Assembly (NCBI GenBank): GCA_903834925.1
Contig: CAILLA010000206.1
Coordinates: forward strand, 1-64,000
Reading direction: 5' to 3'
Origin: an uncultured Schlesneria sp.
GTDB lineage: Bacteria > Planctomycetota > Planctomycetia > Planctomycetales > Planctomycetaceae
Length of the DNA: 64,000 nt
Under the pieces are notes generated by a model. That model had not been told where the DNA came from, searched no databases, and saw only the letters and a program-made list of their open reading frames with translations. The translations under genes and the position numbers were made by a program. This document shows positions 1 through 64,000 of this stretch, piece after piece. Numbering within the stretch: the stretch's first letter is position 1; each line of letters starts with the position of its first letter.

Positions 1-118
1 TCAAACCCGCCGAAGGTTCTCAAACCCGCCGAAGGTTCTCAAACCCGCCGAAGGTTCTCAAACCCGCCGAAGGTTCTCAAACCCGCCGAAGGTTCTCAAA
101 CCCGCCGAAGGTTCTCAA
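1..118. repeat. 19-bp tandem repeat, six full copies
   Basis: Six identical head-to-tail copies of a 19-bp unit (tcaaacccgccgaaggttc) fill positions 1-114, with four bases of a seventh, and the array is cut by the window start, so the true copy number is unknown. The copies show no divergence, which suggests recent slippage expansion. Nineteen is not a multiple of three, so any reading frame crossing the array cycles through all three frames of the unit every 57 bp. All copies lie inside an open frame that continues to the stop at 246-248. There are no spacers, so this is not a CRISPR array. Confidence 0.95.
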
Positions 119-248
119 TGTGTCGACGAGTAATGACTTCAAGTCGCATCGCGCCGACGCCATCCGGCGAATGAATGATTTGTTTTCGCAAATCAGCGGA
201 TTTCGAGCCGACGAGTTAGTCGCCCTCGAGCAAATTTATGAACGCTGA
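1..248 (+). CDS. C-terminal end of an unidentified protein, carrying the 19-bp repeat
   Basis: A frame open from the window edge (codons starting at position 3) runs through the tandem repeat and ends at the TGA at 246-248, giving about 81 visible residues. The repeat is translated as a 19-residue period (KPAEGSQTRRRFSNPPKVL), followed by a non-repetitive tail that ends ADELVALEQIYER. The tail is amphipathic and looks like real protein. I do not recognise the family. Because the gene is cut off and all frames of the repeat may be open, the reading of the repeat part is less certain than the tail. It lies just outside the left boundary of the tRNA-flanked island. Confidence 0.45.
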   Translation, partial: KPAEGSQTRRRFSNPPKVLKPAEGSQTRRRFSNPPKVLNVSTSNDFKSHRADAIRRMNDLFSQISGFRADELVALEQIYER

Positions 249-261
249 GTTCTTTGATGAG

Positions 262-366
262 ACGACTGTTTTTCTCTACTCTCAACTTTCTCCCATCCAC
301 TTTCTTTGCGGCGAAGCCGCAATGGGGCTGCTGGGATTCGAACCGAGAACCAAAGGATTATGAGTC
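262..366. repeat. Left copy of 105-bp direct repeat (att-like), with 3' half of a tRNA
   Basis: This stretch matches 5296-5400 at a constant offset of 5034 with two mismatches (298 and 345). Its right part, 323-366, is the 3' half of the tRNA that is intact at 5357-5429, reading from the anticodon to the discriminator base on the minus strand. The rest is the sequence downstream of the tRNA 3' end, including the GCGGC/GCCGC hairpin. A displaced tRNA 3' end paired with an intact tRNA about 5 kb away is what integration by a tyrosine recombinase at a tRNA leaves. The mismatch at 345 is in the T-arm stem, so this copy would not make a functional tRNA. Confidence 0.85.
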
Positions 367-566
367 AGCCGGACTCGTGCGAATGTATAGGCGAAAACCG
401 CGATTTTCCAGCCACTGGCCCCACCACTGGCCCAAGAGGTCTTAAAGGTGCTGATCCGCCGATCGATGCCGACTTGGCCAAGATCGTCAGCGCTTGGAAA
501 AATCTCGCAGAACCGCTAAAGCGAGCACTTCTGGCGTTGATCGACTCATCGGGCGCGAGAAGTTAA
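360..566 (+). CDS. Small protein at the left island junction
   Basis: An ATG inside the tRNA-derived repeat (360-362) opens a 68-residue frame ending at 566. The N-terminal half is low-complexity (repeated ATGPTTGP-like residues). The C-terminal half, DADLAKIVSAWKNLAEPLKR and on to ALLALIDSSG, looks like a genuine amphipathic helix pair. From memory, planctomycete integrase loci often carry small proteins ending with a similar 'DLxxIVxAWxxLxEPLKxAxLALI' tail, so this may be what remains next to a lost integrase gene. That link is inference. The start is uncertain because the frame also runs further upstream into the tRNA fragment. Confidence 0.4.
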   Translation: MSQPDSCECIGENRDFPATGPTTGPRGLKGADPPIDADLAKIVSAWKNLAEPLKRALLALIDSSGARS

Positions 567-649
567 GTTCGGTAACAACGGAACGGTCTCCGAACTTGCC
601 AAAGTTCGGAGACCGTCCGTGAAGGGATTCGTCCGCACGAATCGGAGTT

Positions 650-1561
650 TCATTTACCCACCTGTTGGGCAAACTCGTTCTTTAGTCGCTCCATGCCTTC
701 AAGAACGTCGAAGACGTTACGCGGCGAGATCATGAATGATTCAGTATTAACCCACGTGAGTAGGTTGTAGAGATGTGCGTCGGCGCAATCCAAGTGGTGG
801 TAACGATTCGCAGGCGCATCGAGATCGTCGAATGAAAGTATTCGGGTTGGACTGATTGGGAATAGGATGACAGCGCCTTGTGCCGCAATTTGATAGCGCT
901 CACGCTCTGGTTCCGGGACAAAAATAGGGTAATCTGACGTGACAAAAAGGGGTTCGTCAATAAAAACGATCGACCATCTTTTTTTCATGAGCATTTTCGC
1001 GTAACGAACGGCATCGCGTTCAATCGCTTCAAGCCACCGTTCGTTGGACGGTTCATTTGGAGAATCTCGGTTGCTTGCCAATGGCGAACGGTCGAGCGTA
1101 GATTCATCCGCAACCATGTGGATTTTGCCGATCGCAGGTTGATCGATATCGCCTTTGGGCGTATGTTCGATCTGCTCCAACAAACGACGACGAGAATTAA
1201 GGTCGCTATCCCGCCGCTCTGGGTGCCGTAAGAATTGGACCGAAAGAAATAAAGAAATTGCTTTCCGAACGCTATCTGAGCCTAAGTCGATGAATCCTGA
1301 TCCAAGCTTTGGCCAGAATTTGGATAGAGTTCCCTCCAATCGAGCGAGCTTTGTTTCAAGTCGGGGGTCCCGGGTTCCATCTGGTCGCTTCGGGGAATAA
1401 AGGTGGTTTTCGAGTGCAATATTATTGATACTGGTGAGGCGAGGTTCCCCTTCCTTGCGGTGAAAAATCCAAACCTGTTCTGTTGGAGAAGCACGGTCAG
1501 TAACTGTGAAGTGACGCAAGTAGAATCGAGGAACCCAATGTTGCCGTTTTGGTGTGCTCAT
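650..1561 (-). CDS. DUF4238 domain protein
   Basis: This 303-residue protein begins MSTPKRQHWVPRFYLRHF. The HxVPxxYLrxF opening is the hallmark of DUF4238. A second family feature is near residues 200-215: an 'RWSIVF' strand followed by 'FVTSDYPIFV', the TSDxP block. There is no signal peptide or membrane segment, so it is probably cytoplasmic. The biochemical role of DUF4238 is not established to my knowledge; homologues are scattered and often in accessory regions. Here it is the first gene inside the tRNA-flanked island, followed on the same strand by the RCC1-repeat and TIR genes. An island defence role is inference from context only. Confidence 0.85.
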   Translation of the reverse strand: MSTPKRQHWVPRFYLRHFTVTDRASPTEQVWIFHRKEGEPRLTSINNIALENHLYSPKRPDGTRDPRLETKLARLEGTLSKFWPKLGSGFIDLGSDSVRKAISLFLSVQFLRHPERRDSDLNSRRRLLEQIEHTPKGDIDQPAIGKIHMVADESTLDRSPLASNRDSPNEPSNERWLEAIERDAVRYAKMLMKKRWSIVFIDEPLFVTSDYPIFVPEPERERYQIAAQGAVILFPISPTRILSFDDLDAPANRYHHLDCADAHLYNLLTWVNTESFMISPRNVFDVLEGMERLKNEFAQQVGK

Positions 1562-1659
1562 AAAGATTTATGCTGCCCAAATGCTCGCACGATTTCCGTG
1601 TAAATTGTCCAAAATGTCGGTCAAATCCGTGGCGGTACCTGGCACCTTTGTTTTTTTCG

Positions 1660-2649
1660 CTAATTAAAGCTACTGCGGCGTGCGAATATCAAAGCACCGA
1701 TTCCGGTCAACAAAAGAATTAGCCCGCCGGGTTCTGGGACCGGGGTGGTTTGATCGGCACCCAGTGCGAAGCCAGTTTCCCAGCCGTTGGCTACTTGGGT
1801 GTAGCCAGTACCTGTGGGTGGCGGATAAAGGGCACCATAACCCCACTCGACTATTGAGCCGTCCTTGGCCAGCGCAAGTTGGCCATCGTGTCCTGCCGCT
1901 ATACCTGTGAAACCTTTACTAGTCGGTGCTGATGAGATTTGACCAAAACTGTCATCACCCCAAGCTACAATCGACCCATCCGCTTTCAATGCTAGGTCGA
2001 CGAGATATCCGGCGGAAATCGCGATAAAACCAGTACCGGTCGGGGTAGCGGAGAGGAGCGGATTAAAGTCACTTGCGTTTCCGAGACCAGTGCCCCAAGA
2101 GGTGATCGACCCATCCGCCCTTAACGCCAAATTGCTGAAGAATCCCGCCGACACCGCCACAAAGTCATTACCGGAAGGCGCTGGAAACGGCTCAGCCCCC
2201 CATTGGACAATCGATCCATCAGCCTTAATCGCTACGAAACCATTATTGGCAGCGGATGCGGCGATTCCCTTGTACCCCGTGCCAATTGGGGCTGGAGCAT
2301 CTTGGACGCCGTACCCCCCCCATTCGACAATTGAGCCGTCAGCTGTCAAGGCCAAATCGCTAAGCCCTCCCGCAGAAATGGCAGTGTAACCAGTGCCTGT
2401 CGGCGCCGTTAATCCTATTCCCCCCCATGTCGCAATCGACCCATCTGACCGCAGGGCTAAGACTGAATGGGAACTCGCCGAAATCGCCGTGAAATCGTTT
2501 GACGTCGGAGATTTGGAAACGAGCGCGTGCTCATCGTCGCCCCACGCTGTTATTGCACTGGCGAGCGCGTGATTCATTGAAACGGGCAAAATCGCTCCGC
2601 TAGTAATTAATACGATGCCAACCAATAAGTTCTGTCGAAAAGTCCGCAT
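1660..2649 (-). CDS. Exported RCC1-repeat protein with PEP-CTERM anchor
   Basis: The 329-residue protein starts with a signal peptide (hydrophobic residues about 8-30). It then has roughly seven repeats of about 35 residues built on 'FxAIsAGxxxxLALkaDGSIvxWG', the pattern of RCC1-type beta-propeller repeats, so one propeller is likely. It ends with VPEPGGLILLLTGIGALIFA followed by RRSS: PEP motif, hydrophobic helix and basic tail, the full PEP-CTERM sorting signal that is processed by exosortase. It should therefore be displayed on or released from the cell surface. No exosortase gene is in this window. It is unusual cargo between a DUF4238 gene and a TIR gene and may be a passenger. Confidence 0.88.
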   Translation of the reverse strand: MRTFRQNLLVGIVLITSGAILPVSMNHALASAITAWGDDEHALVSKSPTSNDFTAISASSHSVLALRSDGSIATWGGIGLTAPTGTGYTAISAGGLSDLALTADGSIVEWGGYGVQDAPAPIGTGYKGIAASAANNGFVAIKADGSIVQWGAEPFPAPSGNDFVAVSAGFFSNLALRADGSITSWGTGLGNASDFNPLLSATPTGTGFIAISAGYLVDLALKADGSIVAWGDDSFGQISSAPTSKGFTGIAAGHDGQLALAKDGSIVEWGYGALYPPPTGTGYTQVANGWETGFALGADQTTPVPEPGGLILLLTGIGALIFARRSSFN

Positions 2650-2735
2650 GTTTAACTTGCCTTTTGTGATTGTGATGAATAGGCCGAACGTTATTAGATA
2701 ATGGGAACTTTACTCGGTATCCCTTGACCGCCTTG

Positions 2736-3647
2736 TTATGACGTAGTTGAGACGGCAAGATAAATTTGCCGACATACTTCATCCTCTCCGAGACTACTCC
2801 AATCAATCCCTTTCACGTTCAATAGGCTTGGACTGTACTCGTATACCTCGCGCTCTGTGACGCCGCACCAAATTGGTAAGACAATTTGTGTTTCTTCCAG
2901 TATTTCGCGAGTAAAGATGGAGTCGAATTCTTTCTTTCCCCAGCCGTTATTGGCAAAGAAATTTGAACTCAAGATGAGAACGCATTTACCGCATTCTTTT
3001 AAGCCAGTTTCAATGCTTTGCCGCAAATTGCTTCCGAGCTTAAGGGAGAACTCGTCGTACCAAACTGGGCACAACTTTCTTTGTAGGTTTAAGGCGATTG
3101 GTCGTGCTATTGAGTCTTTGTCCTTTGAGTCGTGACTGATGAAGGCATGTGGTTTTTCAAACTGGCTGCGCCTTATGGCGTAACCATCTGAGCGGAACTG
3201 CACGTCGTGACCCAGTGTGCTTGCTTCAGCCTGAAGTCGCTCAATATCGTATGAAGATAAAATGGCCTCGGCGTATAAGAACACGCGGCGACTGGCTTCT
3301 ATTGAGAGAAGATCTCTCCACGATGGGTCACCAAACAGGCGATATTGAATTGCAAGCGGATTCGAGTTTTCTACTCGCAGTCTCCCAGGGAACTGTTTAC
3401 CGCTAGGGAGAACAATTCCGCCGTCGAGATTCAGGCCAGTTTCCCCGTAATTGAGAGACCGGAGAAAATTCAGAAAATCATCACACGTGTACCCGCCATC
3501 CGAAAAATAGAACGCAACAAAGGCTGACTTGGCGTTAGCGTCGTACAGTAAAGCCCCCTCAAACGAATTGCCTCCAAAGTCGTATTTCGTCTTTACCCGA
3601 AGGCAATAGTCGAAGTCAGACTCAAAGTATTGCCTAATTGTTGCCAT
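2736..3647 (-). CDS. TIR-domain protein with unknown N-terminal domain
   Basis: The protein has a novel-looking N-terminal region (about residues 1-160, with no family I recognise) and a C-terminal TIR domain (about 165-303). TIR hallmarks are the opening HAFISHDSKD (167-176), the 'VWYDEF' strand, the 'LSSNFFANNGWGKKEF' helix with Glu240 at the position of the NADase catalytic glutamate, and a following hydrophobic strand. Bacterial TIR domains of this type often cleave NAD or make signalling nucleotides in antiphage immunity (known of the family). I chose the ATG at 3647 (303 residues); the frame extends 30 codons upstream but those residues look non-coding. No signal peptide. The N-terminal domain is probably the sensor or partner-binding part (inference). 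Confidence 0.85.
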   Translation of the reverse strand: MATIRQYFESDFDYCLRVKTKYDFGGNSFEGALLYDANAKSAFVAFYFSDGGYTCDDFLNFLRSLNYGETGLNLDGGIVLPSGKQFPGRLRVENSNPLAIQYRLFGDPSWRDLLSIEASRRVFLYAEAILSSYDIERLQAEASTLGHDVQFRSDGYAIRRSQFEKPHAFISHDSKDKDSIARPIALNLQRKLCPVWYDEFSLKLGSNLRQSIETGLKECGKCVLILSSNFFANNGWGKKEFDSIFTREILEETQIVLPIWCGVTEREVYEYSPSLLNVKGIDWSSLGEDEVCRQIYLAVSTTS

Positions 3648-4036
3648 AAAAATGGTGTCCGTGGCACGACAGTTTATTGTACCGAGCGCCCCTATCCAAG
3701 TTTCGTTGTAATGCATTTTGCCTCGGTATGTGTGCAAATATGGCCACGCGAAACCGGAATGTCAAATTGGAACATTTGTTCCGTTAAAGAATTGTTCGTA
3801 TCTCAAAATTCTCCATGTCGCCCGTAGGTAATCTGGCTGCATTTGAAGAAACGGGGACAGGTCGGACGGGCCCCGTAGTTCCGACTGTGACTTTTTGTTG
3901 TCCAATGTCGTAGCGTCTAAACCCGATGGACCTGCCGGATTTGGCCCCGAGCGGAAGGGCTTTAAAAACAAATCTTCAGCGGCGAAGCCATCCGAATTGG
4001 GCTGGATGAACGGCAATGTCTGCCGGATTCGATCTG

Positions 4037-4099
4037 CCGTCTTCGTCCGTCGCGGTTCGGGCTCGTGTGGGGTTCCCTGGCCGCGACGGACGAAGACGG
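4037..4099. repeat. Perfect 19-bp inverted repeat, 25-nt loop
   Basis: The left arm at 4037-4055 (ccgtcttcgtccgtcgcgg) is the exact reverse complement of 4081-4099, separated by 25 nt. It is GC-rich and would form a very stable hairpin. No T-run follows on either strand, so it is not a typical intrinsic terminator. A palindromic repetitive element or a recombinase or replication site is possible. Confidence 0.85.
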
Positions 4100-4371
4100 T
4101 CAGACTTGCGGCCTCGTGCAAGGTGCATTTGCGTGAGGGATCGCAGCGGAGATGTCTTCATCGTAGCGGAGAGCCCGACCCGTCAGGGGCACGCCCGAAA
4201 TTGCGGACCGCGCAGCCAAGAAAAGCACGAAATTTGGCCTTGAGCTTCGATTTGAAAATCCCGAGCCTGAAAGCTCTAACGTCGACCTTGAACGGAATTC
4301 ACGGCAAACGTCGTCGACTTTATGCCGCTTGAAGAATTTTATTACGGACGAGACGCTACGCGACCAAAATC

Positions 4372-4410
4372 GGCCGTAACTCAATGGTTAGATAAGTGGA
4401 CTCATAACCG
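4372..4410 (+). pseudogene. Possible tRNA 5'-half relic with CAT anticodon loop
   Basis: The stretch reads ggccgtaactcaatggttag and then ataagtggactcataaccg. It resembles a 5' acceptor strand, a D-arm (actcaatggttaga) and an anticodon loop (ctcataa) of a tRNA with a CAT anticodon, then similarity stops. The anticodon block ggactcataa is identical to that of the intact tRNA at 5357-5429, but the orientation is opposite. It could be a relic of another tRNA-targeting insertion or chance similarity. Confidence 0.35.
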
Positions 4411-4515
4411 AAACAGACGGCGACAAGACAACCTCTGAAAATACAACAATGACAGAAATTGCGATCGAGCTGGAGTTTCAAGACCCTTGAGGTGGCCGCA
4501 AGTATTTTGGGCACC

Positions 4516-4794
4516 TCAGGCACCGCTCCCCGCCCATTGCGCCAACTCCGCCTCATCGAGTTCATCGCTTTCAATCTCGACCCGATCGACTTCCACGCCC
4601 GCTTTGCGAACATCGGACACCGCCGAACGGATCGCTTCTTGGAGTGTCATTGCCTCGCGGTGAAAACTGACCTTTGATCGTCCACGAGAACACGACGGGT
4701 TGCTATCGCCACAACCAGCCTCGAACAGTCGGTTGGAAAGATCCATTGTCATTTCCTCAACGTTTTTCAGTAGCAAAGTAAATCGCCAGTTCAT
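4516..4794 (-). CDS. Small partner protein of a two-gene HicAB-like cassette
   Basis: Ninety-two residues starting MNWRFTLLLKNVEEMTMDL. The pattern is a beta strand, an 'LSNRLFEAGCGDSNPS' helix, a strand ending in HREA, then a long helix 'TLQEAIRSAVSDVRKAGVEV' and an acidic tail. I recall this pattern (xLYEAGCDD...ALDFxREAxSxxEAIxSAIxDVxxA) from small proteins encoded beside a HicA-like partner. Some versions continue into a DNA-binding domain, which this one lacks. Its ATG (4794-4792) overlaps the stop of the upstream gene in an ATGA arrangement, so the two are translationally coupled. A role as antitoxin or partner is inference. Confidence 0.75.
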   Translation of the reverse strand: MNWRFTLLLKNVEEMTMDLSNRLFEAGCGDSNPSCSRGRSKVSFHREAMTLQEAIRSAVSDVRKAGVEVDRVEIESDELDEAELAQWAGSGA

Positions 4795-5045
4795 TCCTCT
4801 TCCTCCTCATTTTCTTCGTCTTTGTACGCACAATCACAACTGTCGATATCGAGAATCAATTTGCGGGCATGCTGGCCGGGATTCGTCGGCGTATGAAACA
4901 CGGGAATCTGACAACCAGTGCGATCGCTCTGAGGACAACGCAACATCGCATAAGTGTGATTGCGACCCGCAACGATCGTCCAACCAAGTCCAACGGCATA
5001 CTCGATTGCTTGGCTAACTTCTTTGTTAGGGTGATACTTGGCCAT
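4791..5045 (-). CDS. Small HicA-like protein of a two-gene cassette
   Basis: Eighty-four residues. The N-terminus (MAKYHPNKEVSQAIEYAVGL and on to GWTIVAGRNHTYAMLRCP) has an N-terminal helix, a GW turn and a strand-His-strand layout reminiscent of HicA double-stranded-RNA-binding folds, where a conserved His sits in a G-x-H/N-H segment. Later 'GCQIPVFHTPTNPGQHARKL' resembles a conserved C-terminal block (STPRNPENHAxxI) of a small two-gene family. It ends in a run of acidic residues. Its stop overlaps the start of the downstream gene. Function as an mRNA-targeting toxin is inferred and would need testing; canonical HicA proteins are shorter and end differently. Confidence 0.75.
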   Translation of the reverse strand: MAKYHPNKEVSQAIEYAVGLGWTIVAGRNHTYAMLRCPQSDRTGCQIPVFHTPTNPGQHARKLILDIDSCDCAYKDEENEEEEE

Positions 5046-5295
5046 CGAATGAATCCGTCAGTGTGCCATTTTCGTCGCCCTTGATGGCTGAATTATATCA
5101 TTCACGTCGCGTTTTTTGATTCTTGAGCCGAGCATTTCGGAGTCTCATTGTTTTTCGTCTGCCTGGTGAATCAATATCATGTAACGTTGATAAGCTCGCT
5201 GTCATCAACGAAAAAATCGAAAACGATAATTGGCTTTGGCTACCTGGCCGATTGCGGATTGATCGCAGTTCAGTCGTCGGCTTGTCGACCATAAA
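5046..5295. other. Intergenic DNA between the cassette and the right island end
   Basis: This 250-bp stretch lies upstream of the HicA-like gene and presumably holds its promoter. I see no gene and no clear promoter boxes; open frames read across the tRNA and are spurious. Confidence 0.5.
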
Positions 5296-5400
5296 ACGAC
5301 TGTTTTTCTCTACTCTCAACTTTCTCCCATCTACTTTCTTTGCGGCGAAGCCGCAATGGGGCTGCTGGGATTCGAACCCAGAACCAAAGGATTATGAGTC
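5296..5400. repeat. Right copy of 105-bp direct repeat (att-like)
   Basis: Matches 262-366 with two mismatches and includes the 3' half of the intact tRNA. Since the tRNA reads right to left, its 3' end faces the island, which is the expected geometry for integration that restores the tRNA gene. Confidence 0.85.
5340..5356 (-). terminator. Hairpin directly after the tRNA 3' end
   Basis: On the minus strand the tRNA is followed at once by a 7-bp perfect stem with a 3-nt loop (ttgcggcttcgccgcaa). There is no U-run, so it could be a processing or weak termination hairpin. The same hairpin is in the left repeat copy (306-322). Confidence 0.45.
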
Positions 5401-5429
5401 CTCTGCTCTGACCGTTGAGCTACAGCCCC
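5357..5429 (-). tRNA. tRNA with CAT anticodon (Met, or Ile2)
   Basis: The minus strand folds into a complete 73-nt cloverleaf. The acceptor is GGGGCTG paired with CAGCCCC plus discriminator A, the D-arm TAGCTCAACGGTCAGAGCA, the anticodon stem GAGGA/TCCTT with loop CTCATAA, and a T-arm around GGTTCGAATCC. The anticodon is CAT. Elongator methionine is the usual reading; tRNA-Ile2, where lysidine modifies the C, has the same anticodon and cannot be excluded by eye. CCA is not encoded. It is the target of the island insertion. Confidence 0.93.
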
Positions 5430-5469
5430 AAGTGGTCGGGAAGTATCTCCTCCAAAACGAAAACCTGCA

Positions 5470-5496
5470 AGCGGGAGAACGCGGGGTTTTCCCGCT
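5470..5496 (-). terminator. Hairpin downstream of the adenylate cyclase gene
   Basis: Arms agcggga (5470-5476) and tcccgct (5490-5496) enclose a 13-nt loop. On the minus strand the hairpin follows the cyclase stop by about 40 nt and is followed by a T-rich stretch (ggttttcgtttt). It is a reasonable intrinsic terminator before the tRNA. Confidence 0.45.
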
Positions 5497-5533
5497 GCAT
5501 CGGTTTGAGCGAACCAGTGACAGTGTTCATTGG

Positions 5534-7408
5534 CTATTTTGACGGGAGTGTCCACACAGGATCGTACTGGTGTTGATCCCTCGACCATGCATCGACGGCT
5601 CGTGAAAGAAGAACCATCGTCGGACCGTCGTAGATCTCGCGGGCAACGACTTGACTTAACGTTCCAATCGTCGTTTGAAGTTTGTGTTCTTCCCAGGCGG
5701 TCAGCGCGATTTCGTAGTCTTTCGCCAGTTGGCTCCATCCAGGCCCTGGATTTGCAACCAGTTCGAATAATTCCACCGGATTCTCGATATTCTTCAGGCG
5801 TACCGAACAGAGTCTTCGAGTACAGAATTTTCCTTCGAGCTGTCGAGCTGTGGCACCCGTGATCAGTGCTGGTGCACGCAGGAAACGTGTGGCTCCCTGA
5901 ACCCGGCTGGCGATATTGACTTCTGAACCGAGGGGACCATATTTCAATTTCTTGATTGAACCGGTATTTCCGACTCGCACTTTTCCCGAGTTCAGTCCAA
6001 TGCCAATTTGGGTCAATTCGCCACCAGGAAGCGGATGCTTTTCATTCAGTTTCTGCAGTGATTCTAACATTTGGATCGCCGATTCCGCTGCGGCCGATGC
6101 GTGGTCGGCAATGGGTAACGGAGCACCCCACATGGCAATTAATTCGTCGCCGATATAATCGACCAGCGTCCCTTTTGTCGCCGAAACGCATTCCGAAAGA
6201 ATCTCCATGACAGCGTTGATCCATTGAAACGTCTTTGCGGGACTCAACTGTTCGGAGATGCGGCTGAATCCGACGATGTCACAAAACAGGACGGTGACAT
6301 CGGCATCGCGTCCAAGCAGTGCATCAGGTTCATCTTCAAGTTGTTGAGCTACCTCTTTCGTGACAAACCGTTCGAGTTGAATCCGGCGAGTCAACGCAGC
6401 CTGTTCTTGTTCAAGTCGAGCCCACCCGCCAGCGACGCCACACGCCATGATTTCCACCATCATGGCGTCGAACTTATCGATGGGGGAACGAATCAACCCA
6501 CCACCAACCCGGCGATCTCCATAAACGGCACCGACAACTTCGCCCGCATCATTCAAAATCGGCGCGGCAACCATGGCGACGACAGAGATGACGCTTTCGA
6601 AAATATCTTGACCATCGGCACCGGGAGTTCCCCAAACCGTGCGACGACCCCGAGCAACCTGGCTCAACAGTCCTTGACTTGGTCGCCACGACTCATCGTC
6701 GTCGTCGAACTTCATCGATAAGGCAGAGATTTTCCATGTTGACCCAACGCGTTTCAGCACCGCCGCTCGATCGAGCCCAACCATTTCCATCGCGGTGCGG
6801 GAAATTGATTCCTCAAAATCCTTTGATGACGCGGCACGTTGCAGAACCGATACTAACTTTCCCAGCCGTTCAAACATCACGTTCGTGTGCGAACGTCGAA
6901 TGGAATCTGAAAATGATTCAGGTTCGCTAGAAGCAGAATCCTCGGGACGATCTTTACGCGCCGATGCAAAATCAAGATTGGCTGAATTCGGCGCAGGGGG
7001 TGCGGCGGGCAACGAAAAAAAGGCGTCTTCTTCCGGTTCGACTGTCGGTGCCAAATTGGCTGAACCTTCCAAAGTCACCCCAACGCTGCCCCGATAAATC
7101 GTCGTCGGTAGCAACACATCGATTGTCTTACCTGGCGCTAACACCGCCCCCGACTCGAGCGAGACACCGTTGACTTCGTTGACGTTTGTCAGTCGGACGC
7201 GAATTTGGTCAAGAATCTCGATTCGCAACTGACGGCGACCAACTTCCCGATGGTCTTTGGGAACGATCACAAGACGTGTAAATTCCGAAGTCGGGACAAT
7301 AGCGAGCGGGGGTGGTTCATCTTTTGTCTGACGACCAATTTCCAGAATCCGATCGTCGGCGTCGAGCAGCACCAGAATCCGCGAATCCACTTTCTCCAGC
7401 CGAGCCAT
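5534..7408 (-). CDS. FHA-GAF class III adenylate/guanylate cyclase
   Basis: The protein has 624 residues and no membrane segment. Residues about 10-115 look like a degenerate FHA domain ending 'LTNVNEVNGVSLESG..LxPGKTIDVLLP', a phosphothreonine-binding fold. After an acidic linker, about 175-330 is a GAF sensor domain, and about 365-550 is a class III cyclase domain. The cyclase shows VTVLFCDIVGFS with metal-binding Asp377, then DYIGDELIAMWGAP with Asp421, and later GIGLNSGKVRVGNTGS and the 'NIASR' motif with the transition-state Asn and Arg. All key residues are present, so it should make cAMP or cGMP from NTP. It follows the exported-protein gene by 18 bp and is probably co-transcribed. The FHA domain could respond to a Ser/Thr kinase such as the one at 12966. 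Confidence 0.9.
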   Translation of the reverse strand: MARLEKVDSRILVLLDADDRILEIGRQTKDEPPPLAIVPTSEFTRLVIVPKDHREVGRRQLRIEILDQIRVRLTNVNEVNGVSLESGAVLAPGKTIDVLLPTTIYRGSVGVTLEGSANLAPTVEPEEDAFFSLPAAPPAPNSANLDFASARKDRPEDSASSEPESFSDSIRRSHTNVMFERLGKLVSVLQRAASSKDFEESISRTAMEMVGLDRAAVLKRVGSTWKISALSMKFDDDDESWRPSQGLLSQVARGRRTVWGTPGADGQDIFESVISVVAMVAAPILNDAGEVVGAVYGDRRVGGGLIRSPIDKFDAMMVEIMACGVAGGWARLEQEQAALTRRIQLERFVTKEVAQQLEDEPDALLGRDADVTVLFCDIVGFSRISEQLSPAKTFQWINAVMEILSECVSATKGTLVDYIGDELIAMWGAPLPIADHASAAAESAIQMLESLQKLNEKHPLPGGELTQIGIGLNSGKVRVGNTGSIKKLKYGPLGSEVNIASRVQGATRFLRAPALITGATARQLEGKFCTRRLCSVRLKNIENPVELFELVANPGPGWSQLAKDYEIALTAWEEHKLQTTIGTLSQVVAREIYDGPTMVLLSRAVDAWSRDQHQYDPVWTLPSK

Positions 7409-7426
7409 TCGTAGTTGCCTTTGAGG

Positions 7427-8791
7427 TCAAAACTGAACCCGGGAGAATCGATTGACGGAACCTCCAAAGAACCAGTTGAACATCAGTCGGAACTCACTAT
7501 TGAATTGCCGGTGATCAATGGAACTGAGTGGCGTGACATACCCGAGAGTCAATGAACTGTTCTGTTTCAACATGGCCGTCACACCGATTGTACCATTCAA
7601 CAGGTCCTGATTGATCCCCTGAGCCCCAATAAATTGGGGAGGAGCACTCACAAGATCTGTGCTGGTCAGCGATTTGTTATAATGCAATTCCACGATGGGA
7701 GCGATCCGGGTCAAAAAGCGATCCGATCCAGGATTGTTGTATAACCAATATCCCGCCCCGACGCTGTAGTACAGGTAACTCATATCGGTCAGGCGACCAA
7801 CCGTCGTCGTCCCTCCAGTGAAGTTATTTGTCTGAACCGAGTTGCCATTCGTGTCGAAGTCGAACTGTAAAAACTGCTGCACAAAGATCTTTTCGTTTGG
7901 TGAATAGACGCTTCCAATGAATGGAAGCAAGTGGACTGCCTGGTTTTTTACCGTGAACAGTGGCTGACCAGCGAACTCGAAGACGTGTGTATTTGAAGCG
8001 GTGGGCAACTCGAACCCTAAACCGACCGAGGCCGCAAAGGTCTCTGATTTGTAAAACAGCTGTTTCAGATAGATTGTCAAATCGCCAAACTGAGTACTGC
8101 CACCATTATTGGAGTCAAACACATAGAGGTTATTCGACAGAGTCGATGCAAAGGGTGTTCGAACTTCAATGGACGACATTCCATCGAAGAAGGTCTTTTC
8201 AAAACCAGGAGTGTAACGATTCACGGTCACACCGTTTTCAATCAATGGCACACCATTGAAATCGCTGTAATTGAAATAGACACGATCACGAGGAATCGGG
8301 CTTGCGTTTTCCACGATCTTCGATGTCCCGACGGTCCCTCCTGCACCGGGAACCGAGATCATCGTTCCACCTTGGCTTCCTGCGATGTCTTTTCCAAACG
8401 TCACCTTAAACGGTGCCGGTGCAAATCCATCGCCGATCATACTTGGCGAAAACGCTCGCTGACTGGCCGCAGCCGTGCTTGCGGAAGCTTGAGGCGTAAA
8501 AAAAGGCCCAGCAGCTGGCTGAGCTTGTCCCGCTTGATTCGCATTGGGCTGATTCTGCAACGTATTCAGGGGCTGCATTCGCAGCGGAGCCGGCGGATTG
8601 GTAATTGGAGTCGGACGCGGCGCGGGAGGTTGCCCTGAAATCAATGGGCTGGCAGAAGTTGAAATTGGTTCTGGCAGCGCATCCTGTGAAAAGCCCTGGC
8701 TGACCTGGAGTAGGCTCGCGCACAAGAAAGCGACGACAAACAAACGCCGATCGACAGGAACCGCTCGAATTTTGTGTTCGTACTTTGTCAT
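7427..8791 (-). CDS. Exported beta-barrel-like protein
   Basis: The 454-residue protein has a signal peptide (RRLFVVAFLCASLLQVSQGF) and a Pro/Ala/Gln-rich linker to about residue 135. The remainder is rich in alternating aromatic and polar strands and Gly/Asn turns ('FGDLTIYLKQLFYKSETFAA', 'SVGLGFELPTA', 'YLYYSVGAGYWLY') and ends in an aromatic residue (SRVQF). That is the look of an outer-membrane beta barrel, similar to planctomycete proteins related to the phenol-degradation meta-pathway barrel family. The C-terminal Phe fits barrel assembly signals. I cannot assign a substrate. It lies immediately upstream of the cyclase gene on the same strand. Confidence 0.7.
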   Translation of the reverse strand: MTKYEHKIRAVPVDRRLFVVAFLCASLLQVSQGFSQDALPEPISTSASPLISGQPPAPRPTPITNPPAPLRMQPLNTLQNQPNANQAGQAQPAAGPFFTPQASASTAAASQRAFSPSMIGDGFAPAPFKVTFGKDIAGSQGGTMISVPGAGGTVGTSKIVENASPIPRDRVYFNYSDFNGVPLIENGVTVNRYTPGFEKTFFDGMSSIEVRTPFASTLSNNLYVFDSNNGGSTQFGDLTIYLKQLFYKSETFAASVGLGFELPTASNTHVFEFAGQPLFTVKNQAVHLLPFIGSVYSPNEKIFVQQFLQFDFDTNGNSVQTNNFTGGTTTVGRLTDMSYLYYSVGAGYWLYNNPGSDRFLTRIAPIVELHYNKSLTSTDLVSAPPQFIGAQGINQDLLNGTIGVTAMLKQNSSLTLGYVTPLSSIDHRQFNSEFRLMFNWFFGGSVNRFSRVQF

Positions 8792-9274
8792 TTAAGACCC
8801 CGTCAGTTGAAACGTCGGCGCAAGACGCAGGCTTCAAACGAGAGCCCTTGATCCTTAAGCTTCGGAAGTTCATTGATCAAACGGGATCTCCGTCTGATTC
8901 CTCGTTGCATCTTCTACGAGCGATAAATTCGCGGGAAAACTTCGGCAGATTCTGCCGTACGATTGAATGGATTTCGTCACGGGGGAACAGTTCCGAAGAC
9001 CTGCGAGAAAAAATTTAAGCACTCACCCGGAATATTCGTTCGCCCGACGTGCAAGAGAGGGAGGGAGAACACCGCAAGACCCTCGCTTGCGCGTCGGGCT
9101 AACGTTTCATGGCGTTCTGCGCGAAATCAGAGCATCCAAATCGGCACTCAAGGTCATGACTCAATTTTTGATTCCCGGTGACGTATACTGGGCGTAAGTC
9201 GCCTGGAAGCGTCTTTCACTTTTCATTTGGCCTCCCGTGTTTACGTCGAACGTTCATCTCTACGGAACCTCAAC
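8792..9274. other. Divergent intergenic region
   Basis: This separates the divergent barrel-protein and WD40-caspase genes and must hold both promoters, though I see no clear boxes. It contains the imperfect inverted repeat at 9042-9099. Open frames here have no protein features. Confidence 0.5.
9042..9099. repeat. Inverted repeat with gcccgacg-type arms
   Basis: The left arm gcccgacgtgcaagagaggg (9042-9061) pairs with the reverse complement of 9080-9099 (gcccgacgcgcaagcgaggg) at 18 of 20 positions, with an 18-nt loop. The sequence GCCCGACGCGCAAGCGAGGG is, from memory, common between genes in planctomycete genomes, so this is probably one member of a dispersed palindromic repeat. Confidence 0.75.
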
Positions 9275-12200
9275 ATGACCATCTGTCGAATTCAACGGAC
9301 CCAGGAAACGTCGTTGAACAGTGTGAGAATTCCATCACGACCATTCGGTCCGGTTGCACGCCGGGCCGCCTTGATATTTTCGGCCCTTCTCGGATGCTGT
9401 TCCGGAACAATCCTCGCCCAGCAGGGACGCGACGCTCGAATCGTCCTGACAACTGGCGGGCCGACAGCCGCCGTTCGAACGCTCGCCTTTTCATCCGATT
9501 CACGGTATCTGTACGCTGCGGGGGCCGACAAGGCCGTCGAAATCTGGAGTTTACCAGAGGGACGCGCAGCCGCACCTGATCTCAAACTGATCGACCATGC
9601 TCGATGGCCGATTGCACGTCATGACCGCGGGCAAATCTGGACCTTGAGTGTCAATGAAGCCAAAAGCCTGATTGCATTTGGCGGATACGGAGCTCAGCAA
9701 ATCAGTGGCGATATCTCAATTGCCGATTCCAGCCACGGACGGCAACTTACCATCCTTCCCCCTCCACTTCCTGACGAAGACCCGATGCAGCGATTTGTCA
9801 CAGGACATTTACAGACTGTGAATTCCGTCTCCTTTTCACCGAGCGGAGAATGGCTGGCATCGATCAGCCTCGATGGCGACATTCGCCTTTGGTCCGTCGG
9901 AAGCTGGACCTCACAACAGATCCTTCCCGCCGGCAGTAATCCAGCCCTTTCCAGCGTCTATGTTCAGTTCATATCGAATAACCAGTTTGTTGCCTCGATC
10001 AATCAGGCTTTAGACCCCAAGCAGCCTGTTTCGCAATTGAAAATGTTTACAATCGGTCCTGACCAGAAAGTGATCGCAGAAACGCTCGCGTCTTCTCATC
10101 AAGGGTTGATTACCGCTTTAGGGTCGGCACCGAAATCACAACGCTGGTACTCGGGCGATGCAAATGGCGAACTGGTGATCTGGCAGGGAGTGAAAGCCCA
10201 AAGGACAAAAGCACCATTCCGAAAAATCCCCGTCCGTGCAATTTCCACAAGCACGAATGGAAATGTCCTGATCCTGCACTCACCGACAACCGCCGCGATT
10301 GCAGCCGGAAAAGAGGATTTTGCTTATGCCGAGTTAGAAAACTTTTCTGACACGGGTTCGACGCTGATCGAGCGCCGTGAGTGGAAATTCCAGGGGGAAA
10401 CCCTCGCGGCAGCCCTCAGTGCGGACGGAAAATACGCTGCGGTGACGCGTCCTGGCGAGGCAGCGATCGAGGTCTTTTCCCTCATTGATCCGAAAATCAA
10501 CCAACATCGCCCCAAACCATTCGCCGCGCAACGCCCGACCGTGTTGGCAGGTTCTGGTTCGACGGTCCACCGAGTTCAGTTCGTTCGACAGCCTGAGACA
10601 ATGCTCGCAGTCTCGACCAACGTCAACGGCGAATGGACGCATGGGTTCAATTTGGCAACGGCCGAAGTTGTACGACCAAGCGCTCTCGGCCAGGTCCAGC
10701 CGGCTCATGCGCCTCCCGATTGGACAATTGATGTCGGCCCCTCATTCGAAGGGCTCGAGCAAACATTGGTGATTCGAGCACAAGGGGCCGAACGGGCGAA
10801 ATTGTCGCTATCGCATCAACGTGAAGGCCACTATGCCGCACACGGCTGGATCTTCGAAAAAGGACAAGCCCAGCCTTCTGCGGTCGCGATTGGAACATTG
10901 CGTCAGAATGGAATTTTTGTGTTTGATCTGCGTGAACCGGGCCGAGCACCCCTGATTCGATACTATCGAGACCATACAAACGCGGTGAATTCGTTAAGCC
11001 AATCCGCAGATGGACGATACCTTGCCTCAGGCTCACAGGATCAGACAATCCGAATCTGGAGCCTGGATGGCTTGCTCACTCAACCGGCCAAATTTTCCCA
11101 ACGCGCGGCTTGGGGAGGAGATTTCGAGATTCGAGATGGGAAACTGATTGCCACATCGCTGTTGGAATTCGGAATTTTAAAAGGAAGACGGCTACAGGAC
11201 GCTGACCAGGTCGTCAAAATTGCATTGCCCTACGAGGGACAACGCAGGGAGATTACCGATCCACACCAGATTCTGAATGCCTTGGAGACTTCTCCGCTAA
11301 CGGAGGCGGTTGAGGTTCATGCTTCCCGAGCCGGTGCCAATCTTCCCCCTTTCATTGTCACACCTGCCTGGGAGCCGATGACTACACTTTTCATTGATCG
11401 TCGCAATGAATGGGCCGCATGGTCCCCTGCAGGTTATTATAATTCGAGCGTTGATGGCGACGAGTTATTCGGATTCCAGATCAACCCGTCGCGTCGAGGT
11501 GAAGAACCAAAGTTCTCTCGTGCCGAACAATTGCGGGACCAGTACGAGCGACCCGATCTGCTGCAAAAGCTGTTTGCTCTGGGATCACTTTCCGATGCGC
11601 TCAAGGCCGTAGCCATCGTTCCTCAAAACCCCGGCGCCATTGTGGCTCAAATCCCCCGAGTTCAAATGAGCAGCCCGGCTTCCATGACAACTTACCCGCT
11701 AGGCGCGGACGTCACCATCGCAGCCGATGTCGATTTCAACAGCGTTCCTTCCACAGAATTCCAAATACAGGGATGGCTGAACGGAGCTAAACTTGGTCCG
11801 CCCATCGTGTCGGTGGTCTCGGGACTTAGTCGGTTTTCCTGGACGGTTTCTCCACCACCCGGTGATTATCAAGCTCTTGTAAAAATCGAATCCATTGGGC
11901 CGACGCTTGCACGTGGAGTGTATTCTGATGCACACATCCCGTTCGTCATGTCGGGTACTCCTGAAATGCGGACCGTTCATGTTCTGGCAATCGGTGCAAA
12001 CAACTATCAAGGGGGATTAAAACTCAATTTCTGCATTAATGACGCTCAAGATTTTGTAAAATTAATCGGGGAAAGTGCCGGGCCACATTACAAGATCGGT
12101 GTCGTCAAAATCCTTGTCGATGAAAACGAAGCGGGTGTCGGTCAATTCGAAAAAGAGACTTTTCAAAAACAACTCAGTCAATTTGCCCGCCAGATCAAAC

Positions 12201-12799
12201 AGACACCGCTAAAATCGAATGATATGGTCATGATCTTCCTGGCGGGGTTAGGCGAGGTGGTCGGGAAAGAATATTTCTTTGTCCCGCCGGTCAGTGAAAT
12301 CAAAAACCTGTCCCAATTGGCGGTGTTGCAAAGACACTCGATTCCGTGGTCCGCGTTCCGTGGCTTGATTGAAGAGATTCCGAATTGCGGCAAAGTATTT
12401 TTTCTGGATACCTGTTACGCAGGGAATATTGCCCGACTGGAATCCGAAAAAGCGCGGTTGCGACCCCTGAAGAACCTCAACACCGTCGTCTTCGCAGCAA
12501 CTTCTGAGGATCATGCAACGCGCGAAGACGAGCTGAATCGGCACGGGCGATTCACCGCATTCCTGCTGGATGGGCTTGGGGGGAGCGCCGATGGCAGTAC
12601 GGTTGACCCGAATCTTGCAGGCTTTCCACCAGTCGAACCGGATGGCCGAGTCAGCTTACTCGAAACCGTAGGGTTTGTGTCACGTGGTGTCTATGAAAAA
12701 TGGCGAAACCAACAACCGAAATACACCCCTGTTTCGCTGATCCGCTTCTTGAACGACCCGATCATCGACGTGACTGTGCCGTCGAAGGTCGGGAACTAG
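9275..12799 (+). CDS. Exported WD40 repeat and caspase-like (C14) protein, catalytic His replaced
   Basis: From the ATG at 9275 the protein has 1174 residues; the frame extends 16 codons upstream. A signal peptide (RRAALIFSALLGCCSGTILA) suggests export. WD40-type blades occur in the first 600 residues, for example 'AVRTLAFSSDSRYLYAAGAD' and 'VNSLSQSADGRYLASGSQDQ', followed by a beta-rich linker. The C-terminal caspase-like domain starts near residue 898 (RTVHVLAIGANNYQ). The catalytic Cys is present in FFLDTCYAG (Cys1047). The block that normally reads GHG reads FLAGLGE, with Leu992 where the catalytic His belongs. Unless another His serves, the protease would be inactive. The next gene encodes a WD40 kinase on the same strand. 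Confidence 0.88.
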   Translation: MTICRIQRTQETSLNSVRIPSRPFGPVARRAALIFSALLGCCSGTILAQQGRDARIVLTTGGPTAAVRTLAFSSDSRYLYAAGADKAVEIWSLPEGRAAAPDLKLIDHARWPIARHDRGQIWTLSVNEAKSLIAFGGYGAQQISGDISIADSSHGRQLTILPPPLPDEDPMQRFVTGHLQTVNSVSFSPSGEWLASISLDGDIRLWSVGSWTSQQILPAGSNPALSSVYVQFISNNQFVASINQALDPKQPVSQLKMFTIGPDQKVIAETLASSHQGLITALGSAPKSQRWYSGDANGELVIWQGVKAQRTKAPFRKIPVRAISTSTNGNVLILHSPTTAAIAAGKEDFAYAELENFSDTGSTLIERREWKFQGETLAAALSADGKYAAVTRPGEAAIEVFSLIDPKINQHRPKPFAAQRPTVLAGSGSTVHRVQFVRQPETMLAVSTNVNGEWTHGFNLATAEVVRPSALGQVQPAHAPPDWTIDVGPSFEGLEQTLVIRAQGAERAKLSLSHQREGHYAAHGWIFEKGQAQPSAVAIGTLRQNGIFVFDLREPGRAPLIRYYRDHTNAVNSLSQSADGRYLASGSQDQTIRIWSLDGLLTQPAKFSQRAAWGGDFEIRDGKLIATSLLEFGILKGRRLQDADQVVKIALPYEGQRREITDPHQILNALETSPLTEAVEVHASRAGANLPPFIVTPAWEPMTTLFIDRRNEWAAWSPAGYYNSSVDGDELFGFQINPSRRGEEPKFSRAEQLRDQYERPDLLQKLFALGSLSDALKAVAIVPQNPGAIVAQIPRVQMSSPASMTTYPLGADVTIAADVDFNSVPSTEFQIQGWLNGAKLGPPIVSVVSGLSRFSWTVSPPPGDYQALVKIESIGPTLARGVYSDAHIPFVMSGTPEMRTVHVLAIGANNYQGGLKLNFCINDAQDFVKLIGESAGPHYKIGVVKILVDENEAGVGQFEKETFQKQLSQFARQIKQTPLKSNDMVMIFLAGLGEVVGKEYFFVPPVSEIKNLSQLAVLQRHSIPWSAFRGLIEEIPNCGKVFFLDTCYAGNIARLESEKARLRPLKNLNTVVFAATSEDHATREDELNRHGRFTAFLLDGLGGSADGSTVDPNLAGFPPVEPDGRVSLLETVGFVSRGVYEKWRNQQPKYTPVSLIRFLNDPIIDVTVPSKVGN

Positions 12800-12951
12800 T
12801 TCCACTGCCTCGCTAAAAATGTGGATACCACTGACGGCAGCTTGGTTTCGCAGGTGGCTTCAACTCGAATTGCCCGTAAAATCAAAGAGCTTTGGCGAGC
12901 GAAAACGCACGCAAGTGGCACACAACCCCACACTTAAGAGTTGACAGACTA

Positions 12952-12960
12952 CGGAGAGGC
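12952..12960 (+). promoter_or_regulatory. Ribosome binding site of the WD40 kinase
   Basis: A strong Shine-Dalgarno stretch, ggagaggc, lies about 6 nt before the ATG at 12966 and supports that start. Confidence 0.6.
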
Positions 12961-12965
12961 TGATC

Positions 12966-15900
12966 ATGAGTTCGGGATTGACGAACGTTGAATTACCGGA
13001 TGACGAAAGCGGGCTCAACACCGTAGGTGAAGCTCATGTGCAGCCGATTGAACCGCCGGATCATGACACCAGCCTCAGAACGCTGGTCGAAGAGAATTCA
13101 CCGCCACGCGCCAAATCCGACCACGACATCAGCCTGAATACCGTTGTCAGCGATGATCAGCCGTCTCCAAATATGTCTGATCCAAAAACGATCGCGGACG
13201 CCTCAATCAGGTCACGGTCGAATTCACGGAAACCCGTCGAACCATTCGGGCGATTCCGAATTTTACGTCCACACGCGAAGGGTGGATTGGGGCAGGTCTC
13301 CGTTGCCCTGGACCAGGAGTTGAACCGCGAAGTCGCGTTAAAAGAAATCCTTGAACGGTTTTCGGACGACCCTACAGCCAGAGCACGATTTGTTCTGGAA
13401 GCCGAAATCACCGGTGGCCTTGAGCATCCTGGAATCGTCCCTGTTTACGCACTTGGGCAAAGCCGACAGGGAAATCCATTCTATGCAATGAGGTTTATCA
13501 AGGGAGAAAGCCTGAAGCAGTCGATTGATAATTTTCACCAGAAGGACAAGCAGAAGGCTCAATCGCCGGGTGAACGTCAATTCGCATTACGCCAGCTACT
13601 GGGACGCTTTACGGATGTTTGTAACGCGATGGAGTATGCGCACAGCCGAGGCGTTCTGCACCGTGACTTGAAGCCGGCGAATATCATGCTTGGCAAGTAC
13701 GGCGAAACCCTTGTCGTCGATTGGGGGTTAGCAAAAGCGGTTGGCGAGGCAGAAATTGGAGCCGATCTGCCACTGCGTCCGACATCCGCATTAAGCGGCT
13801 CGGTTCAAACTTTACAGGGCTCGGCGCTCGGAACACCGGCTTACATGAGTCCCGAACAGGCGGCGGGCCAACTGGATAACCTCGGCCCCGCTACCGATAT
13901 TTATAGTCTCGGCGCAACGCTTTACCATATTCTTTGCGGACGTCCCGCATTTGAACGGGAAGAACTCAACGAGACCCTTCGCAAGGTTCGAACGGGAGAA
14001 TTCCCTCGGCCAAGGGAATTGCGCAACGAAATCCCACGTGGCCTGGAAGCGATCTGCCTGAAGGGGATGGCGCTGCGTCCTGAGGACAGATATCTTACGG
14101 CAAACTCGATGGCCGACGATGTCGAGCACTGGCTGGCCGACGAACCGATCAGCGCTGCCGAAGACACGTTCAGCGAACGTCTTTCACGTTGGGCTCGTAA
14201 GAATAAAGGTCTGGTTCAGGCTGGTAGTGTTTCATTGGCAATGATCGCCATGATTTCGTCGATCGCCTACGGCATTGTCAGCTTCGCCAATCATCGACTC
14301 AATACCGCCAACTCGACGATTCGTCACCAGAACGAAGAAATCACCAGCAAGAATGAAGAACTCAAGACCACAAACACAGATCTTGATGTTGCCCGGACCG
14401 ATGCGATTCAAAAACGTGATGAGGCCATCAAGCAACGATCCATCGCTCGTGAACTTGTCCGCGAAGCAAGTCGATCGGACTTTGCAACGGCGCAAGAACG
14501 GCTGTCCGAAGGGAAATGGGGTGAAGCCACGGCCTATCTGGGCCGGTCACTCCGATATGATCCGGAAAACACAAATGCTCGCGATGCACTCTGGCTGACA
14601 CTTCGTTACGGTGTTCGTGATTCTCTTCCGTTACCCGTTCATTCATTCTGGCATTCTCAGGCTGTTCTCGGTGCAAGCTTTAGTAACGATGGAAAACGAA
14701 TTGTCACTGCGAGTCGTGATCAGACCGCACGAATCTGGGATGCTAACACGGGCGAGCTTGTCGGATCGCCTCTTTTACATCAGGGGTTTGTCGGTAGTGC
14801 GAACTTCAGCCCTGACCGATCGAAGATCGTCACCATCAGCGGTGATACGAACGTGCAATTATGGGACTCGGTAACCGGGCAACCGCTCGGTCCAGCCATC
14901 GAAGATCCACAAACGATCTATTCCGCAAACTTCAGCCCTGATGGCAGTTCACTGTTAATTGCCAGTGGAGATGGCACGGCACGAGTCTGGGATCTCTCAA
15001 CGGGAAAGCCATCGGGCTTGCAGTTGAAGCATCAGGACGCGATTTATACCGCAAGTTTCAGTTCTGACGGATCGCGCATCTTAACGGCCAGTGGTGATAC
15101 GACAGCACAGGTCTGGGATGCGACGACCGGCCAGCCAATCGGTCGGCCCATGCGTCATCAGGGGGCAATCTATTTCGCCAGCTTCAATCAGTCTGGCACA
15201 TCGGTCATTACAGCGAGCGGCGACACCACCGCAAGAATTTGGGATGCCAACACAGGACAGCCAATCGGCCCGCCACTCACGCATGACCGATCGGTCACCA
15301 ATTGCCGATTCAGTCCTGATGAAACGCGAGCTGTCACGGCCAGCGACGACAAAACAGCCCGAATTTGGGATGCGAAAACGGGTTTGCCGATTGGCCGCCC
15401 TCTGCACCACGACGATGCGGTGATCAGTGCTTGCTTCAGCCACGATGGAACGAGAATTGTCACTGCGAGCGACGATCGAACCGCAAAAATCTGGGACGCT
15501 TTAAATGGAAGCTTGATCGGAACCGCGTTGACGCATGATAGCCCCGTCAACAGCGCATGCTTCAGTCCTGACGGTACAATCGTTTTGACTTCAAGCGATG
15601 ATCTGACTGCTGGTCTCTGGAATGCAATGACAACTCTTCCTGTCGGCCAGACTCTCAAACACAACGATTCGATTTACGACGCGAGCTTCAGTCCGGACGG
15701 CAATCGTGTGGTCACGTCGAGCAGTGATAATACAGCCCAAATCTGGGATGTGCGCACAGGTACAACAATCGGTCCTCCATTAAGACATCAACGTACAGTG
15801 ACACTGGCCCGTTTCAGTCTCAACGGGAAGCGAATTGTAACAGCGAGCGATGACTCGACTGCACAGATCTGGGATGCAGAAAACGGACAACCCGTTGGTC

Positions 15901-17186
15901 CACCACTCACCCACGATGGTGTCGTTGTGACGGCCAGCTTCAGCTTCGATGGAACTCGCGTCGTGACCGCCAGCCAGGATGGGACCGGTCGAATCTGGGA
16001 TGCTGCGACATGTCAGCCAATTGGAACGCCATTAAAACACGAAGCCTTTTTGTCGTGTGCAAGCTTCAGCCCCGATGGACAAAATGTAATCACGGCCAGC
16101 CGAGACAAGACCGTACGGATTTGGGACGGACATACAGGTGAGCCGGTCGGTCCGAAACTGGTACATGAAGGTTTCGTCGATTCCGCCAGCTTCAGTCCGA
16201 ATGGCAAGAAAATCATTACGGCCAGTCGCGATGGCCTGGTAAGGATCTGGGATGCACAAACAGGATTGCTGATCGGATCGCCGCTGCCGCATCCGGATGC
16301 CGTTTACATTGCCAGCTATCGGCCCGACGGATCGAGTTTTCTGACTGTTTGTAATGACCAGATCGTTCGAATCTGGGATGCGGAAACAAACCAGTTGGTT
16401 GGACAGCCTTTACGCCACGAAAGCCGAATCAATAGCGCAAGATTCAGTGATGATGGAAAGCGAATTTTGACGGCGAACGAGGATAAGTCGGCGAGAATCT
16501 GGGATGCCGAAACAGGTCAACCAATCGGCCCTCCCCTGCTTCATAACAAATCACTTAATTCAGCAAGCTTCAGCCCAGACGGGGCCCAAATGGTCACGGC
16601 CAGTGAAGATCGAACCGCAAAGATCTGGGACATCAGTTCGCTTGAAGTTCTCGATGGGACATTGGCGGAAGCGATCGCATCGACTGAGTCTGGCGAACGG
16701 CTTGGTCGACAGCTTGGAATGGTGGAACACGTGGCGACGGAAAAGCGTCACTTGATGGTTCAGGGGTTAGAACCTGTACTGGCGATTCATCCGGATTGGT
16801 CAACACTCGTCCAACAGGATCTTTATCCACAGCCAAACTTGCTGATCTCTACAAAATGGTTGATCACTCGCCGCGACGCGGCCACGCGTCTGATCCGCCA
16901 TGGCACACCAGAACAGATCCGATCGGTTTTATTGATCGATCCCGGCCATCCACTGCTACAGATTGCGTTAGTCCGTCCGAATGAAAACTCAAAACAGGCC
17001 GATTTTTTAAGGGAGTTTGGAGTGCAACATCTACCCGATGACGCTGCAGTCTGTCATGAAGCGGCGGAAATGCTGATTCAGCAGAATGACAAACCGCGAG
17101 CGATGCGAGCCGTTGAAAAGGCAAATCAACTCGATCCCGACAATCCCGAAACAACCCGCTTCAGGAAAATCCTTGCGAACGAATAA
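12966..17186 (+). CDS. Membrane Ser/Thr protein kinase with WD40 repeats
   Basis: 1406 residues. The N-terminal 90 are low-complexity with three copies of a D-x-(S)-LxT(V/L) motif. The kinase domain (about 95-380) shows a Gly-loop KGGLGQV (105-111), VALKEI with Lys126, HRDLKPAN (232-239), DWG (Asp252) in place of DFG, and GTPAYMSPEQ. DWG is common in planctomycete kinases. A single membrane segment (about 415-440) and a coiled coil of Glu/Lys/Asp repeats follow. The outer part carries about 16 repeats ending 'xARIWDAxTGxPIGPPL', enough for two beta-propellers. The last 60 residues look TPR-like. Expected layout is a cytoplasmic kinase with a periplasmic propeller sensor. The ligand is unknown. 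Confidence 0.93.
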   Translation: MSSGLTNVELPDDESGLNTVGEAHVQPIEPPDHDTSLRTLVEENSPPRAKSDHDISLNTVVSDDQPSPNMSDPKTIADASIRSRSNSRKPVEPFGRFRILRPHAKGGLGQVSVALDQELNREVALKEILERFSDDPTARARFVLEAEITGGLEHPGIVPVYALGQSRQGNPFYAMRFIKGESLKQSIDNFHQKDKQKAQSPGERQFALRQLLGRFTDVCNAMEYAHSRGVLHRDLKPANIMLGKYGETLVVDWGLAKAVGEAEIGADLPLRPTSALSGSVQTLQGSALGTPAYMSPEQAAGQLDNLGPATDIYSLGATLYHILCGRPAFEREELNETLRKVRTGEFPRPRELRNEIPRGLEAICLKGMALRPEDRYLTANSMADDVEHWLADEPISAAEDTFSERLSRWARKNKGLVQAGSVSLAMIAMISSIAYGIVSFANHRLNTANSTIRHQNEEITSKNEELKTTNTDLDVARTDAIQKRDEAIKQRSIARELVREASRSDFATAQERLSEGKWGEATAYLGRSLRYDPENTNARDALWLTLRYGVRDSLPLPVHSFWHSQAVLGASFSNDGKRIVTASRDQTARIWDANTGELVGSPLLHQGFVGSANFSPDRSKIVTISGDTNVQLWDSVTGQPLGPAIEDPQTIYSANFSPDGSSLLIASGDGTARVWDLSTGKPSGLQLKHQDAIYTASFSSDGSRILTASGDTTAQVWDATTGQPIGRPMRHQGAIYFASFNQSGTSVITASGDTTARIWDANTGQPIGPPLTHDRSVTNCRFSPDETRAVTASDDKTARIWDAKTGLPIGRPLHHDDAVISACFSHDGTRIVTASDDRTAKIWDALNGSLIGTALTHDSPVNSACFSPDGTIVLTSSDDLTAGLWNAMTTLPVGQTLKHNDSIYDASFSPDGNRVVTSSSDNTAQIWDVRTGTTIGPPLRHQRTVTLARFSLNGKRIVTASDDSTAQIWDAENGQPVGPPLTHDGVVVTASFSFDGTRVVTASQDGTGRIWDAATCQPIGTPLKHEAFLSCASFSPDGQNVITASRDKTVRIWDGHTGEPVGPKLVHEGFVDSASFSPNGKKIITASRDGLVRIWDAQTGLLIGSPLPHPDAVYIASYRPDGSSFLTVCNDQIVRIWDAETNQLVGQPLRHESRINSARFSDDGKRILTANEDKSARIWDAETGQPIGPPLLHNKSLNSASFSPDGAQMVTASEDRTAKIWDISSLEVLDGTLAEAIASTESGERLGRQLGMVEHVATEKRHLMVQGLEPVLAIHPDWSTLVQQDLYPQPNLLISTKWLITRRDAATRLIRHGTPEQIRSVLLIDPGHPLLQIALVRPNENSKQADFLREFGVQHLPDDAAVCHEAAEMLIQQNDKPRAMRAVEKANQLDPDNPETTRFRKILANE

Positions 17187-17218
17187 CCGGCAAAACATCC
17201 TGTTTTTCGCGTTTACTG

Positions 17219-17241
17219 GAGACGTGAAGTCTCTTCTGTTT
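17219..17241 (+). terminator. Hairpin after the kinase gene
   Basis: A 5-bp stem (gagac/gtctc) with a 5-nt loop is followed by ttctgttt, 32 nt after the kinase stop. It is a weak candidate terminator. Confidence 0.3.
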
Positions 17242-17366
17242 CCTGTTTTCAGCAATTTTTCTTATAACGTCCTGTTCTACGGTATTGAATTCACGAGATC
17301 ACGGTGATCCGTGGTGAGAACCTCTGTTTTCAATCGTTTGATTTCAACTTGGACGAGTCGTTTTTA

Positions 17367-18905
17367 ATGTCGCAGGGAAGCGAGAATTCCGATGGCCGCG
17401 TGATTAGTCACAATGATGTCGCGCCTGTCGCCGTTACGGGTTCGTCCGAACTCAATACGTTTGCCGTTCAGATTCATCAGTCACTTGATCCCAGACGAGT
17501 TGCCTCCGTTGCCGTTCAGGAGCTTCGTCCCTTCCTACTCTGCGATCGGATTTGCTTTCTCGAACGACGTGGATCCGGGTTTCGGCTTGTTGCGGCGAGT
17601 GATCAGGTGGGAAATCTGCGCCGATCAAGACAAGCCGCGTTTTTGGAGCAATTTGTTTCTGCTGCGATTCCCACCGGTGAGCGTTTTCTGTTTCCCGACG
17701 GCGATCTCGAATTACCCGATGAACTCGCTAAGTTGCTGGCAAGCTATTGGGAATTGTCGCATGGTCAAATGATTCTGGTTGAGCCTGTCTTCTCTCAATC
17801 TCAACAACCGGACAAATTGAATTCTAACCCAACCACGCCGACAATCGTCGGGGCGTTGGTGATCGAGCTGTTCTCAGAATCAAATCTCAATCCTGACGTA
17901 CTTCCACGACTTAAGCCCGCAATAGAACATCTGACGATTGCGCTGGCGAATTCCCGTCGTTATTCGCGACTGGTCACGATTCCCGGTTTGTACGTACTGG
18001 GGTTGGTCTTCGAGACGATTCACCGAACTCGCGCGGCCACGATTTTCGTTACTCTGATGTTAGTTTCATCACTGCTGACCAGTGCGGCGTTCATTCAGCG
18101 GCCTTTCGAAATTGAGTGTTCTGGTCGGTTGATGCCTACGATCCGACGTGAAGTTTTTGCGGGGATCGAAGGGGAAGTCGTCGATGTACTGGTTAACGAA
18201 TCGGATCAGGTGGACGAGGGTCAGGTCATCGCCCGATTGAAGTCGCGGGAACTGGAAAAGGCATTACTTGATCAAACCGGCCAGTTAAATCAAAAAATGA
18301 AAGCCCGTGATGCCGCTCGAGCCGACCTGCGAACCAAATCGAGTGCTCCGACTCGTGGCCAGTCGGCTCGCGATCAAGCTCAGCTAGAAATCCTCAATTC
18401 CGAAATCGAAACGATTCATAGACAGCTGGAACTCCTGGAACGGCAGCAGGAGCAACTCGTGATTCGGGCCCCCATCTCAGGGACCATTACCACCGATCGA
18501 TCGCGAGAACGACTGCTCGACCGCCCGGTCCATCGGGGTGAATCGCTGCTGGAAATCATGGACGAAGCAGGAGCATGGCAACTGGAATTAGCCATTTCCG
18601 AGCGTAAGTCGGGTCATTTTCTGTCCTATCACCAGAAACACTCAATGGTCCCGGTCAAATTTCGGTTGCTATCGATGACGCCACAAACATTTGACTGTCA
18701 GGTGACACGCTTAGCCGACCGAATGGTGACAACCCCCGAATTCGGCACCAGCAGCCTGATCTTTTGCGATGTTTCGAATCTCGAGTTAGCCCCACGCCAG
18801 ATCGGTTCCGAAGTCAATGCCCGAATCCAGTGCGGAAAAAAGAGTTTCTTGTTTCTCTGGTTCCACGAGTTTTGGGAACTTCTGCAGCGTCACTGGTGGA
18901 TCTAG
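17367..18905 (+). CDS. GAF domain-HlyD membrane adaptor
   Basis: From the ATG at 17367 the protein has 512 residues (the frame extends 21 codons upstream without protein-like features). Residues about 30-200 look like a GAF domain ('LDPRRVASVAVQELRPFLLC'), followed by a membrane segment (about 222-243, ATIFVTLMLVSSLLTSAAFI). Next comes a periplasmic HlyD-type adaptor: a biotinyl-lipoyl half (VFAGIEGEVVDVLVNESDQV), a coiled-coil hairpin, and the second lipoyl half (LVIRAPISGTIT). The C-terminus is aromatic. HlyD-type proteins bridge inner-membrane exporters to the outer membrane. The cytoplasmic GAF domain is unusual and suggests ligand-controlled export. The PqqD/M50/HlyD gene at 20999 is its likely partner. 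Confidence 0.88.
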   Translation: MSQGSENSDGRVISHNDVAPVAVTGSSELNTFAVQIHQSLDPRRVASVAVQELRPFLLCDRICFLERRGSGFRLVAASDQVGNLRRSRQAAFLEQFVSAAIPTGERFLFPDGDLELPDELAKLLASYWELSHGQMILVEPVFSQSQQPDKLNSNPTTPTIVGALVIELFSESNLNPDVLPRLKPAIEHLTIALANSRRYSRLVTIPGLYVLGLVFETIHRTRAATIFVTLMLVSSLLTSAAFIQRPFEIECSGRLMPTIRREVFAGIEGEVVDVLVNESDQVDEGQVIARLKSRELEKALLDQTGQLNQKMKARDAARADLRTKSSAPTRGQSARDQAQLEILNSEIETIHRQLELLERQQEQLVIRAPISGTITTDRSRERLLDRPVHRGESLLEIMDEAGAWQLELAISERKSGHFLSYHQKHSMVPVKFRLLSMTPQTFDCQVTRLADRMVTTPEFGTSSLIFCDVSNLELAPRQIGSEVNARIQCGKKSFLFLWFHEFWELLQRHWWI

Positions 18906-19144
18906 TTAATTTCTAGCCGTCGCCTGAAGTCCCGAACGTATGCGAAACCTCACTTTTGAATCTCGATTGTCGTTCGCGTCGCCTAATTGAGACGAATTGC
19001 AAATCATGCGAGCCGATCTAAAAACCATATGGACTCGTAATTCATTCGGTTACGAAGATATATTCTGATCGGTGTTAACGCTTCTGGATAAAAGTAGAAT
19101 AAGACGAGAATTCTTGTCGTTCCTCAGACGTACGCGAATCCTAT

Positions 19145-20806
19145 TTATTCCTGATTGACGTGGCTGAGTTGTGGGTGCTTGTAACCTCTTGCACTCATGA
19201 TCGTTTCGATTGTGGGGCGGACTCCTGGAAGATGAGTGACGAGTTGCTGGAAGGCTTCGCGGGAGATTGCGACGGCGTGGACATCGGTTTTGGCGCTGGC
19301 TTGTGCCGATCGTGGTTGGTCTGAGATCAGGGCGATCTCGCCAAAGATGTCTCCTTCTTTTAAGAGGCTGAGTACCTTGCTTTCCTTGATGATTTCAACT
19401 TCCCCTTTCACAACAACCAGTAACTGGTCGCCGAAATCACCCTCATTGAAAATGGTCTCGCCCTTGTTGAAGAAAAGTTGGTGGACGGAATCGGATTCGT
19501 GGATTCGCAACTGGGCGATGTCGCGTGGCAATATGACATCGATGATCCAATCCATTAAGACTCGTACTTTGCGGTCCCAGCCGGGGATTTTCATAAGATA
19601 GATGGCTTTCCAGGCCATCCAGGCGGGGATTCCTCGCATCTTGATTCCCATGACTTCGGCGACGGCGGAATATCGCCCAAGCGAAGCGAGTTTGCCAAGG
19701 CCGGTGAACAGGAATTTGGAATGCTTCTGTTTCCGGTGTTTTGCCAGAAGATTAGCCGCACATGTCTTGGCTTGGCGAACGGCATGCTGGGCGGTTGGAG
19801 GTGACATGATTCCGTCGGGTTGTGGTACAGCAGCACAGTCTCCAACGGCCCACAACATTTCGAAGTTGGGAACGTTCAAGAATTCGTTGACGATGATTCG
19901 GCCAGTTCGATCTCGTTCGCAGGGGAGTGCACTAACTAACGGGTCGGGTGCGGAAGGGACTGTTGTAACAACGGTTCGAGTTTGGATTCGCTGGGAATCG
20001 GGTGAGACTTTCGACGTGACCACGACGGCGTCTGCAGAGACCGCGTTCAAACGGACGTTGACCTGAATCTCAATACCTCGACGTTCCAGAATCTGATGAG
20101 CGTACTGGGCCAGGACCGGATCGACTTCGGGTAGTATTCGTTCGGCGCTTTGGAGCAGCACGCAGCGAAGATCACTCTTCTTCAAATTTCGATAGGCTGA
20201 GATTGCATGAGCCAGGAAGTCGTGCAGTTCCGCGATACATTCGACTCCCGAAAATCCGCCCCCCGCTACGACAAACGTCAGCAGTTTGCGTTTTTCGTCG
20301 GGATCGGATTCGATGTCCGCCTCTTCCAGCGCACGGACGGCTTCGTAGCGCAGCCGCATCGCGTCACCGAGGTATTTGAAGGGGATGGCGTGTTCTTTCA
20401 TCCCTTGCACCTTCGAGAAATCGAGTCGACTTCCCAGGCAAACCACCAGTTGATCGAAGCCGAGCGTTTTCGTTTGCGGCTGAAACCCCGGTGCCAGTTC
20501 CACGGTTTTTGCGGCAAGGTCGATCGATTGAATCTCACGGATGTAGACGCGAGTCGTTCGCAAAATTCGTCGGATCGGAATCACGCCGTGTTGTGGCGCG
20601 ATCGTGGCCCCGACCATCTCGGGCAATAGCGGCTGGAAGACCATGTAGTTTTCATTACTGACCAGATCAACCTCGATTTCGTGTTGTTCGCCTGGTGTCA
20701 GCAGTCGTTCCAAATGCTGGGCCACGTGGACACCAGCAAAGCCTCCGCCAAGGATCAAAATGCGATGTTTGTGGGCCGTCGGCGAATGGGAACCGTCGTT
20801 TGACAT
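19145..20806 (-). CDS. NDH-2 type NADH dehydrogenase fused to a cyclic-nucleotide-binding domain
   Basis: I start at the ATG at 20806 (MSNDGSHS..., 553 residues); 29 further upstream codons look non-coding. The first about 420 residues are a type II NADH:quinone oxidoreductase. They show an FAD-binding Rossmann motif (RILILGGGFAGVHVAQ), an NAD-binding motif (VVAGGGFSGVECIAEL), a WAVGDCAAVPQPDG FAD block, and a TAQHAVRQAK quinone-side helix. The last about 115 residues are a cNMP-binding domain (NKGETIFNEGDFGDQLLVVV, then GDIFGEIALISDQPRSAQA, the phosphate-binding cassette). This would let cAMP or cGMP regulate the enzyme. The gene lies opposite to its neighbours, divergent from the M50 gene. 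Confidence 0.93.
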   Translation of the reverse strand: MSNDGSHSPTAHKHRILILGGGFAGVHVAQHLERLLTPGEQHEIEVDLVSNENYMVFQPLLPEMVGATIAPQHGVIPIRRILRTTRVYIREIQSIDLAAKTVELAPGFQPQTKTLGFDQLVVCLGSRLDFSKVQGMKEHAIPFKYLGDAMRLRYEAVRALEEADIESDPDEKRKLLTFVVAGGGFSGVECIAELHDFLAHAISAYRNLKKSDLRCVLLQSAERILPEVDPVLAQYAHQILERRGIEIQVNVRLNAVSADAVVVTSKVSPDSQRIQTRTVVTTVPSAPDPLVSALPCERDRTGRIIVNEFLNVPNFEMLWAVGDCAAVPQPDGIMSPPTAQHAVRQAKTCAANLLAKHRKQKHSKFLFTGLGKLASLGRYSAVAEVMGIKMRGIPAWMAWKAIYLMKIPGWDRKVRVLMDWIIDVILPRDIAQLRIHESDSVHQLFFNKGETIFNEGDFGDQLLVVVKGEVEIIKESKVLSLLKEGDIFGEIALISDQPRSAQASAKTDVHAVAISREAFQQLVTHLPGVRPTIETIMSARGYKHPQLSHVNQE

Positions 20807-20998
20807 GAAATCTAAGGTCCAACAATGGGATGTACAACTTACAGTTTGAAATCGGAGGCGAGATCGTACTGGACAACGCATGGGTAATGCCACTTTGGCG
20901 AAAATGGATTCCTATTTACGCGGAATTCCAACTACGGTATACGAATCAGATTATGTGGTCCGCTTCTGCCATTAATCTTGTGAAATGAGTCCTCGCCG

Positions 20999-23197
20999 AT
21001 GCTGTTGCCATCGTCGAATCGCCCGATTCCGCTGGTTCGTCGTTCGGATCTGCAAATCAGCACGATGTCGTTTCGCGACGAGACTCATGTTGTTGTTAAA
21101 GATCCTTTGGCGCTCCAATATTTTCGACTGCCAATCCTGCAGTACCGCATCCTGGAATCATTGGATGGCCGGAATTCACTATTGGAAATCCAGAATCGAG
21201 TTCAGGAGCTTGGTGAATCCTCGGCGTTAACTGCAGCTGAGATTTTTGGATTAATCCTGGATCTCGGCAGGAAACGGTTGATTTGGAGCGAACGACCTGG
21301 CACGTCAAAATCGCTTTTGGATCAGGCTGATACGTCTGCACGCAGCAGGTTCTGGAATATCCTCCGCAATCCGCTTTTTATTCGTTTACCGGGCCTTCAT
21401 CCGGGACAAGTTCTTCATTGGCTGGCACAAAGACTGGCTTGGATCTATTCCCTGCCAGTGGCGAGTGCCGTGTTCGCGTTCTTTGCAGGAACATGGTTAT
21501 TTCTTCTGCTGCATGTAGAAACGTTTTTTGGCGAGTTGCCAACGATGTCCAGCCTGCTCGCAGGAAACGGCATCGTGACGTTGTGGATTGTCGTGGGGTC
21601 GCTCAAGATTCTGCATGAGCTGTCTCACGGGTTGGCCTGCGAGCGATTCGGGGCGGAATGTCAGTCGATCGGCCTTGCGTTTTTGTTTTTCAGCCCCTGC
21701 ATGTACTGTGATGTCACCGACTCCTGGATGTTGCCTCGCAAATCGCACCGGATCGCGGTCTCTTTGGCCGGGATCTATGTTGAACTGTTTATCTCGTCAT
21801 TGGGTTTATGGCTCTGGTGGTTTTCGACGCCAGGGCTATTTCATCAAATCTGCCTGCAAGTCTTTTTTGCCGGCTCCGTTTCGACGTTGCTGCTGAACGC
21901 CAATCCGCTGCTTCGGTTTGACGGGTATTTTGTGCTCGCGGATTTGCTCGAAATTCCAAACCTTTATCAGCGAAGTCGTCAGACAGTTCGGCGACTGGCA
22001 GCACGATACCTGTTGGGGCTGAAGACTTTCGACGATTCGGCTTCGACACAGAATGAACCCCGGTCAATAATTGCAGGGTATGGGCTGGCGTCCATAGCAT
22101 ATCAATTACCGATGATGCTCGGTTTATGTTTTTTCTTTTACAGCTTACTGGAGCCGTTCGGCCTTTCGTCCATCTTCTGGATCTATTGTACGGGGATGGC
22201 TATCGTGAGTGGCTGGCGCTTTCTTGTATGGCGTCTTCAAATCGGGCAACAACAGAAATCACCCGTTCGCGCTTGGGTTCATTCGGCGATAACGCTTGGA
22301 TTCAGCCTCGCTCTGTTAACGGGAATCTGGTTCTGTCCGTTACGAAATTCGGTTACCGCGTCAGTGATCATTGAACCGAGGTCCGCTCAGCCTGTTTACG
22401 TAGAGACTGCGGGAACGGTTCGAAATGTGTTGGCCCACGAAGGGGATGTCGTTTCTGCAGGGGCGGTTCTGGTCAAAATGGAAAATCTAGACCTCGATCG
22501 GCAACTGGTCGCACTGGAAGGAATGCGGGCCCTTCATGAGACTGACTTTCGACTGGCTCAAGCCATCAGCGATCCCGACTTGATGTCTCAGGTGAGGACC
22601 GCTGGGCACGCTTCTGACGAGCAGATCGAGTTTGCAAGGTCCGAAAAGGATCGGCTTCAACTGCAAGCACCGCTGGCAGGGACGATCGTTTCGGCAAAAC
22701 GTTCGCCCGACAATGCGGCCGTGTCACAAAATAAATCACCAGCAGAATCACCGGGAATCTTAAATTCCCGTTTGGTGGGAATGTATCTACCTCGAAAAAC
22801 GTATCTTTGTGAGATCGCCCCTTCGGATCGTTGGGAGGCAGGGATGTGGGTTGATCAAAAAAGTCGCCAATATCTATCACCTGGGCAAAAGGTTGCCGTC
22901 CGTCTGGATGCATATTCCGGGACGATCATACCCGGAAAAGTGACTTCGATCGGGTCTGCCAACGAGGCAACAATCCCAGCATCGCTTTCGACGAAATCGA
23001 ATGGGCCGTTCGTGACAAATTCGGTTTCCGGTGGTGAAGCGCCGACTGAACCCGTTTATCGAGCGAAGATCATTCTCGACAAAGTGAGCTTTCCCGCGCA
23101 GTGCGGCATGCAGGGGCAGGGGAGTTTTGATCGTCCCACGTTGACGGTTGGTGCCTGGTTGACTGACGAATTCCATCGGCTGTTTGTCATCAGGTGA
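20999..23197 (+). CDS. PqqD-like/M50 peptidase-like/HlyD membrane protein
   Basis: 732 residues. The N-terminal 80 (RPIPLVRRSDL..., LQYFRLPILQYRILESLDG) resemble the PqqD-like peptide-binding module common at the start of these proteins. About 130-420 is a polytopic domain with HELSHG (zinc-binding HExxH starting at residue 206) and later NPLLRFDGYF, the second metal-ligand block of site-2 proteases (M50). After more membrane segments the protein ends with a periplasmic HlyD-type domain with two lipoyl halves (about 450-550). The gene ends 4 bp before the SecA-like start, and its stop codon lies in that gene's ribosome binding site, so the two are coupled. Together with the GAF-HlyD adaptor it probably forms an export or processing complex. 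Substrate unknown. Confidence 0.9.
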   Translation: MLLPSSNRPIPLVRRSDLQISTMSFRDETHVVVKDPLALQYFRLPILQYRILESLDGRNSLLEIQNRVQELGESSALTAAEIFGLILDLGRKRLIWSERPGTSKSLLDQADTSARSRFWNILRNPLFIRLPGLHPGQVLHWLAQRLAWIYSLPVASAVFAFFAGTWLFLLLHVETFFGELPTMSSLLAGNGIVTLWIVVGSLKILHELSHGLACERFGAECQSIGLAFLFFSPCMYCDVTDSWMLPRKSHRIAVSLAGIYVELFISSLGLWLWWFSTPGLFHQICLQVFFAGSVSTLLLNANPLLRFDGYFVLADLLEIPNLYQRSRQTVRRLAARYLLGLKTFDDSASTQNEPRSIIAGYGLASIAYQLPMMLGLCFFFYSLLEPFGLSSIFWIYCTGMAIVSGWRFLVWRLQIGQQQKSPVRAWVHSAITLGFSLALLTGIWFCPLRNSVTASVIIEPRSAQPVYVETAGTVRNVLAHEGDVVSAGAVLVKMENLDLDRQLVALEGMRALHETDFRLAQAISDPDLMSQVRTAGHASDEQIEFARSEKDRLQLQAPLAGTIVSAKRSPDNAAVSQNKSPAESPGILNSRLVGMYLPRKTYLCEIAPSDRWEAGMWVDQKSRQYLSPGQKVAVRLDAYSGTIIPGKVTSIGSANEATIPASLSTKSNGPFVTNSVSGGEAPTEPVYRAKIILDKVSFPAQCGMQGQGSFDRPTLTVGAWLTDEFHRLFVIR
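23192..23197 (+). promoter_or_regulatory. Ribosome binding site deciding the SecA-like start
   Basis: AGGTGA lies 4 nt before the ATG at 23202 and contains the TGA stop of the M50 gene. It supports ATG 23202 over an upstream TTG at 23184. Confidence 0.6.
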
Positions 23198-23201
23198 AAC
23201 C

Positions 23202-25136
23202 ATGCCGAATCCGTCAACGAAACTGCCGCCGAAACGAGGTCAGTCGATCCTGCCCAAAGTTTGGTGCCGCTGGCAATGGGGACGAATGGCTGAACGGATC
23301 GTGGCGGAATCTGAGCGATTGCAAGCGATCACGATTCCGGAACTCCAGAAATTGGCTCGACAATCTCGAAGTCGTGCCCGACTGGCAGCGTTTGACGAAC
23401 GAACTGTTGTTGGAGTCTGTGCGCTCGTCCGTGAGATCGCAGGCCGCGAACACGGAATCCGGCATTTCCCTGTTCAAATTCAGGGAGCATTGGCAATGCT
23501 CAACGGCTGGATCGCCGAAATGAGAACCGGTGAAGGCAAAACACTCACTTCGCTCATGACCGTGACGTTACTTTCGTTGCGGGGGCAAGGATGTCATGTG
23601 TTTACTGCGAATGACTATCTGGCTGTTCGCGATTGTGAATTTGCCAAGCCTGTCCTGCATTGGTTCGGACTGACGGCAGATGTGCTCGTCGCCGATCAAC
23701 TGGAACAGGATCGTCAGAAGTGTTACCAGGCCGATGTAATATATGGCTCGGAAAAAGAGTTTGGATTCGATTTTTTACGCGACCGGATCAAGGGGGTTTC
23801 TGTCTACGGAACGGAACGCAGCACGCCGGATCAAATATCCCGATCGATGATCCAGAACGGGCATGCGTACGCGGTAATCGACGAAGCAGACAGCATTCTG
23901 CTCGATCAGGCGTGTACGCCGTTGATCATCTCGTGCCCGCAACCTGTCACTGACGAAGATCTGACTCTCTTTCACTGGAGCGAACAATTTGCCGGAGGGT
24001 TATCCGTCACCACCGACTACCTGCTTGACCCACGAATTCAGTCGGCCAGGCTGACTCAACGGGGCGTTCGTCGGCTCAGGCTGACGGCAAAACCGATAAC
24101 GGTCGCTCAGCGATCCGGTGAAGCTCTCTTTTCACAAATTGAGCGGGCTTTGGCGGCTCGTCATTTCTATCATGAAAACCGAGAATATCTGGTCATTGAT
24201 GGGCGAATCGAAATCATTGATCAAGGGACCGGCAGAATCTTGCCAGGCCGAAAGTGGCGAGATGGCCTGCAGCAAGCCATCGAAATTCGAGCCGGGCTGA
24301 AACCAAGTGATTCCACCGGAAGTGCAGCCCGCGTGACGCTTCAGGGCTATCTCACAAATTATCCTTTCTTGTGCGGAATGACAGGGACCGCATTCGAAGC
24401 ACGTGCGGAATTGAAGCGGACATACGGGCTTCGAGTCATGCCGATCGCGACTCATCACCCTTGTCAGCTTCGGCAGTTCCCAGCACGCATCTTTATCGAT
24501 GCTGACCACAAATGGACGGCGATCACTGAGGAACTGATAAAGGTCGTCGAAGCTGGCCGTGCGGCGCTCGTTGGTACAACTTCAATCACAAGCAGCGAGC
24601 AATGTGCTGAACGGCTGAGAATGCTTGGAATCGAAGTTCAGGTATTGCACGCAAGGCATCATCGAGACGAGGCGGAGATTGTTCGTCAGGCAGGGGAAAC
24701 CGGCCGAATTACGGTGGCGACGAACATGGCTGGGCGTGGTACTGATATTAAGCTTCATCCGACCGTTCGCGATGCAGGTGGACTGCACGTCGTCCTGACA
24801 GAGATGAATCGCTCAACACGAATCGATCGTCAGCTGGCAGGTCGCGCGGCTCGCCAGGGAGACCCTGGTTCGAGTCAGGCATTTGTTTCATTGGACGACG
24901 AATTATTGACGATTCTGGGTGCGGCACGCATCAACCGTTTGAAAGAACTCACACGCGGGATCACCAACGGGGAACTTCCGAGTCAGTGGATCAAATATTT
25001 CGTGAAAGCACAGCGTTTATTTGAACGCCAGGCTGAACTGGAACGAAGCCAGCTACTGAGTCGAGAACGACGTCGAACAGACTCCATGACCCCACTGGGG
25101 CTCGACCCGTTTGTCGAGTTCGCCAGCGATGGTTAA
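23202..25136 (+). CDS. Short SecA-like preprotein translocase ATPase
   Basis: 644 residues, compared with about 850-900 for housekeeping SecA. Residues about 80-230 carry the nucleotide-binding domain with MRTGEGKTL (Walker A, Lys113), FTANDYLAVRD, and VIDEADSILLD (Walker B, Asp227). The preprotein-crosslinking part contains EYLVIDGRIEIIDQGTGRI, and the second ATPase lobe has TGTAFEARAELKRTYGL, TNMAGRGTDIKL and QLAGRAARQGDPGSSQAFVS. All helicase motifs are intact. The C-terminal helical scaffold/wing and zinc-binding tail are largely missing. It is translationally coupled to the PqqD/M50/HlyD gene, so it probably powers a dedicated system rather than general secretion (inference). Confidence 0.92.
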   Translation: MPNPSTKLPPKRGQSILPKVWCRWQWGRMAERIVAESERLQAITIPELQKLARQSRSRARLAAFDERTVVGVCALVREIAGREHGIRHFPVQIQGALAMLNGWIAEMRTGEGKTLTSLMTVTLLSLRGQGCHVFTANDYLAVRDCEFAKPVLHWFGLTADVLVADQLEQDRQKCYQADVIYGSEKEFGFDFLRDRIKGVSVYGTERSTPDQISRSMIQNGHAYAVIDEADSILLDQACTPLIISCPQPVTDEDLTLFHWSEQFAGGLSVTTDYLLDPRIQSARLTQRGVRRLRLTAKPITVAQRSGEALFSQIERALAARHFYHENREYLVIDGRIEIIDQGTGRILPGRKWRDGLQQAIEIRAGLKPSDSTGSAARVTLQGYLTNYPFLCGMTGTAFEARAELKRTYGLRVMPIATHHPCQLRQFPARIFIDADHKWTAITEELIKVVEAGRAALVGTTSITSSEQCAERLRMLGIEVQVLHARHHRDEAEIVRQAGETGRITVATNMAGRGTDIKLHPTVRDAGGLHVVLTEMNRSTRIDRQLAGRAARQGDPGSSQAFVSLDDELLTILGAARINRLKELTRGITNGELPSQWIKYFVKAQRLFERQAELERSQLLSRERRRTDSMTPLGLDPFVEFASDG

Positions 25137-25137
25137 A

Positions 25138-25167
25138 GTGAAATCAGAAACACCGTTTTGATTTTAC
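25138..25167 (+). terminator. 13-bp stem hairpin between the SecA-like and GH63 genes
   Basis: Arms gtgaaatc(a)gaaac and gttttgattttac pair over 13 bp with one bulged A and a 3-nt loop. It begins right after the SecA-like stop and ends 7 nt before the GH63 ATG. There is no long U-run; attenuation or mRNA processing is as likely as termination. Confidence 0.45.
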
Positions 25168-25174
25168 ATCGGGG

Positions 25175-27871
25175 ATGCCTGTGTCTGCTGAAGAAGAACG
25201 TTTGCAACAGTCTCGTGAAAGATCCGAAAACTGGCAGCGCTGGGGGCCTTATCTTTCGGAACGACAGTGGGGAACCGTCCGCGAAGACTATTCACCCAAC
25301 GGCGACGCCTGGGGATATTTCACTCACGAACAATCGCGTAGCCGCGCTTATCGCTGGGGCGAAGATGGTTTGCTGGGAATCTGTGATCGCCAATGCCGAT
25401 TATGTTTTTCGTTGGCACTCTGGAATGGCCGCGATCCGATTCTCAAAGAGCGGCTATTTGGTCTGACAGGGCCGGAAGGGAATCACGGCGAGGACGTCAA
25501 AGAGACGTACTTCTATCTTGATTCGACTCCGACGCATTCATACATGAAAGCCCTCTACAAATATCCGCAGTCCGAATTTCCCTATGCAAAGTTGACCGAA
25601 GAGAATCGCCGTCGAACCCGGTTTGAACCGGAGTATGAACTCGACGATACGGGAGTCTTTCAAAACCAACGATACTTCGACGTCTTTGCAGAATATGCCA
25701 AGGCCTCGTCAGACGACCTCTTGATTCGGATTACGATCGCAAATCGGTCAAGCCAGAAGGCACCAATCCATCTGTTGCCGACATTGTTCTTCCGGAACAC
25801 CTGGTCCTGGGGTTGTACGCACGAAGGGTGTGAGCGAAAGCCATTAATCACACGTCATGCCGACGGTTCGTTGCTCGCCGACCACGTCACTTTGGGACGA
25901 TACCGGTTGTATTGTGAACAATCTTCCAAAGCACGTCCGGTGTCGTTTTTGTTTACGGAGAATGAAACGAATACCAGTCGCCTGTTTGGGGCGTCGGGCG
26001 ATCGGCATTATGCGAAAGATGCCTTTCACGATGCGGTTGTTTTTGGCAAGACGGACGCGGTTAACCCTCGGTTTCGCGGAACCAAAGCCGCCCCTCACTA
26101 TGTATTCGAAATTCCTGCCGGGGAACAGGTGACGGTCAGGCTGAGGCTCACCGCAGAAAATCAGCTTCATGGTTCTCCGCTCGACGCAAGCTTCGACGAG
26201 ATTTTTGCCAAACGGATCGCGGAAGCCAATGACTTCTACGCGTCAAAAATCTCGAACGCGACAAATGATGCAGAAAGACTTGTGTCACGTCAGGCCTTCG
26301 CGGGACTGCTCTGGAGTAAGCAGTTCTACCACTATGCCGTCGAGCCGTGGTTGAACGGCGACCCGGATTTGCCGCCCCCTCCAGCCAGTCGGAAATTGGG
26401 CCGTAATCGAGACTGGATGCATCTGTTTAATCGCGACATCATCTCCATGCCTGACAAATGGGAATATCCTTGGTATGCAGCGTGGGATCTGGCGTTTCAT
26501 ATGATTCCGATGGCCAAGGTCGACCCGGAATTTGCCAAGGAACAACTGATCCTGATGCTTCGTGAATGGTATATGCACCCTAACGGGCAGATTCCCGCCT
26601 ACGAATTCGGGTTTTCGGATGTGAACCCCCCTGTCCACGCCTGGGCCTGTTGGCGTGTCTATAAAATGACGGGACAACGTGGCAGTCGTGATCGACAGTT
26701 CCTTGCCCGTGTGTTCCAGAAACTGCTTATCAATTTCACGTGGTGGGTCAACCGCAAAGACGTAAACGGTCAACACCTGTTTGCTGGTGGCTTCCTCGGC
26801 CTGGACAATATTGGAGTGTTTGACCGATCCAGACCGTTGCCGACCGGAGGCCATCTTGAACAGGCTGACGGCACTGCCTGGATGGCGTTCTATTGCGTGA
26901 CGATGCTGGCCATCTCCTTAGAACTGGCACATGAGGACCCCGCCTACGAAGACATTGCTTCCAAGTTCTTCGAACATTTTATCGCGATTACCGATGCCAT
27001 GAATTGCATGGGTGGAACGGGTCTCTGGGATGAGGAGGACGGTTTTTACTACGACCAGCTGAAGGTCAATGGCCAGATCCATCGTCTTAAGATCCGATCG
27101 ATCGTGGGGATTATCCCCTTGTTTGCTGTCCTGGTCCTCGAAGGGGACTTTCTGGAGACATTACCCGGCTTTCAAAAACGGATGGATTGGTTTCTGGCGA
27201 ATCGACAGGATCTCGCCAGGAAGATTTCCTACTGTGAGCTGGAATGTAACGATGGGACGACCCATACCCATCGGCTGCTGGCAATCCCGTCGCATCAGCG
27301 ACTCGAACGTGTCCTGCGGTATCTGCTTGACGAAAACGAATTTTTATCTCCCTATGGTATTCGAGCCCTCTCGCGAGTCCATGCCGAGCATCCGTTCTCG
27401 TTCTGGATGGATGGAGAAGAACATCGAGTTGAATATGTTCCGGCAGAATCGACCTCAGGCATGTTTGGCGGTAATTCGAATTGGCGAGGTCCGATCTGGT
27501 TCCCGATCAACTATCTAATTATCGAATCGCTTGAACGTTACTACTACTTCTATGGTGAATCATTCCAGGTGGAATGTCCGACGGGATCAGGCAAGTTTAT
27601 GTCACTCAAAGACGTTGCCCAGGAAATCAGTCGTCGACTCGCTTCGATTTTTCTTCCGGGAGAGGACGGCCATCGTCCGGTGCATGGTCAAAATGCCGAT
27701 TTCGCTACCGATCCTCATTGGAAGGATCTCGTGTTGTTTTATGAATATTTTCACGGAGACAACGGCCGTGGCGTCGGAGCCAGCCACCAGACCGGCTGGA
27801 CCGCTTTGGTGACACGTCTCGTCGGAAAAAGGGAAAATAAAAAATCGCTTCCCGAGGACAAGCTGGAATAG
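25175..27871 (+). CDS. GH63-like glucosidase
   Basis: 898 residues without a signal peptide. The N-terminus has 'YFTHEQSRSRAYRWGEDGLL', typical of large bacterial glucosidases of glycoside hydrolase family 63 (mannosyl-oligosaccharide glucosidase/mannosylglycerate hydrolase relatives). An (alpha/alpha)6 barrel follows, with the family blocks WEYPWYAAWDLAFHMIPMAK, 'GGFLGLDNIGVFDRS', 'WDEEDGFYYD' and, near the end, SGMFGGNSNWRGPIWFP. The Asp in 'AWDLAFH' and the Glu residues of 'WDEEDGFYYD' are candidate catalytic residues. Probable role is hydrolysis of a glucoside or compatible-solute disaccharide in the cytoplasm. It lies 38 bp after the SecA-like gene but has no obvious functional link. Confidence 0.88.
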   Translation: MPVSAEEERLQQSRERSENWQRWGPYLSERQWGTVREDYSPNGDAWGYFTHEQSRSRAYRWGEDGLLGICDRQCRLCFSLALWNGRDPILKERLFGLTGPEGNHGEDVKETYFYLDSTPTHSYMKALYKYPQSEFPYAKLTEENRRRTRFEPEYELDDTGVFQNQRYFDVFAEYAKASSDDLLIRITIANRSSQKAPIHLLPTLFFRNTWSWGCTHEGCERKPLITRHADGSLLADHVTLGRYRLYCEQSSKARPVSFLFTENETNTSRLFGASGDRHYAKDAFHDAVVFGKTDAVNPRFRGTKAAPHYVFEIPAGEQVTVRLRLTAENQLHGSPLDASFDEIFAKRIAEANDFYASKISNATNDAERLVSRQAFAGLLWSKQFYHYAVEPWLNGDPDLPPPPASRKLGRNRDWMHLFNRDIISMPDKWEYPWYAAWDLAFHMIPMAKVDPEFAKEQLILMLREWYMHPNGQIPAYEFGFSDVNPPVHAWACWRVYKMTGQRGSRDRQFLARVFQKLLINFTWWVNRKDVNGQHLFAGGFLGLDNIGVFDRSRPLPTGGHLEQADGTAWMAFYCVTMLAISLELAHEDPAYEDIASKFFEHFIAITDAMNCMGGTGLWDEEDGFYYDQLKVNGQIHRLKIRSIVGIIPLFAVLVLEGDFLETLPGFQKRMDWFLANRQDLARKISYCELECNDGTTHTHRLLAIPSHQRLERVLRYLLDENEFLSPYGIRALSRVHAEHPFSFWMDGEEHRVEYVPAESTSGMFGGNSNWRGPIWFPINYLIIESLERYYYFYGESFQVECPTGSGKFMSLKDVAQEISRRLASIFLPGEDGHRPVHGQNADFATDPHWKDLVLFYEYFHGDNGRGVGASHQTGWTALVTRLVGKRENKKSLPEDKLE

Positions 27872-27892
27872 TTTGAAGTTGTGACGTTTAAG

Positions 27893-27940
27893 TCTGCCAC
27901 TGTTTGACCGTCTTCGGCCAAGCAGTGCTCTTCGAACAAG
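27893..27940. repeat. Partial palindromic repeat (left arm), tgcc-actg type
   Basis: tctgccactgtttgaccgtc continues into ttcggccaagcagtgctcttcg. It matches the left arm of the complete elements at 29332-29430 and 55391-55484, but no right arm follows. It is a truncated copy placed just after the GH63 gene. Confidence 0.65.
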
Positions 27941-28096
27941 TTTCATCGTTGTGCTGAACATCATGGGATTCCTCTCGTCTGGTGAAAACCGAAGAACGTT
28001 GCACGGACGCAACGCTTCAATAGTGCTTCCTGTCAGCATTCGATCTGTTAAACTTGGTTTTCGATCGACAACCATTCTTCCAAGGGTCAAGCGACG

Positions 28097-28501
28097 ATGG
28101 CTGAATCATTCAATCAAACGAGGATGGATCGATGTGTTCGAATTCAGCAATCGATACTGCAGAACTGGCAACAAACAACCGTGTTCGAATACACCGTTCG
28201 AGCGACTGAATCAATTGAAGGCTTGTCGTTGCCGGAACTTCGGTTGCAGTACTTTTCCGTCGGAGTGAGAGACGAATTGACCGATCTGCCGTTCACAGAC
28301 ACACTCGTCGTCTTTTCGATGATCAGTCAGGCGATCGCCGCCTTAAAAGCGAAAATGGCAGCAAATGAAAAGGAAGGGCAAATCCGGTTTTCGATCACAA
28401 CCGATTTTCCTGACGATATTGCGACCCGAATGCTGTCCAAAATGAAAATCGAAACGCCGTTTGACAATTCCAAGTTCTTGAAGATCGAATCACCAGATTG
28501 A
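28097..28501 (+). CDS. Small conserved-looking protein of unknown function
   Basis: 134 residues, MAESFNQTRMDRCVRIQQSI onwards, with a mixed alpha-beta composition and normal codon use. The middle part, TDLPFTDTLVVFSMISQAIA, followed by ALKAKMAANEKEGQIRFSI, looks like a folded helix-strand protein. It has no signal peptide, membrane segment or motif I recognise. It stands alone after the GH63 gene, with the truncated palindromic repeat between. No function is proposed. Confidence 0.6.
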   Translation: MAESFNQTRMDRCVRIQQSILQNWQQTTVFEYTVRATESIEGLSLPELRLQYFSVGVRDELTDLPFTDTLVVFSMISQAIAALKAKMAANEKEGQIRFSITTDFPDDIATRMLSKMKIETPFDNSKFLKIESPD

Positions 28502-28700
28502 TGCGAGGCATCAGTCGATCCTGTCGCGGGCTTCGTCCGCAATCCAATTACGAGAAGAATTTGAACCACGAAAAACACGAAACAAAATCATCGGGGTAAG
28601 CCGGGCCGCGTCAGCCCTCGGACTGTTTTCTTCAACAGATTCTTCAAGTTTGAAACTTGTCTCACCAAGTCAAGTTTCAGACTTTCTTTCAAAGTTGCCT

Positions 28701-28812
28701 TCTCGCTCCGCCGAGAAGAAAGCCGAATTGCCATGTGCCGAGTGATCCATCGCGGCTTTCAAGTTCCATTCGAGGTCTGCTGCAATTCGGTTATCGTCTC
28801 GGCGGAGCGAGA
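28701..28812. repeat. 112-bp palindromic element
   Basis: The ends are a perfect 16-bp inverted repeat (tctcgctccgccgaga at 28701-28716, reverse complement at 28797-28812). The similarity extends inward to about 32 bp per arm with about five mismatches (…gccgaattg / caattcgg…). It could fold into a long hairpin. This is a MITE-like or REP-like structure. Confidence 0.8.
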
Positions 28813-28842
28813 CGGCTACTTGGTCAGAGGCGAAGGCTGACT

Positions 28843-28929
28843 GGAGTCTTCGACAAGGCTGTGTCTTCATGGTTCGATAACGATTCCGAAGAGCACGGCC
28901 TTATCGCAGATGGTAAAACCGTGGCACCC
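28843..28929. repeat. Truncated palindromic repeat, gggtgccacggttt type
   Basis: Read on the minus strand it starts gggtgccacggttttacc, then taaggccgtgctcttcgg, and continues into gaagacacagccttgtcgaa. That matches the complete element at 57769-57871, but the last about 15 bp of the far arm are missing. Confidence 0.75.
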
Positions 28930-29212
28930 ATCACTGCCGTTTTCTGCCCTAAAAACAGATCCTCCAACATTACCCAAACCTCGCTGGGCGTTCGACGATG
29001 CCTACCAGTCCCCGCGACGCGCTTTTGAATTTGGCCAGCTGGCGATGCAATCGAAGGCCGACACCGGACAATGATCTGGACTCACACTACGGCATACTCG
29101 TCCGATCCGTGTATCGGACGATTCTGGCAAAAAAAAGGCGAACCGTTTTCGTAGAGTGCTGACGGAAACGACACCACTCGAAAACCAGTTTTGAAGCCGC
29201 TTAGCGGCGACA

Positions 29213-29251
29213 GTGCATAGCCTGAAACGGTTTCCGCCCCAGGCTATGCAC
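29213..29251. repeat. 12-bp perfect inverted repeat hairpin
   Basis: gtgcatagcctg (29213-29224) pairs exactly with caggctatgcac (29240-29251) across a 15-nt loop. It sits in the repeat-rich region and is probably part of another dispersed element. Confidence 0.7.
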
Positions 29252-29331
29252 CCATAACAATTGATGTTCAGCCCCATCGGGCAACGCCGCCAGGATTTTT
29301 CATCGGGAAAACAGGGGTTCCACGGAAAACC

Positions 29332-29430
29332 GTGCCACAGCTTGACGGTCTTACGTCAAGCAGTGCCGAGCGACACAGTGAGCGTCGATTTCAAGCCACT
29401 GCTTCTCCGAAGACTCCGAAGCAGTGGCCC
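29332..29430. repeat. Palindromic repeat, gtgccac-gctt type, complete
   Basis: Left arm gtgccacagcttgacggtct and then tacgtcaagcagtg; the right end is cactgcttctccgaagactc followed by cgaagcagtgg. It matches the element at 55391-55484 along most of both arms, with a divergent centre. About 99 bp long, able to form a long hairpin. Confidence 0.75.
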
Positions 29431-30545
29431 ATAAAAATAAAGGCGAAAGAAAAATCCTGGCGTTGCCCCAAGGGGCGAAAGACGTTCTTTCAAGGATTGC
29501 CATTTTAAGAATATTTGTCGTTTCTGTTGATAATCTGTCGTCCCTATCGGGACTGGACTTATCGACCGGCCACTTACCCACCCCGGAAAGGGTGGGCTAT
29601 TGTCGGGCGTCCCAAGTGGACGAAGAACCTCGCCCGAATCCGTTAACGATGCCGACCCTTTGTTGACACAAGATTTAATTCGTACCGGTGTTTTCTCGAA
29701 GAACACTGCTTCATCAGCCATTTAATGTATTTCGGTCCGATTACCCCCGGCGTTGTTGCGGGTTCGTTATCCACAAAAACCTCGATTTGCGGCAGCATAG
29801 GACATTCCTTTCGCAGCAGAGCAACCAGGCCGTCGAAGCCGGTGTGATCTTTCAAGCGTGGAAACAACCACAACTTTGCACATAACCACACTTACAGAGT
29901 CGCATTACGAATCCTTTGACATCGCTTTTTACATCTTCGATTTCTTTTACACTGCAGTTTTTTACTTCATAAAAAGCAGCTTTCAGGAATTGTTTGGCAG
30001 TTTACACAAACAACGCCCTTTTGCGCAAAATCACTGCTTTTCCGTGATCAATTTCTTGACTATCAAAAACGTTAGAATTACAATCGCGGCGAAGATTTGG
30101 CTTACTCCCCTCTTTCATCACACGATTGGGCTTGGTTCAAGAAAAGATTCTTGGCTGCGTAATGAATTTTGCTTCAACCCATCAGTTGATCTCGTTAAAC
30201 AAGCACTCGTAGTCAACTCATTACAAATTTGCACTGGTTTAACACAACGTTCCCCCAGTACCGTGAACATGTCTATGTATCATTTACATACATTTCGCGT
30301 AGTTCCATCTTTTGATTATTGATTTGTTGTCGCTCGGCAACGTAACTGAATTTGTATTTGTGGCATTATTTAGCGTCGTCCCAGATCTGAAGGGGGTGCT
30401 TGATAGTGATTTATTGCTTCGCAAACGCGCGATTGAATCGCGTTTGTCGTCGGCATTCTGAATTCAGCGTTTTAAGTCTCTTTCCCGTTGTTTCAATTTG
30501 GGAACAAACATCGGCAGCGTATATGTTTTTTGTTTTAACTTATTC

Positions 30546-30551
30546 TGGAGG
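30546..30551 (+). promoter_or_regulatory. Ribosome binding site deciding the beta-helix protein start
   Basis: TGGAGG lies 4 nt before the ATG at 30556, supporting this start over the upstream in-frame start at 30400. Confidence 0.65.
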
Positions 30552-30555
30552 CAAT

Positions 30556-31983
30556 ATGAGACTTACCGACTTGTCGAAATATCTGATTCTATTGTGTTTC
30601 GTCGTATGCTCGTCGCAAGAGATGACCGCATTCGGAAATCCCTTGGGAAGTGCCACGCCAAAGGCTCCTGTTCATGTCTTCTATATCGATCCGGTCAAAG
30701 GGAGCATGAACGGTGATGGATCAATAGCAAGGCCATGGAGTACGCTTGAAGCAGTTGTCGCCGCGAATTTGATCAACGGACAAGACAAGGCCAGCGGTGC
30801 CGTTCACGCAGGAGATTTGATTTATCTGTACAACGGTAATCATGGTTCGGTTGATTTGAGCACCTATTCGGGCAAGTTCGTCAATACGGATTTTATTACG
30901 ATTCAAGCTGCCCCCTCGAATACACCCGTACTCAACAAACTGACGCTCGAATCCTGCTCGCATTGGGCGATTCGCGGGCTGACCTTCTTGAATCCAACAA
31001 CTATCCCTCAGAATTACATCCTTGTGCGATTCAATCAATGCGACAACATCCTTTTTGACAGTAACACGATTTACTCCCAGAGCGACGTCTCAAAGTGGAC
31101 GCCCACCAACTGGCAAACTTCTTCCGCTTATTACGGCCTGTACTTCACAGGTGTCTCATCGACTTTGACCAATAATACGATCAAGAATATCCAAAACGGT
31201 GTTTATATTGGTGGCGATGGCGTGATCCTGAAAAGCAATACGATTGATTACTTTTCAAATGATGGAATCGAGTTCTCTGCTGGCAACTCGGTCATACAGT
31301 CTAACCGTGTCACAAACCATTATGGGCATTATGACACGGGCCTTCACGCGGATTTGATTCAAGGTTGGACCGTTGGCGGCCTGGTCACAAGCAACGTCGT
31401 GATTGACAGCAATATCGTGATTGCATCGACCGGGACCTATCCGCAAATTCCACCCGTCCCGACTTGCGTTGGCGTCGATATGATCCAGGGTATCTCAATT
31501 TTTGACGGGGTGTGGAACAATGTTACCGTGACAAACAATGTCGTAGCGGCAGCCGCCTATCACGGGATGGGTTTTTACGGAGTCTCAAACTCTGTGATTG
31601 CCAATAACACTGTCATCAGGCAGGGGGCAGATCAGAATTATGTTGCGTGGATTGGTGTATTTGAAAGCGCCGGACAAACCGTAACGAACACGGTCGTCCG
31701 CAATAATATCGCCAACAACTTTCAAATCTCTGTCGCCGGAACGGTCAATGATCACAACATTTCATTGAGCAACAATAATGTGTGGAATAATGTTTCATCC
31801 AATACAATCGTCCTCGATCCGACAAAGGTCTTCGTGACCTACCAGCCATCGACGGCTACGTTTAATCTGAATTTAAGTAAAACCAGCCCCGCCGTTGGCA
31901 CGGGTACATCGCGCTCAGCACCTAAACTGAACATTCTTGGCGGTACTCGTAACACCCTGAAAGAGAATATCGGTGCGTATTAG
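30556..31983 (+). CDS. Exported right-handed parallel beta-helix protein
   Basis: 475 residues from the ATG at 30556. A signal peptide (MRLTDLSKYLILLCFVVCSS) is followed by 'FYIDPVKGSMNGDGSIARPWSTLE', the 'xGsxxxPwxtl' opening typical of pectate-lyase-like beta-helix proteins. The body is made of short strands with Asn ladders ('NNTIKNIQNGVYIGGDGVIL', 'SNTIDYFSNDGIEF'), as in right-handed parallel beta-helix (NosD/Pbh1 repeat) proteins. It is probably exported and binds or cleaves a polysaccharide, but no catalytic residues can be named with confidence. The gene and its upstream region are more AT-rich than the neighbours, suggesting recent acquisition. It is followed by a strong terminator. 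Confidence 0.87.
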   Translation: MRLTDLSKYLILLCFVVCSSQEMTAFGNPLGSATPKAPVHVFYIDPVKGSMNGDGSIARPWSTLEAVVAANLINGQDKASGAVHAGDLIYLYNGNHGSVDLSTYSGKFVNTDFITIQAAPSNTPVLNKLTLESCSHWAIRGLTFLNPTTIPQNYILVRFNQCDNILFDSNTIYSQSDVSKWTPTNWQTSSAYYGLYFTGVSSTLTNNTIKNIQNGVYIGGDGVILKSNTIDYFSNDGIEFSAGNSVIQSNRVTNHYGHYDTGLHADLIQGWTVGGLVTSNVVIDSNIVIASTGTYPQIPPVPTCVGVDMIQGISIFDGVWNNVTVTNNVVAAAAYHGMGFYGVSNSVIANNTVIRQGADQNYVAWIGVFESAGQTVTNTVVRNNIANNFQISVAGTVNDHNISLSNNNVWNNVSSNTIVLDPTKVFVTYQPSTATFNLNLSKTSPAVGTGTSRSAPKLNILGGTRNTLKENIGAY

Positions 31984-31992
31984 CATGAAGTC

Positions 31993-32046
31993 ATCACAAG
32001 TAAGCCCTGGTACTCCAATTGAGGAGACCAGGCACTTGTGATTTTC
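31993..32046. terminator. Bidirectional intrinsic terminator
   Basis: A long hairpin: atcacaagt (31993-32001) pairs with acttgtgat (32034-32042), and inner stems ccctggt/accagg and ctcc/ggag add to it. It is followed by tttt on the plus strand, 10 nt after the beta-helix stop. It lies between convergent genes and can serve both. Confidence 0.78.
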
Positions 32047-32070
32047 TAACGTCGATTGTTTTTTGTCGGA

Positions 32071-33117
32071 TCACCCCACGCTGGGAATACCGACTTCCTT
32101 CGATGCGGCGATGTTACAGATTTTTTTCCAGGTGTTTTCATCAATTGGGATTCCTGCCGCTTCGCGTCGGGAACGTTCGCGTGATTCAGGCTCACCAGGC
32201 AACAGAATCTCATCGAACCCCATCATCAGACGGCTCGACTTCACGAATTTCCCCAATGCGTCTATCTCGTTTGCGTAAAACTCGGTTCCGCAAAATGCGG
32301 CGGGATCGAGGAGAAAGACCATAAAACCATTGGCCACCCGAGACACGCCGGACTTACTGCAACCCGCCCCGGTCAACGCACCCGCAAACACTTCACAAAA
32401 TATGGAAAGCGCAAATCCCTTATGGCCTGACATCGGCAGCAGTGCACCAGGTGGGTCGGCATAGTACTCTTCAGGACTTGTGGACGGCGCGCCTTGCCCG
32501 TTCACGAAAAGTCCCGGAGCCAATTGCTCGCCCTTGTTCCTGGCAACTTTGATCTTTCCCTCCGCGACAGTACATGTCGACAGATCCATCACGAGATCGG
32601 ACTCATCCGATAACGGTGCGCCTCCCACAAGCGGGTTGGCACTCAATCGCCGCTCGCAACCGCCGTGGGGCGCTACAAGGACTCCTGCACCGTGTGTATT
32701 GGTCATCCCAAAACCAACAAGCCCCGCTTCGGCAGCCATCTCCATGAACTCGCCAACTCGTCCAAGGTGGCCTGAGCAACGTAACGAGAGAATGCAGGCA
32801 CCCTCTTGCTTTGCCTTCGTAATTCCAAGGTTTAACGCCTCGCGCCCAACGACCTGACCAAAACCGAAGTTCCCGTTTACGATCAAAATACAGGACTGTT
32901 CGCGAACGACTTCCAGATGACCTGTCGGAATTACCCAACCTCGCTGAACCCAGTCGACATATTCGATGATTCTGATCACACCATGTGAATCGTGCCCTTT
33001 GAGGTTGGCCAGCACCAGCGACTTAGCCACCTGCAGAGCTTCGGCAGACGGGATGCCGCTTCTTTCAAAAATTGCCGTTGTAAATGATGTCAGAGCCTGG
33101 GCATCAATCGTGGGCAT
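32071..33117 (-). CDS. Malate/L-lactate/ureidoglycolate dehydrogenase, Ldh2 family
   Basis: 348 residues from the ATG at 33117, which has an AAGGA site 7 nt upstream. It matches the Ldh2 oxidoreductase family: 'LVLANLKGHDSHGVIRI' with the DSHG motif near residue 38, GREALNLGITKAKQEGACIL, 'LRCSGHLGRVGEF', 'ANPLVGGAPLSDES' and the 'MSGHKGFALSIFCEVFAGAL' block. These enzymes bind NAD(P) in an unusual fold and reduce 2-oxo acids. The exact substrate (malate, lactate, ureidoglycolate or a sugar-derived acid) cannot be read from sequence. It is divergent from the PP2C gene and convergent with the beta-helix gene. Confidence 0.9.
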   Translation of the reverse strand: MPTIDAQALTSFTTAIFERSGIPSAEALQVAKSLVLANLKGHDSHGVIRIIEYVDWVQRGWVIPTGHLEVVREQSCILIVNGNFGFGQVVGREALNLGITKAKQEGACILSLRCSGHLGRVGEFMEMAAEAGLVGFGMTNTHGAGVLVAPHGGCERRLSANPLVGGAPLSDESDLVMDLSTCTVAEGKIKVARNKGEQLAPGLFVNGQGAPSTSPEEYYADPPGALLPMSGHKGFALSIFCEVFAGALTGAGCSKSGVSRVANGFMVFLLDPAAFCGTEFYANEIDALGKFVKSSRLMMGFDEILLPGEPESRERSRREAAGIPIDENTWKKICNIAASKEVGIPSVG

Positions 33118-33361
33118 TGGTTTTTCCTTGGGGACTCGTTGCTTGAGGATGCGGGGGATCACAAAACCGCCATCATCGCTGTGAATGATGAGCCTTTCAA
33201 GAAAGACAGCGACCGAACCAAGTTCCCAACGAACAACATTCGGAGAACAGTGTCAATTTGCTGTTGCAGCGATTGACCGAGATCGTCCATGATCTCCGAA
33301 GCCAACGGGGACTCGGGTTGGTACGATGCACCCAACGTTTCCATCGAACAGGAAGTTGTCC

Positions 33362-34657
33362 ATGACTGAAGAACTCGCTCCCCAACCATCACAGAGCTGG
33401 CAGGAGCGCCTCGCTCAAATCATGGAGACGATGCGGGAACTGAGTACTCAAACTGATCCGCAATCGATGGTTCACGAGTATTACGAGCGAATGCGGCAGG
33501 TCAATCCCCATATCGATCGAAGGCTGTCGATGAGTCGCCGTGGGCTGACCTATCCTCAATTTCGAATCACTCGCTACAGCGAATGGGACGTCGAAATCAA
33601 TCCCTGGAAAGAGACCGCTCGACTTCCCTTGTTATCAGGCGGAATTCTGGCCGAGTTGATCTACGGGAACGAAGCTCGAATTATCAATGATCTGGTCGTC
33701 TCGCCGGATGATCCAGCTGTCGAGTACTTATCTGAACAGCGATCGCTGCAGGCATTGCCACTTATGGATCAAGGGCTGTCGCTGAATATGTCGTTGCATA
33801 CGCGCCGAGTTCCCGACGGGTTTTCGTACGAAAGATTGCCAGAAGCGGTCTGGCTGGCAAATCTGTTTGGTCGAGCCACTAATAACCTGGTACTGGCAGG
33901 TCGGTTGAAAGATGCCTACGAAGAGATCGACCGCGAACTCAAAGCGGTCGCACGCATCCAGCGGTCATTGCTACCGATGACGCTTCCCGAGATTCCGAAT
34001 CTGCGACTGGCCGCGCATTACCAGACCGCTCGTCGGGCGGGTGGTGACTATTACGACTTCTTCCCGTTAGCTGACGGTCGATGGGGCCTGTTGATTGCTG
34101 ATGTGAGTGGTCATGGGACTCCTGCTGCCGTCATGATGGCGGTGATGCATAGCATCGCTCACGCCTTTCCCGGCACGACGATCTCACCGAGCGATATGTT
34201 GAATTACCTCAACAAGAAGCTCTGTCAACATTACGTCGGTTCGAGCGGCACGTTCGTGACCGCTTTCTATGCCATCTTTGATCCGCAGTCACGCCGTCTG
34301 TCTTATTCGTCAGCGGGCCATAATCCCCCTCGCTGGCGATTGAATGAGCAGGGGAAAATCTATTCTCTCCAGCATGCTCAACACTTTCCGCTCGGCGTGA
34401 CCACCATGTTCGAGGCGGTCGAAGCCTCCGTCCAACTCAATCCTGGCGATCAATTGATCTTGTACACAGATGGAATTGTCGAAGCCACGAATTCCCGAAA
34501 TGAACTTTACGGATTGGAACGACTCGACCAGGAACTGTCGGTCAGTACTCCCAATCCAGAGGCCATGATCGCCACGCTATTGAAATCTCTGGATGAATAC
34601 ACGGGCGGAGCCGCCCCGTCCGATGATCGTACGATCGTGATCGGAACAATTTCCTGA
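33362..34657 (+). CDS. GAF-like and PP2C (SpoIIE/RsbU) phosphatase
   Basis: 431 residues from the ATG at 33362, preceded by AGGAAG. The N-terminal about 190 residues contain a GAF-like sensor region (RITRYSEWDVEINPWKETAR), then a linking helix ('AYEEIDRELKAVARIQRSLLP') and the PP2C domain. In the PP2C domain 'AGGDYYDFFPLADGRWGLLI' and 'ADVSGHGTPAAVMMAVMHSI' carry the metal-binding Asp residues, 'GTFVTAFYAIFDPQSRRLSY' and 'SAGHNPP' the middle blocks, and 'ILYTDGIVEATN' and 'SDDRTIVIG' the last Asp residues. RsbU-like enzymes dephosphorylate anti-sigma antagonists. No partner-switching kinase or STAS protein is visible nearby. Confidence 0.92.
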   Translation: MTEELAPQPSQSWQERLAQIMETMRELSTQTDPQSMVHEYYERMRQVNPHIDRRLSMSRRGLTYPQFRITRYSEWDVEINPWKETARLPLLSGGILAELIYGNEARIINDLVVSPDDPAVEYLSEQRSLQALPLMDQGLSLNMSLHTRRVPDGFSYERLPEAVWLANLFGRATNNLVLAGRLKDAYEEIDRELKAVARIQRSLLPMTLPEIPNLRLAAHYQTARRAGGDYYDFFPLADGRWGLLIADVSGHGTPAAVMMAVMHSIAHAFPGTTISPSDMLNYLNKKLCQHYVGSSGTFVTAFYAIFDPQSRRLSYSSAGHNPPRWRLNEQGKIYSLQHAQHFPLGVTTMFEAVEASVQLNPGDQLILYTDGIVEATNSRNELYGLERLDQELSVSTPNPEAMIATLLKSLDEYTGGAAPSDDRTIVIGTIS

Positions 34658-34688
34658 GTTCGTTAGAGCTTTCCAACTGAAGTACGAC

Positions 34689-37004
34689 TTATGGCTTTAC
34701 CTGTCTCGGGTGAATTGCGCCGGGTGCGTCAACAGAACTTGTCTTACCCAGGCTGGCAATCCATTGCTCGACAAGATTGACCGCCTCATGATCAACAACC
34801 CTGGACGCAACATGCGGCATTCGGCCCAAGCCTGCTAATTTCATCCGTTCGAGGACGAGTGAACGCTCGGGCTCACCAGGAACAATAATCCTTGGGTCAC
34901 GCAGCTTGAACGTCCCTTGGCCCGGCCGAGTATTGACCGTCAGAGTCTCTGACAGCGGAGTCGATGCCTGTAATTCAAATTCCGCATTTCCACCACCCCA
35001 CTTACGGTGGCAATGGGCACAATTGGCATGGAGATACGACCGGGCACGCAACTGAAGATTGGCACTGGAATCGTGATAGTCCACAAGCCGCGGCAACTCC
35101 TCTGGGGGCTTTGGCAGCCTGTTTTCAAACACGCCAAGTTGATCCAGAGTCGACAACTGATTCGCAGTCTGACCACCATAATCATGCGACTTATTCATCT
35201 GCAGTGTCGTGACCCCCAAGGCATATTTTGAGGCCATCGTATGGCACAAAGTGCATTCGGCCCGACTAGGGAATCGCCACACTTGTTCTCGCTGTCCCCC
35301 TGGTGCGGAAGAATCCTTAATGGTCAGCGGGCGGTCGAGTCCCTCCTCCGCCAGTAATTCCGCATCGGTCTGCTCAGGATTCCAGACATACGTGTAACCC
35401 GACCAGTATTGCGCACCGTATTCGTCGTCGTCGCCTGGCATTTTCCGATATTGCATGATTCGAGTTTCCAGTCGTTGCGAACTGGCAGGCTTGCCCGCTT
35501 CCATTTCGATCGAAAACGTTTTGACCAGAACCGTTCCATCGGGAAATCGCCAGCCGACGTCCGGATATTCAGGACCATGCGGATAGACGACGCTATCGAA
35601 TTGAATTTTCGATTCACCTGGCAACGCGATAAAGCGATCCTTTCCCGCCCCATCCGACCAAAGCGGTGCATTAACCGAATAGGGAATCAATCCGGCCGCC
35701 GGAACATGGTCTTTGGTCGATGCAAACAGTCCTGTTTCGCTCAACTTGCGTGGAAAGGGTTTTGATTGGACCTGCGGCGGTGAGACAACAATCCGATGAA
35801 ATCCCCCTCCGGCAAAGTCGACGAGATACACTTCACCGGTTGAGTCCTGTGCAAATTCCACAATCCGAATCTGCGTGTCCGCCAGTTGCCGGCTTTCAGC
35901 GACTTGATCCCCGTTTAACTTCAGCGACCAGACTTTACCGGTATCATAGTCACCGTAGATATAGGCACCTTTTAACTCCGACAGCCGGTTCGACTGGTAC
36001 ACATAACCCCCCGTCAGCGATCGAAAGTCCGTATGGGAATGCTCGACCAGCGGAGCCTGAAACTCACCCGGCCCTTTGGGTCGTTCGGGGCGAAACGGGT
36101 GCTTTCCTTCGTTGACGCTCCAACCATAGTTGCCCCCTTTCTTGATCAGGTACACCATTTCCCACAAATCCTGACCGACTTCCCCGGCCCATAGCCGGTT
36201 CTGATTGTCGAAACTGAATTTCCAGACTTGTCGATGACCGAAAGACCAGATCTCGCCCCGTGCTCCAGGCAACCCTACAAAGGGATTGTCTTTGGGAATC
36301 GAATACCCCCGATCGGCATCAGGATGATCGACATCGATTCTCAGGATCGAACCGAGCAAATCGGAAATATCTTGCCCGGTCTGCAATCCATCAGCGATCC
36401 CGCTGCCGTCCCCGGTCGCCACGTAGAGATACCCATCTCCACCAAACCGAATACAGCCGCCGTTATGTCCGCCGGAAGGCCATTCAAGAATCACTCGTTC
36501 GGTCTTGATGTCAGCGACAAGTGGTCCACGCGGATCAACCTGGAATCGGGATATCCGGCTGCCGTTCGGCTCGGTCAATCCCGGATCGCGAACGTACATG
36601 ACATAGAAATACCCATTCGTGGCGAACTGAGGATGGAACGCCAGGGCGTACGTGACCTTATTGAGATCCAGTAGCAACTTGGGCTGGTCGACATCCGGTC
36701 GAATTTCAAAGGTGAAGATCTTCCCTGGCCGAGTGGCCACGCCGAATCGTTGTTGGCCCGGCACAAGCCCGACAGATAATGGCTCGAACAACCGGAGCTT
36801 TGGAAAGGCATTCTCGGTCGTATACGGATCAGGTGGCTCGGGAGATCCATGAATGTTCCCGGTCGTCCACAATTCTCGTTGGCGAAGATTGAACGGCTTC
36901 CTCGAGACCGGCTGTGGTTTCGATGCGGGATCGTCACAGTAGCCGACCGACTCGATCACGCAACTTGCGAATACAAAGCACACGACCAAACGCATTAACA
37001 CCAT
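34689..37004 (-). CDS. GSDH-type (PQQ-like) dehydrogenase with two haem-c motifs
   Basis: 771 residues from the ATG at 37004 (AAGGTG upstream; other in-frame starts nearby). It has a signal peptide (MRLVVCFVFASCVIESVGYC). About 60-400 is a six-bladed glucose/sorbosone dehydrogenase propeller ('ALAFHPQFATNGYFYVMYVR', 'GGHNGGCIRFGGDGYLYVAT', 'GEIWSFGHRQVWKFSFD'). The C-terminal third carries two haem-binding motifs, CTLCH and CAHCH. PQQ or calcium binding by the propeller is expected from the family. It should act in the periplasm, passing electrons from a sugar or alcohol to the respiratory chain. Common in planctomycetes. It is convergent with the PP2C gene. Confidence 0.9.
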   Translation of the reverse strand: MVLMRLVVCFVFASCVIESVGYCDDPASKPQPVSRKPFNLRQRELWTTGNIHGSPEPPDPYTTENAFPKLRLFEPLSVGLVPGQQRFGVATRPGKIFTFEIRPDVDQPKLLLDLNKVTYALAFHPQFATNGYFYVMYVRDPGLTEPNGSRISRFQVDPRGPLVADIKTERVILEWPSGGHNGGCIRFGGDGYLYVATGDGSGIADGLQTGQDISDLLGSILRIDVDHPDADRGYSIPKDNPFVGLPGARGEIWSFGHRQVWKFSFDNQNRLWAGEVGQDLWEMVYLIKKGGNYGWSVNEGKHPFRPERPKGPGEFQAPLVEHSHTDFRSLTGGYVYQSNRLSELKGAYIYGDYDTGKVWSLKLNGDQVAESRQLADTQIRIVEFAQDSTGEVYLVDFAGGGFHRIVVSPPQVQSKPFPRKLSETGLFASTKDHVPAAGLIPYSVNAPLWSDGAGKDRFIALPGESKIQFDSVVYPHGPEYPDVGWRFPDGTVLVKTFSIEMEAGKPASSQRLETRIMQYRKMPGDDDEYGAQYWSGYTYVWNPEQTDAELLAEEGLDRPLTIKDSSAPGGQREQVWRFPSRAECTLCHTMASKYALGVTTLQMNKSHDYGGQTANQLSTLDQLGVFENRLPKPPEELPRLVDYHDSSANLQLRARSYLHANCAHCHRKWGGGNAEFELQASTPLSETLTVNTRPGQGTFKLRDPRIIVPGEPERSLVLERMKLAGLGRMPHVASRVVDHEAVNLVEQWIASLGKTSSVDAPGAIHPRQVKP

Positions 37005-37217
37005 GCCACACCTTGACCACATCTCTTGAGGATTCTCCGAGCATTTTGAAAGGGTTGGCATTCTATCCTAGACAATGTACGCAAGCCAATTGAGTCCATC
37101 TCGAACCGTTTTTGAATGTGCGTCGACTGGTATTTAGCAAGACGATTGCTCTCTCAATGGCACGTCACGTCGGTACCTTTTTGGAAAATCCTGGCGTTGC
37201 CCATCAGGTCGCCCAAG

Positions 37218-38240
37218 TTACTTTTCGTTGTCTCGTTCAACGCGGATCTTTTGAATTTTTCGAGACTCCCTGGCGAATGTCAGGCCGGTCTGATCTTCAA
37301 GATGGTCAAGAACCCGTCGAGCGTCTCGATCTTCGTGTCGAGTCTTGTCATCGACTGCTGCGCGGAAATTTTGATGCCATGAAATCTTCTCGTTGGGGGG
37401 ATTTTCCACCGTACTATAAACGAGACGAGCCGGTTCAATGAACTTGCCAATATCCGCCAGGAATTCCGGGAAAGTCCCTTGTTGGACTTCTCCTTTGCCC
37501 GGTTGAAGCGTCGCCGCATAAAGCTCAAGCGGGGTATCAGCTTTGATGACGAACGGCGGTTTGATCTTCCCTCGGACAACCACGATCGGCGCCTCGGCCT
37601 CGTACTGAACCAGCTTAACAGAAATGCCAAATTCGCGTTTAATCAGTGGTTCCAATGCGCCGAGAAGTTCCTCATCTGCCGTCCCTGCGCGAACGACAAA
37701 ATCGCCTGTAATTCGCTTTCGCAAAAGCTTTTCAGGATCGTCCATCGAATAACGACTCACCGACATCAACATCGGGATTAAGTCAACCAGGTCACCTCCA
37801 TCGTCTTTGGGATCGGGAAAGTATGATGCGGCCGCGAAATTATTGGGTGGTTCGAGATTTCCATCGCGTTCATGGAACACATAGCAATAGACATACATTC
37901 CATCCATTCCATGATCGGCGTTTCCAAAACGATCCTTCCAACGGTATTTGCGGTCGATGATACGCCCCGCCACAAATGGGGGCTTGATGTACTTCACAAG
38001 CTGAGCTTTGGAATCGAGTCGGTATAACTCAAAGAATTCATCAATGGACTTTTGCTCGTCCGGCGTGGGAACCTTCGCTTTTGGTTTTTCATCCAATCCG
38101 GCTTGCGGCTCTTCCGCGCTGGCCAACGAAGCCGAATTTGTCCTTGCCAAATCAGATCCTGCGACAATAAATGCGGCGTAAATCAGAAATCGATTGGCGT
38201 GAGTAAACGCATTTATCGACCGATGCATGATATTTAACAT
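37218..38240 (-). CDS. Paralogue of the BlaR1-like protein's C-terminal domain
   Basis: About 340 residues from the ATG at 38240 (start uncertain). It has a hydrophobic N-terminus (ANRFLIYAAFIVAG) that may be a signal peptide. The body aligns with the C-terminal third of the BlaR1-like protein next door: 'QLVKYIKPPFVAGRIIDRKY', 'GDFVVRAGTADEELLGALEP', 'IVVVRGKIKPPFVIKADTPL', 'EKISWHQN' and 'VLDHLEDQTGLTFARESRKI'. The corresponding neighbour blocks are 'QLIKQIKKPFLPGRIANLKK', 'GDYVIRADAPTDKVISALGK', 'LIISGRISPPFILDPKTVIE', 'EKISWHRN' and 'VLDHLEKQTGLKF'. It is therefore a tandem duplicate without the peptidase part, perhaps an exported sensor-domain protein. Function unknown. Confidence 0.8.
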   Translation of the reverse strand: MLNIMHRSINAFTHANRFLIYAAFIVAGSDLARTNSASLASAEEPQAGLDEKPKAKVPTPDEQKSIDEFFELYRLDSKAQLVKYIKPPFVAGRIIDRKYRWKDRFGNADHGMDGMYVYCYVFHERDGNLEPPNNFAAASYFPDPKDDGGDLVDLIPMLMSVSRYSMDDPEKLLRKRITGDFVVRAGTADEELLGALEPLIKREFGISVKLVQYEAEAPIVVVRGKIKPPFVIKADTPLELYAATLQPGKGEVQQGTFPEFLADIGKFIEPARLVYSTVENPPNEKISWHQNFRAAVDDKTRHEDRDARRVLDHLEDQTGLTFARESRKIQKIRVERDNEK

Positions 38241-38253
38241 TGCGGCGCTCAAT

Positions 38254-38380
38254 TCATTCTGGGCGGGAAGAAGGTGGCGCAGCAACTTCACTGCGAGTTA
38301 CGACAACCTTTCGAAACTTGCGCGGCGCTATCGAAAAGGTAAGACCTGTTTGCTCTTCCAGATGTTTCAGGAAAGAAAAA
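38254..38380 (-). pseudogene. Relic third copy of the C-terminal duplicated motif
   Basis: Read on the minus strand, this fragment gives 'FSFLKHLEEQTGLTFSIAPR' and then KFRKVVVTRSE, matching the ends of the two flanking genes (LDHLEDQTGLTF... and LDHLEKQTGLKF...VRRSE). It has no start and is wedged between the BlaR1-like stop (38381) and the paralogue. It looks like debris of a third tandem copy. Confidence 0.7.
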
Positions 38381-41191
38381 CTACTCGCTTCGCCGCACAA
38401 AAACGGTTGGAAAGGTTCGGTTTTCGAGGGTGAACTTGAGTCCCGTCTGTTTTTCCAAGTGATCGAGTACGGTGCGGTTGCTCTCGGCACCTGGCAAGGC
38501 CCTATCGCCGTCTTGAGCGACCGCGTTGCGATGCCACGAGATCTTTTCATTTCGGTAAGGATAATTCTCAATCTGGCTGAGGACTCGGCGATTTGGTTCG
38601 ATTGACTGACCGATCGCCTTCATGAATTTGTCGAACGTACCCATCTCGATCCCGTCGTCGTCCGACTGCGGCGTGGCGGAAAGTTCGATGACCGTTTTCG
38701 GGTCGAGGATAAATGGCGGGCTGATCCTGCCACTGATAATGAGTACGTCGTGCACCAATTCACGCAGTTCCAGGTCTACCTGAATTCCGCATTCCTCCCT
38801 GAGCAATTTCCCGAGCGCGGAAATCACCTTGTCAGTGGGCGCATCGGCGCGAATGACATAATCACCTTCAATTTCAGGCGACAAAAGATTGTCCGGGTCT
38901 TCGACTTCCCTGAATCGAAGTTCGAGCCCGGCTCCGACGGCATTCAAGAGCCGGCTTGCAGGAATTCCCTTAACACCTACAACGCTCGTAAAATTGAACC
39001 CTGGCTGTCCAAGTATGCCATCTCGCTCCGGATAGACCATCGGGAGGAATGTCCCTGTTGTCTCATACGGTGATTGAGCGAAGGCACTTTCCCACCATTT
39101 TTTCAGGTTAGCGATGCGTCCCGGCAGGAACGGCTTTTTGATCTGCTTGATGAGTTGCCCTTCCTCAAGGCGATAAGCCTTTTCAAAATCGGCGAGTGCC
39201 TGTTGTTCCTGACCGAGGGCGGGTGAAGGCGAATCTGACGCTAACACAAACAAGTCATCTGGTAACGAATCATTGATCTGAAGCTTCGTGACTTTTGTCG
39301 TGAAGACGTCCTCCCCATGCTCGGGAGTTTGCTGCTTATAACGACCCTTCACTGGAAACCAGCGGTCTTTTCCCGTCGCACCATCACGCACTTTTTGGAA
39401 CTCGTCGACTTCATAGCCAAATACCCAACTTCGATTCGTGACATTGACTACAGAAATGGACTTGGGCCAATAATCATGTTCCGGGTCTAAAACCATTGTG
39501 ACGTCAAGTACCCACTTTGAACTTGGCTGCTCGTAGTTCTTAACTTCGATCGTGGGGCCGATGTCCCCGTCTTGGGCTTTGACCAATGTTGCTGTCGGTG
39601 CGCGAATAACATCAACAATCGACTCACGGTTCCCCATGAAATGCAGAATGCTTAACAGCGTGCTTTGCAGTGTCTGATGGAAGCGAGGAGTGAGTTCGTT
39701 TTGGATACTTCCACGGACAGGCTTGTCGCCGAGAAAGCCGCCAAGATACGTCTGCTTGCCGTCAAACGTGATGGCATAGCCAACCGTTGACTTGGAAGGA
39801 ATGTCATATCTGAGCATCTTGAATCCCTGTTCAGTCCAGACACTGTCGTGTGACTCTCCTCCAAGCCGTTCTGAATCAATCTTCGTATAGGCGACATACA
39901 ACGATCGAATCGATCGGAACTGGTCAATGACCACCGGCCGGAGTTCTTCCAGCGTGAGCGGTTTCGTTGCCGCAGCGGATGGCGCTACTGTTGTTACTTT
40001 GCTCTCGATTTTTCGATCATTGACCAAGAGCGAGGGGGGCTCTTCAGTTGCCTTCGCAACCTCGGCGAGCGAGACGCGAATCCCAGATACAAACAGTCCA
40101 AGAACGACCATTGATGTGATCAGAGTGACAATCGAGCCACGCGACCACGGTGTATGTTTCAATGACGTGTTTTCACTCAGCGTGACGATCCGCTTCAAGA
40201 AGGTGCCTCGGTTGGGAAAGAACGATTGGACTGCCCAATTCGATCGTGGCGAGTCCTCATCCAAGACCATGTTTGCCAGCGTGAACAGATACAGTTCGCG
40301 TCCGCCGGCCAGGTCCGCACCAAGTACGTCGGCAGCCAATTCCTGTTCGAGCCTCAATCGTCCAACGAGCCAATGGACCAGAGGGTGATAAAAATGAATT
40401 GCAAGGCTGACTTGCGCCATTAACCACGTCAAGTAATCGCCTCGCGAGATATGAGCGATCTCATGAGCAAGGACTACTCGACGCTCGTCGTGATTCCACG
40501 TTTCCCAATCGTCGGGCAACAGGATCAGCGGGCGATGCCAACCGACTGTCGCGGGCGAGCCCAACTGGTGTGCTTGCCGTACTTCAACCGGCCGACGCAG
40601 TCCCAGATCAAAGACGTTGTGGCGAACCAACTCCAAAACTTCCTGATCCGTGATCGCCGTACTGTTGACCCTGTAACTATGTACGACCCACAAGCCAAGC
40701 AGAAAGCGGGCAAACGCGACGGCTAATCCGGCAACGAACGAAATACCCACGAGTTCAGGCCAACGCCACTTGGCCGTGGATTCGACTTTGACATCACCTC
40801 GCGGAACTGGCCGTGTTACAGGAACCTGACTCGATTCCACGATTTCATTGGGAACGTCGGCAATCGGCATGCCGCCGACATCCCCATGGCCAATGAATTC
40901 CTCGGGGTTTGGACTTAAGGCGATTGGCACATCCTGGCTAACATCCACGGGAAGCGAAAAAGTCGTCGGCAAGACGGAAACGAATGGCAATGACATCGTC
41001 CACCAATGTGGCCATGAACTGGCCGTCAGAAGTGATACGCCAATCAGCATCAGCAGCGCTGTGGACGAGGCGAATCCCCCACCCGCAGGACTGCCTCGTC
41101 GGACGAACAGATAAACGGCAATCCCCGTGATGGCGAACAGCGTCACCGGCACAACACTGGCAATCAGCCATAGCCCGAGTGAATTCAACAT
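38381..41191 (-). CDS. BlaR1-like M56 membrane metallopeptidase with long sensor domain
   Basis: 936 residues. The N-terminal half is a polytopic membrane M56 peptidase with membrane segments near residues 5-30, 40-60 and 145-175. The zinc site is HEIAH in 'VVLAHEIAHISRGDYLTWLM', with the third ligand region in 'LRLEQELAADVLGA'. A last membrane segment ('IVTLITSMVVLGLFVSG') is followed by a 550-residue periplasmic part, not a beta-lactamase-like penicillin sensor, so the signal is probably something else. Its last third is duplicated downstream. The ATG overlaps the BlaI stop by one base, so both are co-translated. In this family, stimulus-activated BlaR1 cleaves its BlaI repressor. Confidence 0.88.
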   Translation of the reverse strand: MLNSLGLWLIASVVPVTLFAITGIAVYLFVRRGSPAGGGFASSTALLMLIGVSLLTASSWPHWWTMSLPFVSVLPTTFSLPVDVSQDVPIALSPNPEEFIGHGDVGGMPIADVPNEIVESSQVPVTRPVPRGDVKVESTAKWRWPELVGISFVAGLAVAFARFLLGLWVVHSYRVNSTAITDQEVLELVRHNVFDLGLRRPVEVRQAHQLGSPATVGWHRPLILLPDDWETWNHDERRVVLAHEIAHISRGDYLTWLMAQVSLAIHFYHPLVHWLVGRLRLEQELAADVLGADLAGGRELYLFTLANMVLDEDSPRSNWAVQSFFPNRGTFLKRIVTLSENTSLKHTPWSRGSIVTLITSMVVLGLFVSGIRVSLAEVAKATEEPPSLLVNDRKIESKVTTVAPSAAATKPLTLEELRPVVIDQFRSIRSLYVAYTKIDSERLGGESHDSVWTEQGFKMLRYDIPSKSTVGYAITFDGKQTYLGGFLGDKPVRGSIQNELTPRFHQTLQSTLLSILHFMGNRESIVDVIRAPTATLVKAQDGDIGPTIEVKNYEQPSSKWVLDVTMVLDPEHDYWPKSISVVNVTNRSWVFGYEVDEFQKVRDGATGKDRWFPVKGRYKQQTPEHGEDVFTTKVTKLQINDSLPDDLFVLASDSPSPALGQEQQALADFEKAYRLEEGQLIKQIKKPFLPGRIANLKKWWESAFAQSPYETTGTFLPMVYPERDGILGQPGFNFTSVVGVKGIPASRLLNAVGAGLELRFREVEDPDNLLSPEIEGDYVIRADAPTDKVISALGKLLREECGIQVDLELRELVHDVLIISGRISPPFILDPKTVIELSATPQSDDDGIEMGTFDKFMKAIGQSIEPNRRVLSQIENYPYRNEKISWHRNAVAQDGDRALPGAESNRTVLDHLEKQTGLKFTLENRTFPTVFVRRSE

Positions 41192-41589
41192 TATTGAGTC
41201 TCCCGTTTCCCGCGATGACGTTCAAGAATGGTTTTCAGAGCCTGACGATCCTTCGTCGAGAGTTGTTCCTCTTCGACAAGCCGCACCAGCAATTGTTCCG
41301 ACGAACCTTTGAAAACGCTGTGCAACAGGCTTTTCAGCAGCTTGCCGGAAACCTCTTCGTAAGTGCGCAGTGGCTGAAAAACGAATGGCCTTTCGTCGTT
41401 CATCTGCTTCAGAAACCCCTTGTCCGCCAATATGCGAACAACCGTGCCGATCGTCGTATAGGCGAGCTTCACCCCCGCTTCGGCTAACGCGATTTGGGCA
41501 TCGGCCACCGATAACTGGCCACGATCCCAGAAGATCTGCATCACCTCAAGTTCGCGTTCGGTCAACTCCTTCGCAGGGGGACGTGCCAT
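41191..41589 (-). CDS. BlaI/MecI-family transcriptional repressor
   Basis: 132 residues, matching the BlaI/MecI/CopY family. It has a winged helix with 'LTERELEVMQIFWDRGQLSV', the recognition helix region 'LAYTTIGTVVRILADKGFLK' and a C-terminal dimerisation part (LLKSLLHSVFKGSSEQLLVR, then LVEEEQLS). Known members bind dyad operators as dimers and are inactivated by proteolysis by the partner BlaR1 protein, here encoded immediately downstream with a TAATG overlap. It probably represses its own operon and unlinked targets. The regulated stress is unknown. Confidence 0.92.
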   Translation of the reverse strand: MARPPAKELTERELEVMQIFWDRGQLSVADAQIALAEAGVKLAYTTIGTVVRILADKGFLKQMNDERPFVFQPLRTYEEVSGKLLKSLLHSVFKGSSEQLLVRLVEEEQLSTKDRQALKTILERHRGKRETQ

Positions 41590-41641
41590 ACGGTCAACTC
41601 CTGAACCAGACAGAAACGAATTCGGATTCTCTAGTTCTGGT

Positions 41642-41668
41642 TTTATAGTTTTCGTTGTCCATTGTCAA
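41642..41668 (-). promoter_or_regulatory. Candidate promoter of the BlaI/BlaR1 operon
   Basis: On the minus strand TTGACA (41668-41663) and TATAAA (41647-41642) are separated by 15 nt, about 50 nt before the BlaI start. The boxes are near-consensus but the spacer is short. No clear BlaI dyad was identified. Confidence 0.4.
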
Positions 41669-41781
41669 TCAGGTTCCTGATCGCCACCATGCAACACGTC
41701 TTCACAGACAATGTCGAATGCAGAATCACGCGGTCGAAATGGCTTTGACCAATTCGACGTTTACCGATCAGGAACCTCGTC

Positions 41782-42138
41782 ATGCCTCAGAAGCCAGAAT
41801 TATTCGTCACAACCACCTTTTCGATTGAAGGCTACAAGATTGTCGATTATCGAGGACTCGTTCGCGGTATTACCGTTCGAGCACCAACGATTTCTCAGGG
41901 ATTTTTTGGTGGATTGAAAAACATCATCGGTGGCCAGATCAATGCATACACAGAGATGTGCGAACAAGCTCGCAGCCATGCCTATGATCAGATGGTCCAG
42001 CATGCCAAAGAACTGGGAGCGAATGCGATCGTCGGCGTTCACTACGATGCCGCCGAAGTTGTCAGTACAGGTAACGCCACCGAAGTCCTGTGTTACGGAA
42101 CGGCGGTCGTCGTTGAGCCATTGCACGGAACCGCGTAG
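41782..42138 (+). CDS. ybjQ: YbjQ-family protein
   Basis: 118 residues matching the YbjQ/UPF0145 family. The pattern is FVTTTFSIEGYKIVDYRGLV, 'RGITVRAPTISQGFFGGLKN', 'GQINAYTEMCEQARSHAYDQ', 'HAKELGANAIVGVHYDAAEV' and the final strand 'EVLCYGTAVVVEPL'. Members form small pentameric heavy-metal-like folds, and their function is not established. The gene stands alone after the BlaI operon's divergent promoter region and is followed by a long palindrome. Confidence 0.92.
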   Translation: MPQKPELFVTTTFSIEGYKIVDYRGLVRGITVRAPTISQGFFGGLKNIIGGQINAYTEMCEQARSHAYDQMVQHAKELGANAIVGVHYDAAEVVSTGNATEVLCYGTAVVVEPLHGTA

Positions 42139-42171
42139 CGGTTGATTCGCCGGAAAACGATGGATCGAAAG

Positions 42172-42300
42172 CGCTACCCCACCCCCTCTATGTGGGTCGT
42201 TAACGGGCCTTTGCCCTAGCCGCCGTAATCAAATTCGCTGGCTTCCGATCATCCTGGTGCAAAGGCCCAGTAACCACCCTCGTAGAGGGTGTGGGGTTGC
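42172..42300. repeat. 129-bp palindromic element
   Basis: The left arm (42172-42214, gctaccccaccccctctatg then tgggtcgttaacgggccttt) pairs with the reverse complement of 42256-42300 (gcaaccccacaccctctacg then agggtggttactgggccttt) with only scattered mismatches. The loop is about 40 nt. It lies between the YbjQ and SMR-like genes and may also end transcription of the former. Confidence 0.8.
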
Positions 42301-42399
42301 GTTGCCATTTGGTTGCAACGAAGAAATCTGTTTCGTCTTCGTACTTTACGGTTGTTGAAATCCTATTAAAACCGCGCCGTTCAAAATGATTGGAAAAGA

Positions 42400-42738
42400 G
42401 TGGATCGGACAAATCTCGCCGTTGTCGTGACCCTGATGTTCAGCATCATCGGCGTTGTCGGTGATTATTTTCTGAAGCTGGCGAGCCAGGAAAAGCACTC
42501 GTTGCGTTCCCCCTGGTTCTACATTGGTTTTTGTCTTTACGCCTCGACCGCCTTTGGCTGGTTGTATGTCATGAAGCACCTGAAGCTCGCGACAGTCAGT
42601 GTCGTCTATTCCGTCGCCATGGTCCTGCTGCTGACCACGATTGGAGTCATTTTCTTCCAAGAGAAGCTTAACTCCTATGAAGTCGCGGGACTCGCGATGG
42701 CCATCGGCTCTCTGGTGTTACTCACTCGTTTTTCCTGA
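42400..42738 (+). CDS. Four-helix SMR/EamA-like membrane protein
   Basis: 112 residues from a GTG start; no in-frame ATG gives a better N-terminus. Four hydrophobic segments: residues about 6-26, 36-58, 66-86 and 91-111. The lengths, the small charged loops, and 'DYFLKLASQ' at the end of helix 1, match small multidrug resistance or half-size EamA transporters. The membrane-embedded Glu of classical SMR drug pumps is not evident in helix 1; an Asp (GDYFLK) sits near its end. Substrate unknown. Such proteins usually act as dimers in the inner membrane. Confidence 0.8.
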   Translation: MDRTNLAVVVTLMFSIIGVVGDYFLKLASQEKHSLRSPWFYIGFCLYASTAFGWLYVMKHLKLATVSVVYSVAMVLLLTTIGVIFFQEKLNSYEVAGLAMAIGSLVLLTRFS

Positions 42739-42822
42739 TTCCGCAGACAATGGACCTTGAACAGGACACGTCTATACTTTTGATGGAAACAAACGGTAAT
42801 CAGAAAAAAAGCGATGTGATCC

Positions 42823-43833
42823 ATGTCTGATGAATCCTGGGACTTTCTCAAAACGACCGATAATACCGAACGTGACGATTTAACCAGGTCCCCAGCCGGA
42901 CCGGCTCGTCCTGACGTCGAGGAAACGGATGTCCTCGATGCCTATTCTCGTGCTGTAATGCATGTTGTCGAAACCGTTTCCCCGGCTGTCATCTCCCTCA
43001 CCGGGCGTCCGGGAATGAGCGACGGAGGTCAGGGATCGGGCTTCATCATTTCGCCGGACGGTCTGGCAATCACCAACAGCCACGTCACTGGTGGACGCTC
43101 AGACCTTGTCGCAATAACGACCGACGGCGACCGACTAGACTGTCAGGTGATTGGCGATGACCCGTCGACAGATCTCGCCCTGTTGCGATTAACAGGTCGT
43201 GATCTGCCGCATGTACGGATCGGGGATTCTCAACTTCTTCGAGTCGGTCAACTGGTCATCGCCATGGGAAGTCCGCTGGGACTGCATTCCACCGTGTCGA
43301 CAGGGGTCGTGAGCGGCGTCGGCCGAAGCATGCGAGCGAGCGATGGTCGTCTGATCGACAACATCATTCAGCACGCAGCCCCCATTAACCCAGGAAACTC
43401 GGGCGGTCCATTAGTCGATTCGCGGGGACGAGTTGTCGGAGTCAACACGGCCATCATCGCCTTCGCACAGGGGATCGGGTTTGCCGTCCCGAGCAACACC
43501 GTTCAATGGATCACAAAAGAATTCCTGCAGCATGGCCAAGTCCGCCGTCGGCAACTGGGAATTGTTGGTACCGTCGTTCAATTACCAAGAACCGTGGTGA
43601 TCGAACTGGATCTGGTCTCGGATTTCGCCGTTCAAGTGATGGAAGTCGATTCGCGGGGAATCGCTGGCCGCAGTGGGGTTGAGGAAGGGGATCTAATCGT
43701 GTCAGTCAACGATCGGATCGTCACCAGCATCGACGATCTGCACCGCTTACTCGCCCGGCTTCCGATCGAAGCAACACTCGATCTGTCAATCATCCGCGAC
43801 GGACAACCAAAACAAATCCTGCTAAAGAAATAA
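42823..43833 (+). CDS. HtrA-like serine protease with PDZ domain, no signal peptide
   Basis: 336 residues. The trypsin-like domain carries the full triad: His87 in LAITNSHVTGG, Asp117 in STDLALLRL and Ser193 in NPGNSGGPL. The C-terminal about 90 residues form a PDZ domain (DSRGIAGRSGVEEGDLIVSV). The N-terminal 40 residues are acidic and hydrophilic with no signal peptide or membrane anchor, so unlike DegP or DegS it should be cytoplasmic. Expected role is protein quality control or regulated proteolysis. It is preceded by a short gap after the SMR-like gene on the same strand. Confidence 0.92.
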   Translation: MSDESWDFLKTTDNTERDDLTRSPAGPARPDVEETDVLDAYSRAVMHVVETVSPAVISLTGRPGMSDGGQGSGFIISPDGLAITNSHVTGGRSDLVAITTDGDRLDCQVIGDDPSTDLALLRLTGRDLPHVRIGDSQLLRVGQLVIAMGSPLGLHSTVSTGVVSGVGRSMRASDGRLIDNIIQHAAPINPGNSGGPLVDSRGRVVGVNTAIIAFAQGIGFAVPSNTVQWITKEFLQHGQVRRRQLGIVGTVVQLPRTVVIELDLVSDFAVQVMEVDSRGIAGRSGVEEGDLIVSVNDRIVTSIDDLHRLLARLPIEATLDLSIIRDGQPKQILLKK

Positions 43834-43944
43834 CCGCCGTCCTCGATCCTCGTTTCCTGGTCTCTCCGTTGAGACACGAAAAACTGCTTGGCTCGAGATC
43901 TTACGTCGCGATTCAGGCCACACCTTTTCACGCGAGACTCAATT

Positions 43945-44529
43945 GTGGGCAGCTTTTTCAAAGGCCGACGACGAAAGGTCGGAATTTTCCTGCTGGCATT
44001 TGCGTTGCTGCTCATGGGTGCGTGGATAAGAAGTCAGAAGTATATCGAGTCGGGCACATTTCGGTTGAGTGAGAATCGATTCCTTGCTGGATGCTCGAAT
44101 CAAGGTTCATTTAGATTGATGTCGCTAAAGTTTCTTGGACAAACAACCGGCTCTGCTGAATTTCACGTCGGAACCGTCAGATGGGAAAGAGCGACAATCA
44201 TTTCTCACGATCCGAAAGGGAAGAAAGACCCTGCCGAAATCTTTTTCCCCGTTTTGTTTGGTGTTGAATTGGAATGGCGTACCAAACGGCAATTGCTTGG
44301 TTTTTGCTTTGTAGAAGCGATCCTTGACGACGTGGAAGAGTCTTCACAATTGGAATGCTCAGCTTGGAAGATTCCTTACTTGCCTGTTGTCCTGTTCATG
44401 ACCCTCGTTGCGTCCTATTTTCTCCTCTTGATCCCACGTTCGCGGAAAACTCAAAAGGAAGACGACAACTGCTTGAACGGCGACAAATCCGTATCGACGA
44501 CCGATCAAAGAGAACGAACTTCGGCCTGA
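43945..44529 (+). CDS. Two-helix membrane protein of unknown function
   Basis: About 194 residues if started at the GTG at 43945 (VGSFFKGRRRKVGIFLLAFA); a TTG start 19 codons upstream is possible. A membrane segment (GIFLLAFALLLMGAWI) is followed by an exoplasmic beta-rich part and a second segment (LPVVLFMTLVASYFLLLIP) with a basic, hydrophilic tail. I recall similar two-helix proteins with this layout (a basic start, then a 'RW' patch, then 'IPYLPVVL') as common planctomycete hypotheticals. No enzymatic motif. It converges with the CotH gene. Confidence 0.65.
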   Translation: MGSFFKGRRRKVGIFLLAFALLLMGAWIRSQKYIESGTFRLSENRFLAGCSNQGSFRLMSLKFLGQTTGSAEFHVGTVRWERATIISHDPKGKKDPAEIFFPVLFGVELEWRTKRQLLGFCFVEAILDDVEESSQLECSAWKIPYLPVVLFMTLVASYFLLLIPRSRKTQKEDDNCLNGDKSVSTTDQRERTSA

Positions 44530-44545
44530 ATCGCAATACTTCTCT

Positions 44546-46420
44546 TTATTCCGACGCATCTTTCGTGAGATACAGTGAATCGACCTCATACCAGACCTGC
44601 CCAGTTCGTGCTCGAAGTTCGGCGATAAACTCGACGTTGCGAACCTCTTCTTCCACTGTGAATTTGAATTGGACTGGCCCCCACGACGAACTGCCTCGAC
44701 GGATATTTGTTCGCGTCATGCCATCAATTCGAACCCCGGCACCGACCGCAACATTGCGTTCCTCTCGGGCGGCAATTTGATTCGTCTTCAGTTTCGCATG
44801 CAAAACGTACGAACCCCTGGCCAATAATTCCTTACAGCGCCACGAGGCATTACATTGGCTCTTCTTCCCACAGAGAATGGAATACGCTTTCAGACCTTTG
44901 GACATCTCAAGAATCTCCAATTTCGCGTCGGGGCTTTCCGAGACGGGATACCAGCTGGCCAGATTCAGTCGCCCATTCGAATCGAAGTCACGCGGCTTGG
45001 GATCGGACTGCGAGTTCTGACGAATCAGACCTTCCACCCGCGCGACGATGCGGGCCTTAAGACCTTTCACACGTTCATCGTGAGACTGTGCTGCTTGAGG
45101 ATTGATCTGATTGAGTACTGGTTTTAAGCGATCACTGGCTGCGTCGATCCGCTTCAGCAAATTATCGGGGGGCGAAAACAACTCCATCAGCTCGGTAACG
45201 CGTTCTCGGTATCGGGCTCGCCATTCCGCGTTCAGCATCACGGCTGACCCGACGATTGATGACGGAAAATTGATGATCGAGGCGTTCGGATCGCCAAAGA
45301 CCTGATCCATGCCGTGGGGAATAAAATGAGCCCGCTTGCTCTTCGGTTCAAAATACAGCCGATAATTGTTGTGATTCAGAGTGTATCCATCCCAATGTCC
45401 AACCATCATTTCCATCGCCATGAACGAAATGAATTGATCGACATTCAGGAACTCGTCAATGCGATCCCAGCGAGTGGATGAATCAGGCTCGCGGCAGGCA
45501 GAAAGAAGGCTGATCAGATCACTTCGATCGGCCTTCGATTTTCCCGAATCGAGTTCCAGCTCGGAATCGAGATCCTGCAAGAACCCTCCTTCGTACAGGT
45601 TTCCCTTGGCACTGTCGAAGTGGCGTTCCAGAAACGATTTATCGAAGGCCGATTTCAGCACATAGAGTCCCAGATCCCGGTTATTCAACCAAACGCGAGC
45701 ATGAGTCACTCGCGTGGCCGGAAGCTTTGCCGCACGGAACAATTCCTCACATAACCATTCATGAAGGTACGTGTCGTCCTGGACGGAATTATTGAGATGA
45801 AACTTGCTGAATCCGTGAAACGTTTGATCCTTTTCGTTCTTGGAAATATTGATCGTCAGCGCAGGACGATCGTCGACCGGCCGGAAGCTGCCGGCACTCC
45901 CTTTCAGCTTGATCGCAACGCGCTTGTAAGTTTGCTGATCATTTTCCACGATCGTCCCTTCGACAAACGGACGCGGGTCGCCGATCACGAATGATCGTGG
46001 TCCGGCACTCAATTTTTCCATTTCGGAATCAGAGATCTGAATCTTCAGATTCGGGATCATCCCAAGTTTGAAAAAGTCGTCACTCGCTTTTTTTGCATCG
46101 GCAGAAGCGTTTGCCTCGTCATCTTCCCGCGTTTGGGGTGATGAGGGACTGTCTTGCGGTGCCGGAGTCGGCGTGATAGGAACCTGTGGCGGAACGGCCA
46201 ATGTTCCCGCTGTCGAGGCGATCGACGCACTCGCCGAGTTATTCGGAGCGGGATCAGGACTTGTGTAACCCACAGGTGGGGGATTTGACCGTAACCGCCC
46301 GAATCCGTATCCGATTCCCAATGAGGCAACGACTGCAATCGCAACAAGGCCGGCGATGACGGGGCCGTTCAAGCCTGACGATTTTTTCCTTCGGACTTGC
46401 TTCGGTCGATTCGATGACAT
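44546..46420 (-). CDS. CotH kinase family protein, membrane-anchored
   Basis: 624 residues. A basic N-terminus and membrane segment (GPVIAGLVAIAVVASLGIGY) are followed by a Pro/Ser/Ala-rich linker. The CotH domain (about 120-470) shows IPNLKIQISDSEMEKL, RVAIKLKGSAGSF, 'HGFSKFHLNNSVQDDTYLHE', 'WLNNRDLGLYVLKSAFDKSF' and 'MMVGHWDGYTLNHNNYRLYF'. CotH-type atypical kinases phosphorylate proteins, as shown for spore coat CotH (family knowledge). The C-terminal 130 residues resemble a beta-sandwich carbohydrate-binding-like fold. It probably acts on the outer side of the inner membrane. A relic gene lies just upstream. Confidence 0.88.
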   Translation of the reverse strand: MSSNRPKQVRRKKSSGLNGPVIAGLVAIAVVASLGIGYGFGRLRSNPPPVGYTSPDPAPNNSASASIASTAGTLAVPPQVPITPTPAPQDSPSSPQTREDDEANASADAKKASDDFFKLGMIPNLKIQISDSEMEKLSAGPRSFVIGDPRPFVEGTIVENDQQTYKRVAIKLKGSAGSFRPVDDRPALTINISKNEKDQTFHGFSKFHLNNSVQDDTYLHEWLCEELFRAAKLPATRVTHARVWLNNRDLGLYVLKSAFDKSFLERHFDSAKGNLYEGGFLQDLDSELELDSGKSKADRSDLISLLSACREPDSSTRWDRIDEFLNVDQFISFMAMEMMVGHWDGYTLNHNNYRLYFEPKSKRAHFIPHGMDQVFGDPNASIINFPSSIVGSAVMLNAEWRARYRERVTELMELFSPPDNLLKRIDAASDRLKPVLNQINPQAAQSHDERVKGLKARIVARVEGLIRQNSQSDPKPRDFDSNGRLNLASWYPVSESPDAKLEILEMSKGLKAYSILCGKKSQCNASWRCKELLARGSYVLHAKLKTNQIAAREERNVAVGAGVRIDGMTRTNIRRGSSSWGPVQFKFTVEEEVRNVEFIAELRARTGQVWYEVDSLYLTKDASE

Positions 46421-46434
46421 GTATGAGAAAACCT

Positions 46435-46644
46435 TTACCGCAACATATTTCGGAACACGGTCACTTCAGGCCGGGTATTCACAATATATGTTGCGGTTTT
46501 CTCGGAAACTTTTCCATCAGCCATTTCGAGTTTTATTTTGACCTGAGCGACGAGGCTTTCATTAACATTTTTGCCATCACCAAGAAGCACATAAACCAGC
46601 AGTTTGGGCCGTGCCCACATCGACTGGCTTGAATTTGCCACCAC
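46435..46644 (-). pseudogene. Relic of a lipoprotein gene like the one at 55505
   Basis: A 69-residue frame whose C-terminal half (NESLVAQVKIKLEMADGKVS, then EKTATYIVNTRPEVTVFRN) aligns with the end of the lipoprotein at 55505-55912 (FQNVTVILSLKDKQGQTTQK, then NARYQIGVDPVLTVLRS). The N-terminal signal, lipobox and first half of the family are absent, so it is probably a truncated relic. It lies 14 bp upstream of the CotH gene. Confidence 0.6.
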
Positions 46645-46961
46645 ATCCCATGACTAGAAGCAGTAGAAAAAGAATCCAGCTAATTGATGCTTGTTCCGAT
46701 AACGAAATGAACCTGGATACGAATGGATTAGAAGTCGAAACGAAACGCTAGTTGCCCGGTTTTGCGATCAAAACCACAATGTCCATGGCAACCGCAAATC
46801 ACCGGCAGAGATTTCAACGAAATTTTTCGTACATGCAGAACATTCTGACGTTAATAAGAATAACTTCTTCGAAGTGAAATGTGAATGAACCATTCACAAA
46901 ACGTCATAGGCGCCTACCACGTTTTCATGATCGGATGATCCCTGATTTTTAACAGCCGGGC
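46645..46961. other. Intergenic stretch without visible features
   Basis: About 317 bp between the lipoprotein relic and the DUF4198 gene. I see no gene, repeat or clear promoter. It may include the lost 5' part of the relic. Confidence 0.5.
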
Positions 46962-47765
46962 TCATTGAGCGGTCAGTACTTTGGAAGAATGTGGTTGAAG
47001 CTGCGGAACGATCATCGTCAACGTGGCCGCATATTTCGTGTCGCTATAACCTTCCCCCTTCTGATCTGGTGCCACGTGATGGACGACGACTAACACCACA
47101 TTTCCTTCTTTTGGAGTAAATTTCGCGATGCCGTCAGCGTCCGATTCATCCTCGAAATTCTTGTCAAAGCCTTCAGCAAGGACCGCGCCGCGGGGAATGA
47201 ATGAAACTCGAGCCGATTTGAGCGGCTTTGAGTACAGCAGCACCTTGACCCTGATCGGTTGACCTGGCCCAACCGCCGTGACAGGATTTATCACAGGTAC
47301 GAGTTCCAATGAGTGCCCCAGCGGCTTGTTAAACCCCGATGTCACGACCGGAACATCGTCGAGTTTCTCACTGGCAAGGAAGTAGGTCTTGGCGCTCTTG
47401 ATCGAACGGGTCGTGCCGCGCACGCCGTCCGATGTCGAAGCCACCACGTGTAGACCGGGCTGTGTCGTCGTATACCGACCGGTCCAATAACCTTCCTTGG
47501 TACTCAATCCGGTTTCCACCAGGTGCGACTTCAGATCAAACGCTTCGCCCTTAGGGCTGATGACTGAAATCGAGCTCGATTCGAGCGAGACTTTGCCGGA
47601 CAGTTTGAAATCCCGGTGATCGTTCCCGTGATTTCCCAGCTTCAGGTCAACATGGACGATGTCGCCCAATCTGACGAGTGACGTATTCGTCTCGACCCAG
47701 TTATCGTGGGCTGTTGCGATTGACGTGATCAGCAGACTGAAACAACAAACAAACATTTTTCGCAT
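46962..47765 (-). CDS. DUF4198 (NikM-like) exported protein
   Basis: 267 residues with a signal peptide (MRKMFVCCFSLLITSIATA) directly followed by HDNWVET; the mature N-terminal His is typical of DUF4198/NikM-like proteins, where it coordinates nickel or cobalt. The rest is two beta-sandwich-like domains: 'VRLGDIVHVDLKLGNHGNDH', 'GYWTGRYTTTQPGLHVVAST', then 'PGQPIRVKVLLYSKPLKSAR' and 'DADGIAKFTPKEGNVVLVVV'. NikM-like domains deliver metal to ECF nickel/cobalt transporters, none of which is seen here. The metal role is thus tentative. A small lipoprotein gene lies about 60 bp upstream on the same strand and may be in the same transcript. Confidence 0.85.
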   Translation of the reverse strand: MRKMFVCCFSLLITSIATAHDNWVETNTSLVRLGDIVHVDLKLGNHGNDHRDFKLSGKVSLESSSISVISPKGEAFDLKSHLVETGLSTKEGYWTGRYTTTQPGLHVVASTSDGVRGTTRSIKSAKTYFLASEKLDDVPVVTSGFNKPLGHSLELVPVINPVTAVGPGQPIRVKVLLYSKPLKSARVSFIPRGAVLAEGFDKNFEDESDADGIAKFTPKEGNVVLVVVHHVAPDQKGEGYSDTKYAATLTMIVPQLQPHSSKVLTAQ

Positions 47766-47824
47766 CGTGATTCTCCCTATTTTGCACTTGATTTCACCGG
47801 GCTGATCGCTGGCAACTCTTTTGA

Positions 47825-48241
47825 TCAGCGATCATTTTTCAATTGTGGAATTTTCAGGTCGATCGCTTCGTCGTCGTTTGACAATGCGATCTTCAACGGC
47901 GTCGTTTCCGGTTTGGCAAATTCCGTTGGGATCGAGATGGGAGCCCCTGCCGATTCCAGCGTACATCGGTACTCACCCGCTGGAAGCTGACACGCACAAG
48001 TCCCATCCATCGTCGCGAGTTCGAACGAACCGTCTAATCGCGAAGCCGCGACACCAATCGGCTCGGTCGAATCACCATCGACTTGATACACGGTCACCTG
48101 AATACCAATTAAAGGCTCACGACCATTGTGAATCTTGCCGGTTGTCCCGCCAGAGGTATCGGGAACGGATCCAACTCGACCGCATCCGACAATTGCTATG
48201 ACCAATAGAGGAAAAAACGTTAATCGAGATTTTTGAATCAT
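47825..48241 (-). CDS. Small lipoprotein with carboxypeptidase-regulatory-like fold
   Basis: 138 residues. The N-terminus (RLTFFPLLVIAIVGCG) is a lipoprotein signal with Cys at the lipobox. The mature part reads GKIHNGREPLIGIQVTVYQV, then 'LDGSFELATM...YRCTLES', the strand-turn pattern of a carboxypeptidase-regulatory-like (transthyretin-like) domain, typical of planctomycete lipoproteins found with DUF1559 genes. No enzymatic role is expected. It lies upstream of, and in the same direction as, the DUF4198 gene. Confidence 0.8.
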   Translation of the reverse strand: MIQKSRLTFFPLLVIAIVGCGRVGSVPDTSGGTTGKIHNGREPLIGIQVTVYQVDGDSTEPIGVAASRLDGSFELATMDGTCACQLPAGEYRCTLESAGAPISIPTEFAKPETTPLKIALSNDDEAIDLKIPQLKNDR

Positions 48242-48456
48242 GATTCACCCGTCGATTTCGTGTTGGACATCAGTGTCTTTGGCAGGCCGAGTACGATCCC
48301 GCTGGGATCGATGATCATCATCAAATTCAGCACCGGTGGCGTCGCTACGCTCAGCCACCGGCTAATCGCTGATGTCCTTCCAGGACGGCAATCAAGAGAC
48401 AAAGGCCCTGCTTTCACGATTGAACTTCCTTGACGTTATTAAACAACTGTCCCGAG

Positions 48457-49506
48457 TCAAAAATTGCTATTCACTTCGCCACCAGCTCGCGAACCAAGTC
48501 CCTGCCAGACCGAAAGATCGACGTTGTTGCTGACGAACCGCACTCCGCCATCACACATTAAGACTTGAACGCCGCCGATGTGTCGGCTACGAGCCGCTGT
48601 CAAGCCAGAACTATGACTCAGGTTACCGCAATCGAACTGGCTCGAGTTCGGCGTTAAACCATGATTGTAGAGCGTGTCGCCATAGTGGCCGTTCAGCCAT
48701 TTTGCACTGCGAATTCCCGACCAGAACCCGCTCGCCCCGACAACGCACGTGGTCAGACTGGTATCGTTAGCATCGGTATAGGGTCCACCCGATGTCTGCG
48801 AAGCGGTCAGATTGAGAACTTGCTGTGCGGGATTGACGGGAGGGGTCGAGCCAGGGATCACTGTGGCAACTCCTGAGGCACCACCGCCCCCAATCGAATA
48901 GCCGTTTCCCAAGACTTCTTCGCTCATGGCGACGGTGTTGGAGAGGCCGTCCGTCACATCTCGGAACTTCACGATTCCCTGAAGTTTGGGGTCGTACATC
49001 ACGCCGTCCCCGGCACGGATATATCTTGTCGTCGGGCTCGAACCGCTGCCCGTGCAGACGACGTAGCTCGTTGGTCCGTACGAATTCCCCGGCACCGTTG
49101 CCAGGTCGCTCGGACAGAGAAACATCGGTACTTTGGTGAGTGCTGCAATCACGTTTGCGGAATAGGGCGCGACGGGTGGTTCGGCAAACGTGGGAGCCGT
49201 ATTGAAGTCGATGCTGTTATACAAATTGGCCGCGTCGAAGTACGGCATCAGCTGGGCGTGGGCCGAGAAGACCATCGGGAACCCCGTACGCGCCGGCGGA
49301 AAACTACCAAGACTCGATTCATAATTGTGAATCGCCAGACCAAATTGCTTGAGATTGTTTTTGCACTGAGTCCGTCGAGCAGCCTCTCTAGCCTGCTGGA
49401 CAGCGGGTAACAATAACGCAATGAGGATCGCAATGATCGCAATGACGACCAGCAGTTCGATGAGAGTAAACCCGCGACTTCGGTGCGGACGAAAAACATC
49501 CATCAT
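48457..49506 (-). CDS. DUF1559 pseudopilin-like protein (1)
   Basis: 349 residues from an ATG in a triple ATG run (49509-49501); ggagg at 49512-49516 best fits the second or third. The N-terminus [20 protein letters not shown] with [14 protein letters not shown] is a type IV pilin/pseudopilin prepilin signal cleaved before Phe and methylated. [20 protein letters not shown] follows, then the DUF1559 globular domain ending in '[18 protein letters not shown]', the conserved H-x9-DG region. These are among the largest families in planctomycetes. Probable site is the inner membrane or periplasm in a pseudopilus-like assembly. A palindrome lies upstream in its 5' region. Confidence 0.93.
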
Positions 49507-49560
49507 CATAGCCTCCAAATTAACAGAAAATGAAATCTCGTAACGAACGCATGTTTGGGT

Positions 49561-49658
49561 TGCGCGGCCTGCGATGGCACGCTCACGAATCGGGTTGGTT
49601 CGCACTTGTGGAGAGCTAATCAATAGCCAATCGTGAGCGTGCGATGTCAGGCCGCACG
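49561..49658. repeat. 98-bp palindrome upstream of a DUF1559 gene
   Basis: tgcgcggcctgcgatggcac, then gctcacgaatcgg (from 49561), pairs with the reverse complement of 49627-49658 (tcgtgcggcctgacatcgca, then cgctcacgattgg) along about 32 bp with few mismatches. It begins about 55 bp upstream of the DUF1559 start, so it lies in the promoter or leader. Confidence 0.8.
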
Positions 49659-49864
49659 AATCCTGTGGCAACGAAAAACCGATTCCCCTTCTGCATGCCA
49701 GAATCCGTTGGCAACAAAGAGATTTTCCAAAGGAGACGAGACCAATCTGCCCAAAGCCAGACCGCCAACCTTAGCGGTACCTGACGTGCATCGATGACGA
49801 ATCATCAACGCCTAATTTTCGGGACATCCACTTTGCATCGCATGGAGTCTGAAACGGGACAGAT

Positions 49865-50491
49865 CTAAGCCGCAATGACGCGAGGGGGCGGGACAGGTGG
49901 CTCAGCGATGGCCTGTGCAACAACCGAATACCGGTTGATGAATCGCTCAACGATCGACTCAACCCGTTCCTCCAATGATGTCATTGGAGGAATCAAAAAG
50001 ACCGGCTGACCGGACGCGGTCTTTGCCAGGCCCTGACAATCATCGGCAACTGCCGCGATCACAATTTTGTATTGTGACTGCGATGTCGACTTCACCTTTG
50101 GCAGGCGATGTGCGATTTGAGCATTCGCAACGGTTTTGATCGTACAGCATACTTTTGGGGCCGATACGGAATTCGCACTTCGTTTCGAGGTTGAAGCGAC
50201 GACTTCTGACGGGTCGACACCATTACGAATTGCCCAGGCAAATTTTTGCTCGTCAGAAAAACAGCAACATTTCTTTTTACATTGTGCCGCAGATCGACAA
50301 CCGCAAGGGCGATTCTGGCAAGGAAACGGACGGGAAAGGTCCTTGCCAAGGTTAGGCGAAGTAGAAATCAGAGGGATGGGCAACAGCGCAGCAACGAACC
50401 CCGCAATCAGCAAGATCGAAGTGATTTGCCTTAGCGAAAGACGAGTCCAAGTTTGCCACGAAAACGAAAGCACTGAAATTGCCTTGTCCAA
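49865..50491 (-). CDS. Membrane-anchored Cys-rich protein of unknown function
   Basis: 208 residues. A membrane segment or signal (ITSILLIAGFVAALLPIPLI) is followed by a Cys cluster, FPCQNRPCGCRSAAQCKKKC then CCF, with eight Cys in about 22 residues, and 'SDEQKFAWAIRNGV'. I recall a planctomycete family with the same CPCGC...CCC(W)CF...EKLAWA pattern; its function is unknown. The cluster suggests metal binding or a disulfide-rich knot. A second Cys pair (KVCC) appears near residue 114. The C-terminal part contains two Pro-rich strands. It is in a region of exported proteins. Confidence 0.78.
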   Translation of the reverse strand: MDKAISVLSFSWQTWTRLSLRQITSILLIAGFVAALLPIPLISTSPNLGKDLSRPFPCQNRPCGCRSAAQCKKKCCCFSDEQKFAWAIRNGVDPSEVVASTSKRSANSVSAPKVCCTIKTVANAQIAHRLPKVKSTSQSQYKIVIAAVADDCQGLAKTASGQPVFLIPPMTSLEERVESIVERFINRYSVVAQAIAEPPVPPPRVIAA

Positions 50492-50739
50492 AACGGACAG
50501 TCTGATTGGCTATCGATTCGCTCTCCACGGGGAAAATTATAACGGTGACGCTTGCCGTCCGCGCTAGTCACGTCGAGAAGAAACAGCTTTTCCCATCAGC
50601 GAGAACAAACCGATGATTTAGAAATCGAAGATGGAGATGACCACCTGCGATTTTGTTGACGTGGAATGGCTACGCCGGATAAGAACACGTTTGAAATTGC
50701 CAACGGCAATAAGTCTCTCGACCTCAAAGGATCGGTTTG

Positions 50740-51732
50740 ATGCAAGGTTTCCGTAAAGTCTGTCTATTTGCCGCCGTATTTGTATTTGGTGTCGCACTCG
50801 CAACAACCGCTGCACAAGCGGCAGACCCGTTGCCATCCTGGAACGATGGGCCGGCCAAACAGTCGATCATCGCCTTCGTCGAGAAGATCACTCGGACAGG
50901 TTCTTCCGATTTCGTACCGATCGCAGACCGAATCGCAACGTTTGACAACGATGGCACGCTCTGGGCCGAGCAGCCGATGTACGTCCAGTTGTTCTTCGTG
51001 TTGGACCGCGTGAATGCACTTGCGCCGCAGCATCCCGAATGGAAGGAAAAGGAACCGTTCGCCTCACTTCTCAAAGGTGACGTCAAGGCGGCTCTCGCAG
51101 GGGGTGAAAAGGCCTTGCTCGAAATCGCGATGGCAACGCACGCAGGCATGACCTCCGACGAGTTTGAAAAAATTGTCAAAGACTGGCTTGTGACGGCGAA
51201 GCATCCCGTGACCAAACGACCTTTTACTGAGATGGTCTATCAGCCGATGCTCGAACTGCTCACCTACCTTCGTGAGAACGGTTTTAAAACGTACATCGTT
51301 TCAGGGGGTGGGGTCGAATTCATGCGACCCTGGACGCAAAACGTTTACGGAATTCCGCCAGAACAGGTCATCGGCAGCTCCATCAAAACCCGATTTGAAA
51401 TTCGCGACGGAAACCCTGTTCTCGTACGGTTACCGGAATTGAACTTTGTTGACGACAAGGCCGGTAAACCCGTCGGCATCCACTCGCATATCGGTCGTCG
51501 TCCGCTCGCAGCCTTCGGTAACTCCGATGGTGACCTGGAGATGCTGCAATGGACCGCCGCCGGCTCCGGCCCTCGTTTTTGCCTTTTCGTCCATCACACC
51601 GACGCTGAACGCGAATGGGCTTATGACCGCCAGTCCCCGTTTGGTCGTCTCGATAAAGGTCTCGACGAAGCCGCCGCCAAGGGCTGGACTGTCGTGGATA
51701 TGAAACGCGATTGGAACAAAATCTATCCGTAA
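50740..51732 (+). CDS. Exported HAD-family phosphatase-like protein
   Basis: 330 residues from the ATG at 50740. Signal peptide CLFAAVFVFGVALATTAAQA. HAD hydrolase motifs: FDNDGTLW (nucleophile Asp and second Asp; motif I), 'TYIVSGGGVEFM' (motif II), and 'AAFGNSDGDLEMLQW' (motif IV Asp residues). A Lys suited to motif III (DKAGKP) precedes it. It resembles periplasmic or membrane phosphoserine-phosphatase-like HAD proteins. The substrate is unknown. Confidence 0.88.
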   Translation: MQGFRKVCLFAAVFVFGVALATTAAQAADPLPSWNDGPAKQSIIAFVEKITRTGSSDFVPIADRIATFDNDGTLWAEQPMYVQLFFVLDRVNALAPQHPEWKEKEPFASLLKGDVKAALAGGEKALLEIAMATHAGMTSDEFEKIVKDWLVTAKHPVTKRPFTEMVYQPMLELLTYLRENGFKTYIVSGGGVEFMRPWTQNVYGIPPEQVIGSSIKTRFEIRDGNPVLVRLPELNFVDDKAGKPVGIHSHIGRRPLAAFGNSDGDLEMLQWTAAGSGPRFCLFVHHTDAEREWAYDRQSPFGRLDKGLDEAAAKGWTVVDMKRDWNKIYP

Positions 51733-51921
51733 CGGCAAAGATCGAGTCGGAACAGTCGCGAACTGACTGGCACTTTCGCCAAAGTCACTGGTCACTCACT
51801 GCGCGAAGACGGTGTTGAGTCATGCACAAAGCCTGAGGCGACTCGCCATGTCGATGGTTTGGAGTCTCGCAATACACACCTTTTGAACGCCATTTCATCC
51901 GAAGGTTATTGATCGACGCTG

Positions 51922-51959
51922 TCGATCAAGCCTCATCCGATATTAAGAGGCTTGATCGA
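51922..51959 (+). promoter_or_regulatory. Hairpin ending on a DUF1559 start codon
   Basis: A perfect 13-bp inverted repeat (tcgatcaagcctc / gaggcttgatcga, 12-nt loop) whose last base is the A of the ATG at 51959. As RNA it would hide the leader and start codon, so it may regulate translation or indicate a start further downstream. Confidence 0.6.
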
Positions 51960-52813
51960 TGCTCGGGTTCGCAAATCGGCAAGAGGATCAAAAAGAAATT
52001 GTGATTCACGACCAAACTCATGCAAAAGTCGCAAGAAATCAAGGGTACACGCTGATTGAACTTCTGGTTGTGATTGCGATCATCGCTCTACTTGTCGCAT
52101 TGATTCTTCCCGCAGTCCAACAGGTTCGCGAATCGGCACGCAAGATGGATTGCCAGTCGCATCTGCGACAAATTGGCCTGGCCGTTCATCAGTATTACGA
52201 GATCTATAATGGCCGGTTTTTTCTGCATCATCCGTTTGATGCCGATGTCATCGCCAATAGCGGAGCGGCGGATTCGTTTGCTGAAATCTACTGGGCTGAC
52301 AAGATCATGTCGTTCATTGGCAGTGCAGCGGAGTCCGATGAGTCCGTGGCGAATCGGGGGATCAATGTCGCAACCAACAAGATTTATCGATGCCTGTCCG
52401 ACACTTCCATTCCAACTCCGCACATCGACTCCGTCACCGGTCTGCCTGATGGAATTGAGCAACGAACCAGTTACTCAATGAATTCACTACTCAGCCACAA
52501 ATCTCGTCGATATGGGTTGTGGACATTCCCGAGATTCCAGATTGAAATCGGGTTATCGAATTTCATCTGCTTCGCAGAACGGGATGCGACTGCGTTCTCA
52601 CCCACATCGGATAATGATCCACGTCAAGATGATTACGATATCTGGCTAGGAACGGACATCATCCAACCGTGGTTCGCGTACAAGCAACACAACGGTGCTG
52701 CCAACTACCTTTACCTCGACGGTCACGTTTCCACGATGATTTTCGATAACGCCATCATCGATATGTACCCTGACAAAAAAGTTCTCATCGACGACGGTAG
52801 CTATCCGAACTGA
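51959..52813 (+). CDS. DUF1559 pseudopilin-like protein (2), divergent
   Basis: 284 residues. The first 28 residues precede the pseudopilin signal ([20 protein letters not shown]), which is longer than usual, so the real start may be later. The start shown overlaps a 13-bp inverted repeat. The globular part is shorter and more diverged than in the other three DUF1559 proteins, but it ends with [18 protein letters not shown], the H-x9-DG like motif. Probable role as in DUF1559 (1). It opens a run of three DUF1559 genes on the plus strand. Confidence 0.85.
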
Positions 52814-53029
52814 AATTGTGCGGCATAACTTGAGGGCTGTGGGCGAATGGTTGCAGACGTCCTGTTGTAACGACCGTCCGAATGAACGTGTACCCAACCT
52901 CGAACGATCTGGGGAAATTTCCCCCGCGCCTGGTGAATTATTCTCCACCAAGCCGACGATACGTCGGGAAAATGGCCGTCATTGAGTCGAGATTCCTCTG
53001 GTATGGCCTTTGCGTTCTACGAGTTGTCA

Positions 53030-54064
53030 ATGAAAACAACTCTTAGGAATCGTTTCATCATGCCAAGTCGACGTCGGAATGGATTCACACTGATTGAGCT
53101 ACTGGTCGTGATCGCGATCATCGCCGTCCTGATTGCGTTGTTGTTGCCGGCTGTTCAACAAGCGAGAGAAGCGGCGCGACGGATACAGTGCAAAAACAAC
53201 CTCAAACAAATCGGCTTGGCGCTGCACAATTATCTGGACATTCACACGACGTTTCCGCCAAGTTTTTGTTTTTCGACAGTGGGATCGTGGTCCGTTCACG
53301 GTCGGATTCTGCCCTTTATGGAACAAGCCAGCGCGTACTCGCAGGTGCGACTCGATCGTGATTGGGCCGACCCGATTAATGAGGCGACACACGTGGCCCA
53401 GCTACGAGTGCCGTCGTACGTCTGTCCCTCAGATCCGAATGGGGAGCGAATGCACTACGCAGGCCCAGACGAGGGGGATATCCGACCGCACAACTACGGC
53501 GTCAATTTTGGAACGTGGAAAATTTACGACCCGATCACCAATTCCGGCGGCGATGGGATCTTCTATCCGAACAGCCAGACTCGTGCGGGAGATATTGCTG
53601 ACGGGATGAGTAATACTCTGCTGACCGCCGAAGTGAAGACATACCAACCCTATTTCCGCAACACGGCCGACCCAGGACCGATATCGCCGACTTCTGTGTC
53701 GTTCGTCACGGGTTTTTCGGGAGAAGCAAAATACGGTCCCAGCCTCGACGACAACGCGGGGCACACCGAATGGTGTGATGGACCGGTCCATCAGAGTGGT
53801 TTTACCACAACGTTCCCGCCGAATACCCGCGTTCCCTTTACCCAGGGCGGAGTCAACTACGATATCGATTTCAACTCTCGCTACGAAGGAACCAGTCTCA
53901 CTCAGACGACGTATGCATCGATTACGTCGCGCAGTTACCACACGGGAATCGTCAACGTGGGACTGGCCGACGGATCGACGCGAACGATCAGCTCGAATAT
54001 TGACCGCCAAGTCTGGCGCTCGCTGGGGACTCGAATTGGAGGCGAAGTCGTTGGTGAGTTCTGA
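53030..54064 (+). CDS. DUF1559 pseudopilin-like protein (3)
   Basis: 344 residues from the ATG at 53030 (an ATG at 53060 is the alternative; an AGGAA lies 11 nt before it). Pseudopilin signal [20 protein letters not shown], then [13 protein letters not shown] and [17 protein letters not shown]. The globular part contains '[18 protein letters not shown]' and [20 protein letters not shown]. It ends with the DUF1559 tail [20 protein letters not shown] and '[16 protein letters not shown]'. Likely an envelope protein assembled or processed like type II secretion pseudopilins. Confidence 0.93.
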
Positions 54065-54285
54065 CGCTTTCTATAAGTAGCGGATTCGCTCACGATTTCG
54101 CTCTCGTCCCATCAATGACTTGTGGCAACAGCGACTTCGTGACTCGCCAGCATATTTGCTGTTCGAATTTGGTTTGTCACTGACTGATCCGGTTGTCATG
54201 AATTGACAATCAGACACATTATTCAGTAAAACGGCCGAACCTAAGACGATATGACTTATTTCATTTGCCCGACAGGCTCTAAAAA

Positions 54286-55329
54286 ATGCGATTGGCCAGA
54301 CAGTCAAAACTCCGACGCGCATTCACTTTGATTGAGCTTCTCGTCGTGATCGCGATCATTGCGGTCTTGATCGCATTATTGCTTCCAGCGGTTCAGCAGG
54401 CGCGCGAGGCGGCACGGCGTGTCCAATGCAAAAACAACCTGAAGCAGCTTGGACTTGCCGTTTTCAACTATGAGTCGAGTATGGGTTGCTTACCCCCTAC
54501 TGCTGTCATTATTCGACAGCCGAGTGGATCGCTTTACACAAGTTATCTCGGTCCACTTGCTCGCATTCTTCCCTTCATCGAACAAGGGAATACGTTCAAT
54601 GCGATCAACGTCAACACGTCCTACGGCGATCTGGCGAACCAGCCAGCAGTGGCACAGCTGACGAAGATATTTCTCTGCCCAAGCGAACCGAACCAGCAGC
54701 TTGAACCGAACGTGTCGTTTGGTCTGATTGGCGGAAACAATTACGGGTACTGCATGGGGGACTGGTACGTCTGGGGTGGTCCAAGCAGTACGGTACAAAC
54801 GCGATCGGCATTCGGAGTGAACCTCAGTCGACACTGGGCCGATTTCACCGATGGGACCAGCCAGACATTGTTTATGTCGGAAGTGAAGAACTACCAGCCG
54901 TATATCCGTGATTGCGGATCACTGGCCAACATTCATGACCCGAACAATATCCCACCCCCTAACGCCGATCCTGATACGGTTGCACCGGAGTACTCGGCCG
55001 GGGGTTGCACATTTCTGTTGAACGGGCATTCGCAATGGGCGGAACTGGCAGTGCATCACATTGGATTTACGACAGCATGGCCTCCCAACAAGACGACACC
55101 CGGTGGACCTGGAAATGCCTACCCGGATGTCGACCTGAACAGCGAACGAGAACGGATTGGAGGACCGACGTTTGCCGCCGTAACTTCCCGCAGTTATCAC
55201 ACAGGTGGGGTCAATTCGCTGTTCGGTGACGGATCAGTGAAGTTCATTTCTTCGTCCATCGACGGAAACATCTGGAGGGCCCTTGGCACTGTTGCAGGAT
55301 CGGAAGTCGTCTCGGGCGATGCCAATTGA
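54286..55329 (+). CDS. DUF1559 pseudopilin-like protein (4)
   Basis: 347 residues. Very short basic leader (MRLARQSKLRRA) then [20 protein letters not shown] and CKNNLKQLGLAVFNYESSMG. Like its neighbour it has 'WADFTDGTSQTLFMSEVKNY' and ends with HTGGVNSLFGDGSVKFISSS and 'WRALGTVAGSEVVSGD'. The close similarity to the gene at 53030 over the first 60 residues and the tail suggests tandem duplication. A palindromic repeat and a lipoprotein gene follow, a common planctomycete arrangement. Confidence 0.93.
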   Translation: MRLARQSKLRRAFTLIELLVVIAIIAVLIALLLPAVQQAREAARRVQCKNNLKQLGLAVFNYESSMGCLPPTAVIIRQPSGSLYTSYLGPLARILPFIEQGNTFNAINVNTSYGDLANQPAVAQLTKIFLCPSEPNQQLEPNVSFGLIGGNNYGYCMGDWYVWGGPSSTVQTRSAFGVNLSRHWADFTDGTSQTLFMSEVKNYQPYIRDCGSLANIHDPNNIPPPNADPDTVAPEYSAGGCTFLLNGHSQWAELAVHHIGFTTAWPPNKTTPGGPGNAYPDVDLNSERERIGGPTFAAVTSRSYHTGGVNSLFGDGSVKFISSSIDGNIWRALGTVAGSEVVSGDAN

Positions 55330-55390
55330 TGCGGGAGGGCTAACAATGAGAATGATTTTTCTTGGAGAAAACACGGCTTCCACCGAAGAC

Positions 55391-55484
55391 CGTGCCACTG
55401 CTTGACGGTCTTCCGTCAAGCAGTGCTCTTTGATCAATCGAAAGAGAAGACACTGCTTCTCCGAAGACTCCGAAGCAGTGGCAC
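55391..55484. repeat. Palindromic repeat, gtgccac-tgctt type, complete
   Basis: Left arm gtgccactgcttgacggtct then tccgtcaagcagtgctcttt; right end gaagacactgcttctccgaa then gactccgaagcagtggcac. The outer ends pair exactly (gtgccactgctt). It lies between DUF1559 (4) and the lipoprotein gene. Copies or fragments occur at 27893 and 29332. Confidence 0.82.
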
Positions 55485-55504
55485 ACCAAAATGAGGTCCG
55501 ATGA

Positions 55505-55912
55505 ATGATCACCGTGTTGGGAAGGAAGGCTGATCTGCCAGCTCAATTCCGCATCTTGGTTCTTGCGATTCTGCTGGCGATTCTCGGTTGCTCGACGCAA
55601 TCAGCCGACCAGTTTGAAGATTCCGCGCGGGCGAAATACATCCTCGTCACCGCTTTGGATGCCTGGAGAGCGGGCAAAACGAAATCACTGACAACGCGCA
55701 ATCCTCCGATCCGCTTTGCTGATGATGACCAGATCGCCGGAACGGAACTGGTCGATTACGAGTTCGAGGATGAGTCGGCTCCAATCCAACCCTTTCAAAA
55801 CGTGACGGTCATTCTTTCATTAAAAGACAAACAGGGTCAGACAACACAGAAAAACGCCAGATATCAGATTGGAGTTGACCCCGTTCTGACAGTGCTTCGC
55901 AGTGACAATTGA
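55505..55912 (+). CDS. Small lipoprotein of unknown function
   Basis: 135 residues. The N-terminus (FRILVLAILLAILGCSTQSA) is a lipoprotein signal with LGC lipobox. The mature part has DALDAWRAG-type helix and a beta-rich C-terminus (VTVILSLKDKQGQTTQKNAR, then YQIGVDPVLTVLRSDN). This layout fits the small lipoproteins that often follow DUF1559 genes in planctomycetes; its function is unknown. A truncated relative lies at 46435. It converges with the two-domain esterase gene. Confidence 0.8.
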   Translation: MITVLGRKADLPAQFRILVLAILLAILGCSTQSADQFEDSARAKYILVTALDAWRAGKTKSLTTRNPPIRFADDDQIAGTELVDYEFEDESAPIQPFQNVTVILSLKDKQGQTTQKNARYQIGVDPVLTVLRSDN

Positions 55913-55927
55913 AGGGATTGCCAAAAT

Positions 55928-57592
55928 TCATTTATTACTGTTTTTTAAGTAAGCATCAGCCATTTCCTCGCCGAGCATGAGCGTTCCTCTGGTTCCGAAA
56001 TGAAGTCGTGCGTGAGGTAACTCGGACGTCTTGATGATCGTAATCTGATGATCGGTGCGAGCCAACTCGTTCAACGCGGTGTTGACCACTTTAATGTTGC
56101 CCCATGGAGCGTTCTTGTGCTGCTCAGTAATAAACCACGGAAGGTCGGGTTGCTGAAGGTCAACGCGCGTCTGGTCGACTAACTGTTTCAACCACTTGGC
56201 GATGTTCTGTGAGTAGGGTCCAAAATAGGTGTCATTTTCACCGGTGTGCCAGAAGATCCCTTTCAGGTTGCACTCGACCCCCTGTTGCTTCAGGTCATCC
56301 TGAGCCGCTCGAATGTAAGTGATGAACTTGGGATACAGATTGCGACGCGACTCGGGCGAGCCATTCGGAAACCAATCAGGTCCCTGGGCTCCGCTGTGTG
56401 TAAACTTGACGACGGCGACTCCGTCTCTGGCATTAATCGACTTCCGCAATCGAGCACCAAAGCTCAGTTCCGGGCCGAAGTTGCCGAGAAAATCGACAGG
56501 ACCAAGCGGCTCCCAATCCGATGACGACTTGACTCCACCACCCAGCGAGTAACGGAACAAAACGCTACTCTGATCTTTGGCCAAGGATTCGTAGCCCGGT
56601 TGCTGAGCGATTTGCGAGACGAACGAATCCTCCCCTTCCATGTTGCGTTGGCCAGCCAGCACGAACAGACGCACGCGAGCCCCCTTCGCGATTGGCAATT
56701 CCTTCTTGAATCGTCGGTCGGTCGCATCGAACGGCTTTCCAATGTCGCGGAGATACGCGGCGGCAAACGCTTCACCCATTTGAAGCTGCCCCTGTGTACC
56801 GAAGTGGTAATGGGGCTGACCGGTTCCCATGACCTCGAACGCAAGATGCGACGTTGGCACCCATCGTAAAAGTGCATCGGCTTTCAGCACTTGTTCCTGT
56901 TGCTGTCGGAAGATGCCAAGATTTTGACGGTGATCCATCCCCCAGATCCCCTTCTCACTCACCTCGCCGATATACCACTTCAGTTCAGGAGCCTTGAGGT
57001 CCGCACGCAGACGCGCGACAAGCTTCGCCAGTCCGTCGGCATATTGCTTGTAGAGATTGCGGTCGAGCATGTCGTTTTCGCCCTGATGCCACATCACTGC
57101 TTCAAGCTGGTAGCGAACACCGCGCTTGTCCAAATCAGCGAGCGACTCGCGAATCAGCTTGAGCGTTCGCGGGTAGAGCTTCTGTCCCTTATCTGGCGCA
57201 TCAGGGTTCCAATCGAAGGCAACCGTCGTGCCACCAACGGCGGACTTAATGATGGCGACCGGGAATTGAGCCTGCTGACGGACGCGTCGAGCAAACGTCA
57301 CTTCCGGACCGAATGCCGTCAACGGCTTCAGCGGTACCAAACCTTTGGAAGCCTCATCGCCATTCCCAAGAATGTAAGAGAAAAGGACGTCGCTTTGTAG
57401 TTCACCCGCACCTTTGAAGTTCGGGTAGTCGTCGATGCGATCCGCATGAGCATCCGATCCGACCATATTGGATTGACCAGCGAAAAGGAACACTCGCGTG
57501 ACCTCTTCGGCGATAACGAATTCCGTTGCCATAAAAGCCAAAACTGTTAACGCCAGTGCTGTCATAATCGTTCTGCGAATACACAATTTCAT
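55928..57592 (-). CDS. Two-domain SGNH (sialate O-acetylesterase-like) protein, second domain without Ser
   Basis: 554 residues with a signal peptide (residues about 8-28). Two homologous esterase domains follow. The first (about 30-290) has FAGQSNM with Ser41, 'VMWHQGENDM' and 'PHYHFGTQGQ'. The second (about 305-550) has LAGQRNME (Arg316 in place of Ser), 'IFWHTGENDT' and 'ARLHFGTRGT'. The first can be a catalytically competent carbohydrate esterase of the DUF303/SASA family; the second has lost its nucleophile and may bind substrate. Probably exported, removing acetyl groups from sulfated or sialylated glycans. It is alone, divergent from nothing close. Confidence 0.9.
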   Translation of the reverse strand: MKLCIRRTIMTALALTVLAFMATEFVIAEEVTRVFLFAGQSNMVGSDAHADRIDDYPNFKGAGELQSDVLFSYILGNGDEASKGLVPLKPLTAFGPEVTFARRVRQQAQFPVAIIKSAVGGTTVAFDWNPDAPDKGQKLYPRTLKLIRESLADLDKRGVRYQLEAVMWHQGENDMLDRNLYKQYADGLAKLVARLRADLKAPELKWYIGEVSEKGIWGMDHRQNLGIFRQQQEQVLKADALLRWVPTSHLAFEVMGTGQPHYHFGTQGQLQMGEAFAAAYLRDIGKPFDATDRRFKKELPIAKGARVRLFVLAGQRNMEGEDSFVSQIAQQPGYESLAKDQSSVLFRYSLGGGVKSSSDWEPLGPVDFLGNFGPELSFGARLRKSINARDGVAVVKFTHSGAQGPDWFPNGSPESRRNLYPKFITYIRAAQDDLKQQGVECNLKGIFWHTGENDTYFGPYSQNIAKWLKQLVDQTRVDLQQPDLPWFITEQHKNAPWGNIKVVNTALNELARTDHQITIIKTSELPHARLHFGTRGTLMLGEEMADAYLKNSNK

Positions 57593-57768
57593 GGTGTTCC
57601 TCGATAATTAATCGTCGCTGGTTTTGAGATCGTTTTGTCAGCATTCAGGCGTTTCATCGGTTTGAACTAATGACAAGGGAGGGTGACCGTCACCTAATGA
57701 AACGACCAGAAGTTGGGATGTTTGCAGTGCTGGGGATGATTTACTTTTGGAACAAAAAGCTGCGGAAA

Positions 57769-57871
57769 GGGTGCCACGGTTTTACCGTCTTCGGTAAGGC
57801 CGCGCTCTTCGGGCGCGACATCGAATCCACGAAGACACGGCCTTGTCGAAGACTCCAAAACCGTGGCACCC
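57769..57871. repeat. Palindromic repeat, gggtgccacggtttt type, complete
   Basis: Left arm gggtgccacggttttaccgt then taaggccgcgctcttcgg; the right end, read on the minus strand, is gggtgccacggttttggagt then caaggccgtgtcttcgtgg. The two arms match at most positions over about 45 bp. A truncated copy is at 28843-28929. The flanks lie between the esterase and sulfatase genes. Confidence 0.82.
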
Positions 57872-57966
57872 CGAATTTCGACCGCTATTCTACCCGTAAG
57901 GCGCAACAGTATTCTCCAAGCTAGTTTGCCCATTTCTTCAGACAAGGGTGAGCGTGAGCGTGCGTT

Positions 57967-59514
57967 TCATGGTAGCGGCTTTGCAGCGACGGTACGGCCG
58001 TCAGCTTTGCTCTCTTCCATAAGCGACTTGAGTTCCTTCACGATCTCGGGGTGTTTGAAGTAGAGGTTCGTGGTCTCGCCGGGATCGGTTTTCAGGTTAT
58101 AGAGTTGGGCGGGGGCGTTCGGGGCGGTATCAGGGAGTGCAAAGGGAAGGAGTTCGCCATTCGTATAGCTGTTGCCGCCGGATCCTCGGTGATCGAGATA
58201 CTTCCAATCACCGCGCCGGATGGCGATCGCAAGGCTGATGGTCTGATGCAAAGTGTAGTCGCGTTGCGGGGTATGATCGATTCGTTTGCCGGTGAGGGCG
58301 GGAAGAAAGCTGATGCTGTCTTCGGCGGCTTTGACGGACAGCTTTGTGTTGGTGATCTCGGCGCAGGTAGCCATGACGTCGGTGAGGCAGACCGTGGTGT
58401 CGGACACACCTGGCTTGATATGGCCGGGCCAATGCACGATGAGTGGCACTCGGTGCCCCCCTTCCCAATCGTCCCGTTTCATGCCACGCCAGGGTCGAGC
58501 GGGGTCGTGATTGTAGTCAGCACGCATATGGGCAACGCTGGTTGTCTCGGGGCCGTTGTCACTGCTGAAGAGGACGAGAGTGTTGTCGGCGACACCGAGT
58601 TTCTGCAACGTCGCCATCAGTTCCCCAACGATGAAGTCAAGCTCCATGATGAAGTCGCCGTGAGGTCCGGCTTTGCTTTTGCCCTTGAACTGCGGGGCTG
58701 CGAACGACGGTAAATGCGGGGCTTGCATCGCGTGGTAGAGGAAGAAGGGCTTCGTTGGGTCGCGCTTCACCTGTTGCTCCAGCCAGGCCTTGCTCTTTTC
58801 GAGGAACACCATGTCGAGCATTTCATGATCGAATCCAGGAGCGACCCAGCCACGTCGGCAATCGTTCGCATACGGGTGTTTTGGCAAGTTGGAGGCGTCA
58901 AGCAGACGATCGGGCGGTACAGGGATACGATCATTTTCAATGTAGGCGTAGAGCCAGTCGGTACCGGGACAGCAAGCGGTGCCGAAAAAATACTCGAAAC
59001 CGCGATGCACTGGGCCATCGGTAATGGGCTTGGTGAAGTCGATGAGCTTCACTCGTTCGAGTTCCTTGTCGTTGCCATCGACCTTCACTTGATGCACGGG
59101 CATGTCGTCCTTTGTTGTGAACGTCATACCGATGTGCCACTTGCCGACACATCCCGTCGCATAGCCCTCGTTATGCAGCATTCCAGGCAAGGTCTTGCGG
59201 TCCTTCTCGATCAAGCTCGGACCACCTGCACCCGTGAAAACACCGCCGCGATACCCCGTACGAAAACACATGCGCCCCGTCATCAGGCTGTAACGAGATG
59301 GAGTGCATCCGGTGGAAGCGGAATGAGCATCGGTGAACCTCATCCCTTCGCGTGCAAGCCGATCCAGATGCGGCGTCGGCACCTTTGACTCGCTGTTGTA
59401 GCAGCCCACATCGCCATAACCAAGATCGTCTGCGAGGATGATGACGATATTGGGCTGCCCAGCCCAGGCACTCGAAGCGAACGCAACAATGACAAACAGG
59501 AATCCGATTTTCAT
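57967..59514 (-). CDS. Formylglycine-dependent sulfatase
   Basis: 515 residues with a signal peptide (MKIGFLFVIVAFASSAWA). It begins with PNIVIILADDLGYGDVGCYN (metal-binding Asp29/30). The active-site motif is CTPSR (Cys70) in STGCTPSRYSLMTGR, to be converted to formylglycine. Then 'GKWHIG' and, later, 'SSDNGPETT' supply further active-site residues. It belongs to the arylsulfatase (S1) family; the natural substrate is probably a sulfated polysaccharide. Its ATG overlaps the stop of the upstream esterase gene (ATGA), so the two are a coupled operon. The anaerobic or FGE-type maturase needed is not in the window. Confidence 0.95.
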   Translation of the reverse strand: MKIGFLFVIVAFASSAWAGQPNIVIILADDLGYGDVGCYNSESKVPTPHLDRLAREGMRFTDAHSASTGCTPSRYSLMTGRMCFRTGYRGGVFTGAGGPSLIEKDRKTLPGMLHNEGYATGCVGKWHIGMTFTTKDDMPVHQVKVDGNDKELERVKLIDFTKPITDGPVHRGFEYFFGTACCPGTDWLYAYIENDRIPVPPDRLLDASNLPKHPYANDCRRGWVAPGFDHEMLDMVFLEKSKAWLEQQVKRDPTKPFFLYHAMQAPHLPSFAAPQFKGKSKAGPHGDFIMELDFIVGELMATLQKLGVADNTLVLFSSDNGPETTSVAHMRADYNHDPARPWRGMKRDDWEGGHRVPLIVHWPGHIKPGVSDTTVCLTDVMATCAEITNTKLSVKAAEDSISFLPALTGKRIDHTPQRDYTLHQTISLAIAIRRGDWKYLDHRGSGGNSYTNGELLPFALPDTAPNAPAQLYNLKTDPGETTNLYFKHPEIVKELKSLMEESKADGRTVAAKPLP

Positions 59515-60509
59515 TTCGAGACTCCTGACTCAAGCTTGAGAAGCCGTTTCATCGCCTCGCCCATCCCTTCACCAATGAGGTAGTAGGTTTCGGCATTCGA
59601 GTTCCAGTGATAGTTCTGCCCGCTGGGGGATTGTTCCTTTGAGCGCCAGAAGGCTCTTGTGGCCACGAACGCGACGTTCCCTTTGAATTCTTTGTGCTCG
59701 GCAACGGCGGCCTGAGCATTCATCAGCGACAACGCGCGAGGATGTGTTTCCTCTAGACCACCCATGCCGGTTTCGGCGATGACGAATGGCAACGCGGGCT
59801 CGCCGAGGTCCTTGCGGATGTCTTTGATAAAGTGAACCATGTTGGATTCATATTCGGCATTAAATTTGTCACTGACGCGATCGTTCCAACCTTGATGCCA
59901 GCCGAAGCCCGCCAGAACATATCGTCCATCACCGCCCGGCACGAGTTCCTTAATATTGGCGAGTGCGGCCTTCGTCTGTGTCAGAATCTCGCGATAATAT
60001 TTTCCCAAGATCGTGGGGTCTGCGGCGATTTCGGCGTCGCCCTTCTCGCCGAGCGAATACGGCGGCTGACCAGCACTGGGAGGACGGAAATCAATCGCAA
60101 GGCTTTTGCCTCCCCAGGCACATTTGATTAGCAGTACCGGTTCGTCGAGAGCGTCACCCATCACCCAGCCAAAGCCAAGTTCGGGACCGATGGTCTGGTC
60201 CTTCCGAGCACCAAAGCCGACGGTGAGCGGCCCATTGCGGTCGAGGTAGGAAATCCAGACGTCGTTTCGCGTGCGCCACTGCCCGGCAGAATCCACCAGC
60301 GGCGCAAAGTGCCTTGCCGTCGCTCTGTCCTTTACCAAATATTCGAGCGAGCCTTGTCCACCGTTTCGTTTCGGGTCGGCTTTGATTTCGCCCGCTCCCT
60401 CCATGTTCGACTGACCAGCGAGGATGAAGACCCGCACTGGCTTCCCCACGTCCTGGGCAGAGGAAATTGAGGAAATCGAAATGAGGAACATGAAGGCGAT
60501 GTGTTTCAT
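59511..60509 (-). CDS. SGNH sialate O-acetylesterase-like protein
   Basis: 332 residues from the ATG at 60509, with a signal peptide (MKHIAFMFLISISSISSAQD). SGNH/DUF303 motifs: FILAGQSNMEGAG (Ser34), 'IKCAWGGKSLAIDFRPPSAG' (Gly block), 'GFGWHQGWNDRV' (the WHQGxxD block) and a late 'NYHWNSNAETYYLIGEGMGE' with the catalytic His. Intact, so an active carbohydrate esterase is expected. It is translated together with the sulfatase (ATGA overlap at 59511-59514), which suggests joint removal of acetyl and sulfate groups from one glycan. Confidence 0.93.
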   Translation of the reverse strand: MKHIAFMFLISISSISSAQDVGKPVRVFILAGQSNMEGAGEIKADPKRNGGQGSLEYLVKDRATARHFAPLVDSAGQWRTRNDVWISYLDRNGPLTVGFGARKDQTIGPELGFGWVMGDALDEPVLLIKCAWGGKSLAIDFRPPSAGQPPYSLGEKGDAEIAADPTILGKYYREILTQTKAALANIKELVPGGDGRYVLAGFGWHQGWNDRVSDKFNAEYESNMVHFIKDIRKDLGEPALPFVIAETGMGGLEETHPRALSLMNAQAAVAEHKEFKGNVAFVATRAFWRSKEQSPSGQNYHWNSNAETYYLIGEGMGEAMKRLLKLESGVSK

Positions 60510-60636
60510 GATTTTCCGCTGAAACCTTTCTTGATGCTTTGGGAAGGAACTAGATGACCACTCCACTCATGCCGAGTCGCTTTCTTGTAATCGAGATTGG
60601 AATCAGGCGCATTTTTTTATTGTTTGGGCATTCAAT

Positions 60637-61221
60637 TTACGGAAGAACGCTCTTTAACCAGACGGGAACGACTTTCGTTTTAAAAGAGATACTGCCGTTT
60701 TCGAAGACCGCAATGCGACGGAATGGAGTTGCAATATTATCGTTGTCAAGAACGGCGACATACAGCAATTCGCGAATCGCCTTTCTCAGATTTTCCTGCG
60801 TACGTGGTACGAGAGAAATCAATTTATCAGTCGGGACATCGTGCCCGCCTTGCGAAACTCGCATCGCGACTCGTTCTTCGGATCGTTCCCAACCAGAAAT
60901 CGCGATAAAACACAGCACGACGGTATATCCAAGATCAATTGCCTGCTTGAGAAATGCGATTTTTTCTCCGACCGGATCTGAGAAAACCGTTTCAAATACA
61001 AAACTCTCGCGCTGATTGATCAGTTCAAGACGGATTGCTGACGCAGCGTTTGCGGCGGCGTAGGGATCAAGATCCAATTGCCGAGCGATGATGTCCGCGT
61101 TGACGAAACGCAAACCTGCAACCTTCAAATGCGATTCGTAGAACGTTGTTTTGCCCGCACCGTTTGATCCTGCCACGGCGACAATGATGGGGCGACGATC
61201 CAGCACTTCGCCAAAATTCAT
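60637..61221 (-). CDS. Zeta-toxin-like P-loop kinase
   Basis: 194 residues. Walker A is AGSNGAGKTT (17-26), followed by 'HLKVAGLRFVNADIIARQLD' (an Asp equivalent to the catalytic residue of zeta toxins), 'ETVFSD' near residue 80, and a lid with RVSQGGHDVP. These are features of the zeta-toxin/AAA kinase family, which in known members phosphorylates UDP-N-acetylglucosamine. Its ATG overlaps the stop of the ParD-like gene in an ATGA arrangement, typical of toxin-antitoxin pairs. Known orientation, antitoxin first, fits. Confidence 0.9.
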   Translation of the reverse strand: MNFGEVLDRRPIIVAVAGSNGAGKTTFYESHLKVAGLRFVNADIIARQLDLDPYAAANAASAIRLELINQRESFVFETVFSDPVGEKIAFLKQAIDLGYTVVLCFIAISGWERSEERVAMRVSQGGHDVPTDKLISLVPRTQENLRKAIRELLYVAVLDNDNIATPFRRIAVFENGSISFKTKVVPVWLKSVLP

Positions 61222-61625
61222 TTTTTCCGCAACTTTTCTGACTTCGGAAGCTTCGGTAATTTGACAGCCTTGAATTGTCGGTTTACGAAACGACCAGTGG
61301 TTCGCTTTCCGTCCGAATCAATTCGGACAAGCAGACTGGATTTCTCGGCACACTGTTCGTAATGCGGATAAGGCTGAGCATGGAGATAATCCGTAACACG
61401 CTGTCGGCCAGTCGCGGAATCTACGGATTGGATGAGTGCTGACAACGGCTCCGCCGAACCCTTTCGGCACAAAGCAAGGACTTGATCACCGTTCAACAAT
61501 GGCTCAATCGCCCGTCCAAGGCGCGCCCAAAACTCGACCTGTCCAGTCAGCGATCGTTCGAACACTTCACTCGCCAGGCGCGCGTCGAGAATCAAAGCAT
61601 CAGAGATTTTCACAGGTTGACTCAT
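61218..61625 (-). CDS. ParD-like antitoxin
   Basis: 135 residues. The N-terminal part (VKISDALILDARLASEVFER, then SLTGQVEFWARLGRAIEP) matches the ParD-like antitoxin family (a ribbon-helix-helix-like start with 'SxTGQVExWAxLGRAIE'). The C-terminal part is longer and basic (LPKLPKSEKLRKK). The gene overlaps the downstream zeta-toxin-like gene (ATGA), giving a translationally coupled toxin-antitoxin pair. It presumably neutralises the kinase and may autoregulate its promoter. Probably functional. Confidence 0.88.
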   Translation of the reverse strand: MSQPVKISDALILDARLASEVFERSLTGQVEFWARLGRAIEPLLNGDQVLALCRKGSAEPLSALIQSVDSATGRQRVTDYLHAQPYPHYEQCAEKSSLLVRIDSDGKRTTGRFVNRQFKAVKLPKLPKSEKLRKK

Positions 61626-61787
61626 TCCAAATTAGTAGCCTAGCGCTACCGCGTGTCAATATCGAAAAAGACCGGCCCCGAATTCACCGATGTACCATCA
61701 TGACCGTAATTTTCGACAGTTGGTTCGCGTGTTTTTTCGTGTTGCGATCAGTATTATGCACGATCTGCAAATTTGATTGACAACGTA

Positions 61788-64000
61788 ATGAGGAGTGCGA
61801 AGTTGAGAAGTCTACTTGTCGCGGCGGTTCTTTGTTTGTCAGCCACTGGGCCACTATTCGCCCAGGCAATCGACTTCAATAAAGGCGATCATATCTGCCT
61901 GATCGGAAATACGCTCGCCGAACGGCAGCAGCATTTCGGGTGGCTGGAAACCTTGCTGCATGCCCAGTTTCCCGATCATCACCTTGTCGTTCGAAACCTT
62001 GGTTATAGCGGTGACGAGATCGACGGCTGGAAAAACAACAATCATCGACTGCGATCGATGTCGTTTGGTTCACAGGATGAATGGCTAGCCGGAAATTCTC
62101 CGGTCCCGCAACCAAAAAAACTGTCTCCACGGGACGAAGGCAAGATTCGAGACAACCGACTGGAACTGGCGAATACAAAAGCCGACATCGTCTTTGCATT
62201 CTACGGTTACAACGAATCGTTCGCTGGTGAAGCGGGGTTGCCAAAATTCAAAACCGACGTCAAAGAGTTTATCGAGCACACAAAAGGGCAAAAGTACAAC
62301 GGACGCTCGGCCCCGAAACTGGTGTTGTTTTCGCCAATCGCTCAGGAGTTGCTGGCCGACCCGAATCTGCCCGGACGAGATGCGATCGCTAAGACAAATG
62401 CTCGATTGAAACTCTATTCTGACGCGCTAGCCGAAGTGGCCAAGGCAAACGACGTTCTGTTTGTCGATCTGTTTGGCCCAACGTCCAAGTTCGGAACCGA
62501 GCTTCCGAGTTCACCGGCTCGACCGATCACGATTAACGGAATCCACATCAACGCCAAAGGGGATATGTGGTTAGCCGTCTACGCGATGGACCAATTGGTG
62601 AAATCACCTCATCCCTGGGAAAAAGGGGAATGGTGGAAGACACTCGAACCACTGCGTAAAGCAGTCGTCGACAAAGATTTTTACTGGTTCAACCGCTACC
62701 GGGTGACCGACGGATATTCGACCTATGGCGACCGTGCGTTTCTGAAATTCTCTGAAGGTCCGGGCGGTTACGGAGAAGGACTCTCCAATTATTCAGTCGC
62801 CCAACGAGAACTCGACGTTCTGGACGTACTCACTGCGAATCGAGACGTCGTCGTGTGGGATGCTGCCAATGGCAAAACTTCTCAGGCATACGACAAGGAA
62901 CTGCCTGAATTCATTCCCGTCATCACGAATAAGCCTGGTCCGCTCCATGATGGACAACACATTTTCCTGGGTGGCGAAGAAGCCATTTCCAAGATGACCG
63001 TTGGCGAGGGCCTGCAAGTAGGGCTCTTCGCTTCAGAAGAAAAGTTTCCTGAACTGATCAATCCAGTGCAAATGGCCTTCGACGTCAAAGGCCGATTGTG
63101 GGTCGCCTGCTGGACGACCTATCCTCACTGGAAACCGACGGAAAAGATGAATGACAAGCTGTTGATTCTGGAAGACACAAATGGTGACGGCAAAGCCGAT
63201 GTCTGCAAGACATTTGCGGGTGACATCCATAATCCCACCGGTTTCGAATTCTGGAATAATGGTGTTCTGGTGGCACAAGGCCCTGATCTGCTGTTTCTGA
63301 AAGACACCGACGGCGACGACAAATACGACGTCAAAGAACGGATCGTGCATGGACTCGACACAGCCGACACCCATCACACTTCAAATAGCTTTGCTCTCGA
63401 GCCGGGAGGTGCCGTTTATTTCCAGGAAGGGACGTTCCATCATTCGCAGGTCGAAACACCCTGGGGACCTCCGCGTCGAGTCGCCAATGGGGCGGTTTTC
63501 CGTTATGAACCCCGTGCTCAGAAGTTTGATGTCTATGTTTCGTTCGGATTTGCCAATCCGCACGGGCACATCTTCGACCGTTGGGCTCAGGATATTGTCT
63601 GGGATGGAACGGGTGCTCAACCGTACCACGCCATCCTGTTTTCAGGCGACATCGATTTTCCACACAAACATGCGGCACCGCCTCAAGTCTACAAACAACG
63701 GACTCGACCATGTGCCGCAACCGAGGTTCTGTCGAGCAAACACTTCCCGGACGAGTATCAAGGGAACTTGCTCGTTTTGAACGTCATCGGTTTTCAGGGA
63801 ATCCTGAGATACAAGGTCGAGGATAAAGATTCGAGTTTCGGTGCCGTCGAACAAGATCCGATCCTGTCCTCTACCGATGCAAATTTCCGACCTGCCGATA
63901 TTGAAATCGCACCGGATGGATCGATCTATTTCGTCGATTGGCAAAATCCCATTATCGGCCACATGCAGCACAATCTGCGTGATCCAAGCCGCGATCGAAT
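61788..64000 (+). CDS. SGNH hydrolase-GSDH/membrane-bound dehydrogenase fusion, cut off at window end
   Basis: 737 codons are visible from the ATG at 61788 and the frame is open at the edge. A signal peptide (LRSLLVAAVLCLSATGPLFA) precedes an SGNH domain: 'GDHICLIGNTLAERQQHFGW' (the GDSL-like block, with Asn where Ser is expected), 'VVRNLGYSGDEIDGW', 'DIVFAFYGYNESFAG' and 'NGIHINAKGDMW' with the Asp/His-type block. From about residue 390 comes a planctomycete membrane-bound dehydrogenase propeller ('GLQVGLFASEEKFPELINPV', 'MAFDVKGRLWVACWTTYP', 'GDGKADV'). Relatives usually end with HEAT repeats and a haem CxxCH motif, not visible yet. It should act in the periplasm. Confidence 0.9.
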   Translation, partial: MRSAKLRSLLVAAVLCLSATGPLFAQAIDFNKGDHICLIGNTLAERQQHFGWLETLLHAQFPDHHLVVRNLGYSGDEIDGWKNNNHRLRSMSFGSQDEWLAGNSPVPQPKKLSPRDEGKIRDNRLELANTKADIVFAFYGYNESFAGEAGLPKFKTDVKEFIEHTKGQKYNGRSAPKLVLFSPIAQELLADPNLPGRDAIAKTNARLKLYSDALAEVAKANDVLFVDLFGPTSKFGTELPSSPARPITINGIHINAKGDMWLAVYAMDQLVKSPHPWEKGEWWKTLEPLRKAVVDKDFYWFNRYRVTDGYSTYGDRAFLKFSEGPGGYGEGLSNYSVAQRELDVLDVLTANRDVVVWDAANGKTSQAYDKELPEFIPVITNKPGPLHDGQHIFLGGEEAISKMTVGEGLQVGLFASEEKFPELINPVQMAFDVKGRLWVACWTTYPHWKPTEKMNDKLLILEDTNGDGKADVCKTFAGDIHNPTGFEFWNNGVLVAQGPDLLFLKDTDGDDKYDVKERIVHGLDTADTHHTSNSFALEPGGAVYFQEGTFHHSQVETPWGPPRRVANGAVFRYEPRAQKFDVYVSFGFANPHGHIFDRWAQDIVWDGTGAQPYHAILFSGDIDFPHKHAAPPQVYKQRTRPCAATEVLSSKHFPDEYQGNLLVLNVIGFQGILRYKVEDKDSSFGAVEQDPILSSTDANFRPADIEIAPDGSIYFVDWQNPIIGHMQHNLRDPSRDR

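Follow-up and report, generated by a model that had tools for sequence, protein, structure and literature searches.

LEPR-XLL-like-tagged giant proteins as candidate cargo of a planctomycete secondary-SecA locus with HlyD-type adaptors

Loci that combine HlyD-type adaptors, an M50 peptidase and a secondary SecA were predicted in 2015 to encode an exporter, for which the literature available here names no cargo, and one such locus in an uncultured Schlesneria sp. raises the question of what is exported and how. The window analyzed is a stretch of 64,000 nucleotides (GenBank assembly GCA_903834925.1, contig CAILLA010000206.1, positions 1 to 64,000 of the forward strand). A first, sequence-only reading had proposed that three genes of the window form a protein or peptide export machine, which it could not match to a described system. 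The latter statement has to be corrected, as the locus was described by Kamneva, Poudel and Ward in 2015 (PMC4452313). In the available text of that paper it is termed type-I-secretion-related, with a "completely unknown" role, occurs in Planctomycetes and Proteobacteria among others, and is reported without an ABC transporter.

The three forward-strand genes were verified as real ORFs with HlyD, M50 and SecA domains and intact catalytic motifs. The first gene (17,367 (ATG) to 18,905, open from a GTG at 17,304) encodes an HlyD-type adaptor of 512 aa with one hydrophobic, TM-like segment (residues 225-243) followed by the HlyD barrel-sandwich. The second (20,999 to 23,197; ORF, Pfam and homology) encodes a membrane protein of 732 aa with an N-terminus that is PqqD-like by homology, a polytopic M50 region (HELSH) and a C-terminal HlyD domain, the HlyD domains of both products being detected with Pfam. 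The Peptidase_M50 match of the second product reaches 22.8 bits and is below its cut-off of 27.2 bits; none of the 45 aligned M50 relatives deviates from the HExxH and N..P....D motifs. The GAF and PqqD domains, which the sequence-only reading had also named, were not matched by profile search in the proteins of the window itself, and both were assigned via relatives: a GAF-type N-terminus is found in 16 of 33 relatives of the adaptor, and a PqqD-like domain is matched in 14 of 45 relatives of the M50-HlyD protein. The M50 protein is modeled poorly by AlphaFold (pLDDT 51.8, five-row alignment), and residues 22-91 of the model (strand-strand-strand-helix-helix-helix) give only a hint of a PqqD-type fold.

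The third gene begins at an ATG at 23,202, leaving a gap of 4 nt to the stop of the M50 gene, or at a TTG at 23,184, and ends at 25,136; from the ATG, it encodes a short (secondary) SecA-like ATPase of 644 aa. Between the first and second genes, on the reverse strand (19,145 to 20,893), lies a gene for an NDH2-type dehydrogenase of 582 aa with a cNMP-binding domain (Pfam), on which the sequence-only reading was silent. Among the loci compared, this gene is seen next to the cassette in the window's genus and in genome G048 only, and it is probably not part of the export system. A third HlyD gene, a TolC-like gene (G000:C90; its query carries Pfam OEP), a DUF3467 gene and the tagged proteins found in the window's genome are located on other contigs. 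A Pfam scan of six window proteins encoded between 9 and 28 kb detected no ABC transporter.

The SecA-like protein matches SecA_DEAD (259.6 bits), SecA_PP_bind and a P-loop, and otherwise generic helicase models only (Pfam); all 40 SecA-like proteins compared retain the Walker A, DE and arginine positions without change. The absence of most of the C-terminal scaffold, as noted earlier from the sequence, could be confirmed: the short-SecA profile matches residues 12-609 of B. subtilis SecA and 14-618 of C. difficile SecA2, and the alignment of the family with SecA stops at about residue 610. We take the short SecA to end inside the start of the helical scaffold, with the helical wing and the two-helix finger missing, the parts by which SecA works on SecY. 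Canonical SecA identity was rejected, since the equivalog and subfamily scores are too low (515, 505 and 498 bits against cut-offs of 862, 814 and 800) and the C-terminal part of SecA is absent. As in accessory SecA2 systems, a second SecA stands beside the housekeeping SecA, but the score of the window protein remains well short of the thresholds of all four listed SecA2 models, and the protein has no C-terminal SecA part. A single SecY was found in 60 of 61 genomes of the window's family, and none in one incomplete genome; a SecA2-SecY2 system was rejected on this ground. In a tree of 37 short and eight full-length SecAs, computed without the sequences of Kamneva 2015 (PMC4452313), the two groups form separate clades (branch 100/100), similar to the clade apart from canonical SecA in the available text of that paper.

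A candidate cargo was recognized in the neighborhoods of related cassettes. Directly upstream of 17 of the 20 proteobacterial cassettes viewed, of which a few are near-copies of one another, there is a giant gene or an open ORF of at least 2,000 codons. All nine giants with a judgeable start carry a LEPR-XLL-like N-terminal tag; in seven the tag was read (once above the annotated start), and two are named LEPR-XLL in the record. The same pattern, which was chosen after reading the cargo, occurs in 0 of 773 other ORFs, and the tag is absent from two small upstream genes (Phyllobacterium, Magnetospirillum). Five of the nine tagged giants are located beside cassettes with SecA and four beside cassettes without SecA in the stretch viewed, so not every case requires the short SecA. 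The tagged N-termini consist of a basic stretch and the tag, and show no typical hydrophobic signal-peptide core as judged by eye.

Eight of 40 planctomycete neighborhoods have tagged ORFs (457 aa to more than 2,000 aa) adjoining or close to the SecA gene or its TolC, three of the eight including M50 or GAF genes (L036, L041, L052) and five lacking them (L039, L043, L049, L053, L070); in the window itself no tagged ORF was found. The N-terminal motif is mildly enriched near SecA loci: eight ORFs with an N-terminal LExRxLL were counted in 762 kb around these loci (the one at L060 is doubtful), one in 398 kb flanking M50-only loci and one in 300 kb of arbitrary regions, and scrambled motifs gave 0 or 1 ORFs. 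With the LEPR-XLL model NF012209 (LEPR-8K, cut-off 17 bits), the Pontibrevibacter cargo scored 27.4 bits and the L036 sequence 19.7 bits. The other four planctomycete sequences scanned were below the cut-off or unmatched and are therefore LEPR-XLL-like by motif, not by model.

The motif also covaries with the short SecA within the window's family. Motif counts were compared with those of a backward-motif control, genome by genome. The 53 genomes with a short SecA contain 341 motifs versus 125 control hits; the eight genomes without it, from which G045 was left out due to its short-SecA fragments, contain 12 versus 18. The difference between the two groups is significant when kinship is ignored (Mann-Whitney p = 0.0004), and the control is alike in both (p = 0.92). 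No excess is seen in 11 of the 53 genomes, the cassette-rich G048 among them. Outside the family, a phylum sample of 110 genomes gave no excess (176 versus 294), and neither did its 12 genomes with a short-SecA frame (33 versus 38); there, the control exceeds the motif, which points to a base-composition bias of the backward control outside the family.

As giant genes sharing one N-terminal tag adjoin the set in other bacteria, the set is probably a dedicated exporter. On balance we favor, with moderate confidence, a conserved export module for giant LEPR-XLL-like-tagged surface or secreted proteins, in which a shortened SecA takes the role of the ABC transporter and works with HlyD and TolC components. 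In such a module, the HlyD adaptors (GAF-HlyD, M50-HlyD and small HlyD) and a TolC-type outer-membrane channel would span the envelope. At the membrane, the N-terminal tag may first be recognized by the PqqD-like domain and then trimmed or released by the M50 center; the short SecA could feed the chain as a motor, and the HlyDs and TolC would carry it out. The proposal shares HlyD-type adaptors, a TolC-type channel (in the window's genome encoded elsewhere) and giant repetitive cargo with type I secretion (HlyB-HlyD-TolC), and differs from it in that the window proteins scanned include a SecA-like ATPase and an M50 protein but no ABC transporter, and in a common cargo feature that is N-terminal. 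A stronger form, which we regard as possible and rather doubtful, would make this a secretion-system type of its own, with a PqqD-type domain reading the LEPR-XLL leader, a membrane protease, itself part of the inner-membrane gate, cutting it and SecA driving the chain via HlyD and TolC, independent of SecYEG and ABC transporters. The SecA of such a system would have lost its SecY-working parts. Ig-like RSP proteins of IncHI plasmids were considered as an experimental precedent and set aside, their export being attributed to the plasmid type IV system in the text available (PMC6764697, PMC8730810), the main texts of which do not contain HlyD and TolC.

An unlikely alternative, and the one that survives best, is a two-step route, in which the short or the housekeeping SecA uses SecYEG and the HlyD, M50 and TolC proteins serve the outer-membrane step only. 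The motor and the preprotein-binding domain retained in the short SecA, the one SecY available per genome and the tagged giants beside cassettes without SecA in view are in line with such a route. It is opposed by the position of the helical wing and the two-helix finger, the SecY-working parts of SecA, outside the aligned region, and by the tagged N-termini without a typical hydrophobic core.

A further alternative, decidedly improbable, has the short SecA as a spare paralogue of unrelated function, linked to the M50-HlyD genes by chance inheritance or shared mobility. Among the matches listed for the 61 family genomes (95 short SecAs and 150 M50-HlyD genes, which are not totals; full-length SecAs were excluded by their long open frames), an M50-HlyD gene is found within 12 kb of 29 short SecAs. 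For the remaining 66, many on short contigs, no listed M50 gene is found within this distance. Counting against the favored module, 122 of the 150 M50-HlyD genes are the closest M50 neighbor of no listed short SecA in that range. The SecA tree (root disregarded) has linked and unlinked copies interleaved, which, like the 66, would suit a spare paralogue. Against it, the five closed genomes contain seven short SecA/M50-HlyD pairs versus 0.18 expected, and of 40 rows listed, the 12 short SecAs from alphaproteobacterial plasmids (H31-H42) adjoin the M50 gene without exception. Wherever a short SecA was listed, the genome also has an M50-HlyD gene, yet 59 of 61 genomes have one anyway. Among 37 non-redundant SecA neighborhoods, Pfam-checked small HlyD and TolC-like proteins were each found in 10, and a full operon is present in Methylosinus (giant, DUF3467, HlyD, PqqD/M50, short SecA, HlyD, TolC). 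The synteny check proposed with the sequence-only reading was therefore positive: the genes do co-occur elsewhere, and the reading is not refuted on that point. Of its export machine, the protein part is strengthened by linkage in numerous genera from two phyla and by the giant tagged neighbors in proteobacteria; the peptide part is not.

The peptide part bears on the least probable alternative, RiPP-like maturation and export, in which the M50 protein cuts a small precursor and the giant neighbors are incidental. The M50 region is related by profile to daptide and epipeptide (YydH-LiaK) proteases, 45 of 45 M50 proteins matching the daptide model NF041824 and 18 of them that for epipeptide proteases (E <=1e-10), and the PqqD-like domain of the 14 relatives also speaks for it. 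The protein found here differs from these proteases, however, by its HlyD and PqqD-like parts, and daptide-type maturation is rejected by the 158.1 bits of the window protein against a cut-off of 300; no protein below 150 aa recurs in more than two loci (45 clusters listed, ORFs of at least 70 aa; one small one is DUF3467), and the recurrent operon neighbor in proteobacteria is the giant tagged gene, so that the small precursor peptide suggested earlier finds no support.

The favored export module corresponds to the locus of PMC4452313 in its genes, namely a secondary SecA from which the scaffold/wing (SecA_SW) domain is mostly missing, HlyD, M50 with HlyD, GAF-HlyD (in the window via relatives only) and sometimes an outer-membrane channel, as given in the available text. 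A four-gene form of the operon is reported there for Methylobacterium extorquens AM1. That text treats the M50 protein as a possible pore, whereas its active site is conserved in all 45 relatives here. No cargo or tag is named in it, and PqqD, LEPR and DUF3467 do not occur in its main text. The locus itself is already known, and the addition made here is a candidate cargo for it. LEPR-XLL (NF012209) is a named N-terminal tag of proteins thousands of residues long, for which no described export route was found; the available passages on the tag deal with neither export nor sorting. Linking the tag to the secondary-SecA locus makes both testable together. If the link is true, SecA would power a trans-envelope exporter, and the giant proteins of some planctomycetes and proteobacteria would gain a mapped route.

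The three genes claimed by the sequence-only reading were located by an ORF check of the window, all on the forward strand: a GAF-type HlyD adaptor gene (17367-18905), an M50-HlyD gene (20999-23197) and a gene for a SecA-like ATPase of 644 aa (23202-25136), whose ATG at 23202 lies 4 nt from the M50 stop. By domain scan and sequence reading, the adaptor comprises a GAF-type region, one TM-like segment and a HlyD barrel-sandwich; the M50 protein, by domain scan and alignment, begins with a PqqD-like part and continues through an M50 membrane region carrying HELSH to a HlyD domain. The GAF and PqqD-like domains of the earlier reading were recovered in aligned relatives (GAF in 16 of 33, PqqD in 14 of 45), but neither was matched in the window proteins.

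The GAF-type gene is separated from the M50 gene by an opposite-strand gene (19145-20893) encoding a type II NADH dehydrogenase with a fused cyclic-nucleotide-binding domain; such a gene also adjoins the cassette, i.e., the M50-HlyD gene with its partner export genes, at locus L058 of genome G048. A GH63/MGH1-like glycosidase gene (25175-27871) starts 38 nt beyond the SecA stop and, among the loci compared, follows SecA only in Schlesneria relatives. The window further encodes a WD40-repeat protein of 1,190 aa that ends in a caspase domain (Pfam Peptidase_C14; 9227-12799), next to it, in a 1,406-aa gene, a protein kinase with WD40-like repeats as judged by eye (12966-17186) and, on the reverse strand, a protein of 333 aa whose C-terminal part is a TIR domain (TIR_2, 55.3 bits; 2736-3737).

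Across 45 aligned M50 proteins of planctomycetes and proteobacteria, the HExxH and N..P....D motifs do not vary. Nor do the main ATPase residues in the 40 aligned short SecAs, each of which retains the DEAD, preprotein-binding and P-loop domains. The short-SecA profile aligns to residues 12-609 of B. subtilis SecA and so stops short of the helical wing, the two-helix finger and the bulk of the scaffold, in agreement with the C-terminal loss proposed earlier. In the tree, a 100/100 branch separates the short SecAs from eight full-length ones, among them the full-length SecA of the window organism itself.

Co-occurrence elsewhere had been set as a check: among the matches listed for 61 genomes of the window organism's family, a listed M50-HlyD gene lies within 12 kb of 29 out of 95 short SecAs. 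Five closed genomes gave 7 such pairs vs 0.18 expected. Neighbourhood clustering placed a small HlyD protein and a TolC-like protein at 10 of 37 non-redundant SecA loci each (Pfam HlyD and OEP on representatives). On plasmids, an M50-HlyD gene adjoins all 12 short-looking alphaproteobacterial SecA rows (H31-H42) among the 40 matches listed. SapC-family (S-layer related) genes were seen in or adjoining alphaproteobacterial plasmid cassettes (L101, 10200-11021; L117, 12859-13690, Pfam SapC 247 bits; NZ_CP123586.1, 183557-184354).

The window organism's small HlyD, TolC-like and DUF3467 proteins are encoded on other contigs. In a related Schlesneria MAG (L076) the small HlyD gene still adjoins the GAF-type gene, and its neighbours resemble, by eye, those of the window organism's copy on another contig; the locus of the latter was therefore probably split by rearrangement. 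In planctomycetes and proteobacteria alike, DUF3467 proteins are repeatedly encoded next to the cassette or a short SecA (by Pfam in L039, L065 and L087, by annotation in L099, L100, L106, L114 and L115) and may be an extra component of the module.

The candidate cargo was found in proteobacteria, where 17 of 20 cassettes viewed, near-copies such as Rhodobacteraceae M382 and Alisedimentitalea included, have a giant gene or open frame of at least 2,000 codons directly upstream. Of the other three cassettes, that of Phyllobacterium follows a 1,412-aa gene and that of Magnetospirillum a 492-aa gene, both without the tag described below, and that of R. johnstonii is cut by the record start. N-termini were judged for nine giants (seven read directly, two named LEPR-XLL in their records), and all nine carry an N-terminal LEPR-XLL-like tag, with variants such as MEPRVLL (Pontibrevibacter), LEPRFMF (Azospirillum), LEPRVVY (Burkholderia) and LEPRMLF (Kosakonia). 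In Alisedimentitalea (L162, NZ_CP123586.1 near 183224) the tag lies in frame above the annotated start, which seems to be too far downstream. Among 774 ATG-started ORFs of at least 150 aa from 36 loci, the tag pattern, chosen after the cargo had been read, matched once, in the Pontibrevibacter cargo itself.

Of 40 planctomycete neighbourhoods (L034-L073), 8 hold tagged ORFs, from 457 aa upwards, beside or close to the SecA gene or the TolC gene that goes with it (L036, L039, L041, L043, L049, L052, L053 and L070). The 61 family genomes were searched with a DNA pattern for LExRxLL[S/T/A/P]A and a backward control; G045, which holds short-SecA fragments, was counted as positive. The 53 positive genomes gave 341 motif vs 125 control matches and the 8 negative genomes 12 vs 18 (p = 0.0004 for the group difference; kinship ignored in all counts), with no excess in 11 of the 53, G048 included. 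Six of the eight negatives have M50-HlyD genes and gave 7 vs 12 matches; in this small sample, therefore, it is the short SecA and not the M50 gene that the motif follows. Of six matches in the window organism's genome, four have the motif behind a basic stretch and close to the start of an ORF: two of these ORFs have 1,505 and 2,391 aa, a third runs into its contig end after 635 aa, and the fourth match lies in a short frame. Against the link, no excess was found outside the family in 110 Planctomycetota genomes (176 vs 294) or in the 12 of them with a short SecA frame (33 vs 38; kinship ignored in both). Four genomes of family f4 in the same phylum (G061, G084, G127 and G172; small, at 3.0-3.6 Mb) have further SecA copies, some as open frames of 677-739 aa, and no motif excess over control.

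The simplest reading of the module is an exporter that reads an N-terminal signal: the tag would be recognised by the PqqD-like domain, the tagged protein would be processed by M50, and the chain would be fed by the short SecA into a conduit that the HlyD proteins and TolC may form. Of the nine tagged giants, five stem from short-SecA cassettes and four from cassettes without SecA in the stretch viewed. This leaves two options: the housekeeping SecA can stand in, or the short SecA serves as an additional motor. The main rival explanation is a two-step route via SecYEG.

The earlier interpretation as an export machine is partly supported, in that its parts are linked across genomes; its claim that no described system matches does not hold. 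Secondary SecA_DEAD proteins whose scaffold is largely absent and whose genes have HlyD, M50 and GAF-HlyD neighbours are described in PMC4452313 (Kamneva, Poudel and Ward, 2015), where SecA is proposed as a substitute ATPase, M50 as a possible pore, and the role is called completely unknown. A search of its main text gave no match for PqqD, LEPR or DUF3467. The paper's term for these secondary SecA proteins turned up in one further paper of the open-access literature searched. LEPR-XLL turned up there in two papers, with a passing mention in the passage concerned, and no record linking the locus to tagged cargo was found in that literature. The secondary-SecA locus is thus already known and its cargo link was not found in print; what is added to it here is a testable cargo and signal.
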